A DNA stretch of 51,925 bases from an uncultured Pelagibacteraceae bacterium. Lineage in GTDB: Bacteria > Pseudomonadota > Alphaproteobacteria > Pelagibacterales > Pelagibacteraceae. Under the pieces are notes generated by a model. The model made no database searches. It saw nothing but the letters and a program-made list of their open reading frames with translations, and had not been told where the DNA came from. The position numbers and the translations under genes are program-made. Of this stretch, positions 1 through 51,925 are shown in pieces. Each line of letters opens with the position of its first letter. Positions within the stretch are counted from its first letter, which is position 1. The DNA lies in assembly GCA_902567495.1 (NCBI GenBank), contig CACFMO010000009.1:1-51925 (forward strand), given 5' to 3'.

Positions 1-2
1 TA

Positions 3-764
3 GAAATAGATTTTAATGAGGTCATGACTAGTACCGACATACCCCTAAATAATTTTAGACTCGTTGGTCTAATTAAAAAAGGAAGTCTGGAGAAAATCAG
101 TGCTAAAAGTGAATTTAGTAATGATAGATTTTTGGATATATCTCTCAAAAAAGAAAAAAAAACAAATAGTAGCGTATTAGAGATTTATTCTGATGAGGCA
201 AAACCTTTAGTTAATGGTTATGAATTTTTTGAAGGTTTAGAGGGAGGAAATTTATTTTTTACATCGAAAACTAATAAAAATAAAAACTCATCGAACCTGG
301 AAATTGAAAATTTCAAACTCAACCAAGCACCTGGTTTTGCAAAATTATTAAGTCTAGCAGATTTAAGGGGTTTAACAGATGCATTAAAGGGAGAAGGAAT
401 ATCTTTTGATAAATTATCTATAGTTTATCAAATAGAAAATGGATGGATGGATATAAAAGAGATCTTTTTAATTGGTCCTTCAATTTCAATTTTAGTCGAA
501 GGTTATTTTGATAAGAGAAAGAATATTTTAAGTTTACGCGGGACATTAATACCTGCAAAAACTTTAAATACTTTAGTATCAAAAATTCCTATTCTTGGAG
601 ATATTCTAATTGGAAAAAAAACTGGGGATGGACTTTTTGGTGTCAGTTTTAAAATAAAAGGTCCAACAAATAATTTAAAAACTACTGTAAATCCTGTAAA
701 AACTTTAACTCCAAGATTTATAACTCGTACGCTTGAAGAATATAAAAAAAAAGAGGCTAGATAA
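3..764 (+). CDS. AsmA/YhdP-like envelope protein, C-terminal part (5' end outside window)
   Basis: The reading frame is open from the first bases of the window, so this is the 3' part of a longer gene and the ATG at 24 is probably internal. The visible stretch of about 253 residues resembles the C-terminal region of the AsmA/YhdP (DUF3971, AsmA-like C-terminal) family: a run around LNQAPGFAKLLSLADLRGL, then a beta-rich segment, then GPTNNLKTTVNPVKTLTPRF near the end. Members of this family are inner-membrane anchored, extend through the periplasm and are linked to phospholipid transport to the outer membrane. The anchor would lie in the missing N-terminal part. Its 3' end overlaps the convergent tyrS by 8 bases. 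The family call is fairly sure; the exact role is inferred. Confidence 0.72.
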   Translation, partial: EIDFNEVMTSTDIPLNNFRLVGLIKKGSLEKISAKSEFSNDRFLDISLKKEKKTNSSVLEIYSDEAKPLVNGYEFFEGLEGGNLFFTSKTNKNKNSSNLEIENFKLNQAPGFAKLLSLADLRGLTDALKGEGISFDKLSIVYQIENGWMDIKEIFLIGPSISILVEGYFDKRKNILSLRGTLIPAKTLNTLVSKIPILGDILIGKKTGDGLFGVSFKIKGPTNNLKTTVNPVKTLTPRFITRTLEEYKKKEAR

Positions 765-1998
765 TTTTAACTTTTAAATGATTTTTCTTACCTATTGATA
801 GTTTAATAGAGTTATCTTTTGATACATTTTCCATATTTATTATTTTTTTTTCATCACTTATTACGTTATCATTCACTCTAATTCCATTGTTGTTTAATAT
901 TCTTCTTACTTCACTTTTTGAGTTAACTAAACCATTTTGAAAAATTAATTCTATAATATTTATTCCTTGTGATAATTTCTTCTTACTAATTGTTTTCACA
1001 GGAATATTTTTGCCCAAACCTCCCTTAACAAAAGTTTCTTTTGCAGTGTCAAAACAATCTTTGGCTGTTTTTGCACCATGCATAATAGTTGTTGCTTCAT
1101 TTGCTAAAAGTATTTTAAGATTATTAATGTCTTTTTCATTTTCAATTTTTTCAGATAATTCATTAACCTCGATTTCAGTAAAATAATTCAGGAACTTTTT
1201 TACATCATTATCTGAAGTATTTCGCCAAAACTGCCAGTAGTCATATGGCGTGAACATTTTCTGATCTAACCATACTGCACCTTTTTCAGTTTTTCCCATT
1301 TTAGCACCTGATGATAAAGTAATGAGTGGAGTTGTTAATCCATAAGAGTTTTTTTGTAAAATTCTTCTTATTAACTCTACGCCGCTTATTATATTTCCCC
1401 ACTGATCCGAACCCCCCATTTGTAAAATACAATCATATTTTTTATACAATTGATAAAAGTCATAAGACTGTAAAATCATATAATTAAATTCCATATAACT
1501 AAGTGATTGTTCGCGATCTAACCTAAGTTTAACACTATCAAAAGAAAGCATTTTATTAATTGTAAAGTGCTTTCCTATTTCTCTTAAAAAATCAATATAT
1601 TTTAGTTTAGAAAGCCACTGGTAATTATCAACAAAGATCGGTTTTATTTTCTTATTTTTTGCTGGTAATAATTTTTCAAAAAGTTTTTTGATTCTTTCGA
1701 TATTATTTTTAATATCTTTTTGTTTCAAAATTTTTCTAGTAGAATCTTTACCAGATGGGTCGCCGATAAGTGTGGTTCCTCCACCTAAAAGCACTATAGG
1801 TTGATGACCATGTCTCTGCAAAAGTCGTAAAAGCATTATTTGTAATAAGCTTCCAACGTGCAAGCTAGGCGCTGTGCAATCAAAGCCAATGTAAGCTTTA
1901 ATTGACTTATCTTTTGAAATTTTCTCAAGATTTTCTAAATCGGTACACTGATTTAGATAACCACGAGATTTCATTTCAGATAAAAAGCTATTTTTCAT
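757..1998 (-). CDS. tyrS: Tyrosyl-tRNA synthetase
   Basis: This cytoplasmic class I aminoacyl-tRNA synthetase charges tRNA-Tyr. At 413 residues it has the normal bacterial TyrS length. The HIGH-type motif is HVGS at residues 47-50, the tyrosine-pocket region contains QMGGSDQWGN at about 193-202, and the KMSKS-type loop reads KMGKT at 233-237. From about residue 345 an S4-like RNA-binding domain follows (NGLVNSKSEVRRILNNNGIRVN). The gene runs convergent to the AsmA-like gene, with 3' ends overlapping by 8 bases, and divergent from anmK across a 57-base AT-rich gap that probably holds both promoters. Nothing looks damaged. Confidence 0.97.
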   Translation of the reverse strand: MKNSFLSEMKSRGYLNQCTDLENLEKISKDKSIKAYIGFDCTAPSLHVGSLLQIMLLRLLQRHGHQPIVLLGGGTTLIGDPSGKDSTRKILKQKDIKNNIERIKKLFEKLLPAKNKKIKPIFVDNYQWLSKLKYIDFLREIGKHFTINKMLSFDSVKLRLDREQSLSYMEFNYMILQSYDFYQLYKKYDCILQMGGSDQWGNIISGVELIRRILQKNSYGLTTPLITLSSGAKMGKTEKGAVWLDQKMFTPYDYWQFWRNTSDNDVKKFLNYFTEIEVNELSEKIENEKDINNLKILLANEATTIMHGAKTAKDCFDTAKETFVKGGLGKNIPVKTISKKKLSQGINIIELIFQNGLVNSKSEVRRILNNNGIRVNDNVISDEKKIINMENVSKDNSIKLSIGKKNHLKVKII

Positions 1999-2055
1999 AG
2001 AATTTTATATGCTAAACCTACTATTATACTAAAATAACTATAAATAAATATAAAT

Positions 2056-3177
2056 ATGAGTAAAGAATATACATCTTTGGGTTTAATGAGTGGTACATCT
2101 GGTGATGGGATTGATGCATCAATAATCAGATCAGATGGGATATCAAAATATGAAGTATTATTTAATAAGTATTATAAATATCAAGACAATATTTATGAAA
2201 CTATTCACTCTATTAAAGAAAAAATAAACAACACAAAAGACTTAAAAAATTTTACAAAAGATCTTAAAAATTTAGAGAGAAAAATAACAATGTATCATGT
2301 TGAAGTTGTAGGTGAAATTTCAAAAAATAATAAATTAGATATTGTAGGATTTCATGGTCAAACCATTTATCATAATGCAGGTGAAAAAATTTCTGTCCAG
2401 CTTGGTGACGGAAATTTATTATCAAAACTTACAAAAAAAAATATTGTTTATAATTTTAGAGAAAATGATATAAAAAACGGAGGTGAAGGAGCTCCCCTAA
2501 CACCAATTTTTCATCAATTGATTTTAAAACAAAATCGAATTCAAATTCCATCATGCGTACTAAATATTGGGGGCATTTCTAATATAACAATTGTAGGTAA
2601 TTATCTACCTTATGATTTTACTAGTAGAGATATAGGACCTGGAAACTGCTTGATCGATGCATGGGTAAGAAAAAATTCTAATAAAAAATTTGATAAGGAT
2701 GGACATCTGGCCTCTGTTGGAAAGACTAATGAAATTATTCTTGAACAAGCTCAGGAGCTTTATTCAAATAGATCAAATAAAAAAACTTTATCACTAGATG
2801 TAAATGATTTTGATGTTTCTTTTGCTAGAGGTTTATCTCTTGAGGATGGCGCAGCAACATTAACTGACTTTACTGGAAGAATTATTGGAGCTGCTTTATC
2901 CTCACTATTATCAAATGTTAAGGAAAAGCTTTTTAGAGTTTTAATTTGTGGTGGAGGTAGAAAAAACAAATCACTTATAAATAGAATAAAACAAAGGTCA
3001 CTTAAAGAAATTATACTCCAGCCTTTAGACGATTATGGTGTAGATGGCGATTTTGTGGAGTCACAAGCGTTTGCCTTCTTAGCGATAAGAAATATTATTA
3101 ATGAACCAATTTCCTTTCCTGATACAACAGGATGTTCTTCTCCAACAAGCGGTGGAACTTTAATTAAATTTAAATAA
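2056..3177 (+). CDS. anmK: Anhydro-N-acetylmuramic acid kinase
   Basis: AnmK opens and phosphorylates 1,6-anhydro-MurNAc released from peptidoglycan turnover, giving MurNAc-6-phosphate for recycling. The 373-residue length fits the family. The ATP-binding signature MSGTSGDGIDAS lies at residues 11-22. The second half carries the expected sugar-kinase blocks: NIGGISN, RDIGPGNCLIDAW, and near the end GVDGDFVESQAFAFLA, followed by a C-terminal TTGCSSPTSGG. It stands between tyrS (divergent) and the hydrolase (convergent, 8-base overlap), so it is probably transcribed alone. A pairing of tyrS and anmK is, from general knowledge, common in alphaproteobacteria. No murQ is visible in the window. Confidence 0.95.
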   Translation: MSKEYTSLGLMSGTSGDGIDASIIRSDGISKYEVLFNKYYKYQDNIYETIHSIKEKINNTKDLKNFTKDLKNLERKITMYHVEVVGEISKNNKLDIVGFHGQTIYHNAGEKISVQLGDGNLLSKLTKKNIVYNFRENDIKNGGEGAPLTPIFHQLILKQNRIQIPSCVLNIGGISNITIVGNYLPYDFTSRDIGPGNCLIDAWVRKNSNKKFDKDGHLASVGKTNEIILEQAQELYSNRSNKKTLSLDVNDFDVSFARGLSLEDGAATLTDFTGRIIGAALSSLLSNVKEKLFRVLICGGGRKNKSLINRIKQRSLKEIILQPLDDYGVDGDFVESQAFAFLAIRNIINEPISFPDTTGCSSPTSGGTLIKFK

Positions 3178-3826
3178 GTTTTGTTTTATCTTTAATATAC
3201 TTGTCTATAGTTTTTTTTAATTCTTCTTCTTTTTCTTTAAAAAAATGATTTGCACCCTTTATTTCTGAAAAATTAACTTCAATACCTTTTTGAGATTTCA
3301 GTCTATTGTTCAATTCATTAATACTATCTCTTGAAACTAATTCATCCTTTTCACCATAAACAACTTGTCCAGAAGCCGGGCAAGGAGCTAGAAATGTAAA
3401 GTCATATACATTTGGCTGAGGTGCTATCGCTATAAATTTGTTGACCTCAGGTCTTCTCATTATTAACTGCATACATATTAAAGAACCAAAAGAAAAACCT
3501 GACACCCAACACTGACTATAATCTTGATTTTCTCTTTCAATCCAATCTAGTGCAGCAGCGGCATCAGAAAGTTCACCTTGACCATTATCAAATGTACCTT
3601 CACTTTTACCAACACCTCTAAAATTAATTCTCAAAACAGAAAAATTATTTTTTACAAAAACGTTATATGTTTCCTGAACTATTTTATTATTCATCGTTCC
3701 TCCATATTGTGGATGAGGTTGTAAAATTATAGCCACAGGAGAATTATTTTTTGAATTTTTAAAATATTTTCCTTCTAATCTACCGCTCGGTCCTGGAATA
3801 AAAATTTCTACACTTTTCTGTTTCAT
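3170..3826 (-). CDS. Alpha/beta hydrolase, dienelactone-hydrolase-like
   Basis: This is a serine hydrolase of the alpha/beta fold, 218 residues from the ATG at 3826. The nucleophile elbow GFSFG places the serine at residue 112. An acid is likely at D161 in YGEKDELV, and the histidine at H194 in GANHFF. PHPQYGG at about 38-43 forms the expected oxyanion-side loop. The best family match by eye is the small YhfK/dienelactone-like group, usually annotated as alpha/beta hydrolase with unknown substrate. There is no signal peptide, so it is probably cytoplasmic. A TTG at 3850 would add eight residues (MKIIIIIK); I prefer the ATG because the extra residues are low-complexity. The 3' end overlaps anmK by 8 bases. 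Confidence 0.85.
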   Translation of the reverse strand: MKQKSVEIFIPGPSGRLEGKYFKNSKNNSPVAIILQPHPQYGGTMNNKIVQETYNVFVKNNFSVLRINFRGVGKSEGTFDNGQGELSDAAAALDWIERENQDYSQCWVSGFSFGSLICMQLIMRRPEVNKFIAIAPQPNVYDFTFLAPCPASGQVVYGEKDELVSRDSINELNNRLKSQKGIEVNFSEIKGANHFFKEKEEELKKTIDKYIKDKTKLI

Positions 3827-3905
3827 TTTAATAATGATAATTATTTTCAAAAAAAAAATAGATTTATAGCACGTTTTTAATGTGGCAAATTTATTTATTA
3901 TTGAA

Positions 3906-3924
3906 GTTGACTAATTTAGTAGGG
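3906..3924 (+). promoter_or_regulatory. IscR-type operator (type 1-like box) upstream of iscR-suf
   Basis: The 19-base stretch gttgactaatttagtaggg matches the core of the E. coli type 1 IscR box (SYYGACTRWWWYAGTCRRS) at all positions but one: an A replaces the C after AGT. It contains the perfect dyad ACTAA-T-TTAGT and ends 33 bases before the iscR start codon. The box also contains TTGACT (3908-3913), which can serve as a -35 element with an AT-rich -10 candidate near 3929-3935. Bound IscR would therefore block polymerase. The match is seen directly; autoregulation is inferred from the family. Confidence 0.7.
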
Positions 3925-3957
3925 ATTATTAAATAACCCATATAAATTAAGGATTAT

Positions 3958-4383
3958 ATGAAATTAACAACCAAAGGAAGATACGCAGTAATGGCTATGG
4001 CTGATCTGGCTTCTTTCCAAAGTGACAAGCCTGTAAGTCTAAATGATATATCTTTAAGACAAAACATCTCTCTTTCATACTTAGAACAATTATTCGCAAA
4101 ACTTAAAAATGGTAAACTTGTTAAGAGTGTTAGAGGTCCAGCAGGTGGTTATGTTCTTGATAAAAACCCGAAAGAGATAAAACTATCAAATATAATTTTT
4201 GCTGTTGATGAAAAAGTAAAAACTTTAAATTGTAAAAAAGACTCTAAAAAAGGATGTAATGGAAAGAACACTAAATGTATAACTCATAATCTTTGGGATG
4301 ATTTAGAGCAACATATAAATACATTTTTTGAAAATAAAAGTTTAAATGATTTATTAAAACAAAATAACCGAGGTGTGTATTAA
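3958..4383 (+). CDS. iscR: Rrf2-family Fe-S sensing regulator IscR
   Basis: This 141-residue Rrf2 regulator has an N-terminal winged helix ([11 protein letters not shown]..., then [12 protein letters not shown] as recognition helix and SVRGPAGGY as wing). Cys92, Cys100 and Cys107, followed by CITH with His110, sit where E. coli IscR has its three cysteines and histidine for a [2Fe-2S] cluster, although the first two gaps are slightly longer (7 and 6 residues against 5 and 5). It probably represses the suf operon when clusters are plentiful, through the dyad at 3906-3924. A ribosome-binding site aagga (3949-3953) supports the start. The stop overlaps sufB by one base (TAATG). The alphaproteobacterial relative RirA is the alternative name. 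Confidence 0.9.
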
Positions 4384-5819
4384 TGAAAAATCAAAATATT
4401 AACACTAACCAAGATTATAAATACGGTTTTACTACAGACATCGAAAGTATAAAAGCGCCAAAAGGCTTAAGTGAAAAATCTATAAAGTTTATTTCTAAAA
4501 TGAAAAAAGAACCTGAATGGATGTTAAAATGGAGATTAAAAGCCTTTGAAAGACTAAAAAATTTAAAAGAACCAGATTGGCAAAAACCAAAATATCCAAA
4601 AATAGATTATCAAGATTTGTATTATTACTCAGCACCTAAATCTGCTTCAGAAAAACCTAAAAGTTTAGAGGAAGTAGATCCAAAGCTGTTAGAAACTTAT
4701 AAAAAATTAGGTATTCCATTACAAGAACAAAAAAGATTAAGCGGGGTTGCTGTTGATGCAGTTTTCGACTCAGTCTCAGTTGCAACGACTTATAAAGAAG
4801 AATTAACAAAAAAAGGTATTATATTTTGTTCTATTTCTGAAGCGATTCAAAAACATCCAGATTTAGTAAAAAAATATTTAGGATCAGTAATACCAATTAC
4901 TGATCACTATTTCGCAACACTAAACTCAGCAGTTTTTACTGACGGTTCATTTGTTTACATACCACCGAATGTTAAGTGCCCAATGGAGTTATCTACGTAT
5001 TTTAGAATCAACGCATCTGACACTGGCCAGTTCGAGAGAACCTTGATTATAGCAGACAAAGGAAGTTATGTAAGTTATTTGGAAGGATGTACCGCACCAA
5101 TGAGAGATGAAAATCAGTTACACGCTGCAAATGTAGAGCTAGTAGCTTTAGATGATGCTGAAATTAAATATTCGACAGTTCAAAATTGGTATCCAGGAGA
5201 TAAAAATGGAAAAGGTGGCATATATAATTTTGTAACTAAAAGAGGCGCATGTAGAGGAAAAAATTCAAAAATTTCTTGGACACAGGTTGAAACAGGTTCA
5301 GCCATAACTTGGAAATATCCTAGTTGTATACTTCAAGGAGACAACTCAGTTGGTGAGTTTTACTCAATTGCAATTACTAATAATCATCAGAAAGCGGATA
5401 CAGGGACAAAGATGATACACTTAGGCAAAAATACTAGGAGCAAAATTATTTCTAAAGGAATATCAGCAGGTCAAGCAGACAATACCTATAGGGGATTGGT
5501 AGATATTTCTAGAAAAGCTTCCAACTCTAGAAATTACACTCAATGTGACTCGTTATTGATGGGAAATAAGTGTGGGGCACATACCGTTCCATATATTAAA
5601 AACAAAAATTTTTCATCAACAGTTGAACATGAAGCCACAACCTCAAAAATAAATGAAGAGCAACTTTATTATTGTAATCAAAGAGGACTCAATCAAGAAG
5701 AAGCAGTAAGTTTAATAGTAAATGGTTTTTGTAAAGAAGTATTACAGCAATTACCAATGGAATTTGCTGTTGAGGCCCAAAAGCTGGTTGGTATTAGTCT
5801 TGAAGGGAGTGTAGGATAA
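4383..5819 (+). CDS. sufB: Fe-S cluster assembly scaffold SufB
   Basis: SufB is the main scaffold subunit of the cytosolic SufBCD complex, where sulfur and iron are assembled into a cluster. The 478-residue length is typical. The conserved beta-helix core contains [38 protein letters not shown] and [17 protein letters not shown], and the C-terminal region has [24 protein letters not shown] and [14 protein letters not shown], shared with SufD and used for the interface. It is translationally coupled to iscR upstream (one-base overlap) and to the VOC gene downstream (one-base overlap). The sequence is intact. Confidence 0.98.
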
Positions 5820-6250
5820 TGGAAAATAGATTTCATTTAGCTATACCCGCAGGTGATTTAGATAAAGCAATAAAATTTTATTGTGACGTTTTAGGATGTG
5901 AGAGAGGAAACGCTGAATTTAAATACCCTGATGCTTGGGCAGATATAAACTTTTGGGGAAACGAGTTAACTTTACATGCAACTGATCCAAATCACAAAAG
6001 TACTAGTGAAAGACACAACGTAGATATGGGAAATGTTACAGTTCCACACTTTGGAGTACATTTAGACGCAATAACTTTTAAAAATTTAAAACAACGTCTT
6101 ATTGATAAAAATATAAAATTTATTGACCCGCCTTACATTAGATTTAAGGGCGAGGATATAGAACAGGAAACAATGTTTTTAGCGGATCCAAACGGTAATT
6201 GCATGGAAATAAAAACCATGAAGAATCCAAACACATTATTCAAAAAATAA
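5819..6250 (+). CDS. VOC (glyoxalase/bleomycin-resistance fold) protein within the suf operon
   Basis: This 143-residue protein has two beta-alpha-beta-beta-beta modules of the vicinal-oxygen-chelate fold: FHLAIPAGDLDKAIKFYCDVLGC at the N-terminus and VPHFGVHLDAITF starting the second half, ending in FLADPNGNCMEIK. Candidate metal ligands are H6, H53, H77 and E130, so the usual metal site appears complete. The substrate cannot be read from sequence; glyoxalase I, a dioxygenase or a small-molecule isomerase are all possible. It shares one base with sufB and lies one base before sufE, so it is co-translated with cluster-assembly genes. Housekeeping SUF operons do not normally hold this family. 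A role in cluster assembly is only inference. Confidence 0.85.
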   Translation: MENRFHLAIPAGDLDKAIKFYCDVLGCERGNAEFKYPDAWADINFWGNELTLHATDPNHKSTSERHNVDMGNVTVPHFGVHLDAITFKNLKQRLIDKNIKFIDPPYIRFKGEDIEQETMFLADPNGNCMEIKTMKNPNTLFKK

Positions 6251-6251
6251 C

Positions 6252-6665
6252 ATGAACATTGATAGTAAACTAACAGAGTACAAGAACAATATAGATACGC
6301 TTAGAGCAGTCGAAAGTTTAGAAGTTTACAGATGGCTTATTTCGCTGGGTGAAAAACTAAAGCATGACCCTTTAAGTAAAGAGAAAAGATCTGAAAAAAA
6401 TAAAGTAAAAAGCTGTCAATTTGATTTATTTGTTGATTATGAAGACGGACGTTTTAAAGGCTGGAGCAAAGCTATGGTTTCTGCAGGTTATGCCTATATT
6501 TTAATTGATATATTTAATTCACTGGATTTACCTGAAGCAAAAAAAGTAACAGTTGATCATTTTAAAAAAATTAAAATGGATGAACTTTTGACCATGTCAA
6601 GAAAAACAGGTTTTTACGAAATGATTGAAATTATGATTGGAAAATTAAAAAATGTTAGTAATTAA
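6252..6665 (+). CDS. sufE: Cysteine desulfuration acceptor SufE
   Basis: SufE takes the persulfide sulfur from the SufS cysteine and passes it to SufB. The 137-residue protein shows the family pattern: a helical N-terminus with YRWLISLGEKL, the acceptor cysteine C55 in NKVKSCQFDLFVD, then DGRFKGWSKAMVSAGYAYIL, and a C-terminal LTMSRKTGFYEMIEIM block. The length is normal for SufE. It overlaps sufC by 14 bases and starts one base after the VOC gene. A SufU-like protein is encoded in the same operon, so two possible sulfur partners for SufS coexist here. Confidence 0.92.
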   Translation: MNIDSKLTEYKNNIDTLRAVESLEVYRWLISLGEKLKHDPLSKEKRSEKNKVKSCQFDLFVDYEDGRFKGWSKAMVSAGYAYILIDIFNSLDLPEAKKVTVDHFKKIKMDELLTMSRKTGFYEMIEIMIGKLKNVSN

Positions 6666-7386
6666 AAATTTAAAAGCATCAATTAACAATAGAGAAATTC
6701 TAAAAGGACTTAATCTTAAAATTAATCCTGGAGAAGTCCATGCAATAATGGGGCCAAATGGATCGGGTAAAAGTACTTTGGCAAATGTACTATCAGGAAA
6801 AAATGGGTATAAAATTTCAGGCGAAGTAAAATATTTAGGCGAGAGTCTTAACGATATACCAGTAGAAGAAAGAGCCCAAAAAGGAATATTTTTAGCTTTT
6901 CAATATCCATTAGAAATACCCGGTGTGAATACAAATAATTTTTTGAAGACTTCTCTTAATACAATTAAGAAAGCTAAAGGAGAAAAAGAAATAGACACAA
7001 TTACTTTCTTAGAATTGGTTAAAGAAAAAGCCAAAGAACTTGGTATTGACGAAAAAATTCTTTCAAGACAGTTAAATGTAGGCTTTTCAGGAGGTGAGAA
7101 AAAGAAAAACGAAATTTTACAAATGAAAATTTTAGATCCCAACTTAATTATCCTTGACGAAACAGACTCTGGACTAGATATCGATGCATTAAAAATTATT
7201 TCTGATGGTGTGAATTCCTCTAGAAGTGAAAAAAAGTCTTTCTTAGTAATCACACATTATCAAAGACTTTTAGAATATATTAAACCCGATCACGTGCATG
7301 TTCTTTCAGATGGTAAAATAATAAAATCGGGAACAAGCGAACTTGCTTTAGAATTAGAAAAGAAGGGCTATAAAAAACTCAATTAA
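6652..7386 (+). CDS. sufC: Fe-S assembly ATPase SufC
   Basis: SufC is the ABC-type ATPase that drives conformational change in the SufBCD scaffold. All nucleotide-binding motifs are present in 244 residues: Walker A GPNGSGKST at 34-42, Q-loop FQYP near 83, the signature FSGGEKKK at 145-152, Walker B LIILDE at 165-170 with the SufC-typical DETDSGLD, and the switch histidine H202 in ITHYQR. There are no membrane segments, as expected for a soluble ABC protein. The start lies inside the 3' end of sufE (14-base overlap) and the stop directly abuts the sufD ATG. Confidence 0.98.
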   Translation: MLVIKNLKASINNREILKGLNLKINPGEVHAIMGPNGSGKSTLANVLSGKNGYKISGEVKYLGESLNDIPVEERAQKGIFLAFQYPLEIPGVNTNNFLKTSLNTIKKAKGEKEIDTITFLELVKEKAKELGIDEKILSRQLNVGFSGGEKKKNEILQMKILDPNLIILDETDSGLDIDALKIISDGVNSSRSEKKSFLVITHYQRLLEYIKPDHVHVLSDGKIIKSGTSELALELEKKGYKKLN

Positions 7387-8640
7387 ATGAATGAAAACTT
7401 TAAAATCAGTCCAAGTGAGATCAACAAGATCAAGGTGTTAAATCAGAAAGATAAAAATTTTCGTCTAGAAAATTTAAAATTATTTAATCAACAAGGTTTT
7501 CCTACTAGAAATCATGAGGATTGGAAGTTTTCTGATATTAATCAAATCTTTTCAAAAAATTTTAAAAATTTAGAATCATTTAAAAACGAAATTAAGCTTA
7601 AATCTATAAATTTTATAAAAGAATTTGATCATAATCATATTTTAATGGTGAATGGAAAACTTGAAAATAGCGAATTTAAGTTTGAAGATAAAAACAAAAT
7701 TAAAATAAAAAGTTATAACGACAGTAATTTTTCTTTAAATAATGAGGAAAATTCACTTATTAATTTAAATAATGCACTTTCAAACAACGGATTATTACTT
7801 GAGGTTGCAGATAATTACAGGTTTGAAAAAGCTATAATAATTTATAATGTTTTTACTGACGATCTTAAAGACAATCTGTTAAACAATAAGAATAAAATAA
7901 TACTTGGCAAAAATTCTGAACTTCACATTGTTGAATACAATATAAACCAGTCAAAAAATAAATTTATTTATAATACAACTGAAAATATAATATTAAACGA
8001 GAACGCATATTTAAAAACTATTAATCTACAAGCTAACCAAAACGATGGTTTTTTTTATAAATTCTCTAAAGGTAAAATGAAATCTAATTCTAATTACTCA
8101 AGTTTTATTTTTTCATCCGGTCCAAAGTTTAATAAAATTGATGCAGAGTTTGATCTTGAGGGAGAAAATTGCGATTGCAATATAAAATCAGCATTATTTA
8201 TCAACAAAGATAAGCACCAGGAAATTAAAACTAAAATAAACCACCTTGTACCAAATTGTAAAAGTTATCAAAAAATAAAAAGTGTTGTTGATGCTGAAGG
8301 TAAAGGTGTTTATCAGGGAAAAATATATGTTAAAGATATAGCTCAAAAAACTAACGCATATCAGTTGAGCAAAGCTTTACTTTTGAGTGAAAATTCTGAG
8401 TTTAATTCAAAACCGGAATTAGAAATATATGCGGATGATGTAAAATGTTCTCATGGTTCAACCTCAGGAAGCGTTGATGAAAATTCTATTCATTATTTGA
8501 TGACGAGAGGACTAAGCAAAAAACAAGCTGTTCAATTATTAGTTAACGGTTTCTTAAATGAGATAATTGGAGATATAAAAAGCAATTCAGTCAGAAAATT
8601 TATCGAAAATAAAATAGAAATACAAATTCATGGATATTAA
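7387..8640 (+). CDS. sufD: Fe-S cluster assembly protein SufD
   Basis: SufD is the SufB paralogue that completes the SufBC2D scaffold and is needed for iron entry. The protein has 417 residues. The N-terminal part is divergent and asparagine-rich, with the usual early GFPTRNHEDWKFSD motif. The C-terminal beta-helix region is well conserved: YQKIKSVVDAEGKGVYQGKIYV, LSKALLLSENSEFNSKPELEIYADDVKCSHG with the conserved CSHG histidine, and LMTRGLSKKQAVQLLVNGF. It starts directly after sufC and overlaps sufS by 11 bases. Confidence 0.96.
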   Translation: MNENFKISPSEINKIKVLNQKDKNFRLENLKLFNQQGFPTRNHEDWKFSDINQIFSKNFKNLESFKNEIKLKSINFIKEFDHNHILMVNGKLENSEFKFEDKNKIKIKSYNDSNFSLNNEENSLINLNNALSNNGLLLEVADNYRFEKAIIIYNVFTDDLKDNLLNNKNKIILGKNSELHIVEYNINQSKNKFIYNTTENIILNENAYLKTINLQANQNDGFFYKFSKGKMKSNSNYSSFIFSSGPKFNKIDAEFDLEGENCDCNIKSALFINKDKHQEIKTKINHLVPNCKSYQKIKSVVDAEGKGVYQGKIYVKDIAQKTNAYQLSKALLLSENSEFNSKPELEIYADDVKCSHGSTSGSVDENSIHYLMTRGLSKKQAVQLLVNGFLNEIIGDIKSNSVRKFIENKIEIQIHGY

Positions 8641-9847
8641 AGAAATAAAATCAAAATTTCCTATTTTTTCAAATAAGGTAAAAGGTAAAAAATTAGTTTA
8701 TTTAGATAGTGCAAATTCTTCACAGAAACCAAAAGTAGTTATAGATAGAATTTCTAATTTCTACTCAAAAGAATTTTCGAATGTAGGTAGAAGCATGCAC
8801 TCTCTTGCGGTTACAGCAACTAATAGGTTTGAGGAAACTAGGGACCTTATAAAAAATTTTATTAACGCTAAATTTAGAGAAGAGATTGTATTTACCAAGA
8901 ATGCGACAGAGGGAATTAATTTGATAGCAACAACTTATGGGGAAAAATTTATACAAGATAAGGATGAAATTATAATTACAGAATTAGAGCATCATGCTAA
9001 CTATGTACCCTGGCATTTTTTAAGAAAAAGAAAAGGAGCAGTAATTAAATTTGCAGAGTGCGATAAACAAGGAGAGGTAAGTATTGACTCAATAAAGAAA
9101 CTAATAACTAATAAGACTAAATTAATAGCAGTAACACATGTTTCAAATGTTACTGGAACTATATTGCCATTAAATAAAATCATTGATTTAGCAAAAACTA
9201 AAAAAATTCCAGTTTTAATAGATGGATGTCAAGGAGCACCACATTTAAAATTAGATGTACAAAAATTGGATTGTGATTTTTATGTTATGTCTTGTCATAA
9301 AATGTATGGTCCAACGGGTGTTGGAGTACTTTATGCTAAGAAAAAATGGTTAGAAGAACTTCCTCCGTATCAAGGTGGAGGCGGGATGATAGATGAAGTT
9401 AAAAAAGATGATATTTCCTTTCCTGAAAGTCCTACTAAATTTGAAGCAGGTACTTTACAGACAGCTGAGATAGTAGGTTTTGCAGAGTCCATAAGGTTTA
9501 TAGAAAATATTGGTATTAAAAATATCACTCAACATGAAAAAGAAATTACAGAATATGGTTTAGAAAAGCTTAAAAAAAATAATTCTGTTTCAATTATTGG
9601 TGATCCAAAGGAAAGAGGTGCAATATTATCTTTTACAATTAAAGGTATTCACCCACATGACATAGCTACAATTCTAGATGATGATGGAGTTGCTATAAGA
9701 GCAGGACATCATTGTTGTCAAATATTGCATGAAAAAATGGGAATACCAGCAACAGCTAGAGCTTCATTAGGAATTTATAATTCAAAAGAAGATATAGATA
9801 TTTTAAATGAATCTATAAATAAATGTAATAAAGTTTTTAATAATTAA
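8630..9847 (+). CDS. sufS: Cysteine desulfurase SufS (group II)
   Basis: This PLP enzyme converts cysteine to alanine and holds the sulfur as a persulfide. The 405-residue sequence has the PLP-lysine K224 in SCHKMYGPTG, a substrate-side His at ELEHH (H121/H122), and the persulfide cysteine in RAGHHCC (C362 or C363; by alignment with RTGHHC of E. coli SufS, C362). The short loop around this cysteine marks group II desulfurases, which need SufE or SufU as a partner, and both kinds of partner are encoded in this operon. The gene overlaps sufD by 11 bases and its stop abuts the next start. Confidence 0.97.
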   Translation: MDIKEIKSKFPIFSNKVKGKKLVYLDSANSSQKPKVVIDRISNFYSKEFSNVGRSMHSLAVTATNRFEETRDLIKNFINAKFREEIVFTKNATEGINLIATTYGEKFIQDKDEIIITELEHHANYVPWHFLRKRKGAVIKFAECDKQGEVSIDSIKKLITNKTKLIAVTHVSNVTGTILPLNKIIDLAKTKKIPVLIDGCQGAPHLKLDVQKLDCDFYVMSCHKMYGPTGVGVLYAKKKWLEELPPYQGGGGMIDEVKKDDISFPESPTKFEAGTLQTAEIVGFAESIRFIENIGIKNITQHEKEITEYGLEKLKKNNSVSIIGDPKERGAILSFTIKGIHPHDIATILDDDGVAIRAGHHCCQILHEKMGIPATARASLGIYNSKEDIDILNESINKCNKVFNN

Positions 9848-10312
9848 ATGGATTTGAAAGAATTATATCAAGAAATTATATTGGATCACGGCAAGAATCC
9901 AAGAAATAAAAAAAAATGTGATGGCTTTAATAAAGATGCAAAAGGAAACAATCCTCTTTGTGGAGATAAAGTTCATGTTTTTTTAAAACTTAATGAGGAA
10001 AAACAAGTAGTAGATATTTCATTTGAAGGGGAGGGTTGTGCAATATCAATCGCTTCGGCTTCAATTATGACTGAAATTATTAAAGGAAAAGATTTTAATG
10101 TAGCTAAAAAAATCTTAGAGAACTTTATCAATATGCTTAAGGAAGGTTCAAAACTAAGCATTAATAGTTTAAGCGACAAAGAAAACACAACAATTATGTC
10201 TCTATCCGGTGTTAAGCAATTTCCAATGAGAGTAAAATGTGCTACTTTAGCTTGGCATACGTTTTTGCATGCTGTAGAGGATAATAAAAAAGTAGTAAAT
10301 ACAGAGAAATAA
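9848..10312 (+). CDS. sufU: SufU-like (IscU/NifU N-terminal family) protein
   Basis: This 154-residue protein starts LYQEIILDHGKNPRN, typical of SufU. It has the three conserved cysteines and aspartate C38, D40, C64 and C131, in the contexts NNPLCGD, GEGCAIS and RVKCATLAW. SufU proteins bind zinc at these residues and accept sulfur from SufS; IscU uses the same set to build a cluster. A SufU identity is favoured by the spacing between C64 and C131, which is longer than in IscU, and by the neighbouring group II SufS. Whether it acts as a sulfur relay or as a scaffold beside SufBCD cannot be told from sequence. Confidence 0.92.
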   Translation: MDLKELYQEIILDHGKNPRNKKKCDGFNKDAKGNNPLCGDKVHVFLKLNEEKQVVDISFEGEGCAISIASASIMTEIIKGKDFNVAKKILENFINMLKEGSKLSINSLSDKENTTIMSLSGVKQFPMRVKCATLAWHTFLHAVEDNKKVVNTEK

Positions 10313-10316
10313 ATTA

Positions 10317-10619
10317 ATGAATGATTTGAAGGAAAAAATTATTAAAGAAATTAAGAAAGTTTATGATCCAGAAATACCTGTTAACATTTACGAACTTGGC
10401 TTAATTTATAAAATTGATATTGATGAAAAGAGCAATGTTAAAGTTGATATGACACTCACATCACCAAACTGTCCAGTTGCGGAGAGTTTGCCTAAACAAG
10501 TAGAAGAATGTATATTGAAAGTTAAGGGAGTTTCTAAAGTTAAACTTGATTTAGTGTGGGATCCACCTTGGGATAAGTCTAAAATGTCAGAAGCTGCCAA
10601 ACTAGAATTAAATTTATGA
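10317..10619 (+). CDS. sufT: SUF-associated MIP18/DUF59 protein SufT
   Basis: This is a 100-residue single-domain protein of the MIP18 (DUF59) family, which helps cluster maturation or transfer to target proteins. The diagnostic motifs are YDPEIPVNIYELGLIY (residues 16-31), LTSPNCP with Cys52, and the C-terminal WDPPWDKSKMSEAAK, which is the usual SufT ending. The length matches SUF-linked family members. It starts four bases after the sufU-like gene and overlaps sufA by four bases (ATGA). Its place in the operon supports the assignment. Confidence 0.93.
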   Translation: MNDLKEKIIKEIKKVYDPEIPVNIYELGLIYKIDIDEKSNVKVDMTLTSPNCPVAESLPKQVEECILKVKGVSKVKLDLVWDPPWDKSKMSEAAKLELNL

Positions 10620-10951
10620 GTGAACAAGTAATCAAATTAAGCGATAACGCTGCTAATAGAATTAAAGAAATTATGTCCAAAGCAGAAAGTTCTGCTATTG
10701 GGGTAAGAGTAGGTGTTAAATCTGGTGGTTGTGCAGGTATGTCTTATATAATGGAATATGCAAAAGAGGCAAAAAAAAATGAAGAAGTTATAGAGGATAA
10801 AGGAGTAAAAGTTTTTATAGACTCTAACGCAATCATGTATCTTCTAGGAACCGAAATGGACTATAAAACTGATAAATTTTCCTCACAATTTGTGTTTAAA
10901 AACCCTAACGAAACAGAACGTTGTGGTTGCGGAGAGTCATTTAAGGTATAA
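10616..10951 (+). CDS. sufA: A-type Fe-S carrier SufA/IscA family
   Basis: A-type carriers receive finished clusters from the scaffold and hand them to target enzymes. The 111-residue protein has the three invariant cysteines: C39 in KSGGCAGMSY, and C103 and C105 in ERCGCGESF. The core strand and helix pattern (LSDNAANRIKEIM at the start) is standard. The gene is coupled to sufT by a four-base overlap and is followed six bases later by a small cysteine-tailed gene. SufA, IscA and ErpA cannot be separated safely by eye; the operon position suggests SufA. Confidence 0.92.
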   Translation: MSEQVIKLSDNAANRIKEIMSKAESSAIGVRVGVKSGGCAGMSYIMEYAKEAKKNEEVIEDKGVKVFIDSNAIMYLLGTEMDYKTDKFSSQFVFKNPNETERCGCGESFKV

Positions 10952-10957
10952 TGAATC

Positions 10958-11158
10958 ATGAGAGACACTAAGCATTTAGAAAGCTTTGCAAGGGAAAGAT
11001 CAGAAAAAGAGAAAGAAAAATCTCTTTTCAAAAATAAGATAAAAGCTGTCAACAAAGGTGCAAATGGTACTTTCGAATACACTATTAAAGAAGGTATCAA
11101 CAAAGGTAAGATAGCTGACAGCAGAATCTTAAAAAGTAAAAAGTGTAGCTGTTGCTAA
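10958..11158 (+). CDS. Small protein of unknown function ending CSCC, last gene of suf operon
   Basis: I do not recognise this 66-residue protein. The N-terminal third is strongly charged and probably helical (SFARERSEKEKEKSLFKNK). A glycine-containing middle (NKGANGTFEYTIKEGINKGK) could form a short beta hairpin. The last four residues are CSCC, preceded by a lysine-rich stretch. It begins six bases after sufA on the same strand and has no room for its own promoter, so it is probably co-transcribed with the suf genes. The cysteine tail would suit binding of a metal or Fe-S cluster, or a thiol role. That is inference from position and residues only. Confidence 0.65.
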   Translation: MRDTKHLESFARERSEKEKEKSLFKNKIKAVNKGANGTFEYTIKEGINKGKIADSRILKSKKCSCC

Positions 11159-11159
11159 T

Positions 11160-11546
11160 TTAGCCCTGGTAAATAGTTCTAGATAATTTTTCTATTTCTT
11201 GTTCCGATCCTGGGATCAGTTTGTAGATAAACTTATTACATTCACTGTTTTTGTTTTTATTAAAAGGTTTACTGTAAACTTTATCTACATAAACGTTCAT
11301 TCCTTTATTTATTTCATCATTTTTAATACCTTCTTTATTAAGGTATTCTCGGATTACTTTAGATGCGGCTAGAGCTATCTCAATATCTTTAACCTCAACC
11401 GTATCTGCTGGTAATACAGCGGTAGCGGTATAGTGACCAAGACATTCGATGGTACTTTCTTTTTGCGCTTTAGTTATATGACCGGCTGCGAAAGATGAGA
11501 TTGTAATGAAGCTCGCTAGTAGGATTGATAGAAAAATTTTATTCAT
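11160..11546 (-). CDS. Small exported protein of unknown function downstream of glnA
   Basis: The protein starts MNKIFLSILLASFITISSFAAGH, a clear Sec signal peptide with likely cleavage after SFA-A or nearby. That gives a mature protein of roughly 108 residues in the periplasm. Two cysteines remain (IECLGHY and SECNKF) and could form a disulfide. I do not recognise a family. I place the start at 11546, two bases after the glnA stop, rather than at the in-frame TTG/CTG-type codon at 11555, which would overlap glnA and put LE-M before the signal peptide. Tight spacing makes co-transcription with glnA likely. It faces the suf operon tail-to-tail across about two bases. Confidence 0.72.
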   Translation of the reverse strand: MNKIFLSILLASFITISSFAAGHITKAQKESTIECLGHYTATAVLPADTVEVKDIEIALAASKVIREYLNKEGIKNDEINKGMNVYVDKVYSKPFNKNKNSECNKFIYKLIPGSEQEIEKLSRTIYQG

Positions 11547-11548
11547 TT

Positions 11549-12955
11549 CTAACAACTATAATACATTTGAAACTCCATTGGATGTGGAGTGTGCTCAAAA
11601 TTATAAATCTCTTCATACTTAAGAGCTATATAAGCATCTATTTGATCATCAGTGAAAACATTACCTTGGGTTAAAAATTTTCTATCTTTATCTAAACTTT
11701 CCATAGCTTCTCTCAAAGAACCACAAACTGTTGGAATTTTTTTAACTTCAGACTCACTTAAAGCGTACAAATCTTTATCTAAAGATTTACCTGGATCAAT
11801 TTTATTTTTAATTCCGTCAAGTCCAGCCATTAATAATGCAGAAAATGTTAAATAAGGGTTTCCAGCTGCATCAGGGAAACGAACTTCACATCTTGCAGCT
11901 TTTTTACTTTGTGTAATTGGAATTCTGCATGATGCAGATCTGTTTCTTGCTGAATATGCCAATAATACAGGCGCTTCAAAACCTGGTATTAATCTTTTGT
12001 AACTATTCGTTGTTGCATTAGCGAAAGCATTTATCGCTCTAGCGTGTTTTAATATTCCTCCAATGTAGTGTAATGCTGTATCAGATAAACCAGCATATTT
12101 ATTTCCAGAAAAAACTGCAGTACTTCCTTTCCATATTGACTGGTGACAGTGCATTCCAGAACCATTATCACCTTTAACTGGTTTAGGCATAAAAGTTGCC
12201 GTCTTACCGAAAGAGTGTGTAACCATGTGCACAGCGTACTTATAAAGTTGAAGATTATCTGCTTGATCAACTAATGTTCCAAAATACATTCCAAGCTCAT
12301 GTTGGCTCGGAGCAACTTCATGGTGATGTTTTTCAACTTTAATACCCATATCCTTCATTGCTTTTAAATATTCACTTCTCATATCCTGGGCACTATCAAC
12401 AGGTGGAACTGGGAAATAACCACCTTTAATACCCGGTCTGTGACCCATATTTCCGTTTTCATATTTTTTTCCAGTGTTATATGGACCTTCAGAACTATCA
12501 ATTTGAAATCCTGTGTGATTCATATCGTTTGAATATCTTACATCATCAAAAACAAAAAATTCTGGTTCTGGTCCGAAGTAAGCTTTATCTCCCACACCAG
12601 TTTTCTTTAAATATTCTTCTGCTTTTTTTGCTGTACCTCTTGGATCCCTTTCGTAAGGGTCTTTTTTAATCGCATCAAGAATGTCACAAAATATATTAAG
12701 CGTATTATGCGATGTAAATGGATCTACCACCGTTCTTGATAAATCTGGTTTTAAAATCATGTCTGACTCATTAATCGCCTTCCATCCAGCAATAGACGAA
12801 CCATCAAAGAAAACTCCCTCATTTAACATGTCTTCATCAACTATTGTTGCATCCATAGTAACATGTTGAAGTTTTCCTCTTGGGTCTGTAAACCTTAGAT
12901 CTACGTATTCGATCTCTTTATCTTTTATAATCTTTTTAACTGAACTGGCACTCAT
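11549..12955 (-). CDS. glnA: Glutamine synthetase type I
   Basis: GlnA makes glutamine from glutamate, ammonia and ATP as a dodecamer in the cytoplasm. The 468-residue length is the classic GSI size. Signatures include FDGSSIAGW (50-58), the ATP-binding block [16 protein letters not shown] (258-273) and NRSASCRIP (338-346). Tyr397 in KDLYALSES lies exactly where E. coli GS is adenylylated, so this control remains structurally possible. A good ribosome-binding site (gaaggg, minus strand) precedes the start, and a 15-base perfect palindrome sits directly upstream of it. No glnB is adjacent, unlike in many alphaproteobacteria. A small exported protein follows downstream. Confidence 0.98.
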
Positions 12956-12963
12956 AAATTCCC

Positions 12964-12978
12964 TTCAAATTATTTGAA
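12964..12978 (-). promoter_or_regulatory. Perfect 15-base palindrome in the glnA leader
   Basis: ttcaaat-t-atttgaa is a perfect inverted repeat (7+1+7), ending two bases before the GGG of the glnA ribosome-binding site in the mRNA sense. As DNA it could be an operator; as RNA it could form a short 5-6 bp hairpin next to the Shine-Dalgarno sequence. Such palindromes arise by chance in AT-rich DNA, so the functional claim is weak. Confidence 0.35.
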
Positions 12979-13072
12979 AAATCAATTTACATTACCAAAT
13001 TTTCACATTTCAAGTATGCTAAAAAAATATATGGCTGCTATGCATTTTTTACATTATACAATTCCTAATTGA

Positions 13073-13915
13073 ATGAAATTGATTAAAAATACACCAAAAA
13101 TTTGGATTAAAAAATTTCCATGGAAAAAAAAATCTAGCAATAAATATTCAAGGGGAAGAGTGCTGATTCTTGGCGGACAAAAGCACATGATCGGGGCTAC
13201 TATTCTTGCTGCAGAGGCCTGTTTAAGAGTTGGTGCTGGATCGGTTAAAATTATCTGTACCAAAGAAACTATTAAAACTCTATCTTTGAAGTTTCCATCT
13301 GTTCTAAAAGTAGAAATTAATAATATATCTTATTTAAGGAGTTTTCTTAAAAAAGAGAGAAAAACAACATCGGTTGCATTAGTTGGTCCAGGTGCAGGAA
13401 GTAACTCTAAAACAATGAAATTTACTGAAGAAATTTTAAAACAAATAAAATACGTAATTTTAGATGCAGATGCTTTAAATTCATTTCAACATAAAACAAA
13501 AAAACTTTTAAAGTATCTTGATAAATTTAAGCTTATTACTCCTCACAAAAAAGAATTTCATAGACTTTTCCCATCAATTAAAACGAGTTTAGAAGATAAA
13601 GAAAAAGTTTTAAGATTTTTAAAATTATGCAAATCAAATATATTATTAAAAGGAAATACAACATTTATAGGATCAAGAGATAAAATTATTAAGAACACCC
13701 ATTCTTCTAGTGAATTAGCTGTAATTGGTTCAGGAGATGTTTTGTCTGGAATTATAGCAAGTTTAGTTGGAGACAACAAAATGTCAATAATTGAGGCAGC
13801 CGCAGCCTCAGCTTGGTTACATGGAGACATTGCTAGAAAATATGGTAAAGGTTTAATCTCAGAAGATTTAATTAAAGGAATTCAATCAGGTTTAAAGAGA
13901 CTAGCTAAAAAATGA
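13073..13915 (+). CDS. nnrD: ADP-dependent NAD(P)HX dehydratase (NnrD domain only)
   Basis: NnrD repairs hydrated NADH and NADPH. The 280-residue ribokinase-fold protein shows the family blocks GRVLILGGQKHMIGATILAA (28-47), GPGAGS (105-110), DADAL (131-135), TPHKKEF (156-162) and the catalytic GSGDVLSG (219-226, base D222). In many bacteria the enzyme is about 500 residues with an N-terminal NnrE epimerase domain; here that domain is absent, so an epimerase would have to be encoded elsewhere. It is divergent from glnA across a 117-base gap that should hold both promoters, and it overlaps the EamA gene by four bases (ATGA). Confidence 0.92.
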   Translation: MKLIKNTPKIWIKKFPWKKKSSNKYSRGRVLILGGQKHMIGATILAAEACLRVGAGSVKIICTKETIKTLSLKFPSVLKVEINNISYLRSFLKKERKTTSVALVGPGAGSNSKTMKFTEEILKQIKYVILDADALNSFQHKTKKLLKYLDKFKLITPHKKEFHRLFPSIKTSLEDKEKVLRFLKLCKSNILLKGNTTFIGSRDKIIKNTHSSSELAVIGSGDVLSGIIASLVGDNKMSIIEAAAASAWLHGDIARKYGKGLISEDLIKGIQSGLKRLAKK

Positions 13916-14805
13916 GAGAACCAAAAACTATTGATGTCTTATTGTTAATTTTGTTAGGTGCAATTTGGGGCTCAGCTTTTTTTAACATCAAAATTGCTAC
14001 ATACACTTACGATCCAATTACTTTAGTTTTTGTTAGAGTATTTTTTGCTCTTCTAGCTTTAGTAATTTATTGTAATTATAAAAAAATTAAAATTCTGGCT
14101 TTTTCAAAAGATTGGAAAATGTATGCATTAGTCGGACTTACTAATATAACAATACCTTTTATATTAATTGCATATGGCACTAAAGTTGTTGATAGTTATT
14201 TGTCAGCAATATTAATGAGCACTACCCCTTTAAGCGGGACTTTGTTGGCTCACTTTTTTACAAGAAATGAAAAATTAAATGTTTTAAAATCTGTTGGTGT
14301 TTCAATTGGTTTCTTAGGTATAGTTTTTTTATTTTTTGATAAATTAGTTATATCTGAGAGCAATATTTTTTATGTCATGATAATACTTTGTGGTTCAACA
14401 TTTTATGTAGTAGGGGGAATTTTAACATTAAAATATTTGAAGAATAATGGAAATGAGAATGTATCAACATCAACAATTTTGTGGTCATTAATATTTTTAG
14501 CACCTTTCTGCATATATCAAGAACCATGGAAAAATTTAAATCCATCTTTAGAGTCTACGATTGCATTAATTTATCTTGGTGTCTTTGCAACTGGAGTAGC
14601 ATGGCTATTAAGATTTCATATTTTAACAAAAGCAGGAATGGTTTTTCAAACTCAAGTTGCTTATCTAATACCTATTTTTGGAATAATATTTGGGTATCTA
14701 GTTATGGATGAACAAATCACTTGGAAAGTATTGGTATCACTAATAATTATAATTTCAGGAATTTTTATGGTAAAAAAAGCCAATAAAGGAATTCAAAATA
14801 AATAA
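13912..14805 (+). CDS. EamA-family (DMT superfamily) transporter
   Basis: This inner-membrane protein of 297 residues has about ten predicted membrane helices in two EamA repeats. The first begins VLLLILLGAIWGSAFFNIKIA, with the typical WG-S-F motif and PITLVFVRVFFALLAL. The second begins ILWSLIFLAPF and includes GVFATGVAWLLRF and VAYLIPIFGIIFGYLVMDEQI. Members export or import small metabolites such as amino acids or sugars; the substrate cannot be inferred. The gene is coupled to nnrD (four-base overlap) and to the glycosyl-phosphate transferase downstream (one-base overlap), which may reflect only operon packing. Confidence 0.9.
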   Translation: MREPKTIDVLLLILLGAIWGSAFFNIKIATYTYDPITLVFVRVFFALLALVIYCNYKKIKILAFSKDWKMYALVGLTNITIPFILIAYGTKVVDSYLSAILMSTTPLSGTLLAHFFTRNEKLNVLKSVGVSIGFLGIVFLFFDKLVISESNIFYVMIILCGSTFYVVGGILTLKYLKNNGNENVSTSTILWSLIFLAPFCIYQEPWKNLNPSLESTIALIYLGVFATGVAWLLRFHILTKAGMVFQTQVAYLIPIFGIIFGYLVMDEQITWKVLVSLIIIISGIFMVKKANKGIQNK

Positions 14806-15869
14806 TGCCAGCAGAAAATATTTCTCTTAGTCTTTTATCTGTTATCTCTCTAATAAGTTTTTTTGTGTTTCTTTTAATAAGTAAATACTCAAATAAAATA
14901 GGGAATGGGATATTGCTCGATCAAGATTTCAACAAGCCTCAGGCCTTTCATTCCCTATCAATTCCTAGAAGTGGTGGTCTAGCAGCATCATTATCTTTTT
15001 TAATATTTTTTATATTTTACTATTTATTATTTAATGAAGTTAATTTTGAATATGTCATTTTAACTTTTGCAATGTTTTCAATGGGTTTTATTGAGGATAT
15101 AAAATTAAATCTTAAACCTATTTACAGACTCATTTTGATGATTATAATTTTATTAATTTTTACAATTTATTTTTCAATTAATATTACTTCTATTGATTTA
15201 AATTTTTTAAACTCATGGCTCAAAAATGATATTTTTTCTATTATTTTTGTATTACTATGTTTTCTTTTTATTGTTAACGGATCAAATTTAATTGATGGTT
15301 TTAATGGTCTTTTGGCAATACACATACTTATAATTAATATAATACTTTTGTTCATAAATTTAGAGAACAATCATGAAAATTTGGCAATCATGATAGCTAG
15401 CCAAATAGTAATTTTGATATCATTTTTACTTTTTAATTTTCCAAAAGCTAAAATTTTTTTGGGAGACTCTGGCTCATATTTATTTGGATCATTAGTTGCT
15501 TTAAATATCGTTGAAACAAATAATTTAAACCCAGAGATTTCCTCTTTCTTCTTTTCAATACTTCTGTTTTACCTATTTTTTGAAGTTTTTTTCTCTTTTC
15601 TAAGAAAGTTATTATCAAGAAAATCTCCAATTAAACCTGATAGACATCATCTTCACATGTTATCTTATTTATATTTGGAGCATTCACAAAAATTTAAAGA
15701 CTGTAATTATTTAAATTCTATATTAATTAATTTGGTATACTTAAGCTTAATTGTTCCAGCGCTTTTCTTTAAGGATAATGGGCTAATTTGCAGGTATTGG
15801 TTCTTTTCTCTAATTTCAATTTATATAGTATTTTACTACCTACTTTATAGTTTCGAAAAAAAGCAATAG
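14805..15869 (+). CDS. WecA/MraY-like polyprenyl-phosphate sugar-1-phosphate transferase
   Basis: This 354-residue integral membrane enzyme belongs to the glycosyltransferase 4 family. It moves a sugar-1-phosphate from a UDP-sugar to undecaprenyl phosphate at the cytoplasmic face, starting a surface polysaccharide. Roughly ten membrane helices surround the conserved loops: GFIEDIK (94-100, an acidic pair in place of the usual DD), NGSNLIDGFNGL (158-169), FLGDSGS (218-224) and PDRHHLH (278-284). The PDRHHLH loop and the absence of MraY-specific features favour WecA-type over MraY. The substrate is unknown. It ends 28 bases before tRNA-Leu. Confidence 0.9.
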   Translation: MPAENISLSLLSVISLISFFVFLLISKYSNKIGNGILLDQDFNKPQAFHSLSIPRSGGLAASLSFLIFFIFYYLLFNEVNFEYVILTFAMFSMGFIEDIKLNLKPIYRLILMIIILLIFTIYFSINITSIDLNFLNSWLKNDIFSIIFVLLCFLFIVNGSNLIDGFNGLLAIHILIINIILLFINLENNHENLAIMIASQIVILISFLLFNFPKAKIFLGDSGSYLFGSLVALNIVETNNLNPEISSFFFSILLFYLFFEVFFSFLRKLLSRKSPIKPDRHHLHMLSYLYLEHSQKFKDCNYLNSILINLVYLSLIVPALFFKDNGLICRYWFFSLISIYIVFYYLLYSFEKKQ

Positions 15870-15879
15870 TTGTTATAAG
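15851..15879 (+). promoter_or_regulatory. Candidate promoter for tRNA-Leu and tig
   Basis: A weak -35 TTTCGA (15851-15856) is followed after exactly 17 bases by a good -10 TATAAG (15874-15879). Transcription would start near 15886, about 12 bases before the tRNA. The elements overlap the end of the preceding gene. The evidence is spacing and partial consensus only. Confidence 0.3.
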
Positions 15880-15897
15880 TTCCTTTGAAATAATTAA

Positions 15898-15982
15898 GGG
15901 CAAGTGGCGGAATTGGTATACGCGCTAGTCTTAGGAACTAGTGCCGCAAGGCTTAAGAGTTCGAGTCTCTTCTTGCCCACCA
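15898..15982 (+). tRNA. tRNA-Leu (anticodon UAG), CCA encoded
   Basis: The 85-base sequence folds into a class II cloverleaf. The acceptor stem gggcaag pairs with cttgccc, followed by discriminator A and an encoded CCA. The anticodon stem is ctagt/actag with loop cttagga, giving anticodon UAG for CUN leucine codons. A variable arm tgccgcaaggctt follows, then the T arm gagttcgagtctc. The 3' end lies only five bases before the tig start codon. Confidence 0.95.
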
Positions 15983-15987
15983 AAATT

Positions 15988-17352
15988 ATGAAAGTAAAAA
16001 TAAACTCTAAAAAAAATTTAAAAGTAAACTTGTCTATTTTAGTTGATAAAAAAACAATTCAAAAAAAAATGGATGATAAACTTATTGAACTTAAAGATAA
16101 AGTGCAGCTTAAAGGTTTTAGACCAGGCAAAGTACCTCCTCAAGTTATTAAAAATCAATTTGGAAAAGCAATTTACGGAGAAGTAATCGATGGGTTATTA
16201 AAAGAAACTTCAACAAAAGCTTTGGAAGAAAATAAAATAAAGGTTGCTGGTCAACCAAAAATAGATTTGAAAACTTTTGGCGAAGGTAAAGATTTAGATT
16301 ATACAATGGAAGTTGATATTTTGCCTGATATTAAATTAAAACCATTAGATAAAATAAAAGCAACTTCGTATGAGATTGAAGTAGAGAAGGAGCTTGTAGA
16401 AAAAAGGTTAAAGGAAATTGCAAAAAACCAACAAAATTTTTCTAATAAAAGTAGCAATCAACCATCAGAAAAAAACGATTTAATTATTTTTGATTATTCG
16501 GCAAAAGTTGATGGAAAAGATTTTGAAGGTAATACAGGTAAAAATATTCAATTAGTTTTAGGAAAAGATTTATTTATAAAAGGATTTGACCAACAACTTA
16601 TTGGCACAAAAATAAATCAAAGCAAATCAGTTTCAGTAAAATTACCAGAAAACTATCCAAAAAAAGATTTAGTAAATAAACAGGCTAGTTTTAATTGTAA
16701 AATTTTAAATATAAAAAAACCTATAGAAACGAAAATTGATGATGAATTTGGAAAAAAACTTGGCGCTAAAGATTTAAACGATTTAAAAGAATTAATAAGG
16801 AAACAAATTAAGAATCAATACCAGAATACTTTAGAGACCATAACTAAAAGAAAAATTCTTGAACAACTTGACAAAGACCACGATGTTGACCTTCCGCAAA
16901 ACCTAGTAGAACAAGAAATTAAGTTGCTTACTCAAAATATTAAAAAGGATGATTTAGAAAAAAATAAAAAAGAAAATTTAAAACTTGCAAAATCAAGAAT
17001 TAAAACTGGTTTAATTTTGAACGAGATTGGTGTTAAAAATAAATTAAAAGTTGATGAAAGTGAAATTCAAGGTGAAATTCAAAAACAACTTAGAAGTATG
17101 CCTGGGCAAGAAAAAATGGTTCTTGAGTATTACAAGAATAACCAAAGTGCTGTAGCTTCTCTTAGAGGTGCGTTGTATGAGGAAAAAGTTGTTGAATTAA
17201 TTAAAAATAAAATAAAACTCGAAAAAAAAAATGTTAACACCAAAGAAGCAGAAGAGATATTAAAAAAGATAAGTGAAAATACAAAGTCACTAAAGTCCAG
17301 TGAGACAAAAAAAGATCCAAAAAAACAAAAAACACACAAGAAAAAAAAATAA
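15988..17352 (+). CDS. tig: Trigger factor
   Basis: Trigger factor is the ribosome-bound chaperone and peptidyl-prolyl isomerase that receives nascent chains at the exit tunnel. The 454-residue protein has the three expected parts: an N-terminal ribosome-binding domain with the signature GFRPGKVPPQVI (about 44-55), an FKBP-like PPIase domain at roughly 150-245 (NDLIIFDYSAKVDGKDFEG), and a long helical C-terminal domain ending in a lysine-rich tail. The start is the ATG at 15988. The frame is open further upstream, but that stretch is the tRNA-Leu gene. No ribosome-binding site precedes the ATG, and only five bases separate it from the tRNA end. It heads the tig-clpP-clpX-lon group. Confidence 0.96.
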   Translation: MKVKINSKKNLKVNLSILVDKKTIQKKMDDKLIELKDKVQLKGFRPGKVPPQVIKNQFGKAIYGEVIDGLLKETSTKALEENKIKVAGQPKIDLKTFGEGKDLDYTMEVDILPDIKLKPLDKIKATSYEIEVEKELVEKRLKEIAKNQQNFSNKSSNQPSEKNDLIIFDYSAKVDGKDFEGNTGKNIQLVLGKDLFIKGFDQQLIGTKINQSKSVSVKLPENYPKKDLVNKQASFNCKILNIKKPIETKIDDEFGKKLGAKDLNDLKELIRKQIKNQYQNTLETITKRKILEQLDKDHDVDLPQNLVEQEIKLLTQNIKKDDLEKNKKENLKLAKSRIKTGLILNEIGVKNKLKVDESEIQGEIQKQLRSMPGQEKMVLEYYKNNQSAVASLRGALYEEKVVELIKNKIKLEKKNVNTKEAEEILKKISENTKSLKSSETKKDPKKQKTHKKKK

Positions 17353-17393
17353 AATAGCAAAAACTTTATCAAAACTGTATAACATTGATTGCA

Positions 17394-18005
17394 ATGATTC
17401 GAAAATTTGAAGATGAAATGAATACACTTGTACCCATGGTTGTCGAACAGACAAATAAAGGGGAAAGAGCATTTGATATTTATTCTAGACTTTTAAAAGA
17501 GAGAATTGTTTTTTTAGTTGGACCTGTAAATGACAGTGTTGCTTCACTTGTAACTGCTCAGCTTTTATTTTTAGAGTCAGAAAATCCAAAAAAAGAAATA
17601 AATTTTTATATCAATAGTCCTGGTGGTTTAGTAACTTCAGGTCTCGGTATTTATGACACCATGCAATATATTAAATCACCAGTATCTACGCTATGCATAG
17701 GACAGGCATCTTCGATGGGTTCTTTTCTATTAGCTGCTGGGGAAAAAGGAAAAAGATTTTCACTTCCTCACTCAAGGATAATGGTTCATCAACCATCTGC
17801 TGGATTTCAAGGCCAAGCAACTGACATACAAATTCATGCAAAAGAAATTTTGTCTCTCAAAGAAAGGTTAAATAAAATTTATTCAAAACATACAGGCAAG
17901 TCCGTTAAAGATATTTCAGCAGCCTTGGAAAGAGACAAGTTTATGACTGCTGAAGAAGCAAAAGACTTTGGTCTCATTGACTCAGTTGTTGAAAAAAGAA
18001 AATAA
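17394..18005 (+). CDS. clpP: ATP-dependent Clp protease proteolytic subunit
   Basis: ClpP forms the two-ring serine protease chamber fed by ClpX. From the ATG at 17394 it has 203 residues. The catalytic triad is S107 (GQASSMGS), H132 (RIMVHQPS) and D181 (LERDKF). [27 protein letters not shown] at the N-terminus is the classic alphaproteobacterial start region. Three starts are possible: TTG 17385, ATG 17394 and ATG 17418. I chose 17394 because it leaves a propeptide of about the length seen in relatives. The gene lies 41 bases after tig and 79 bases before clpX. Confidence 0.95.
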
Positions 18006-18084
18006 TACACAATATCATGGGTTTTGCACAACTTACGCTTGCTAAAGATTCATCTTAGATTTAAAATTGAAACATTGATTCGTT

Positions 18085-19338
18085 ATGTCAGAAAAAAATA
18101 ACAAAAATATTCTTTACTGCTCTTTTTGTGGAAAAAGTCAGCACGAGGTAAAAAAACTAATTGCAGGCCCAACAGTTTTTATCTGTGACGAGTGTGTTGA
18201 ACTTTGTATGGACATTATCAAAGAAGAGACAAAAAGTTCTTTGTTTAAAGGCGACGAAGGAGTTCCTACTCCAAGAGAAATTTGTAAAGTGTTGGATGAG
18301 TATGTTATTGGGCAAAATCATGCTAAAGAGGTTTTGTCAGTTGCGGTTCATAATCATTACAAAAGATTAAATCATGAGTCAAAAAATAATAAAGATTTAG
18401 AGTTATCAAAATCAAATGTTTTACTAGTTGGACCAACAGGTTGTGGTAAAACTTTACTTGCTCAAACGTTAGCCAGAATCTTAGATGTTCCATTTACAAT
18501 GGCCGATGCAACTACACTTACAGAAGCTGGTTATGTAGGAGAAGATGTTGAAAATATAATTTTAAAACTACTTCAGGCGGCGGATTATAATGTGGAAAAA
18601 GCACAAAGAGGTATAGTTTATATTGACGAAGTAGATAAGATAAGTAGAAAATCTGAAAATCCCTCGATAACACGTGATGTTTCTGGTGAAGGTGTTCAGC
18701 AAGCTCTACTAAAAATTATGGAGGGAACTGTCGCAAGTGTTCCACCACAAGGTGGAAGAAAACACCCTCAGCAAGAGTTTTTACAAGTGGATACCACAAA
18801 CATACTATTTATTTGTGGGGGCGCATTTGCCGGACTAGATAAAGTAATTGAGGCAAGAGGTAAGGAAACTTCTATAGGTTTTGGCGCCAAGGTTGTGAGT
18901 AGAGACGAAAATAAAGTTTCAGATTTAATTAAAAAACTTGAGCCTGAAGATTTGATTAAATATGGTTTGATACCTGAATTTGTTGGTAGAATGCCTATAG
19001 TAACCACACTTGAGGATTTAGATGAAAAATCATTAATAAAAATTTTAAAAGAACCAAAAAATTCACTTACCAAGCAATACAAAAGGCTGTTCGAATTTGA
19101 GAGTGTTCAATTAGAATTTAGAGAGGAAGCTTTAAGCGAAATAGCAAAAAAAGCTATTAGCAAAAAAACAGGCGCAAGAGGTTTAAGATCTATACTAGAA
19201 TCGATATTGTTAAAAACAATGTTCTCACTACCTGACATGGAAAATGTTAGCTCAGTGACTATTGACAAGTCTGTAGTCAAGGGTAAAAGCGAACCTATTA
19301 TAAGTTACTCCAAAAACAAATCTACATCCGCGGCATAA
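18085..19338 (+). CDS. clpX: ATP-dependent Clp protease ATP-binding subunit ClpX
   Basis: ClpX is the AAA+ hexameric unfoldase that feeds substrates to ClpP. It has 417 residues, the usual size. An N-terminal C4 zinc finger is formed by C12, C15, C34 and C37 (CSFC and CDEC). The AAA+ core has Walker A GPTGCGKT (about 116-123), Walker [11 protein letters not shown], the pore motif GYVG in [13 protein letters not shown], and sensor-2 TGARGLRSI near the C-terminus. The RKHPQQ segment matches the ClpX RKH loop. The short 79-base gap to clpP may hold a separate promoter but shows no clear one. Confidence 0.98.
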
Positions 19339-19344
19339 TTTTTC

Positions 19345-19372
19345 CTTGCAATAACTATTTTAGTTGCCATAT
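19345..19372 (+). promoter_or_regulatory. Possible heat-shock-type promoter before lon
   Basis: CTTG (19345-19348) is followed 18 bases later by CCATAT (19367-19372), which loosely resembles RpoH elements (CTTG... and CYTATNT/CCCATNT). A start about seven bases downstream would give a nearly leaderless lon mRNA. The match is partial and could be chance. Confidence 0.22.
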
Positions 19373-19379
19373 TAAGAGT

Positions 19380-21758
19380 ATGACAACGGAGTCAAAAAAA
19401 CCTTTATTACCCCTTAGAGATATTGTTATATTTCCGTCTATAGTCGTACCGTTATTTGTCGGAAGAAAGAAATCTATCAAAGCTTTAGAAGAGGTAATGA
19501 AATCAGATAAATCGGTAGTTCTAGTAACTCAAAAAAATTCAGAAGTAGATGACCCGGGTGAAAAAGATATTTATTCATACGGATGTTTAAGTAAAGTTCT
19601 ACAATTACTCAAATTACCTGACGGGACAGTGAAAGTTTTAGTTGAGGGTCTTGCAAGAGTAAAAATATTAGAGATAGAAGATGATGTCAAAAAATATCTT
19701 AGTTGTAAAACTCAAATTATAGAGTCAGACAAAGAGAACGAGGAACATAAAGTTTTTGCCTCAAACTTAATAAAAAAGTTCGAGAAACTATCTAGCTTAA
19801 ATAAAAAAGATGTTTCCGATTTCACAAAAGGATTGAAGTCTTTAAAAAATGCTAATCAACTTGCAGATAATATTTGTTCAAATTTAAATATTCAAATTTT
19901 TGAAAAACAAGCTCTTCTTGAAATGATTGATCTAAAAAAGAGATTGGAAAAAATATATGAACTAATTGAAAAAGAGACAAGCGTGATAAGCATGGAAAAA
20001 AGAATTAGAGGAAGAGTTAAAAACCAAATGGAGAAAACTCAGAGAGAATACTATTTAAATGAACAATTAAAAGCTATTCAAAAAGAACTTGGCGAAATTG
20101 AAGATGGAAAGGATGAGATATCAAATTTAACTAAGGCAATAGCTAAAGCTAAAATGCCTAAAGAAGCGCAAAATAAATGTATGGCTGAGCTTAAAAAATT
20201 AAAAGGAATGAGTCCGATGTCAGCTGAAGCAACCGTAGTAAGAAACTACCTTGATTGGATGATTGATTTACCATGGGGAAATAAAAGCAAAATTATTTCT
20301 GATTTAAATTCAGCTCAAAAAGTTTTAGACCAAGATCACTATGGATTAGCTAAAGTTAAAGAGAGAATTATTGAATATTTAGCTGTACAAAAAAGAATAG
20401 AAAAACTCAAAGGACCAATACTATGTTTAGTTGGACCTCCAGGTGTAGGAAAAACTTCACTTGGTAAATCAATTGCAAAAGCTACAGGAAGAAAATTTGT
20501 AAGAATTTCTTTAGGTGGCATTAGAGATGAAGCTGAAATAAGAGGTCACAGAAGAACTTATATAGGTTCATTGCCAGGAAAAATTATTCAAATGATGAAA
20601 AAAGCTGGAACTAGTAATCCACTTTTTTTATTAGATGAAATTGATAAAGTTGGTAGCGATTACAGAGGTGACCCATCTTCAGCGTTACTAGAAGCATTAG
20701 ATCCTGAACAAAATAAAACTTTTAACGATCACTATTTAGAAGTTGATTATGATTTATCCGACGTACTTTTTGTCACCACTGCAAATACATTAAATATTTT
20801 ACCTCCACTTCTTGATAGAATGGAAATTATAAGACTTCCTGGTTACACAGAGGATGAAAAAATTAATATTTCTCAGAAATTTTTAATACCTAAACAAAGT
20901 GAAGATAACGGGCTTAAGAGAGATGAGTGGGAAATAAGTGAAGACGTTAATAAAAAAATTATAAGAGATTATACCAGAGAATCCGGTGTGAGAAATTTGG
21001 AGAGAGAGATCTCTAAAATCGCAAGAAAAATGGTTAAAAAAATTGACTCTAAAGAAAAAGTTAACAAGAAAATATCTGAAACAGATCTAAGTTCTTTCTT
21101 AGGTATTCAAAAGTTTAATTTTGGTGAGATTGAAAAAGAGAATAAAATTGGTGTGACAACTGGTCTTGCATGGACCGAAGTAGGAGGAGAGATTTTGAAA
21201 ATTGAAGCGGTGAATATGCCAGGAAAAGGAAAGATGCAGATAACAGGTAAACTTGGTGAAGTAATGCAAGAGTCCGTTAAAGCTGCCAAATCTTATGTTA
21301 GATCTAAATCTTTGGAGTACGGAATTATCCCTCCGTTTTTTGAGAAAAAAGATTTTCATATTCATGTTCCAGAGGGAGCTACACCAAAAGACGGACCTTC
21401 AGCCGGTATTGCTATCACAACTTCAATAATATCATCTATAACAGGAGTTCCTGTAAGCAAAGATGTGGCCATGACTGGCGAGGTTACTTTAAGAGGAAAT
21501 GTTTTACAAATCGGAGGATTAAAAGAAAAATTATTAGCTGCACATAGAGCAGGAATAAAAACTGTCTTGATACCAAATGAAAACAAAAAAGATCTTACAG
21601 AGATACCAGAGATTATTAAAAAAAGTATAAATATAATACCAGTAAGTACAGTTGACGAAGTATTAAAACATGCTCTAACAAAAACTCTAAAACCTGTTAA
21701 ATGGGCAGAAATTGATCAAGCTTCTGCAAAAAAAGACGAAGTCACAAGTAGACACTAA
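19380..21758 (+). CDS. lon: ATP-dependent protease Lon
   Basis: Lon degrades damaged and short-lived regulatory proteins in the cytoplasm. The 792-residue protein has the N-terminal substrate domain (LPLRDIVIFPSIVVPLFVGR), a coiled linker (EKRIRGRVKNQMEKTQREYYLNEQ), the AAA+ module with Walker A GPPGVGKT (about 352-359) and LLDEIDKVG, and the C-terminal protease domain with the Ser-Lys dyad S674 (DGPSAG) and K717 (GGLKEKLLAAHRAG). The spacing of 43 residues equals that in E. coli Lon. It starts 41 bases after clpX. In many alphaproteobacteria lon is followed by a histone-like gene; here a sugar-modifying gene follows instead. Confidence 0.98.
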   Translation: MTTESKKPLLPLRDIVIFPSIVVPLFVGRKKSIKALEEVMKSDKSVVLVTQKNSEVDDPGEKDIYSYGCLSKVLQLLKLPDGTVKVLVEGLARVKILEIEDDVKKYLSCKTQIIESDKENEEHKVFASNLIKKFEKLSSLNKKDVSDFTKGLKSLKNANQLADNICSNLNIQIFEKQALLEMIDLKKRLEKIYELIEKETSVISMEKRIRGRVKNQMEKTQREYYLNEQLKAIQKELGEIEDGKDEISNLTKAIAKAKMPKEAQNKCMAELKKLKGMSPMSAEATVVRNYLDWMIDLPWGNKSKIISDLNSAQKVLDQDHYGLAKVKERIIEYLAVQKRIEKLKGPILCLVGPPGVGKTSLGKSIAKATGRKFVRISLGGIRDEAEIRGHRRTYIGSLPGKIIQMMKKAGTSNPLFLLDEIDKVGSDYRGDPSSALLEALDPEQNKTFNDHYLEVDYDLSDVLFVTTANTLNILPPLLDRMEIIRLPGYTEDEKINISQKFLIPKQSEDNGLKRDEWEISEDVNKKIIRDYTRESGVRNLEREISKIARKMVKKIDSKEKVNKKISETDLSSFLGIQKFNFGEIEKENKIGVTTGLAWTEVGGEILKIEAVNMPGKGKMQITGKLGEVMQESVKAAKSYVRSKSLEYGIIPPFFEKKDFHIHVPEGATPKDGPSAGIAITTSIISSITGVPVSKDVAMTGEVTLRGNVLQIGGLKEKLLAAHRAGIKTVLIPNENKKDLTEIPEIIKKSINIIPVSTVDEVLKHALTKTLKPVKWAEIDQASAKKDEVTSRH

Positions 21759-21808
21759 CCTTTAAATATCAATCAATTTAATATAATTATTATCTTGTTA
21801 TTTATCTT

Positions 21809-24355
21809 ATGAAAAAGAAGATAGTTGTAATAGGAGCACTAGGTTACATAGGAACAGAGCTTTGTAAAATCTACTCTGGTGAGAGTTGGCATAATTCAGT
21901 AATTGCAATAGACAGTCGTTTTATATCTGAAAGGGTTTCACAACTTAGAAATTGGAATATTGAATTTAATCAAGGTGGTTTGCTTGATAAAAATTTTTTA
22001 AAGGAAAATCTCAAAGACGCAGACATTGTTTATCATTTAGCGGGAATTACGGATGTTGCTTATGTAAAAAAAGATTCAAACAAAGAACAAGATGAAAAAA
22101 TTAAAACTATAGCCATTGAAGGAACAAGAAATGTAATAAATTCAATTAATAGTAAATGTAAACTTATTTTTCCCTCAACACATGTAATTTATGAGGGACT
22201 AAAGAATACTAAAGAAAATATACATGAGGATGAGAAACCATGCCCAATTCTTGCTTATTCTTCGAGTAAAGTTCAAAATGAAAACGAAATAAAATCTTCA
22301 AATAAAAACTACATAATACTAAGACTCGGTTCTGTTTATGGATACTCAACTGACACAATGAGAATAAATATAATGCCAAATTTATTTTCTAAAATAGCCT
22401 CTCAAAATGGAACTATAAACTTATTTTCTGGAGGCAAACAAATTAAGAGCCTTGTCCCTTTAATTGATGTGGCTAGGTGTATGAAGTTTGTGGCAGAAAA
22501 TACTAGGCTGAATAAAGAAACTTTTAATTTAACAAAGGAGTCTATAACCGTTAAAGAGGTTGCTGAGATTTGTAAAAAAATTAATCCAAAATTATCAATT
22601 AAAGTCACCAATGATGAAACTCCAAATTTGGGATATACGCTTTCGAATAAAAAATTAATGCAAACCGGTTTTAAGTTTCTCTATAATTTAGAAGACTCAA
22701 TTAAAGAAATGATTACAAAATGGTCAAAACAACATTTAAATGAAAATCTTGAATTTATTAAAAGAGGAGAGAAAGAATTTATAGACAAAAGAGGTAAAAT
22801 AAGTAATTTTGAACTTCCAGAACCTGTAAATTTAATTGGCTACATTGAATCTAAAAAAGGAACAGTAAGAGCAAATCATTTTCATCCCATACAAGAACAA
22901 AAAGTGTTACTAGTTAAAGGTCAATTTATAAGCGTATATCAAGATTTATTAAAAAAAGATTCTATCAAGGTTACACATGTTGTTAATGCAGGTGACCTAA
23001 TCGTTACTAAGCCTAACGTTGCACACACTATGGTATTTACAGAAGATTCTGTTTTTCTCAATTTGGTTAGGGGAGAGAGGGAGCACAAAAATTATGGAAT
23101 TACCCATACAATTAAACATACCTTAGTTGAGGAAGATCATAGAAAAATGCTTTTAGAGAACTATAAGTTAGAGTGTCGTTGTTGTGGAAGCAAAAAATTA
23201 AAAAGAGTAGTTTCTTTGGGCTATCAACCCTTAGCAAACAATCTTTTAAATAAAAAGAACTCTAATTGTGAACTATTTCCTCTAGAAGTGAACGTCTGTG
23301 AAAATTGTTTTAATTGTCAGCTTTCAATTGTTGTTAATCCAAAAAAGATGTTTACTAATTACCTGTATTTGTCTTCAACATCAAAATCATTTGTAAAACA
23401 TTTTGAAACTGCTGCCGAGAAATATATAAAAGAACTTAAGCTTTCTAAAAAAAATTCATATATTATTGATGTAGGAAGTAATGATGGAGTTGCCTTAAAA
23501 CCATTTAAAGATAGAAAATACAAAAATATTCTGGGTATAGAACCTGCTAAAAATTTAGCAAAACTAGCTAATAAAAATAAAATAAAGACTTTTAATGGTT
23601 TTTTAGAAATAAAAAATTTAAGTAAAATTAAGAAAAACGCAGATTTAATTCTAGCTTCAAACGTATTTGCTCATTCCGATAAACTTAAAGAAATGGCAGC
23701 TTGTATGTTAAAACTTCTTGGTAAAAAGGGAGTAATAGTAATTGAGGTTCAATATTTGCTAAACACTATTAAAGACTTAACTTTTGATAATATATACCAC
23801 GAACATTATAATTATTGGTCTTTAACATCACTAAAAAATTTCTTCGAAAATTTTGATGTAACAATCTATAAAGCAGAAAAAATAGATACACATGGTGGAT
23901 CAATTAGAATTTTTATTAAAAAAGGGAAAAATCATAAACCAGATAAAAGTATAATTAATTTATTAAAAGAAGAAGAAAGTGCTGGACTTAAAAGTTATAA
24001 AACATATGAAAATTTTGGTAAAAAGGTTAAAGTTATAAGAGAGAATGTAAAAAAGAATATAAGCAACCTTAAATCGAACGGCAAAAAATTAATAGGTTAC
24101 GGATCACCTGCAAAAGCTACTACTGCTTTAAATTACTTTGGAATATCTAAAGAAATAGATTTTATCGTTGAAGACAATAAACTTAAACATGGTAAATTTG
24201 TACCTGGAGTTAAAATACCAATTAACAGCAAGAAGAAAGTTATTAGTAAAAATAATAATATGTTAGTTTTGGCATGGAATTTCTTTAAAGATATAAAAAA
24301 AAATAATAAAGATCTCTCAGATAATTTTATTAATATAAAAGACTTAGAAAATTAA
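21809..24355 (+). CDS. Three-part SDR epimerase/dehydratase - cupin - C-methyltransferase fusion
   Basis: This 848-residue protein joins three enzymes of nucleotide-sugar modification. Residues 1-305 form an extended SDR with GALGYIG (9-15) for NAD(P), the active-site serine/threonine near S123-T124 and YSSSK (150-154) as YxxxK. Residues about 315-440 form a cupin with NHFHP (356-360), E363 and H406, like sugar 3,4- or 3,5-epimerases/isomerases. Residues about 455-848 form a deoxysugar C-methyltransferase: zinc-type cysteines C456, C458, C459, C497, C500 and C503, the SAM motif IIDVGSNDG (552-560), the signature YHEHYNYW (663-670) and GYGSPAKATTALNYFG (763-778). It probably makes a branched-chain sugar for a surface glycan; the product is unknown. 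No transferases adjoin it. Confidence 0.85.
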   Translation: MKKKIVVIGALGYIGTELCKIYSGESWHNSVIAIDSRFISERVSQLRNWNIEFNQGGLLDKNFLKENLKDADIVYHLAGITDVAYVKKDSNKEQDEKIKTIAIEGTRNVINSINSKCKLIFPSTHVIYEGLKNTKENIHEDEKPCPILAYSSSKVQNENEIKSSNKNYIILRLGSVYGYSTDTMRINIMPNLFSKIASQNGTINLFSGGKQIKSLVPLIDVARCMKFVAENTRLNKETFNLTKESITVKEVAEICKKINPKLSIKVTNDETPNLGYTLSNKKLMQTGFKFLYNLEDSIKEMITKWSKQHLNENLEFIKRGEKEFIDKRGKISNFELPEPVNLIGYIESKKGTVRANHFHPIQEQKVLLVKGQFISVYQDLLKKDSIKVTHVVNAGDLIVTKPNVAHTMVFTEDSVFLNLVRGEREHKNYGITHTIKHTLVEEDHRKMLLENYKLECRCCGSKKLKRVVSLGYQPLANNLLNKKNSNCELFPLEVNVCENCFNCQLSIVVNPKKMFTNYLYLSSTSKSFVKHFETAAEKYIKELKLSKKNSYIIDVGSNDGVALKPFKDRKYKNILGIEPAKNLAKLANKNKIKTFNGFLEIKNLSKIKKNADLILASNVFAHSDKLKEMAACMLKLLGKKGVIVIEVQYLLNTIKDLTFDNIYHEHYNYWSLTSLKNFFENFDVTIYKAEKIDTHGGSIRIFIKKGKNHKPDKSIINLLKEEESAGLKSYKTYENFGKKVKVIRENVKKNISNLKSNGKKLIGYGSPAKATTALNYFGISKEIDFIVEDNKLKHGKFVPGVKIPINSKKKVISKNNNMLVLAWNFFKDIKKNNKDLSDNFINIKDLEN

Positions 24356-24356
24356 T

Positions 24357-24557
24357 TTATTTTTTTAAATATTTCTCTGCTTGAGCTATAATATTTTCTG
24401 TTGTTTTTGGAATTTCATCCAAGTTTACTTTATTTTCTTTTATTTCATCAACTAGTCTTAATACAGTTTCTTTTTTTTTCTCTGTCATTTTATCTTTATG
24501 ATTTAAAATAACATTTACAGCATCTAAAATTTCATTAATTTTATATTTATTTTTCAT
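24357..24557 (-). CDS. Small helical protein of unknown function downstream of acetoacetyl-CoA synthetase
   Basis: I do not recognise this 66-residue protein. It is charged and probably all helical (INEILDAVNVILNHKDKMTEKKKETVLRLVDEIKEN, then a short loop and TENIIAQAEKYLKK), with regular hydrophobic spacing suggesting helix packing or dimerisation. There are no cysteines and no signal peptide. Its start overlaps the end of the synthetase gene by 11 bases on the same strand, which supports real, coupled translation. Its stop lies two bases from the end of the convergent fusion gene. A partner or regulator role beside the synthetase is only a guess. Confidence 0.65.
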   Translation of the reverse strand: MKNKYKINEILDAVNVILNHKDKMTEKKKETVLRLVDEIKENKVNLDEIPKTTENIIAQAEKYLKK

Positions 24558-26514
24558 TTAATATTTTATTTTCATAAAGTTTTTTAAAGAAAAGTAAACT
24601 ATTCGGATTGGCCAAAGCTTGTAAATTATCAATCTTTTCACCATGAATAGCTTTTTTTACTGACAGTTCAACAATTTTTCCACTTTTTGTTCTTGGAATA
24701 TCAGGCACTTGTATAATTTTATAAGGCACATGCTTTGGTGAGCAATTTCTTTTGATTTTATCTTTTATTAGTGAAATATTTTTTTCGTCTAATTTTTTGT
24801 TAGTTTTCAATAATACAAAAAGTATTACTTTTACATCGTCTTTTAAATTTTGACCTACTACTAAACTTTCACGAATAAAATCAATATTTTCTACTTGCCT
24901 ATATATTTCTGCCGTCCCAATCCTTACACCACCAGGATTTAAAGTTGCATCTGACCTTCCTAATATTATAAAACCATTATTTCGTGTTCGTTGTATAAAA
25001 TCTCCATGGTGCCAAATATTCTTATATTTAGAAAAATAGGCTTTTTTAAATTTTTTATCTTTTTTATCATTCCAAAACTTAATTGGCATTGTGGGAAAAG
25101 GTTTTTTAATAACTAATTCACCCTTTTTGTTTCCAGATACCTTTTTTCCATTTTCATTATAAATATCAACATCTAAACCAAGACTCTCTCCCTGAATCTC
25201 TCCAGCATAAACTTTTGAAAATAAATTTCCTAATACCAAACAACCAACAACATCAGTTCCACCACTTATAGACGCAAGATGTACATCTTTTTTAATATTT
25301 TCGTATACAAACTCAAAACTTTCTTTCACCAAAGGTGATCCTGTTGACGCGATAGTATTTAAATTAGATAAATTCTGGTTTTTAAAATTAAGTTTTTCTT
25401 TTTTAAGAAAATCAATATATTTTGCACTAACTCCAAATAAATTTATTTTCTCTTTCGCACAAAATTTAATCAAAATATCTTTTGTTGGATAGGTAGGGGA
25501 CCCATCATATAAATATAAACTCGCACCCGTTGATAAAGCACCGACCAACCAATTCCACATCATCCACCCGGTAGTTGTGTAATAAAATACTTTGTCATTA
25601 CTTTTAACGTTACAGTGCAAAGAAAATTCTTTGTTATGTTCGATTAAAACATTTCCTGCTCCGTGTGTTATACATTTTGGAACACCAGTGGTACCGCTCG
25701 AATAAAGTATATAAAGCGGGTGGTTGAATGGGAATTTCTTAAAACTTTTATCAATTTTTGATTTACCAAGAATTAAGTTAAAGTCTTTAAATCCTGAACC
25801 CAATTTACTATCAAATTTATTTCCATATGGAAAAACAATAACTTCTTTAATTGATTTAATTTTTTTTAAAATCTCAGGTATTTTTTTTAAAATATTAATT
25901 TTTTTTCCATTATAAAAATAATAATCACATGTAATTAATACTTTTGGTTTTATCTGTGAAAATCGGTCTATGACACCATCAGAACCAAAGTCTGGCGAGC
26001 ATGAAGACCATACAAGTCCGTTCTTAGAAGATGCTAAAAAAGCAATTATACTCTCTATTGAATTGGGAACATAAGCAGCGATCCTATCATTTTCTTGAAT
26101 ATTAATATTTTTTAAATAATAGGAGAACTTACAAACCTTCACATAAAGTTCGCGCCATGAAATTTCTTTTTTTAAAGAACTTTCTGATAAAAAATTTATA
26201 GCAATCTCATTATTTCTCTTTTTTAATAAATTTTCTGCATAATTTAATTGGGATTTTGGAAAAAAAATATTTTTATAAAAAATTTTATTTTTTTTTAAAA
26301 TTGAGCCTTTTTTATCACCTTTTATTTTAGTGAAATCCCATACTTCTGACCAAAATTTTTCGTTGTTTTTAATTGACCATTTCCAAAGATTTTTAAAATT
26401 TGATTTATTTCTAATAAAACCTTTGCTTTCTAATTGGTCGCAAAATTTCTTTAATTGTGAATTCTTTTTTAAATCAACATTTGCTGACCATAATGCAGAT
26501 TGTGATTTTTTCAT
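24547..26514 (-). CDS. Acetoacetyl-CoA synthetase (acetoacetate-CoA ligase)
   Basis: This ANL-superfamily enzyme activates acetoacetate to acetoacetyl-CoA with ATP, allowing use of ketone bodies or polyhydroxybutyrate breakdown products. The 655-residue length fits acetoacetyl-CoA synthetase better than acetyl-CoA synthetase. The AMP-binding P-loop is YSSGTTGVPK, followed by TTTGWMMWNWLVGAL, characteristic of this group; the A8 region reads LGRSDATLNPGGVRIGTAEIYR, and the catalytic lysine lies in RTKSGKIVE near the C-terminus. The N-terminal ALWSANVDL block is the usual ACS extension. It sits six bases after the zinc-ribbon gene and overlaps the small 66-residue gene. A related short-chain acid substrate is possible. 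Confidence 0.9.
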   Translation of the reverse strand: MKKSQSALWSANVDLKKNSQLKKFCDQLESKGFIRNKSNFKNLWKWSIKNNEKFWSEVWDFTKIKGDKKGSILKKNKIFYKNIFFPKSQLNYAENLLKKRNNEIAINFLSESSLKKEISWRELYVKVCKFSYYLKNINIQENDRIAAYVPNSIESIIAFLASSKNGLVWSSCSPDFGSDGVIDRFSQIKPKVLITCDYYFYNGKKINILKKIPEILKKIKSIKEVIVFPYGNKFDSKLGSGFKDFNLILGKSKIDKSFKKFPFNHPLYILYSSGTTGVPKCITHGAGNVLIEHNKEFSLHCNVKSNDKVFYYTTTGWMMWNWLVGALSTGASLYLYDGSPTYPTKDILIKFCAKEKINLFGVSAKYIDFLKKEKLNFKNQNLSNLNTIASTGSPLVKESFEFVYENIKKDVHLASISGGTDVVGCLVLGNLFSKVYAGEIQGESLGLDVDIYNENGKKVSGNKKGELVIKKPFPTMPIKFWNDKKDKKFKKAYFSKYKNIWHHGDFIQRTRNNGFIILGRSDATLNPGGVRIGTAEIYRQVENIDFIRESLVVGQNLKDDVKVILFVLLKTNKKLDEKNISLIKDKIKRNCSPKHVPYKIIQVPDIPRTKSGKIVELSVKKAIHGEKIDNLQALANPNSLLFFKKLYENKILNEK

Positions 26515-26520
26515 TAATTT

Positions 26521-27075
26521 TTATCTGATCAAGTCTAAAATAAAAATTTTTAAATTATCAATGGTTTCAAAAAAGGTGTCGATATATGGTTCTAATGCTG
26601 GAAATTTTCTAGACAATCTTGCTCTTTCAAAATTTAAAATACCTACTAGAAAAGTGAAACCAATTGAGTATGTAATGATATAATTAAAAAAACCAAAACT
26701 TGGTTGTTCTCTTTTTTCATTCAATTTCGTTGATTTAGTTTTTTGTATTTTTTTAGTTTCAGTTTTTTTCTTAGAAATCCCTTTCTGTTCTGCGTAATTT
26801 TTTACTGTAGATCCCCATTTTTGTTCCATATACTCCTTTGAATAAGGAGCGGGCCCAGAAGCCTTTTTTTGAATTTTTCTTGCTTTTTTAACTTGAGGCG
26901 CTGATTTAGTAGCAACTGGATCTTTCAGCTTAACTACCTTCGGCTCTTTTGCAACTACTGGAAATTGTTTCCATTCTTTATCGCAATAACCGCACTGAAC
27001 CATTCTTCCAGTTACCGGTATTGAACCGTCTGGAATATTAAATTTTTTTTCGCCGCAAACACAAGTTATAATCAT
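26521..27075 (-). CDS. MJ0042-type zinc-ribbon membrane protein
   Basis: The 184-residue protein begins with a finger-like zinc ribbon: C5 and C7 (CVC), then C28 and C31 (CGYC), with the motif IPDGSIPVTGRMVQCGYC typical of the MJ0042 (zinc_ribbon_4/5) domain. A lysine-, proline- and alanine-rich linker follows (about 45-120), then one membrane segment near 125-145 (FNYIITYSIGFTFLVGIL) and a short C-terminal tail. Such proteins are common in alphaproteobacteria and their function is not established. I chose the ATG at 27075; a TTG at 27084 would add three residues. It is divergent from tRNA-Val and first in a three-gene minus-strand group. Confidence 0.82.
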   Translation of the reverse strand: MIITCVCGEKKFNIPDGSIPVTGRMVQCGYCDKEWKQFPVVAKEPKVVKLKDPVATKSAPQVKKARKIQKKASGPAPYSKEYMEQKWGSTVKNYAEQKGISKKKTETKKIQKTKSTKLNEKREQPSFGFFNYIITYSIGFTFLVGILNFERARLSRKFPALEPYIDTFFETIDNLKIFILDLIR

Positions 27076-27128
27076 ATATTTCAATAATACTGCTATTTAT
27101 AAAAATATCACTACAAATTAAATACTTT

Positions 27129-27157
27129 TTTACTTTACAAATTTAATGTTGTATATC
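27129..27157 (+). promoter_or_regulatory. Candidate promoter for the tRNA-Val/tRNA-Asp unit
   Basis: TTTACT (27129-27134) and TATATC (27152-27157) are separated by 17 bases. They are followed by a GC-rich stretch cggagcg, a typical discriminator for stable-RNA promoters. Transcription would start near 27164, about 12 bases before the tRNA. The elements match four of six consensus bases each. Confidence 0.35.
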
Positions 27158-27175
27158 TCGGAGCGACTATTTATA

Positions 27176-27251
27176 GGGCGGTTAGCTCAGTTGGTAGAGC
27201 ATCTCGTTTACACCGAGAGGGTCATAGGTTCGAGTCCTTTACCGCCCACCA
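27176..27251 (+). tRNA. tRNA-Val (anticodon UAC), CCA encoded
   Basis: The 76-base sequence folds as a standard cloverleaf. The acceptor stem gggcggt pairs with accgccc and is followed by A and an encoded CCA. The D arm is gctcagttggtagagc. The anticodon stem tctcg/cgaga encloses tttacac, giving anticodon UAC. The T loop is ttcgagt. The T stem has one apparent U-U mismatch (atagg against ccttt), which may be tolerated. Confidence 0.95.
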
Positions 27252-27253
27252 GT

Positions 27254-27331
27254 GGGGGTGTAGCTCAGTTTGGTTAGAGCGCCTGCCTGTCACGCAGGAG
27301 GTCGCGGGTTCGAGTCCCGTCACTCCCGCCA
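27254..27331 (+). tRNA. tRNA-Asp (anticodon GUC), CCA encoded
   Basis: The acceptor stem gggggtg pairs with cactccc (one G-U pair), followed by discriminator G and CCA. The anticodon stem cctgc/gcagg encloses ctgtcac, giving anticodon GUC, and the T arm is gcgggttcgagtcccgt. Only two bases separate it from tRNA-Val, so both are surely cut from one transcript. Confidence 0.96.
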
Positions 27332-27353
27332 CTTTAGGGTTGAGAATCGTTTT

Positions 27354-27399
27354 CAGTTTCAAAATAGTGTGAATATCTGTCCTCTATACAGTTTCAAAA
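27354..27399 (+). repeat. Pair of direct repeats CAGTTTCAAAA upstream of nuoA
   Basis: The 11-base word cagtttcaaaa occurs at 27354-27364 and again at 27389-27399, a period of 35 bases, in the 141-base gap between tRNA-Asp and nuoA. It could be a pair of protein-binding sites or chance in AT-rich DNA. It is the only repeat I see in this gap. Confidence 0.4.
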
Positions 27400-27434
27400 A
27401 ATACTATATATTAAGAATCACTTAGTATGAAAAT

Positions 27435-27456
27435 CCTCAAGCTATTTGCATTGAGG
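27435..27456 (+). promoter_or_regulatory. Stem-loop in the nuoA leader
   Basis: cctcaa (27435-27440) pairs with ttgagg (27451-27456), and an inner gc/gc pair can extend the stem across a one-base bulge. It ends 16 bases before the nuoA ATG and eight bases before a weak ribosome-binding site ggtg (27465-27468). No run of T follows, so it is not a classical terminator. It may affect translation or mRNA stability. Confidence 0.35.
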
Positions 27457-27472
27457 TACATATTGGTGAAAC

Positions 27473-27841
27473 ATGATTACGAACTTTTTGTCAGAATACC
27501 TGTCTATAATAATATTTTTATTTATCTCATTACTATTGAGTATAGGTTTTATAGTAATAAATTATATTGCTTCTCCAAGCAATCCTGATCCAGAAAAACT
27601 ATCTGCTTATGAGTGTGGTTTTGAAGCTTTCGATAATGCCAGAATAGAATTTGATGTAAGGTTTTATTTAGTCGCAATACTTTTCATAATATTTGATCTA
27701 GAGATAGCCTTTCTATTTCCTTGGGCAATATCACTTGGAAATATCGGTTTATTAGGTTTTTACTCAATGATGACATTTTTGTTTATTTTAACTGTTGGTT
27801 TTATTTATGAGTGGAAAAAAGGAGCATTAGAATGGGAATAG
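27473..27841 (+). CDS. nuoA: NADH-quinone oxidoreductase subunit A
   Basis: NuoA is a small membrane subunit of respiratory complex I near the quinone site. It has 122 residues and three membrane helices. The conserved loop after the first helix, [32 protein letters not shown], carries the cysteine (YECGFE) that moves between active and deactive states in mitochondrial ND3. It is the first gene of the 14-gene nuo operon and overlaps nuoB by ten bases. The 141-base leader upstream holds a stem-loop and a direct repeat pair. Confidence 0.97.
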
Positions 27842-28365
27842 GATTTTTTAATAAAGAAAAAGAAAAGCAAATTCCACAGGAGTTTAAACAGATCGCAAAG
27901 GATTTTAGCGAAAAAGGATTTATAACAACATCATCAGAGAATTTAATAAATTGGGCGAGAACAGGATCTCTACACTGGATGACGTTTGGCCTAGCATGTT
28001 GTGCAGTAGAAATGATGCAAACATCTATGCCTAGATATGATCTTGAAAGATTTGGTGCGGCACCAAGAGCTTCACCAAGACAGTCTGACGTTATGATTGT
28101 TGCAGGAACATTAACAAACAAAATGGCAGCTCCACTTAGAAAAGTTTATGACCAAATGCCAGAACCAAGATATGTAATATCAATGGGTAGCTGTGCTAAT
28201 GGTGGAGGCTATTATCATTATTCTTATTCTGTCGTCAGAGGTTGCGATAGAATTGTACCAGTAGATATTTATGTGCCTGGATGTCCTCCATCAGCAGAGG
28301 CATTATTGTATGGAGTGCTTCAGCTTCAGAAAAAAATAAGAAGAGAAGGAACTCAAAATAGATAA
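27832..28365 (+). CDS. nuoB: NADH-quinone oxidoreductase subunit B
   Basis: NuoB binds cluster N2, the last Fe-S cluster before ubiquinone. I place the start at ATG 27832 (177 residues) because aaggag (27819-27824) lies seven bases upstream. A GTG at 27811 would give an extra seven residues but has no ribosome-binding site. The N2 ligands are C56 and C57 (LACCAVEMM), C121 (GSCANGGG) and C151 (VPGCPPS). It overlaps the end of nuoA by ten bases, so the two are translationally coupled. Confidence 0.97.
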
Positions 28366-28370
28366 TTTAA

Positions 28371-28973
28371 ATGAATCTCACTGATCTTAATAAACTGATA
28401 AATTCAGAATTAACAACTAAAATTAAAAATACTAACATTGAAAATAATGAACTATCAATAGATGTTAAGGTTGAGAATTTATACCAAGTAATTTTATTTT
28501 TAAAAACAGATGAAAAATGTAAATTTAAACAACTCATAGACATTGCAGCAGCAGATTATCCAGATGAAGAATATAGATTTGAAATTTGTTATTTGTTTTT
28601 AAGTCATGAAAATAATTTAAGAATAAAAATTATTATAAATTTTAACCTCGATGAAAAAATTCCATCAATAACTAAACTTTATCCTTCTGCAAATTGGATG
28701 GAAAGAGAAGTTTTTGATATGTACGGAATAAAATTTAAAAATCATCCAGATTTAAGAAGAATACTAACAGATTATGGATTTGACGGTCATCCACTTAGAA
28801 AAGATTTTCCACTAACAGGTTTTAATGAGGTTAGGTACAGCGAGAAAGATAAAAAAGTAATATATGAAAAAGTTAAATTAGAACAAGATTATAGAAATTT
28901 TGATTTTGATAGCCCTTGGGAAGGTACAAAATACATTGATGAAATTAAAAACAAAGGAAAACAAGATGGCTAA
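28371..28973 (+). CDS. nuoC: NADH-quinone oxidoreductase subunit C
   Basis: NuoC is the 30 kDa-type subunit of the connecting arm of complex I. It has 200 residues and is a separate protein, not fused to NuoD as in E. coli, which is normal in alphaproteobacteria. The family signature is in the second half: [51 protein letters not shown]. There are no cofactor ligands. It starts five bases after nuoB and overlaps nuoD by eight bases. Confidence 0.97.
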
Positions 28974-30141
28974 AGAAAAAAAAACAATGAACTTAAATTT
29001 TGGACCTCAACATCCAGCAGCGCATGGAGTTTTGAGATTGATTCTAGAGTTAGACGGTGAACTTGTTGAAAAAGTTGATCCGCATATAGGATTATTACAC
29101 AGAGGAACTGAAAAATTAATTGAGCATAAAACATACGCCCAAGCATTACCTTATTTTGATAGACTTGATTATGTTGCACCAATGAATCAAGAGCATGCTT
29201 TTGCTCTTGCTACTGAAAAATTATTAGACATTCAGATACCAATTAGAGCTCAGTACCTAAGAGTTATTTTTTGTGAGATTGGAAGGATTTTGAGTCATTT
29301 GCTTAACATTACAACACAAGCACTTGATGTGGGAGCTTTAACTCCTTCACTTTGGGGATTTGAAGAAAGAGAAACCCTAATGACATTTTACGAGAGAGCA
29401 TCAGGATCAAGATTACATGCAAATTATTTTAGAACTGGAGGTGTTCACCAAGATGTTCCAAACAATCTTTTAGTTGATATAGGAAAGTTTTGCGAAACAT
29501 TTCCAAAAATAATTGATGATCTAGAAAATTTATTGACTGATAATAGAATTTTCAAACAGAGAAATGTTCAAATTGGAATTGTAACAAAAGAAGAGGCTCT
29601 CGCTCACAGCTTTTCTGGTGTGATGTTAAGAGGCTCAGGTGTGGCTTGGGATTTGCGAAAGTCACAACCATATGAGTGTTACAAAGATTTAGATTTTAAA
29701 GTACCTGTAGGTAAAAACGGTGATTGTTACGATAGATATCTTTGTAGAGTTGAAGAAATGAGAGAGAGTGTAAAAATAATTAAGCAATGTCTAAAAAAAA
29801 TACCAACGGGTCCAATAAAAACTGTTGATGGAAAAATATCTCCACCAACTCGGGATCAATTAAAGGAGTCAATGGAAGCTCTAATTCATCATTTTAAACT
29901 TTTTACAGAGGGATACAGAGTGCCAAAAGGAAAAGTTTATACCGCAGTGGAGGCTCCAAAAGGAGAATTTGGAGTATATCTAATATCAGATGGAAGCAGC
30001 AAACCCTACAGATGTAAAATAAGAGCCCCGGGTTTTTCTCATCTTCAAGCAATGGATTATTTGCTAAAAGGACATATGTTAGCTGACGTTCCTGCAGTTC
30101 TGGGATCTCTTGATATTGTTTTTGGTGAGGTTGACAGATGA
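28966..30141 (+). CDS. nuoD: NADH-quinone oxidoreductase subunit D
   Basis: NuoD, the 49 kDa-type subunit, forms the quinone-binding pocket with NuoB. The start is the ATG at 28966 ([21 protein letters not shown]), with aaagga about ten bases upstream. The frame is open further 5' inside nuoC, but the family N-terminus fits this ATG. The protein has 391 residues. The quinone-site histidine lies in GPQHPAAHG, followed by [14 protein letters not shown]; near the C-terminus are [19 protein letters not shown] and DIVFGEVDR, the invariant ending. It overlaps nuoE by four bases (ATGA). Confidence 0.97.
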
Positions 30142-30746
30142 GCTTAAAAAAAATTCATGATAATCAACCTGATAAATTTGAGTTCACAAAAGCTAATTTA
30201 GAGCTTGCTGACAAGATTTTAAAAAAATATCCATCAGATCAAAAAAAGAGTGCTGTCATGCCATTACTTTATTTAGCTCAAAATCAAAATGAAAATTGGA
30301 TACCTTTAGCTGCAATGAAATACATAGGCAAGTTACTTTCTATGCCTTACATAAATGTTTATGAAATAGCAACTTTTTATAGTATGTATAATTTAGCCCC
30401 AGTTGGAAAATACTTTATTCAAGTTTGCACAACAAGCCCATGTGCCTTAAGAGGTTCAAATAAGCTAGTAGATATTTGTAAAGAAAAGATATCTAACAAT
30501 CAAAATGAATTATCACAAAATAAACTTTGCTCATGGACTGAAGTTGAATGTTTAGGTGCTTGTATTAATGCACCAATGATGCAGGTCAATGAAGATTATT
30601 ATGAGGATTTAGATGAAACAAATACAAAAAAAATATTAAATTCTTTTTTAGAAGATAAGCCATTAAAACCAGGATCTTACAGAAATAGAAAAAATTCTGC
30701 ACCTGAAAAAAATCAAATATTAACAAACGGACATAAAAATGCTTAA
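30138..30746 (+). CDS. nuoE: NADH-quinone oxidoreductase subunit E
   Basis: NuoE, a thioredoxin-like 24 kDa-type subunit of the NADH module, carries the [2Fe-2S] cluster N1a. The ligands are C97 and C102 (CTTSPC) and C138 and C142 (CLGAC). The N-terminal part has the usual [18 protein letters not shown] and [11 protein letters not shown] blocks. The 202 residues include a C-terminal tail of about 30 polar residues, which is somewhat longer than the E. coli protein. It overlaps nuoD by four and nuoF by eight bases. Confidence 0.97.
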
Positions 30747-32070
30747 AGAGGAAAACAAAATATTCAAAAATTTATACAACGAACAAGGTTGGGAGTTGGA
30801 AAATGCTCTTAAAAGAGATGATTGGTTAGATACTAAAAAAATTATAGAGAAGGGAAGAGACTGGATCATAAATGAAATTAAAGCTTCAGAACTTAGAGGC
30901 AGAGGTGGAGCTGGTTTTTCAACTGGATTAAAATGGTCATTCGCACCCAAAAAAGTTGGTTCAAGACCACATTACTTAGTTATAAATGCTGACGAGTCTG
31001 AACCTGGAACTTGTAAAGATAGAGATATACTTAGATTTGAGCCTCAAAAATTAATAGAAGGATGTTTAATTGCTTCTTACGCTGTTAATGCAAAAGTTTG
31101 TTATGTTTATATAAGAGGAGAATATATCAAAGAAGGCAAAAGACTTCAGGAAGCTATAGACGAGGCATATTCAAAAAATTTAATTGGTAAAAACGCATGT
31201 AATTCTGGATGGGATTTAGACATTTATATTCACTACGGCGCAGGAGCATATATCTGTGGTGAGGAAACTGCACTTCTGGAAAGTTTAGAGGGTAATAGAG
31301 GTCAACCAAGATTAAAACCACCCTTTCCAGCTTTAGTAGGGCTTTATGGCTGTCCTACAATTGTTAATAATGTTGAAACAATTGCTGTAGTTCCAACGAT
31401 ATTAAGACGTGGAGCTAAATGGTTTGCATCTATGGGAAGACCCAAAAATACTGGTACTAAAATATTTTGTATTTCTGGAAATGTAAATGCACCTTGCAAT
31501 GTGGAAGAAGAGATGGGTATTCCATTAAAAGAACTAATAGAAAAACACGCTGGTGGAGTTATTGGCGGGTGGAAAAATCTTCAGGCTGTAATACCTGGTG
31601 GATCATCAATGCCTATGGTTCCAAAAGATATTTGTGAAACATTAAGAATGGATTTTGACTCTTTGGTAGAGGTTAAAAGCGGATTAGGCACTGCTGGAGT
31701 GGTAGTTATTAATAAAGACGAAGACATTGTTAAATGCATGGCTAGAATTGCAAGATTTTACAAACATGAAAGTTGCGGTCAGTGTACACCTTGCAGAGAG
31801 GGTGCAGGATGGATGTGGCGTATCCTAGAAAGAACAGCAAAAGGAGAAGCTACACATAAAGATATCGATTTATTATCTGATGTTACAAAACAAATCGAAG
31901 GTCACACTATCTGTGCATTTGGAGAAGGTTCAGCATGGCCTGTTCAGGGACTTTTAAGACATTTTAGAAAAGAAATTGATAAAAGATGTTTTTCTGAGCC
32001 GACTATTAAAAAGAAAAGAAAAATACCATATTTAATTGATCAACATAAATTAGAAAGTAAAGATGCCTAA
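30739..32070 (+). CDS. nuoF: NADH-quinone oxidoreductase subunit F
   Basis: NuoF binds NADH, FMN and the N3 [4Fe-4S] cluster, and is the electron entry point of complex I. The 443-residue protein has the glycine-rich NADH/FMN loop [11 protein letters not shown] (about 53-63), [34 protein letters not shown] and the cluster motif SCGQCTPC (about 345-352), with the fourth cysteine in HTICAFGEG. All expected motifs are intact. It overlaps both nuoE and nuoG by eight bases. Confidence 0.98.
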
Positions 32071-34114
32071 AATTTTTATAAATAATAATGAAATTGAATT
32101 TAAAGAAGGCATGACGGTTTTACAAGCTTGCGAACTAGCAGGCGTTGAGATTCCAAGATTTTGTTACCATGAGAGGCTATCGATAGCTGGAAATTGTAGA
32201 ATGTGTTTAGTTGAAATGGAAAAATCAGCCAAACCTATTGCTTCATGCGCAATGCCAGCAGCTGAGGGAATGAAAATTAAAACAAATACCAAAATGGTTG
32301 AGAAAGCTCGAAAAGGAGTTATGGAATTTTTACTTGTTAACCATCCTTTAGATTGTCCTGTTTGTGATCAGGGAGGTGAGTGTGATTTACAAGATCAATC
32401 CTTGTACTACGGTTTTGATGGGTCAAGATTTAAAGAAAACAAAAGATTAGTGAAAGATAAATATATGGGGCCTTTAATTAAAACTCAAATGACCAGATGT
32501 ATTCATTGTACAAGATGCATAAGATTTGCAACCGAGGTTGCTGGTGTTTCCGAACTTGGTGCGATAGGGAGAGGAGAAGATATGGAAATAACAACATATC
32601 TTGAAAAATCAATGACTTCAGAATTGTCAGGTAACGTAATAGATTTATGTCCCGTAGGCGCTTTAACATCAAAACCTTATGCTTTTGAAGCAAGACCTTG
32701 GGAATTAAAAAAAACTGAAAGCATAGATGTAATGGATGCTGTTGGAACAAACATAAGAGTAGATAGTTATGGTTGGGAGGTCAAAAGAATTTTGCCAAGA
32801 CTTAACAATCAAATAAATGAAGAATGGATATCAGATAAAACAAGATATGCTTGCGATGGCTTATTAAAACAAAGATTGGATAAAGTTTATATTCGAAAAA
32901 ACAATCAACTGGTAGAATCAAACTGGGATGATGCGATTAATTTAATTTCTTCAAAAATAAAATCAACAAGCTCTGAAAAAATTGCAGGTCACGTTGGAGG
33001 TTTAAGTAGTTTCGAAACTATAAATTCATTTAAAAAATTTTTAGAAGAAATCAACGTCAAAAATTATGAATTTAGAGAAAAAGACTTTTATGTAAATCCC
33101 GATCAAAAAATGAATTATATTTTCAATTCGTCAATACAGGGAATTGAAAAAGCAGATTTTATACTTTTAGTGGGCACTAACCCAAGACATGAGGCAACAA
33201 TTTTAAACGCAAGAATTAGAAAAACTTATTTAAAGAATAAATTACCAATATTTTCTATTGGTGACCCAGGTGACTTAACCTATCCGTACAAAATAGTTGG
33301 AAACAAAACTGAAGATATTCAGAAAATTTTAGATGGCAAAAGTGAGATTAATGATTTATTAAAAAAATCAAAAAATCCTTTAATAATTATTGGTGAGTCA
33401 GCACTAGAGTTAAAATCTGGAAAATATATTTTTGAGGGTTTTAAGGAGTTTTTGTATAAAAATAAATTTATAAACGAAGATTGGAATTCTTTTAATATAT
33501 TAACTCAAAACGCTGCAACAGTCGGCGCATTAGACTTAAACTTTTTTAATAAACCTAACGGAAGGGGAAGTTTTTTTGATAAAATGAATAATCATAATTT
33601 TGATCTGTTATATTTGGTTGGTTCTGACGAATTAAATTTCCAAAAAAATAATGAGTTTATTATTTATCAAGGTAGTCACGGAGATAGAATGGCTCAAATC
33701 GCAGATGTAATATTACCTAGCCCAGCTTATACGGAACAAAATGGTTTTTTTATAAATTTAGAGGGAAGATTGCAAAAAGCATTTAAAGCAACAAACCCAA
33801 TAGGTAATGCCAAAGAGGATTGGAAAATATTTAATCTTATTGTTGATAAAATAAAAAATAAAAATTTATTCACAAACTACAAAACTTTAATTGAGGATAG
33901 TTTGTCAAAAATTAAAGAAAATAAAAATATAGATACATTACCTGAACCCCAAATAAAAAAAATAAATTTAAGTTCAGGCAATTTTTATAGTGAACAAGTT
34001 TTAATAAGACCAATTGATTATTATTTCAGCAATCCAATTGCTAGAGCATCAAAAACTATGAGTGATTGTAGAATTGAGAAAATTCATAATTCAGAAAATA
34101 GAAAGACAGGCTAA
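32063..34114 (+). CDS. nuoG: NADH-quinone oxidoreductase subunit G
   Basis: NuoG is the large peripheral subunit, which chains several Fe-S clusters. The ferredoxin-like N-terminus has [2Fe-2S] ligands C34, C45, C48 and C62. The N5 motif is [15 protein letters not shown], with a histidine ligand, and the N4 motif is CIHCTRC with a later DLCPVGAL. The remaining 450 residues are a molybdopterin-oxidoreductase-like domain that has lost its cofactor role. The total of 683 residues is typical for alphaproteobacterial NuoG, shorter than the E. coli protein. The stop abuts the nuoH start. Confidence 0.97.
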
Positions 34115-35119
34115 ATGGAATCTTTAGTTGTTCTATATAATGAAGTTTATAAAATTTTATTTTTATTAATTCCAATTTTAGTTTCTGTAGCCATGATAGT
34201 CTGGTTTGACAGAAGAGTTTGGGGATTTGTTCAAAAGCGGAAAGGCCCAAATGTTGTAGGTCCGTTTGGATTATTTCAAACTTTAGCTGATGCATTAAAA
34301 TATATATTTAAGGAAATAATTATTCCCGCAAGTTCTAATAAAGTTATTTTTATTTTGGCACCAATAGTCACAATGACTCTTGCTTTATCTGCTTGGGCCG
34401 TAATTCCTTTAAGTGAGAAGATGGTAATCGCCGATATTAATGTTGGAATACTCTATATTTTTGCAATTTCCTCTTTAGGTGTTTATGGAATTTTAATGGG
34501 TGGTTGGGCATCAAATTCTAAGTATCCCTTTCTTGGTGCAGTAAGATCTGCTGCACAGATGGTCTCTTACGAAGTGTCAATTGGAATAATCATTATTAAT
34601 GTTCTTTTGTGTACAGGTTCATTAAATTTAAGTGAAATTGTTTTGGCACAACAAAATTTATGGTTTGTAATTCCTCTTTTCCCAATGTTTGTTATTTTTT
34701 TTATTTCCGCACTTGCAGAAACTAATCGACCTCCATTTGATTTACCAGAAGCCGAAGCTGAATTGGTGGCCGGATATCAAACAGAATATTCTGGGATGAT
34801 GTATGCAATGTTTTGGCTTGGAGAATATGCAAACATTCTATTGATGTGTGCACTTGGTTCAATTTTATTTCTTGGCGGCTGGTTATCGCCTATTGATATT
34901 TATCCATTAAATTTAATCCCAGGTGCTGTATGGATGATAATAAAAATATTAATTTTATTTTTCATGTTTGCAATTATAAAAGCAATAGTTCCAAGATACA
35001 GATATGACCAACTTATGAGATTAGGCTGGAAAGTATTTTTACCTTTCTCTTTAATATATGTTGTATTGACGGCAAGTTTTTTAATTTATTTTGACTTACT
35101 TCCAAACACAGGAAATTAA
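34115..35119 (+). CDS. nuoH: NADH-quinone oxidoreductase subunit H
   Basis: NuoH is the membrane subunit that joins the peripheral arm and forms the quinone entry channel. The 334-residue protein has about eight helices. The diagnostic motifs are [32 protein letters not shown] near the N-terminus, [37 protein letters not shown]-type sequence in the middle (here [20 protein letters not shown]), and [14 protein letters not shown] near the end. It begins directly after the nuoG stop and ends directly before nuoI. Confidence 0.97.
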
Positions 35120-35605
35120 ATGAAACTAAATCGTATTTTAAAGATTATTTTTTTATCAGAATTTATCAAGTCCTTAGCAATTGCTTTTAAAGAAATTTTT
35201 AAGAAGAAGAAAACAATTAACTATCCATTTGAAAAAGGAGCAATAAGTCCAAGATTTAGGGGTGAGCATGCTTTGAGAAGATATCCAAATGGTGAAGAAA
35301 GATGTATCGCTTGTAAATTATGTGAAGCCGTATGTCCTGCTCAAGCTATAACAATCGAGTCTGAAGAACGAGCTGATGGAAGTAGAAAAACAACTCGATA
35401 TGATATTGATATGCTCAAATGTATTTATTGTGGGTTGTGTGAGGAATCCTGTCCAGTAGATGCTATTGTACAAGGTCCTAATTTTGAATTCGCAACAGAA
35501 ACTAGAGAAGAGCTTTATTACAATAAGGAGAAGTTGCTTAAAAATGGGGATCAATGGGAGTCAGTTTTAGATAAAAATTTAAAATTGGATAAACCCTACA
35601 GATAA
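35120..35605 (+). CDS. nuoI: NADH-quinone oxidoreductase subunit I
   Basis: NuoI, the TYKY-type subunit, carries two [4Fe-4S] clusters (N6a and N6b) that bring electrons to N2. Both ferredoxin motifs are complete: [13 protein letters not shown] and [15 protein letters not shown]. The 161-residue length and the conserved [17 protein letters not shown] stretch before the first motif are normal. It is followed after five bases by nuoJ. Confidence 0.98.
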
Positions 35606-35610
35606 TTTTA

Positions 35611-36243
35611 ATGATAGCACACGCATTATTTTTTTATTTTTTTTCTATAATAGCGATACTTTCTGCAATTATGGTTATTGTTTCTAGGAACACTGTTCAT
35701 GCTGTATTCTTTTTAATATTAGACTTTATATCCATTGCATCACTTTTTATTCTGATCGGTGCGGAGTTTTTAGGAATGATGATGATAATAGTTTACGTTG
35801 GAGCTGTTGCAGTTTTATTTCTGTTCGTAGTGATGCTATTAAACGTTAGTGAACAAAAACTCTCTTGGTTTCGAGGAGCAAGAAAAACAAAGCATATACC
35901 AATAGGTTTAGCCGTTGGTGCTGTAATTTTGCTTGAACTTATAGTTGTCGTTGGTGGTTGGAAATATAGAGATACTTTTTCTGAAACCAAGTTCTTAAAT
36001 TTTGAAAAAGATTTTACTAATACCCATGCAATTGGTAATGTGATGTACACCGAATATATACATCTCTTTCAAATATCTGGCCTAATATTACTGTTATCAA
36101 TGATTGGAGCTATAGTTTTAACTTATAGGAAAAGAGAAGGAGTCAAAAGACAAAATTATTTTACACAAGTTAGTAGAGAAAGAGAGGACTCTATTAAGCT
36201 TGTTGAAGTTGAGTCAGGGAAAGGAATAAATTTAGATGATTGA
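35611..36243 (+). CDS. nuoJ: NADH-quinone oxidoreductase subunit J
   Basis: NuoJ is the ND6-type membrane subunit, with five helices in 210 residues. The conserved third helix region [29 protein letters not shown] contains the pi-bulge [11 protein letters not shown] linked to coupling. The C-terminal cytoplasmic tail (about 35 residues, charged) is a common alphaproteobacterial addition. It overlaps nuoK by eight bases. Confidence 0.97.
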
Positions 36244-36547
36244 AATTGGTTTAGGCCACTATTTAACTTTTGGAGCAATAATATTTTCAATAGGTACTCT
36301 TGGTATTTTTTTAAATAGAAAAAATGTTATTGTTATTTTAATGTCCGTAGAGTTAATATTGCTTGCGGTAAACATCAATTTAGTTTCTTTCTCCATATAT
36401 CTTCAAGATATTACTGGTCAAATATTTACAATGCTTATTTTAACTGTTGCAGCAGCTGAAGCAGCAATTGGATTAGCAATTATTGTTTCTTACTACAGAA
36501 ATCGAGGATCAGTTAGAGTAGAAGAAATTAATGAGATGAAAGGTTAA
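36236..36547 (+). CDS. nuoK: NADH-quinone oxidoreductase subunit K
   Basis: NuoK is the ND4L-type subunit, with three helices in 103 residues. It has two membrane-buried glutamates needed for proton pumping: E39 in [11 protein letters not shown] and E75 in [10 protein letters not shown], equivalent to E. coli E36 and E72. It overlaps nuoJ by eight bases, and its stop abuts the nuoL start. Confidence 0.97.
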
Positions 36548-38455
36548 ATGGAGTACGCGGTTATTTTTTTACCGTTATTAGGAACAATAATTGGATATTT
36601 ATCTAAATACTTTGGTGATTTAGCCTCACAATTGTTGACTACTCTTACGGTTTGTATTGCTGCAATATTATCAATAGTAATTTTTTATAATGGTTTAGTT
36701 CATGACAATTATGGAAATTATATTATTTTTGAGTGGATAAGGTCAGGCAATTTTCAGATTAATTGGGCAATAAATATTGATCCACTGAGCTCAATAATGT
36801 TAGTTGTAGTTACATTTGTCTCTGCATTAGTTCATATTTATTCAATAGGTTACATGAGTCATGACCCGTTTAAACCTCGATTTATGTCTTATCTTTCATT
36901 ATTTACATTTGCCATGTTAGTTTTAGTTGTATCAGATAATTTCATACAACTATTTTTTGGATGGGAAGGGGTTGGTCTGTCATCTTATCTTTTAATTGGT
37001 TTTTGGTATAAAAAAGATTCTGCTAACAAAGCCGCAATCAAAGCATTTTTGGTAAATAGAATTGGCGATTTTGGACTTGCAATTGGTATTTTTTTAATAT
37101 TTTTGTATTTTGGAACGTTAAATTATAATGAAGTTTTCGAACAAGCTTCAAATTTTTCTCAAAATAAAATTAATTTTCTTGGTTTAGAGGCAAATTTAAT
37201 AACTTTAATAAGCTTGTTCCTTTTTATTGGTGCAATGGGGAAATCTGCTCAATTTTTCTTACATACTTGGTTACCGGATGCTATGGAAGGTCCTACACCT
37301 GTTTCTGCTCTTATTCATGCAGCAACAATGGTTACAGCTGGAGTTTTTTTAGTTGTAAGATGTTCTCCAATTTTTGAGTATTCTCAATTTGCTTTGAACG
37401 TTGTCACAATTATTGGAATGATTACAGCATTTTTTGCTGCAACTGTTGCAATTGTTCAAAATGATATAAAAAAAATAATAGCATATTCAACTTGTAGCCA
37501 ACTAGGTTATATGTTTTTTGCGGCTGGTGTAGGGGCTTATAATGTTGCTATGTTTCATTTATTCACACACGCATTCTTTAAAGCACTTTTATTTCTAGGT
37601 TCTGGTTCTGTTATTCATTCAATGAACGACGAACAAGATATAAGAAATATGGGCGATCTATGGAAAAAAATGCCTTTTACTTGGATAGCTATGATAGTTG
37701 GAACGCTTGCACTAACTGGTTTTCCTTTTTTATCAGGATTTTATTCTAAAGATGCAATTATTGAATATGCATATTTAAGCCAAAGTAACATTGGTTATAT
37801 TGCAACTGCAGTAGGAATAATAACGGCACTTTTAACAGCTATTTATTCATGGAGATTAATATTTAAAACTTTTCATGGAAGATTTAATAATAAAAATATT
37901 TCAAAATCAAAAATAAAGGAGTCGAGCTTATCTATTACCATACCTTTAGGTATTCTTATTTTAGGATCAATTTTTTCTGGTTTTCTCTTCAAAGATTTGT
38001 TTATAGGAAAAACTAATCAAGAATTTTGGGCATCATCTATTTTAATTTTGAAAAATTTTGATCATAGTTTGATACCATTATGGATTTTATATATTACCCC
38101 ATTTCTTGTAGTTTCTGCTATACCTTTGTCCTATTACTTATTTTTAAAGAATCCAAAATATTTAGATGAAATAATTTTAAAAAATAAAAAAATTTATAAA
38201 TTTTTGTTAAACAAATGGTATTTTGATGAGTTTTATGATGCTATTTTTGTTAAACCAATTCAAAAATTAGGATCATTTTTTTGGAAATCTGGTGATCAAA
38301 AAACTATTGATAGATACGGACCGGATGGTATTTCACATTTAATCAAAATTATTTCATACAGGGTATCAAAGTTTCAAACTGGTTATTTGTTTGATTATGC
38401 TTTCGTCATGTTAATTGGTTTTTCTCTACTATTAACTTTTTTAATTATAAAATAA
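36548..38455 (+). CDS. nuoL: NADH-quinone oxidoreductase subunit L
   Basis: NuoL is the distal antiporter-like proton-pumping subunit, with about sixteen helices plus the long lateral amphipathic helix at its C-terminus. It has 635 residues. The pump glutamate is E140 in FFGWEGVGLSSYLLIGFWY, and the lysine-histidine region is FLHTWLPDAMEGPTPVSALIHAATMV. QNDIKKIIAYSTCSQLGYMFFA is another signature shared with Mrp antiporters. It overlaps nuoM by one base. Confidence 0.97.
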   Translation: MEYAVIFLPLLGTIIGYLSKYFGDLASQLLTTLTVCIAAILSIVIFYNGLVHDNYGNYIIFEWIRSGNFQINWAINIDPLSSIMLVVVTFVSALVHIYSIGYMSHDPFKPRFMSYLSLFTFAMLVLVVSDNFIQLFFGWEGVGLSSYLLIGFWYKKDSANKAAIKAFLVNRIGDFGLAIGIFLIFLYFGTLNYNEVFEQASNFSQNKINFLGLEANLITLISLFLFIGAMGKSAQFFLHTWLPDAMEGPTPVSALIHAATMVTAGVFLVVRCSPIFEYSQFALNVVTIIGMITAFFAATVAIVQNDIKKIIAYSTCSQLGYMFFAAGVGAYNVAMFHLFTHAFFKALLFLGSGSVIHSMNDEQDIRNMGDLWKKMPFTWIAMIVGTLALTGFPFLSGFYSKDAIIEYAYLSQSNIGYIATAVGIITALLTAIYSWRLIFKTFHGRFNNKNISKSKIKESSLSITIPLGILILGSIFSGFLFKDLFIGKTNQEFWASSILILKNFDHSLIPLWILYITPFLVVSAIPLSYYLFLKNPKYLDEIILKNKKIYKFLLNKWYFDEFYDAIFVKPIQKLGSFFWKSGDQKTIDRYGPDGISHLIKIISYRVSKFQTGYLFDYAFVMLIGFSLLLTFLIIK

Positions 38456-39951
38456 TGAACTTTCCAATTTTATCATCAATAACATTTTTACCTTTAATAG
38501 GAGCTTTTTTCGTATTTTTAACAAAAAGTGAGTCTAACCAAGTTAATAAAGGAGCTATTTATGTATCTTTATTCACTAGTTTTGCAAATTTTTTCCTTGT
38601 CTTATTCTTATGGTATTCATTTGATAAATCTTCACCCAATTTTCAGTTTGTCGAGGAAGCGGTTTGGATAAGTGGTTTTATTAAATTTAAGTTTGGTATC
38701 GATGGCATATCTATTTTATTTATTTTACTAACGGCTTTTATAATTCCTATATGTGTTATCTCATGTGTTAACAGTATCAAAAACAGATTAAAAGAATTTT
38801 TAATTGCTATTTTAGTTTTAGAGACTTTTATGATAGGTGTTTTTTGTTCTCTAGACTTAGTAATTTTTTACCTTTTCTTTGAGGCAGGTTTAATTCCAAT
38901 GTTTTTAATTATTGGAATTTGGGGAGGTCCTAGAAGAGTTTACTCTGCATTTAAGTTTTTTCTATTTACCCTTCTAGGATCAGTTTTAATGTTAATTGCA
39001 ATAATATCTATTTATTGGATAACAGGCACCACAGATGTAACCGAAATATATAAAATTAAAATACCAGCTGAGTTTCAAAACTTACTTTGGCTAGCTTTTT
39101 TTAGTTCATTTGCAGTTAAAATGCCAATGTGGCCTGTACACACATGGTTACCTGATGCTCATGTTGAAGCTCCTACAGCTGGCTCAGTAATTCTTGCAGC
39201 TATTCTTCTTAAAATGGCTGGTTATGGCTTTTTAAGATTTTCAGTTGGCATGTTTCCATTAGCTTCAGAATATTTTACACCACTAGTTTTCACGTTAAGT
39301 GTGATAGCAATAATTTATACTTCACTGGTAGCACTTATGCAGGATGATATGAAAAAGTTAATTGCCTATTCATCTGTAGCACACATGGGATATGTAACGC
39401 TTGGGATCTTTACTTTTAATAAACAAGGAATTGAAGGTGGTATTATTCAGATGTTTAGCCACGGTTTAATTTCTGCAGCATTATTTTTATGCGTAGGCGT
39501 TCTTTATGATAGAGCACATTCAAGACTAATAAATAATTATGGTGGTGTAGTAAATATTTTACCAAAATATTCTTTTATTTTAATGATATTTGTATTGGGG
39601 ACTCTAGGTTTACCTGGAACAAGTGGTTTTGTTGGTGAGTTTCTAGTTTTAGTTGGGGCATTTAAAGTTAATTTTTTAGTAGCGATTTTGGCCAGTATCG
39701 GAGTGGTTTTAGCTGCCGCATATATTCTCTGGTTATACAAAAGAGTTATTTTTGGAAAACTAGAAAATAACCAAATAAAAGAAATGAAAGATTTAAATAA
39801 ATCTGAAATGGGAGTTTTGGTATCAATTGGAATATTAGTAATATTTTTTGGTTTTTATCCTGAACCCTTATTTAATACGGTGAATGTATCAGTAGATAAC
39901 CTGATTAATAATTACAATATGGAGATAAACAGACTTAGTGTTTTAAAATAA
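38455..39951 (+). CDS. nuoM: NADH-quinone oxidoreductase subunit M
   Basis: NuoM is the second antiporter-like proton-pumping subunit, with about fourteen helices in 498 residues. The conserved glutamate is E143 in YLFFEAGLIPMF. The channel lysine region is FAVKMPMWPVHTWLPDAHVEAPTAGSVILAAILLKMAGYG, and MQDDMKKLIAYSSVAHMGYV follows. It overlaps nuoL by one base and is separated from nuoN by three bases. Confidence 0.97.
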   Translation: MNFPILSSITFLPLIGAFFVFLTKSESNQVNKGAIYVSLFTSFANFFLVLFLWYSFDKSSPNFQFVEEAVWISGFIKFKFGIDGISILFILLTAFIIPICVISCVNSIKNRLKEFLIAILVLETFMIGVFCSLDLVIFYLFFEAGLIPMFLIIGIWGGPRRVYSAFKFFLFTLLGSVLMLIAIISIYWITGTTDVTEIYKIKIPAEFQNLLWLAFFSSFAVKMPMWPVHTWLPDAHVEAPTAGSVILAAILLKMAGYGFLRFSVGMFPLASEYFTPLVFTLSVIAIIYTSLVALMQDDMKKLIAYSSVAHMGYVTLGIFTFNKQGIEGGIIQMFSHGLISAALFLCVGVLYDRAHSRLINNYGGVVNILPKYSFILMIFVLGTLGLPGTSGFVGEFLVLVGAFKVNFLVAILASIGVVLAAAYILWLYKRVIFGKLENNQIKEMKDLNKSEMGVLVSIGILVIFFGFYPEPLFNTVNVSVDNLINNYNMEINRLSVLK

Positions 39952-39954
39952 TTA

Positions 39955-41370
39955 ATGATAAACGCAATATATTTTTTAATTCCAGAAATTTTCTTATCAC
40001 TGTCAGTTTTTGTATTTATTATTTTTGGAGTTTTTAAAAAAAATAGCTTTGATTTGATTTACAAGGCAACTATTATCATAATACCGGTCGTAATTTTTCT
40101 AATATTAAATAATAATTTTGAAAATATAAAAATATTTAATAATAGTTTTGCATTAGATGAATTTTCATCTTTTATGAAGATCTTAATCTTAGTTTCCTCG
40201 TTTTTTGTTTTAATAATGTCAAAAAAATATATTCAAGATATTAAAAATAATAAATTTGAGTATCCAGTTATTATGTTAATTGCCATTTTAGGTATGTTTT
40301 TTATGGTTAGTTCAAATGACTTAATACTTTTTTATCTTGGCTTAGAACTTCAGTCACTGTCATTATATATACTCGCATCTATAGATAGAGATAATTTAAG
40401 ATCATCTGAAGCAGGTATAAAATACTTTGTATTAAGTGCTCTCTCCTCTGGATTATTATTATATGGATGTTCTCTACTTTACGGGTTTACTGGCTCAACA
40501 AATTTCCAAGTTATATCTAATAATGTTGGGGACATTAATATAGGAACTATTTTTGCAATGATTTTTATATTAGTTGGGTTAGCATTTAAAGTTTCTGCTG
40601 TTCCTTTTCATATGTGGACACCAGATGTCTATGAAGGTTCACCAACATCTGTTACTAGCTTTTTTGCTATTGTTCCCAAAATTGCAGGGATAGCAGTTTT
40701 TATAAGATTTATGTATTCACCTTTTCAAAATATTTTAGACCAATGGCAATATATTTTGGTTTTTATATCAATCGCTTCTATGATTTTAGGAGCTGTTGCA
40801 GCAATAAATCAAAAAAATATTAAAAGATTAATAGCTTACAGTTCAATAAGTCATATGGGTTATGCAATAGCCGGCATATCAACAGGTACCGAAAGTGGTT
40901 TTAAAAGTACAATAATTTATATCTTAATCTACTCTGCAATGAATATTGGTTTTTTTGCATTTGTATTTTTAATGAAGAGAAGTGGTAAATATATTGAGGA
41001 TATAAATGAACTTTCGGGGATTTCAAAAAACCACCCTTTAGCTGCTTTATCATTATTGATAGTGTTATTTTCTCTCGCAGGCATTCCACCTCTAGCAGGT
41101 TTTTTTGCCAAATTTTATATTTTTATGTCAGTTATAGAAAGTGGAATGTACGCTTTAGCTATTATTGGTCTAGTAACAACAGTTGTGTCTGCTTTTTATT
41201 ATATAAGAATTGTTAAGGTAATGTATTTTGATAGTCCCAAAAAACCTTTTGAAAATTTCAAAAATTATGGAGTTTATGGGTCTTTAATATTTAGCTGCAT
41301 ATTCCTTTCTTCATTTTTTATGTATCCTTCTATTTTTAACGGCATTATTTCAAAAATTAATATTTTTTGA
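39955..41370 (+). CDS. nuoN: NADH-quinone oxidoreductase subunit N
   Basis: NuoN is the antiporter-like subunit closest to the quinone module, with about fourteen helices in 471 residues. The conserved glutamate is E131 in FYLGLELQSLSLYIL. The lysine region is LAFKVSAVPFHMWTPDVYEGSPTSVTSFFA, then NQKNIKRLIAYSSISHMGYAIAG. It is the last nuo gene, but transcription probably runs on, because the birA start codon overlaps its stop (TGATG). Confidence 0.97.
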   Translation: MINAIYFLIPEIFLSLSVFVFIIFGVFKKNSFDLIYKATIIIIPVVIFLILNNNFENIKIFNNSFALDEFSSFMKILILVSSFFVLIMSKKYIQDIKNNKFEYPVIMLIAILGMFFMVSSNDLILFYLGLELQSLSLYILASIDRDNLRSSEAGIKYFVLSALSSGLLLYGCSLLYGFTGSTNFQVISNNVGDINIGTIFAMIFILVGLAFKVSAVPFHMWTPDVYEGSPTSVTSFFAIVPKIAGIAVFIRFMYSPFQNILDQWQYILVFISIASMILGAVAAINQKNIKRLIAYSSISHMGYAIAGISTGTESGFKSTIIYILIYSAMNIGFFAFVFLMKRSGKYIEDINELSGISKNHPLAALSLLIVLFSLAGIPPLAGFFAKFYIFMSVIESGMYALAIIGLVTTVVSAFYYIRIVKVMYFDSPKKPFENFKNYGVYGSLIFSCIFLSSFFMYPSIFNGIISKINIF

Positions 41371-41918
41371 TGAGATTAAATTTAATTAAATTTGGTACTG
41401 TAAAAAGCACAAATGACATTGCTATTAAAATTATTAGATCCAAAAAAAGTAATGCAGGGATAATAGTTTCGGACTATCAAACTAAAGGTAGAGGAACAAT
41501 GGGCAAACAATGGATTTCTTTAAATGGAAATTTATTTACTTCAATTTTTTTTCAATTAAAAAAAAATATGCCAAAGCCCGAGGAATTCTCATTGATCAAC
41601 CCATTAATAATTAAAAGAGTTTTAAATAAATACTCAACAATCGATATAAAAATAAAATGGCCAAATGACTTACTTATCAAGAGTAGAAAAGTTTGCGGCG
41701 TTCTTCAAGAACTAATAAAAATAGATAAAAAAAACTTTTTAGTCATTGGTATTGGTATAAACACTATTAATTCTCCTAATAATAAAAAATTTAAATCAAT
41801 TTCTTTACTAGAATGTTCAGATAAAATGATAAATAATTACGAAATTTTAACAAATTTAAAAAAAAATTATGAATTATCTAATTGGCGATATTGGAAATAC
41901 AAATATAAAAATTTGTAA
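41370..41918 (+). CDS. birA: Biotin-protein ligase, short catalytic-domain form
   Basis: The enzyme makes biotinoyl-AMP and attaches biotin to the acetyl-CoA carboxylase carrier protein. It has 182 residues, with only the catalytic domain: no N-terminal DNA-binding domain and no clear C-terminal SH3-like domain. Recognisable blocks are STNDIAIK near the start, KGRGTMGKQWIS (the biotin-adenylate loop), IKWPNDLL, KVCGVLQEL and IGIGINT. In the loop, the residues equal to E. coli R118 and R119 are Thr and Met. I start at ATG 41370, which overlaps the nuoN stop; a TTG just before is less likely. The last 50 bases overlap coaX in another frame. No repressor function is expected. Confidence 0.9.
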   Translation: MRLNLIKFGTVKSTNDIAIKIIRSKKSNAGIIVSDYQTKGRGTMGKQWISLNGNLFTSIFFQLKKNMPKPEEFSLINPLIIKRVLNKYSTIDIKIKWPNDLLIKSRKVCGVLQELIKIDKKNFLVIGIGINTINSPNNKKFKSISLLECSDKMINNYEILTNLKKNYELSNWRYWKYKYKNL

Positions 41919-42627
41919 ATTGAATAAAAAGTTTAAAATTACCAAATCATTTTTATTTGATACAAAAGATAAAAATCTATTATTCAAATTTAAAAAAAAA
42001 ATCAATAAAATGCTTCAGGACAATACAAGTAAAATAGTGCTATTTTCAAGTGTAGTACCAAAAGTATACTCTAAACTTAAAGAAGTTCTTAAATCAAAAA
42101 GATTTAAAACTCGCGAGATTAAAGAGTTTGATTTAAGAAAATTAATGAAGTTTAAAATTAAAAACTTTAACCAACTAGGGTCTGATAGAATTGCTAATGC
42201 TTTTGGTATTGGTGAAAATTTAAAATCAAATTATATTATTATTGATTTTGGTACAGCAACAACCTTTGACATTATAAAGAAAAAAAATGTTTACGACGGA
42301 GGCATTATTGCTCCGGGTGTAAAGTCCTCTATAGAAAATCTATCATCGTCTACTGCCTTATTACCAATATTTAAGCTGAAAAAATATCCACGTAACTATG
42401 GAAAAAATACTAAACAGGCTTTAACTTCTGGTTTTTTTTGGGGTTACCAAGGGTTAATAAATAATATTTTAAGTAAGATTATTAATAAAAATGGAAAAAA
42501 TTGTAAAATTGTATTAACTGGTGGTTATTCTTATCTATTTAAGAAGCATTTATACAAAAAAGCAAAAATTGAAAAAGATATTACAATGCATGGTATTATT
42601 AAAATTTACAGAAACTTTATTACATGA
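41869..42627 (+). CDS. coaX: Type III pantothenate kinase
   Basis: CoaX phosphorylates pantothenate, the first step of coenzyme A synthesis. The 252-residue ASKHA-fold protein begins MNYLIGDIGNTNIKI, with the phosphate-binding DxGNTxxK motif. LGSDRIANAFG follows, then the catalytic/ATP region IIDFGTATTFDII, GGIIAPG, and the C-terminal VLTGGYS. The family is not inhibited by CoA. The start lies 50 bases inside birA, and the stop overlaps rnj by four bases (ATGA). A birA-coaX pairing is known in several bacteria and is fused in some. Confidence 0.94.
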   Translation: MNYLIGDIGNTNIKICKLNKKFKITKSFLFDTKDKNLLFKFKKKINKMLQDNTSKIVLFSSVVPKVYSKLKEVLKSKRFKTREIKEFDLRKLMKFKIKNFNQLGSDRIANAFGIGENLKSNYIIIDFGTATTFDIIKKKNVYDGGIIAPGVKSSIENLSSSTALLPIFKLKKYPRNYGKNTKQALTSGFFWGYQGLINNILSKIINKNGKNCKIVLTGGYSYLFKKHLYKKAKIEKDITMHGIIKIYRNFIT

Positions 42628-44285
42628 GTAAGGAAGAATTACTATTTTGTCCACTCGGTGGTTCTGGTCAAATTGGTGGAAATATGAACCTTTATGCTTA
42701 TGGTAAAGAGGAAGATCAAAAATGGATAATCGTTGATACTGGAGTTAGTTTTGCAGACGACTCAATACCAGGCATTGATTTAATTTACCCAGATCCGGGA
42801 TTTATTATAGATAAAAAAGATGATTTGTTAGGGATTGTTTTAACACATGCCCACGAAGATCACATTGGAGCAATAGCGCATGTTTGGCCAGATCTTAAAT
42901 GCAAAATATACGCGACACCCTTTACCGCAGTTCTAATTACAGAAAAATTTAAAGAAAAAAAAATCGATATAACACAGCACTTAAAAATTGTTCAATTAAA
43001 TGGAAAAATTAAACTTGGTCCTTTTGATATTGAATTTGTTACGTTAACACACTCAATTCTTGAACCAAACGGTTTAAGTATTAAAACACCAGCAGGAATA
43101 ATATTGCACACAGGTGATTGGAAAATAGACCCAAACCCTCTCATCGGTGATAAAATTAATGAAAAAAAGTTAAAAGAATTGGGTCAAAATAAAGTTTTAG
43201 CAATGATTTGCGACTCAACAAATATTTTTAATCCAGGAAGAGCAGGATCAGAGCTAGATGTAAGAAATAGTTTATTAAAAATAATGTCCTTAAAATCAAA
43301 AAGAATAATAATTACCTCCTTTGCTTCAAATGTTGCGAGAATGGAGAGTGTGTTTTATTGTGCTAATAAAATTGGCAGACATGTATCTTTAGTTGGCAGA
43401 TCGATGAATAGAATCTTTAAAGCTGCAAGACAATGCGGTTATTTAAACAATATCGAGGATCCAATTGACCCTAGAGACGCAAAAAAAATTCCTAGAGAAA
43501 AAATGGTTTATATGTGCACTGGTAGCCAAGGTGAGCCAATGGGAGCAATGAAAAGAATTATAAAAGACATACATCCCGACGTTTTTATAGAAAAAGGTGA
43601 TACAGTAATTTTTTCATCAAAAATAATTCCTGGAAATGAAAAAAAATTATATTCACTACACAACGATATAGTTAGAAAAGAAGTGGAATTAATTACTGAA
43701 GAAACAGATTTCGTTCATGTTTCAGGCCATCCAAATAGAGAAGATTTAAAAGATATGTATAATTGGGTAAAACCTGAAACTATTATTCCAGTTCACGGCG
43801 AACATAGGCACATGAATGAACATATTAACTTTGCAAAAGAAATGCAGGTCCCTCATGCCTTAAGAATTGAAGATGGAGACATTGTCAGAATTTCTCCTGG
43901 AAAAAATGCAGAAATTGTTGATAAAGCACCATCAGGAAAAATGTACTTAGATGGAAATGTAGCTGTTGGAGAAAATTCACAATCCATTAAAGAGAGAAGG
44001 AATTTATCACTTAATGGATATCTAGAAATAACTTTAATATTAAATAATAGCGGAAAACTTAATAAACCTGTAATATCTTATAGAGGTATACCTGAAAATA
44101 GTTTTGATGAAAAAATTGTTTTCGAAATGGAGGATGAAATATTCAATACATGTAGGACATTCTCAATGAAAAACAAAAATCAAGAAAAAAACTTAATTGA
44201 AATGATTAAACAAAATTGTCGAAAAATAATAAAAGATAAAACGGGCAAAAAGCCGTTCACAAATATAAATATAGCAAGGCTTTAA
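42624..44285 (+). CDS. rnj: Ribonuclease J
   Basis: RNase J is a metallo-beta-lactamase/beta-CASP nuclease with 5'-3' exonuclease and endonuclease activity, involved in rRNA maturation and mRNA decay. The zinc motif HAHEDH is at residues 75-80, with later ligands in LTHSI, HTGDWKID and HPNRED. The beta-CASP part shows TSFASNVARMES and CTGSQGEPMGAMKRI, and PVHGEHRHMNEH marks the end of the catalytic core. The 553 residues match the family. It is coupled to coaX (four-base overlap) and to proS (one-base overlap). Confidence 0.95.
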   Translation: MSKEELLFCPLGGSGQIGGNMNLYAYGKEEDQKWIIVDTGVSFADDSIPGIDLIYPDPGFIIDKKDDLLGIVLTHAHEDHIGAIAHVWPDLKCKIYATPFTAVLITEKFKEKKIDITQHLKIVQLNGKIKLGPFDIEFVTLTHSILEPNGLSIKTPAGIILHTGDWKIDPNPLIGDKINEKKLKELGQNKVLAMICDSTNIFNPGRAGSELDVRNSLLKIMSLKSKRIIITSFASNVARMESVFYCANKIGRHVSLVGRSMNRIFKAARQCGYLNNIEDPIDPRDAKKIPREKMVYMCTGSQGEPMGAMKRIIKDIHPDVFIEKGDTVIFSSKIIPGNEKKLYSLHNDIVRKEVELITEETDFVHVSGHPNREDLKDMYNWVKPETIIPVHGEHRHMNEHINFAKEMQVPHALRIEDGDIVRISPGKNAEIVDKAPSGKMYLDGNVAVGENSQSIKERRNLSLNGYLEITLILNNSGKLNKPVISYRGIPENSFDEKIVFEMEDEIFNTCRTFSMKNKNQEKNLIEMIKQNCRKIIKDKTGKKPFTNINIARL

Positions 44286-45598
44286 TGCTTTTATCAAAAT
44301 TATTTATACCTATTACTAAAGATGTACCAGCAGAGGCAAAAATAAAATCTCATCAACTAATGCTTAGAACCGGCATGATAAGACAAGCTTCAGCAGGTAT
44401 TTACTCTTGGTTACCTCTAGGATTTAAAGTAATGAAAAAAATTGAAAAAATTGTTCGTGAAGAGCAAAACATTATAGGTGCGCAAGAGATGTTAATGCCA
44501 ACAGTGCAATCTGCTGATATATGGAAGGAAAGCGGGAGATATGACGATTATGGCGAAGAAATGCTTAGAATATCTGATAGGCAAAAAAGGGAAATGCTTT
44601 ATGGACCTACAAATGAGGAGCAAATAACCGAAATATTTAGAACAAGTGTTAAATCATACAAATTATTGCCGCAAATTTTATATCACATACAGTGGAAATT
44701 TAGAGATGAACTACGACCAAGATTTGGCGTTATGAGATGTAGAGAGTTTTATATGAAAGACGCTTATTCATTCGATCTTAGCGAAGATGATGCAGTTTTA
44801 TCATACAATAAAATGTTTTTTGCTTATCTTAAAACTTTTGAAAGATTAGGACTTAAGTCGATTCCAATGAAAGCAGACACAGGACCAATAGGCGGTGACT
44901 TATCACATGAATTTATAATTTTGGCAGAAACAGGTGAAAGTAAAATTTATACAGATAAAAGAATCTTTGATATACCGATTAATAATTATAAAAACGAAAA
45001 TAATTCACTAAACCAAATGAGAAACGATTTTTCAAAATTCTACTCTGTAACCGATGAAAAGTTTGATTCTAATGATTTTAATAAAAAAGTGAAAAAAAAT
45101 GATCAACTTCAAACTAAAGGAATAGAGGTAGGACACATCTTTTATTTTGGAGATAAATATTCCAAACCCATGAATTGTTCAGTGGACGGTAAGGATGGAA
45201 AAAAAATTTTTGTTAAAATGGGTTCATATGGCATTGGTGTTTCCAGATTAGTAGCTGCCATAATAGAAGCAAAATTTAATAATGATAAAATGAAATGGCC
45301 AAAAGCCGTTTCCCCATTTGATGTTGTAATTATACCAGCAATAAATAAAAATGATAATTCTAATATAGAAAAATCTAGAAAAATTTATAGTTTACTTAAA
45401 GAAAAGGGGATTGATGTATTACTTGACGATGTTGAGGAGAATATTTCAAACAAATTTAAAAAACATGACCTTTTAGGTATACCTTATCAAATTGTTGTTG
45501 GATCAAAATCAACAAAAGATCAATTTGAATTTAAAGAAGTAGGTAAGGATCCACAGGTATTAGAAATTAATAAAATTATTAACATATTAAAAAAATAA
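44285..45598 (+). CDS. proS: Prolyl-tRNA synthetase, short form without editing insert
   Basis: This class II synthetase charges tRNA-Pro. It has 437 residues, matching the alphaproteobacterial short type that lacks the roughly 180-residue INS editing domain found between motifs 2 and 3 in E. coli. Motif 1 lies around LRTGMIRQASAGIYSWLPLG, motif 2 around KFRDELRPRFGVMRCREFYMKDAYSF, and motif 3 in MGSYGIGVSRLVAAIIE. A C-terminal anticodon-binding domain follows (PFDVVIIPAINK). Mischarged Ala-tRNA-Pro would need a separate editing protein. It precedes lolC by one base. Confidence 0.96.
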   Translation: MLLSKLFIPITKDVPAEAKIKSHQLMLRTGMIRQASAGIYSWLPLGFKVMKKIEKIVREEQNIIGAQEMLMPTVQSADIWKESGRYDDYGEEMLRISDRQKREMLYGPTNEEQITEIFRTSVKSYKLLPQILYHIQWKFRDELRPRFGVMRCREFYMKDAYSFDLSEDDAVLSYNKMFFAYLKTFERLGLKSIPMKADTGPIGGDLSHEFIILAETGESKIYTDKRIFDIPINNYKNENNSLNQMRNDFSKFYSVTDEKFDSNDFNKKVKKNDQLQTKGIEVGHIFYFGDKYSKPMNCSVDGKDGKKIFVKMGSYGIGVSRLVAAIIEAKFNNDKMKWPKAVSPFDVVIIPAINKNDNSNIEKSRKIYSLLKEKGIDVLLDDVEENISNKFKKHDLLGIPYQIVVGSKSTKDQFEFKEVGKDPQVLEINKIINILKK

Positions 45599-45599
45599 A

Positions 45600-46832
45600 T
45601 TGTTTACCACAGCTGAAAAATTAATAACCACAAGAAATCTTAAACCAAAAAAAAAAGAAGGTTTTTTAAAAGTAATTTCAATTTTCTCATTTCTTGGCAT
45701 TAAGTTGGGCGTTGCAACTTTAATCATTGTTATGTCCGTTATGAATGGATTTAGGGCAGAACTTACTGAAAAAATTTTGGGTTTTAATCCTCATATTACA
45801 ATAAAACCATATAGCAACAGTATCACTGAAAATTTTTATTCTGATATAAAAAATAAGTATAATAAAGCGAAAGTAATTAAATCTTTAAATGGTGAAGGCG
45901 TAATAATTACAAGTAACACAGCCAAAGGTGTTTTAGTTAGAGGAATAAACAAAAACCAAATTAAAGAATTAGATTTGTTTCAAAAAAATATAATTGACGG
46001 AGAAATTTCGAATTTTAATAATGGTAAAATAATAATAGGCAAACATCTTGCTATAGAACTTGGAGTTGTTGTCGGAGATAAAATAAACTTAATGTCCTCT
46101 ACTTCATCACCGTCACTTTTTGGCATGGTACCAAAACAATCTAGTTATAAAATTATTTCAGTGTTTAGTAGTGGATTATATGAATATGATAAAAATGTTG
46201 TATTTTTAAATTTGAATGACTCTTTATCTTTTTTTGAAAAAACAAATGATGATATAAATCTAGATATATTTCTTAAAGATCCTTTAAATGCCGATATATA
46301 CAAAAATGAAATACAAGAAATAAACCCAGGTTTATTTGTAAATTCTTGGTCTGATCAAAATAAATCTTTTTTATCAGCTTTAAAAGTTGAAAGAAATGTT
46401 ATGTTTTTGATATTAACTTTAATTATAATTGTAGCAGCATTTAATATAATTTCTGGATTAACAATTTTAATTAAAAATAAAACTAAAGAGATAGCAATTT
46501 TAAAAGCATTAGGTTTATCAAAAAAATCCATTATAAAATCATTTTTTTTAACAGGATTCATTATTGGTTTAACAGCAACAATTGCTGGAGTCATATTAGG
46601 GGTAACATTTTCAATTTATATTGAGGAGATACGACAGTTTTTATCCTCAGTATTCAATCTACAAATTTTTCCCGAAGATGTTTATTTTTTAGACGAGATG
46701 CCAAGTGAAATAAACGCAAGATCTATTTTGTCAATATCAATATTTTCGATCATAATTACATCTTTAGCGTCAATATTTCCATCTTTTGCAGTGGCTAAAG
46801 TTGAACCAATAAAAGCATTAAAGTATGAATAA
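45600..46832 (+). CDS. lolC: Lipoprotein-releasing ABC permease LolC/E
   Basis: This inner-membrane permease of the Lol system frees lipoproteins for transfer to the outer membrane. The 410-residue protein has one N-terminal helix (ISIFSFLGIKLGVATLIIVMSVMNGF), a MacB-like periplasmic domain, and three C-terminal helices (MFLILTLIIIVAAFNIISGL onward), with the coupling motif TKEIAILKALGLSKKSI. The start codon is TTG at 45600. Alignment with the family N-terminus, where about 25 residues precede the first helix, supports it, and I see no in-frame ATG. It overlaps lolD by eight bases. A single permease gene suggests a LolF-like homodimer. Confidence 0.92.
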   Translation: MFTTAEKLITTRNLKPKKKEGFLKVISIFSFLGIKLGVATLIIVMSVMNGFRAELTEKILGFNPHITIKPYSNSITENFYSDIKNKYNKAKVIKSLNGEGVIITSNTAKGVLVRGINKNQIKELDLFQKNIIDGEISNFNNGKIIIGKHLAIELGVVVGDKINLMSSTSSPSLFGMVPKQSSYKIISVFSSGLYEYDKNVVFLNLNDSLSFFEKTNDDINLDIFLKDPLNADIYKNEIQEINPGLFVNSWSDQNKSFLSALKVERNVMFLILTLIIIVAAFNIISGLTILIKNKTKEIAILKALGLSKKSIIKSFFLTGFIIGLTATIAGVILGVTFSIYIEEIRQFLSSVFNLQIFPEDVYFLDEMPSEINARSILSISIFSIIITSLASIFPSFAVAKVEPIKALKYE

Positions 46833-47511
46833 AAATAGTATTAAGGTTGAGAAATTATCAAAAAATTTTGTAAACAATAAAGTAGTAGTAAAGGTTTTAA
46901 ACAATCTTAATCTTAATCTTGAAACAGGAAAGATTATAGCACTTGTAGGTCCATCTGGCTCGGGAAAATCGACTTTGCTTCATTTGCTTGCCTTATTAGA
47001 TAAACCCACTGATGGAAAAATTACTATATTAGGTGAGCCAACACAAAATATAACCGAAAATAAAAGAAATCAATTAATTAGAAATCACATATCAATAATT
47101 TTCCAAAACAATAATTTACTTTTGGATTTTACTGCTGTCGAAAATGTTGCTATGCCTTTAATAATAAGAAATAAAAATTACAACAGTTCAATTAAAGAGG
47201 CAGAAAGTTACTTAAAAAAAGTTAATCTAGGTCATAGACTTAACCATTTTCCATCTGATTTGTCAGGCGGAGAACAACAAAGAGTTGCAATAGCAAGGTC
47301 GTTAATTTCAGATACAAAAATTATTCTAGCAGACGAACCAACTGGTAATCTTGACAATAAAAATTCTTCTGAAGTTTTATCTTATTTTTTAAAATTAAAA
47401 CAAAAAAATAAAATTGTTTTAATTGCAACCCATAATAGAGAAATTGCAAAAAAAGCTGATTATACTTTAAGCATAAGGGATGGTATTATAAAAACATCAA
47501 ATGGAAAATGA
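46825..47511 (+). CDS. lolD: Lipoprotein-releasing ABC ATPase LolD
   Basis: LolD powers lipoprotein release together with the permease just upstream. The 228-residue ATPase has Walker A GPSGSGKST, the Q-loop FQNNNLL, the signature LSGGEQQR, Walker B IILADEPTGNLD and the switch histidine in IATHNRE. It belongs to the MacB/LolD/FtsE group of ABC ATPases by its ALLDKPTDG segment. It overlaps lolC by eight and dnaE by eleven bases, so all three are probably coupled. Confidence 0.95.
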   Translation: MNKNSIKVEKLSKNFVNNKVVVKVLNNLNLNLETGKIIALVGPSGSGKSTLLHLLALLDKPTDGKITILGEPTQNITENKRNQLIRNHISIIFQNNNLLLDFTAVENVAMPLIIRNKNYNSSIKEAESYLKKVNLGHRLNHFPSDLSGGEQQRVAIARSLISDTKIILADEPTGNLDNKNSSEVLSYFLKLKQKNKIVLIATHNREIAKKADYTLSIRDGIIKTSNGK

Positions 47512-50500
47512 AAAAAGAAAATTCACACATTTTAAAATACATACTCAATATTCAATTTGCGAAGGCGCAATTAAAATCACGGATTTAGGAAAATATTGCA
47601 AGGAGAACAAAACACAAGCTATTGGTTTAAGCGATAGTTTTAATTTGTGTGGTGCTCTTGAGTTTTCAGAAGAAATTAGTAAGTCAGGCACCCAACCAAT
47701 CATTGGTACTCAAATAAACTTTATTTTTAATAAAGTTATGGGCAAAATTCCTATTTTTGCTCAAACTAAAAAAGGTTTTAGTAATTTAACAAAATTATCC
47801 TCAAAAAGTTATCTTGACGTAAACGAAACATTACCACCGCATTGTAATTTAGATGAACTTTTTTTACACTCAGAAGATATAATTGTAACTAGCGGTGGAT
47901 TAGATTCATTGTTAAACAATCTAATTAAAAAAAATATCACAAAAGAAGTAGAGAAGTTTATTTCCAAAATGGTGGAAACATTTAATGATAGATTTTATTT
48001 TGAAATTCAAAGACATAATGATCCTGGAGAAAAATATTTAGAGAATAATCTTCTTAGTCTCTCAAAAAAATTTAAAGTCCCGTTAATAGCATCACAAGAA
48101 ATTTTTTATATGAGCAAAGATATGTTCGAGGCTCATGACGCTTTACTATGCATAGGTCAAAAAACCTATATAGACGAAAAAAATAGAAAAAAATTTAGTG
48201 ATCAACATTTCATGAAAAATTCAGATGAATTGGAAAATCTTTACAAGGATATCCCAGAAGCTATTGAAAATAATTATAATTTTCCATTCAGATTTTCTTA
48301 TAAGTTAAAAAAATTACAACCAAATTTACCCTCTATAAAAATTTCGAGTAATCTAAGTGAAAATGATGAACTTCTATCACTGTCAAAGATTGGACTAAAA
48401 AACAGGCTTGAAAACTTCATTTTAAAGAAAAAAAATACTTATGATAAAGCGCGGATTGAAAAAATCTATTATGAAAGATTAAACCATGAAATTCAAATTA
48501 TAAATAAAATGAACTACTCAGGATATTTCTTAATTGTTTCTGATTACATAAAATGGGCAAAAAAAAATAATATTCCTGTTGGTCCCGGCAGAGGATCTGG
48601 GGCCGGTTCGCTAGTAGCGTATTCTTTAGACATTACCGATTTAGACCCAATTGAATTTGGACTTATTTTTGAAAGATTTTTAAATCCAGATAGAATATCT
48701 ATGCCAGATTTTGATATAGATTTTTGTGAAGAAAAAAGAGACTTAGTTTTTAAATATTTAAAATCTAAATATAAAGGTGGAGTTGCACACATAATTACAT
48801 TTGGAAAACTTAAGGCCAGGATGGCATTAAGAGATATTGGAAGAGTTTTAGGTTTACCATATGGACACGTGGATAAATTATGCAAGATGATACCTTTTGA
48901 TCCCTCTAGACCCTTAACATTAAAAGAGTCAATCGCAAGAGAGCCAAGAATTGTTGAGGAGGAAAAAAGAAACCCAAAAGTTAAAAAATTAATTGAGTTA
49001 TCATTAAAATTAGAGGGATTAAATAGAAATTTAGCAACACATGCAGCCGGTGTAGTAATTGCAGATGAAAAATTATCAGAAAAAGTTCCGCTTTATAGGG
49101 ACAGTAGCTCAAATTTATTATTACCTTCAACTCAATTTGATATGCACTCATCGGAAAATTCTGGATTAGTCAAATTTGATATTTTGGGACTTAATACACT
49201 TACAGTTATTAATAAAACTATTGAAATTTTAAGAAGTAAAAATATTGAAATAGATATTTCAAAAATACCTCTTAATGACTCAGAAATATATAAAATGTTA
49301 TCAAGTGGTGAAACAACAGGTTTGTTTCAGCTTGAAAGTTCTGGTGTTAGATCATCTTTAAAACAAATGAAACCAAATCAATTTGAGGATATTGTTGCAC
49401 TTGTTGCACTTTACAGACCTGGCCCAATGAACAACATTCCAATTTACAATGATTGTAAGAATGGAATAAAAAAACCAGATTACATACACAAAAGTTTAGA
49501 AAATATTCTTAAACCAACCTATGGAATAATAATTTATCAAGAACAAGTAATGCAAATCGCCCAAACTCTTGCGGGATTTACAGCAGGTGAAGCTGATATT
49601 TTAAGAAAAGCGATGGGAAAAAAGAAGAGAAAGGAATTAGAAAAACAGGAGGAAAAGTTTATAAATGGTGCAATTAATAATAATATTAGTAAAGATATAG
49701 CATCTTTTATTTTCAAAAAAATAATGCCTTTTGCTGAATACGGTTTTAATAAGAGCCATGCAGCTGCTTATGCTTTAATCGCTTACCAAACTGCTTACTT
49801 AAAGTATTATTATAAGGAGGATTTTATTGCTGCAACAATGTCTACAGAATTATCAAATACTGACAAGTTGAGAGAATTTGTAGAGGAATTGAAAAGACTT
49901 AAAATTGAGATTATTAGGCCAAACATAAATTTATGTTTTGCAGATTTTAAATCTGAAAAAAATAAAATTTATTATGCATTATCAGGCATTAAAAGTGTTG
50001 GAAGAGAAGCCGTTAATAATCTTGTAAAAGAGAGAGAAAAAAATGGAAAATTTAAATCACTTAATGATTTTATCAAAAGATCAAACCCAAAAGATATTAA
50101 TAAACTTCAATTAGAAGGTTTAACAAAAGCAGGAGCTTTTGATGATTTAGAAAGCAATAGAAGCACCTTGTTAAATTCAATACCAAATATAATCCAATTA
50201 AATAAAAGCATGTGGGATGAAAAACAAAGTAAACAAAACAACCTTTTCGAAGATAATATTAGCGTAAATAATTTACTTTTTAATACACAAAAAACTAAAA
50301 AATGGACTAACAATGAAATGCTTATGAATGAGTTTCAATCAATTGGATTTTATATGTCAGATCATCCCTTGAGTGCTTATAGAGATTATTTTGAAAAAAT
50401 GAATGTGACTAGTTTCAACAAATTTGTTGATGAAAAAGAAAGCTCAGCACTCGTAGCAGGAACAATAATGTCTATTCAAGAGAAAAAAAGTTCTAAAGGA

Positions 50501-50920
50501 ACACCTTTTGCAATAGTTAAATTCAGTGATTTAAAAAGTGAGTTTGAGTTATTTTTGTTTTCTGATCTCTTAGTATCTAATAGAGAAAATCTTAAAACTG
50601 CTAATTCATTTATTTTAACACTACAAAAAGATAATGCTGGTGCTGACTCTTTTTCAAGGCGTATAAATATTAAAAAACTAGTAAGCCTTAATGATTTTAC
50701 AAATAAAAAATATGATAAAGTAACGATTGAAATTAAAAATCAATCTAAATTAGATGAACTTCAAAAATTACTTAGAGAAGACGGAGATACGAAAATTCAG
50801 ATCAAAATCAAAGAAACCTCAAAAATTTACACGTTTGAACTAAAAAAATTAAGAAAGTTCAATGTTGGTACTTTTAATCACATCAAAGACAAAGAATATA
50901 TTGAAAAAATAAGTTTTTAA
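47501..50920 (+). CDS. dnaE: DNA polymerase III alpha subunit
   Basis: DnaE is the replicative polymerase of the chromosome. The 1139 residues hold an N-terminal PHP domain (FKIHTQYSICEGAIKI), the C-family polymerase palm with GPGRGSGAGSLVAY and the catalytic acidic residues in MPDFDIDFCEEKRD, LVKFDILGLNTL, and the fingers region GEADILRKAMGKKKR and AEYGFNKSHAAAYA. A helix-hairpin-helix region follows (IKSVGREAVNNL), then an OB fold near 970-1050. The size fits DnaE1. The PHP histidines are partly replaced (HTQYS instead of HSHYS), as in inactive PHP domains of organisms that use DnaQ for proofreading. It overlaps lolD by 11 bases. Confidence 0.97.
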   Translation: MENEKRKFTHFKIHTQYSICEGAIKITDLGKYCKENKTQAIGLSDSFNLCGALEFSEEISKSGTQPIIGTQINFIFNKVMGKIPIFAQTKKGFSNLTKLSSKSYLDVNETLPPHCNLDELFLHSEDIIVTSGGLDSLLNNLIKKNITKEVEKFISKMVETFNDRFYFEIQRHNDPGEKYLENNLLSLSKKFKVPLIASQEIFYMSKDMFEAHDALLCIGQKTYIDEKNRKKFSDQHFMKNSDELENLYKDIPEAIENNYNFPFRFSYKLKKLQPNLPSIKISSNLSENDELLSLSKIGLKNRLENFILKKKNTYDKARIEKIYYERLNHEIQIINKMNYSGYFLIVSDYIKWAKKNNIPVGPGRGSGAGSLVAYSLDITDLDPIEFGLIFERFLNPDRISMPDFDIDFCEEKRDLVFKYLKSKYKGGVAHIITFGKLKARMALRDIGRVLGLPYGHVDKLCKMIPFDPSRPLTLKESIAREPRIVEEEKRNPKVKKLIELSLKLEGLNRNLATHAAGVVIADEKLSEKVPLYRDSSSNLLLPSTQFDMHSSENSGLVKFDILGLNTLTVINKTIEILRSKNIEIDISKIPLNDSEIYKMLSSGETTGLFQLESSGVRSSLKQMKPNQFEDIVALVALYRPGPMNNIPIYNDCKNGIKKPDYIHKSLENILKPTYGIIIYQEQVMQIAQTLAGFTAGEADILRKAMGKKKRKELEKQEEKFINGAINNNISKDIASFIFKKIMPFAEYGFNKSHAAAYALIAYQTAYLKYYYKEDFIAATMSTELSNTDKLREFVEELKRLKIEIIRPNINLCFADFKSEKNKIYYALSGIKSVGREAVNNLVKEREKNGKFKSLNDFIKRSNPKDINKLQLEGLTKAGAFDDLESNRSTLLNSIPNIIQLNKSMWDEKQSKQNNLFEDNISVNNLLFNTQKTKKWTNNEMLMNEFQSIGFYMSDHPLSAYRDYFEKMNVTSFNKFVDEKESSALVAGTIMSIQEKKSSKGTPFAIVKFSDLKSEFELFLFSDLLVSNRENLKTANSFILTLQKDNAGADSFSRRINIKKLVSLNDFTNKKYDKVTIEIKNQSKLDELQKLLREDGDTKIQIKIKETSKIYTFELKKLRKFNVGTFNHIKDKEYIEKISF

Positions 50921-50924
50921 TCTC

Positions 50925-50953
50925 TTGATTTTCTTAAAAATAAACATTAAAAA
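50925..50953 (+). promoter_or_regulatory. Candidate rpsB promoter
   Basis: TTGATT (50925-50930) and TAAAAA (50948-50953) are 17 bases apart and match four of six consensus bases each. Transcription would begin near 50960, just before the structured leader. The DNA is AT-rich, so chance matches are common. Confidence 0.3.
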
Positions 50954-50965
50954 TTTCGTAATTTC

Positions 50966-51026
50966 GCACACAGCAAAGGGTTAAAGCCCGCCGGTCCGAA
51001 AGGAAAGCTGTGGAGGATTAACCGGA
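50966..51026 (+). ncRNA. Structured leader RNA upstream of rpsB (putative S2 autoregulatory element)
   Basis: This island is clearly richer in G and C than its surroundings and can fold well. P1: cacagc (50969-50974) pairs with gctgtg (51007-51012). P2: ggg (50978-50980) with ccc (50987-50989). P3: tcc-gaaa-gga (50995-51004), a GNRA tetraloop hairpin. A possible pseudoknot joins ggttaa (50979-50984) to ttaacc (51018-51023); an alternative pairs ccggt (50991-50995) with accgg (51021-51025). The only strong Shine-Dalgarno, ggagg (51012-51016), lies between the 3' strands, 15 bases from the ATG. I recall that an rpsB leader motif was described in Pelagibacter and other alphaproteobacteria. Feedback by S2 is known in E. 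coli and inferred here. Confidence 0.75.
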
Positions 51027-51031
51027 AAATT

Positions 51032-51835
51032 ATGAATATACCAGAAGTAACAATTAAACAATTATTAGAAGCCGGTGTTCACTTAGGACACAAAACACTT
51101 AGGTGGAATCCAAAAATGGATAAGTTTATTTTTGGTGAAAAAAATTCAATTCACATTATTGATCTTACAAAAACTGTGAATTTAATAAAAGAAGCCATGC
51201 AAGAGGTGCATAAATGTATATCAAGTGGTGGAAAAATTCTTATCGTTTCAACAAAAAAACAAGCATCGGAAAGTGTTTTAAAACTGGCTAACGAAACAGA
51301 ACAATTTTATGTAAATCATAGATGGCTCGGGGGGATGCTTACAAACTGGAAAACCATACAGAATTCAATTAGAAGATTAAAAAAATTAGAAAAAGATTTA
51401 TCCCAAGATGATGATATTGGATTTACAAAAAAAGAAATTTTAAAACTTACTACTGAAAAGGATAAATTAAAAAGATCATTAGGTGGAATTGCGGACATGA
51501 AAGTAGTTCCTAATATGCTTTTTATTATTGATACAAATATCGAGTCTATAGCAGTTAAAGAGGCTGTAAAATTAAATATTCCAATAGTAGCGATTTTAGA
51601 TTCTAACTCTGATCCTACTGGTATTAATCATCCAATACCAGGTAACGATGATGCTAGAAGATCAATAAATTTATACTGTGAAATTCTGAAGGATACAATT
51701 GTAGATGCAAAAAAGTATATATCTAAAAAAACCGCTGAGACTAAAATTTTGAAGGATAAAAATGATGTCTCAAATGGCAAATCAACAATCGTAGAAAAAA
51801 AAGTTGAAAACAAAGATTTAAAAAAAAAGAATTAA
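51032..51835 (+). CDS. rpsB: 30S ribosomal protein S2
   Basis: S2 is a late-assembling protein of the small ribosomal subunit that contacts S1. The 267-residue protein has the N-terminal signature TIKQLLEAGVHLGHKTLRWNPKM, then FVNHRWLGGMLTNWKTI-type sequence (here FYVNHRWLGGMLTNWKT) and PIVAILDSNSDPTGINHPIPGNDDARRSI near the C-terminus. A lysine-rich tail of about 45 residues follows. The gene is preceded by the structured leader and followed after 17 bases by tsf, the conserved bacterial pair. Confidence 0.98.
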   Translation: MNIPEVTIKQLLEAGVHLGHKTLRWNPKMDKFIFGEKNSIHIIDLTKTVNLIKEAMQEVHKCISSGGKILIVSTKKQASESVLKLANETEQFYVNHRWLGGMLTNWKTIQNSIRRLKKLEKDLSQDDDIGFTKKEILKLTTEKDKLKRSLGGIADMKVVPNMLFIIDTNIESIAVKEAVKLNIPIVAILDSNSDPTGINHPIPGNDDARRSINLYCEILKDTIVDAKKYISKKTAETKILKDKNDVSNGKSTIVEKKVENKDLKKKN

Positions 51836-51852
51836 TCACAAATTAAATCATA

Positions 51853-51925
51853 ATGTCTGACAAACCGAACTTAGAAAATATTAAAAAGTTGAGAGAGATT
51901 ACTGGCGTAGGTTTCAAAGACTGCA
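51853..51925 (+). CDS. tsf: Elongation factor Ts, N-terminal fragment (continues beyond window)
   Basis: Only the first 24 codons are in the window. They read MSDKPNLENIKKLREITGVG and then FKDC, the EF-Ts start with the TGVGFKDC region that corresponds to the TGAGMMDC of E. coli. EF-Ts recycles EF-Tu by nucleotide exchange. Its position 17 bases after rpsB supports the call, and the two are probably co-transcribed. Confidence 0.93.
   Translation, partial: MSDKPNLENIKKLREITGVGFKDC

Follow-up and report, generated by a model that had tools for sequence, protein, structure and literature searches.

An 848-residue protein encoded in the genome of an uncultured Pelagibacteraceae bacterium (SAR11) carries an SDR domain, a probable CapF-like cupin and a C3-type sugar methyltransferase, in that order, and we consider it probable that this fusion acts as a trifunctional enzyme making an activated sugar nucleotide with a 3-C-methyl branch, for use by a neighbouring transferase. 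With a C-methyltransferase among the three sugar-nucleotide activities in the chain, the product is most likely a branched sugar. The gene lies in a 51,925-nucleotide stretch that was analysed whole (the window; contig CACFMO010000009.1), its frame begins with ATG and contains no internal stops, and the original prediction of three steps in one chain with intact motifs was borne out by the ORF, Pfam matches and invariant catalytic residues.

Table 1. Features of the fusion gene and its neighbours in the window.
Feature	Position	Strand	Basis
Complete SDR–cupin–C-methyltransferase fusion gene, 848 aa	21809..24355	+	ORF, Pfam, full-length homologues
SDR domain, residues 1–312, NAD type	21809..22744	+	Pfam; closest solved structure Cj1427, GDP-heptose C4-dehydrogenase
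Gly-rich dinucleotide motif G9-x2-G12-x2-G15	21833..21853	+	Alignment
D35, conserved acid at end of strand 2	21911-21913	+	Alignment
SDR catalytic Y150-x3-K154	22256..22270	+	Invariant in alignment
Cupin domain, residues 314–452, CapF-like; H357, H359, H406 invariant	22748..23164	+	Fold match, alignment
Sugar C-methyltransferase domain, residues 455–848: zinc-binding head, SAM core, C-terminal domain	23171..24352	+	Pfam, 4rv9, fold
Y663-H664-E665-H666, counterpart of TcaB9 Y222/E224/H225 block	23795..23806	+	Invariant; 3ndi alignment row
lon, neighbour, not part of function	19380..21758	+	1091 bits, over cut-off
Acetoacetate-CoA ligase, neighbour, not thought part of function	24547..26514	-	839 bits, over cut-off; TIGR01217 764.7 bits, cut-off 520.9

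Domains and their predicted activities

Residue conservation was counted over 81 SAR11 and 41 viral sequences, with viral contig L122 omitted from both alignments (A1 and A2) and sequences shorter than 840 aa skipped in choosing the A2 rows. In the SDR domain, Pfam Epimerase matched residues 5–241 (84.9 bits, cut-off 20.9), and Y150 and K154 were present in every sequence. D35, the NAD-type acid after strand 2 of SDRs, was kept in all SAR11 and 40 of the 41 viral sequences, the remaining row having a gap. The top solved SDR by both sequence (6vo6, E 7e-21) and fold was Cj1427 (Z 34.9, 302 aligned residues, rmsd 3.9; for a second entry Z 34.8, 295 aligned, rmsd 2.1), at 25–26% identity. Since the nearest SDR epimerases lay only about 2 Z units lower (34.9 versus 32.9), the fold does not settle whether the domain is a dehydrogenase or a reductase/epimerase. 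Catalysis by NDP-sugar 4,6-dehydratases relies on two adjacent acids in a T-D-E type motif; residues S123-T124-H125-V126 of the fusion align with S-T-D-E-V of RmlB from the window's own genome. The fusion scored 55.1 bits with the RmlB equivalog model (cut-off 365.1) and gave no match to the Gmd and RfbG models at E 0.1, and this low score together with an S-T-H-V motif lacking the acid pair ruled out a 4,6-dehydratase of these three kinds. By analogy, the SDR may be a Cj1427-type C4 oxidiser with bound NADH.

For the cupin, Cupin_2 scored 18.1, under the Pfam cut-off of 27.2. An AlphaFold2 model (the best of five, two of the others having pLDDT <55) found its best fold match in CapF (3st7, Z 16.3), followed by KdgF as the next family (Z 14.0), and we tentatively assign the domain as CapF-like on this best match, other cupin families being also compatible with the fold searches. 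RmlC-type chains were found lower down the same list. The fusion scored only 18.1 bits with the NCBIfam equivalog NF047837 (UDPAcbARedWbcJ), far under its 500-bit cut-off, and is therefore not filed as CapF. The three histidines in Table 1 were present in all SAR11 and viral sequences, as was Q364, which occupies the position of the CapF-motif Glu in a weak alignment (E ~0.5); the adjoining E363 is Q in four of the 41 viral sequences. Because the Glu ligand is apparently swapped for Gln, the metal of the cupin is unsure.

The remainder of the protein was recognized as a sugar C-methyltransferase, with Methyltransf_13 at residues 456–515 (60.3 bits, cut-off 31.3) and Methyltransf_14 at 694–837 (139.2 bits, cut-off 23.5) enclosing Methyltransf_23 at 536–686 (54.8 bits, cut-off 27). 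It matched 4rv9 with E 4e-60, and its fold matched three solved sugar C3-methyltransferases, TcaB9, KijD1 and MtmC, at Z 45–47. TcaB9 residues Y76, H181, Y222, E224 and H225, taken from mutant names in structure-entry titles, correspond through the 3ndi alignment row to Y518, H622, Y663, E665 and H666, which, with H664, were present in all 81 SAR11 and 41 viral sequences. The domain is predicted to methylate a 4-keto sugar nucleotide at C3.

Proposed reaction and its alternatives

In the reaction we propose, a C4 ketone would acidify the sugar C3, to which the C-terminal domain would transfer the methyl of S-adenosylmethionine, while the CapF-like cupin would set the stereochemistry at C3 and/or C5 and the NAD-binding SDR would perform the redox chemistry at C4. 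As to step order, we lean narrowly towards an SDR that, with one bound NAD, would oxidise C4 first and reduce it last, as in SDR epimerases; an ordinary sugar nucleotide, e.g. GDP-mannose or UDP-glucose, could then be the substrate. In 25 carriers (all 24 matched family genomes at least 90% complete and the window's genome), we identified a ManC-like match in 22 (only a C-terminal piece in G101) and a GalU-like match in 24, all under the family cut-offs. The product would be taken by the glycosyltransferase often encoded alongside (GT17 or GT2), and its destination would be a surface glycan in bacteria and host or virion glycans in phages.

In the leading alternative, to which we give somewhat less than an even chance, the fusion would act late in a pathway: a separate 4,6-dehydratase would supply a GDP-, CDP- or dTDP-4-keto-6-deoxy sugar, the methyltransferase would methylate C3, the cupin would epimerise and the SDR would reduce C4, as in mycarose or proposed virenose routes. 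The virenose scheme does place TylCIII-type C3-methylation on 4-keto-6-deoxy sugars (PMC3539893), and the SDR–cupin order matches CapF, whose SDR is the reductase, although D35 suggests NAD(H) where CapF uses NADPH. Moreover, a gmd-like gene occurs in 13 of the 43 viral loci with the fusion (in two, L181 and L184, at only 40–42% identity), and CDP-glucose dehydratase was commoner in carriers (15/25) than in non-carriers (2/11; Fisher p 0.03, with neither the five comparisons nor relatedness corrected for), the latter being 11 of 12 named unmatched genomes at least 94% complete, partly from other genera (G033, which carries fragments, was omitted). The window's own genome encodes both a CDP-glucose 4,6-dehydratase (421 bits, cut-off 278) and RmlB, but the former adjoins, and is already paired with, an unfused C-methyltransferase (L105). 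Against a separate supplier, no single family among the four searched was common to all 25 carriers (gmd and RmlB in 15 each, PF02719 in nine), and all four were absent at fixed E-value thresholds from four of them (G070, G208, G210 and G239, listed as 91–93% complete), as also from two of the 11 non-carriers (G069, G075); another SDR outside these families may nonetheless serve as dehydratase.

The likeness to Cj1427, the missing 4,6-dehydratase acids and the four carriers without any of the four dehydratases together suggest that the fusion may oxidise C4 itself. The original prediction of an unusual branched-chain deoxysugar therefore stands only in part: the C-methyltransferase speaks for the branch, whereas an SDR without the acid pair and the patchy occurrence of dehydratases among carriers make the deoxy character less certain. 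A deoxysugar, for which a 4,6-dehydratase would have to supply the substrate, may still be made, given the viral gmd-like genes and the CDP-glucose dehydratase excess in carriers. Taken furthest, our preferred reading is of a self-contained, redox-neutral enzyme that would convert an everyday sugar nucleotide into a 3-C-methyl sugar without a 4,6-dehydratase or net NAD and would form, with GT17 or GT2, a portable glycan module of SAR11 (outside the variable O-chain cluster) and T4-type phages; in this complete form we regard it as speculative and rather unlikely.

Two further readings appear improbable, to a similar degree. In one, the SDR would be only a C4-dehydrogenase and the methyltransferase domain would also reduce C4, as in a Streptomyces argillaceus TylCIII-type enzyme. 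We take that homologue, with its 4-ketoreductase activity, to be MtmC, which is the closest PDB chain to the methyltransferase domain, although at an identity of only ~30%. The activity is cited in PMC3539893, and Cj1427 is a dehydrogenase, but an SDR acting twice is simpler. In the other, C5 would be methylated instead of C3; Pfam Methyltransf_13/14 pool C3 and C5 enzymes, and NovU-type members of these families do methylate C5. However, the top-ranked solved sugar C-methyltransferases (MtmC, KijD1, TcaB9) are labelled C3-methyltransferases, and no named C5 methyltransferase was found among the matches listed.

Occurrence and gene neighbourhood in SAR11 and viruses

A search for the same architecture, as suggested originally, revealed that it recurs in the SAR11 family and in viruses. 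A near full-length fusion was found in 89 of 398 sampled genomes of the window's family. No three-domain match turned up in a further 189 genomes sampled from the class (E 1e-60), a sample with at least one other genome of that family, or in 248 sampled from the phylum (E 1e-80). The fusion measured 831–867 aa in all 80 SAR11 contigs kept. Compared with that of relative L026, the frame has dN 0.079 and dS 1.46, the latter close to saturation, and is under purifying selection. An assembly error, raised earlier as a possibility, or a chance joining of three genes is thereby practically eliminated, since the fusion recurs in one frame across these family genomes and in dozens of viral contigs.

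In the window the fusion starts 50 bp after lon and has no adjoining glycosyltransferase, as had been noted, and it looked isolated because its upstream neighbour is lon. This isolation does not extend to its relatives: comparison of their loci identified a glycosyltransferase directly upstream in 63 of 80 (54 GT17, 8 GT2 and 1 GT41). Proximity to lon is common among them: in 59 of the 80 loci lon lies no more than two genes upstream, and in 12 it is the immediate upstream neighbour; acetoacetate-CoA ligase lies directly downstream in five (L024–L028). Upstream gene clusters were named from searched representatives, which do not include the upstream gene of L090, and Pfam gave no match for that of L048. 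Glycosyltransferase adjacency in the lon-linked loci largely reflects shared ancestry. In the 14 loci with more than 3.5 kb upstream and without lon, a glycosyltransferase was directly upstream in 12 (8 GT2, 3 GT17, 1 GT41), and in L110 a cupin–methyltransferase gene is preceded by a same-strand GT17 gene. GT17 was present in 21/25 carrier and 6/11 non-carrier genomes (p 0.10).

Among 69 viral loci, 43 carry the fusion, including one with a broken SDR (L165, on the contig shared with L122), two cut at contig ends (L159, L170) and an extended one (L169); these loci are not independent, because several contigs are near-identical, and nine viral contigs of the first search turned up again in the second. 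Partial or split versions occur at others: six were counted as SDR–cupin, of which L176, L178 and L185 reach the contig end, plain SDR–cupin proteins of 456–463 aa are found in L179, L180 and L202, and in L182 a 450-aa SDR–cupin protein is followed by the methyltransferase. Reading TAG as Q in L122 left its frames unrestored, which disposed of stop-codon recoding and makes this contig look error-rich. Phage replication genes adjoin the fusion in some loci, and GT17 occurs in 11 of the 43 (directly upstream in five). Three viral GT17 members were checked with Pfam; that of L121 was assigned to GT17 by Pfam and had no NCBIfam match at 1e-6. In a tree of the methyltransferase domain, SAR11 sequences formed one clade (0.986; including the cupin–methyltransferase proteins L109 and L110) and viral sequences another (0.717), so that recent SAR11–phage exchange was unsupported. 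As its outgroup sequences did not form a single clade, the tree was rooted at the midpoint and gives no direction of transfer.

Significance and comparison with known systems

Among marine bacteria, SAR11 are very abundant; according to PMC11898729, their O-chain genes form one variable cluster between split rRNA genes. A conserved fused enzyme away from this cluster, mostly near lon across species and also in phages, suggests that a branched sugar of which we found no description is common to these carriers. The fusion could serve as a single-protein test of branched-sugar building, and its product is a candidate for a sugar made by phage and host alike. New here are its presence in viral loci and the glycosyltransferase directly upstream in most SAR11 loci. 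The architecture is indeed widespread, as one proposed refutation supposed, within the SAR11 family and viruses; the known product that would have accompanied it was not found, the three-domain fusion being undescribed among the matches listed from open-licence PMC literature.

The entire C-terminal domain of the fusion agrees in fold and active-site residues with TylC3, TcaB9, KijD1 and MtmC. These are stand-alone, dTDP-linked enzymes from antibiotic clusters, whereas the fusion joins its methyltransferase to two other domains and occurs in SAR11 and phages. For virenose (6-deoxy-3-C-methylgulose) of Coxiella burnetii, a surface 3-C-methyl sugar, a route via a TylCIII-type enzyme has been proposed (PMC3204966, PMC3539893); unlike the fusion, that route uses separate genes, would pass through either Gmd or a dTDP dehydratase, and is not known to involve a fused enzyme. 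Campylobacter jejuni Cj1427, the closest SDR, oxidises GDP-heptose at C4 with tightly bound NADH (PMC10680097). Together with an epimerase (Cj1430) and a reductase (Cj1428) it follows the same logic, in which C4 is oxidised and epimerisation and reduction come after, although there the proteins are separate, the substrate is a heptose and the route is without C-methylation. CapF/Cap5F, the Staphylococcus aureus UDP-sugar epimerase-reductase, differs in having no methyltransferase, in using NADPH where NAD is suggested for the fusion, and at the cupin Glu aligned with Q364. It nevertheless resembles the fusion in being the best cupin fold match and in joining an SDR to a following cupin within a single chain; this cupin is reported to be a Zn-dependent epimerase, and its SDR partner a reductase (PMC5393024).

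Domain architecture and catalytic residues

The fusion gene is an intact ORF whose 848-residue product matches, in Pfam, SDR/Epimerase, a sub-threshold cupin, and complete Methyltransf_13, methyltransferase core and Methyltransf_14 models, the last three being the set of a sugar C-methyltransferase. An AlphaFold2 model built with 41 sequences (mean pLDDT 86.9, pTM 0.71) agrees with the ORF and Pfam results in bearing out the original prediction of one intact three-domain protein. Over 81 SAR11 and 41 viral sequences, Y150 and K154 of the SDR, H357, H359, Q364 and H406 of the cupin, Y518, H622, Y663, H664, E665 and H666 of the methyltransferase, and its SAM-site residues D554, G556, N558, D559 and G560 were invariant, and D35 occurred in every sequence except one with a gap. 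The zinc-head cysteines (C456, C459, C497, C500) were invariant in SAR11 and substituted in some viral sequences. We conclude that the fusion is a real, conserved and probably functional three-domain enzyme, predicted to make a branched sugar.

Genomic setting and distribution in bacteria

In the window, the fusion follows lon after 50 bp; clpP and clpX also precede it, and beyond it lie two tRNAs and a series of nuo genes (clp and nuo being the names we assume for these neighbours), in keeping with its description as lying in an otherwise housekeeping region. An acetoacetate-CoA ligase gene adjoins it downstream. That gene was directly downstream in only five of 80 SAR11 loci (L024-L028), all with lon rather than GT17 upstream; it was also nearby in L076, and a contig-end piece of it lay near the fusion in L094.

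Coordinates of the fusion gene and other features
Feature	Location	Coordinates	Strand
SDR-cupin-methyltransferase fusion	window	21809-24355	+
Acetoacetate-CoA ligase gene	window	24547-26514	-
GT17 gene	window's genome, G000:C6	54234-54953	
Unfused CDP-sugar gene run (L105)	window's genome, G000:C6	864-4754	
SDR-only fusion fragment (L113)	G033:C10	18097-18894	
Second small fusion piece	G033:C10	3403-3723	
Three-gene set near the cupin-methyltransferase gene (L109)	SAR11	3796-6866	
Three-gene set near the cupin-methyltransferase gene (L110)	SAR11	10577-13641	

Across the 80 loci, with neighbour families taken from searched representatives of each cluster, the fusion was directly preceded by GT17 (54), lon (12), GT2 (8), another gene (3, including one for a TPR-GT41 protein in L038) or a contig end (3), and lon lay at most two genes upstream in 59. 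The adjoining GT17 gene was on the opposite strand in all 54 cases, at a median gap of 36 bp. Thus, the claim that the fusion stands alone after lon holds for the window, but not for most relatives. Moreover, where lon was absent and over 3.5 kb of upstream sequence was available (14 loci), the fusion was preceded by GT2 (8), GT17 (3) or another gene (3, one of them GT41), so that in 12 of 14 the fusion, placed elsewhere, still adjoins a glycosyltransferase gene. The window's genome (969 kb, 25 contigs, 88% complete) has one GT17 gene elsewhere.

A genome-contig scan found 215 relatives, of which the best 80 were kept; these were all of 831-867 aa and all from Pelagibacteraceae, Pelagibacterales or Candidatus Pelagibacter. 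In a family sample of 398 genomes, each at least 80% complete, 100 matched at E 1e-150 or better (89 near full length, 11 partial), covering four of ten genera. No three-domain match appeared, at the thresholds used, among 189 class or 248 phylum genomes besides the window's. The proposed search for the same architecture therefore found it widespread in the SAR11 family sample and viral contigs, but in none of the other class or phylum genomes sampled. The class and phylum matches listed start at query residue 430 or later, save in G726 and G667, where a cupin and methyltransferase match runs across a stop; in G726 (L214) these are separate adjoining genes, next to an SDR-like ORF.

Partial forms also occur. 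G272 and G345 encode cupin-methyltransferase proteins without the SDR (556 and 544 aa; 52-62% identity to the corresponding domains), with a GT17 gene about 2 kb away in G272 and directly upstream on the same strand in G345 (PF04724, 81 and 68 bits respectively; cut-off 26). In G021, methyltransferase and cupin are separate adjoining genes; a GT17 gene lies close by, as does a gene for a LegC-like aminotransferase that falls below its model's cut-off. In L109 and L110, a set of three genes (SDR, formyltransferase-like and PseC/WecE-like aminotransferase) near the cupin-methyltransferase gene suggests an N-formyl amino sugar. The SDR-only fragment in L113, 65% identical to the fusion, stops at an unrelated opposite-strand ORF, and the second piece lies about 14 kb away on the same contig; either the contig is chimeric or the gene is truly broken.

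Viral homologues

Scanning viral contigs with a single sequence yielded nine loci (51-59% identity; one, L122, broken), and an alignment scan 69, including those nine contigs. An SDR-cupin-methyltransferase ORF was present in 43 of the 69 (in L165 the SDR is broken; contig ends truncate L159 and L170), SDR-cupin in six (three cut), SDR-cupin followed by methyltransferase in one, SDR and cupin-methyltransferase apart in two, methyltransferase only in 12 and SDR only in five, some of these at contig ends. The 642-kb metagenomic phage record LR756502.1 carries the fusion with 58% identity over 100% of the query. Genes for single-strand binding protein, exonuclease and DNA polymerase lie within 8 kb of it in L172, and a tail fibre gene (L115) or an SbcD-like endonuclease subunit gene (L141) beside it. 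Genes like those for this subunit and its partner, presumably markers of T4-type phages, occur near five of the 43 fusions. GT17 was found in 11 of the 43 loci, directly upstream in five, although no more than 13 of all 1224 viral ORFs were assigned to GT17. The methyltransferase-domain tree has one SAR11 and one viral clade, which suggests an old split.

Contig IMGVR_UViG_3300045125_000058 (L122/L165) has many short or broken ORFs and three stops in the fusion gene; since reading TAG as Q did not restore the frames, sequence errors are likely. Plain SDR-cupin proteins (456-463 aa) occur in L179, L180 and L202; in L180 the SDR-cupin ORF overlaps at its end with a distinct C-methyltransferase gene of a different type (Methyltransf_13/14), which has a look-alike nearby in L179, possibly mix-and-match partners. 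Sugar cassettes lie near the fusion in L117-L120 and L123, and all five include gmd-like genes. Those in L117-L120 also have NeuB-like genes, joined in L118-L120 by a GDP-fucose-synthase-like gene, and the one in L123 has a PseB-like gene; where searched, all of these scored under the curated cut-offs.

Predicted chemistry and comparison with known enzymes

We compared 25 carriers (24 genomes listed as 90-98% complete and the window's own) with 11 non-carriers. RmlB (15/25 vs 6/11), GDP-mannose dehydratase (15/25, nine over the curated cut-off, vs 6/11) and PF02719 (9/25 vs 4/11) were found in both groups, and only CDP-glucose dehydratase, a 4,6-dehydratase, stood out (15/25 vs 2/11; Fisher p 0.03, uncorrected and ignoring relatedness). 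None of the four families was detected in carriers G070, G208, G210 and G239 or in non-carriers G069 and G075. If these absences in carriers are real, no single one of these dehydratase products can serve as the universal substrate. ManC-like matches in 22 of the 25 carriers (a C-terminal piece only in G101) and GalU-like matches in 24, none over cut-off, were also seen, and GDP-mannose or UDP-glucose could be a universal substrate. The SDR would then oxidise the sugar, the methyltransferase methylate it, the cupin epimerise it and the SDR reduce it. We lean towards this self-contained cycle because the SDR is of NAD type and close to a C4-dehydrogenase, but only narrowly, since gmd-like genes in 13 of the 43 viral fusion loci and the CDP-glucose dehydratase enrichment pull the opposite way. 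The window's genome also has, in L105, a classical unfused run of genes for CDP-glucose 4,6-dehydratase, a C-methyltransferase, a glucose-1-phosphate cytidylyltransferase-like protein (285.5 bits, just below the cut-off of 300.25) and an SDR-like ORF.

SAR11 O-chain genes are described as a single cluster between split rRNA genes (PMC11898729), and the fusion is conserved away from that cluster as described there; a word search of that paper's main text returned no "methyltransferase", "epimerase" or "cupin". Comparison also drew on PMC10680097, PMC3204966, PMC3539893, PMC7949155 and PMC5393024. Among the papers listed by searches of open-licence PMC literature, we found no account of the three-domain fusion, its SAR11 conservation away from the O-chain cluster or its presence in phages. 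Each single domain is nonetheless of a known kind. In the AlphaFold2 model, the whole C-terminal domain shares the fold of the sugar C3-methyltransferases TcaB9, KijD1 and MtmC (Z 45-47, 392-398 residues, rmsd 2.1-2.3). A model of the cupin by itself (pLDDT 85.9 for the best and 54.0 for the lowest of five) resembles that of CapF, which filled the first five Foldseek rows and scored Z 16.3 vs 14.0 for the next family; the phmmer match to CapF was weak (E about 0.5), but located on the metal-motif region. The SDR fold is most like that of the GDP-heptose C4-dehydrogenase Cj1427 (Z 34.9, 302 residues, rmsd 3.9; for another of its entries, Z 34.8 over 295 residues at rmsd 2.1), with UDP-glucose 4-epimerase TM0509 scoring lower (Z 32.9), and the domain differs from 4,6-dehydratases in lacking their acid pair, with S-T-H-V where RmlB of the same genome has S-T-D-E-V.
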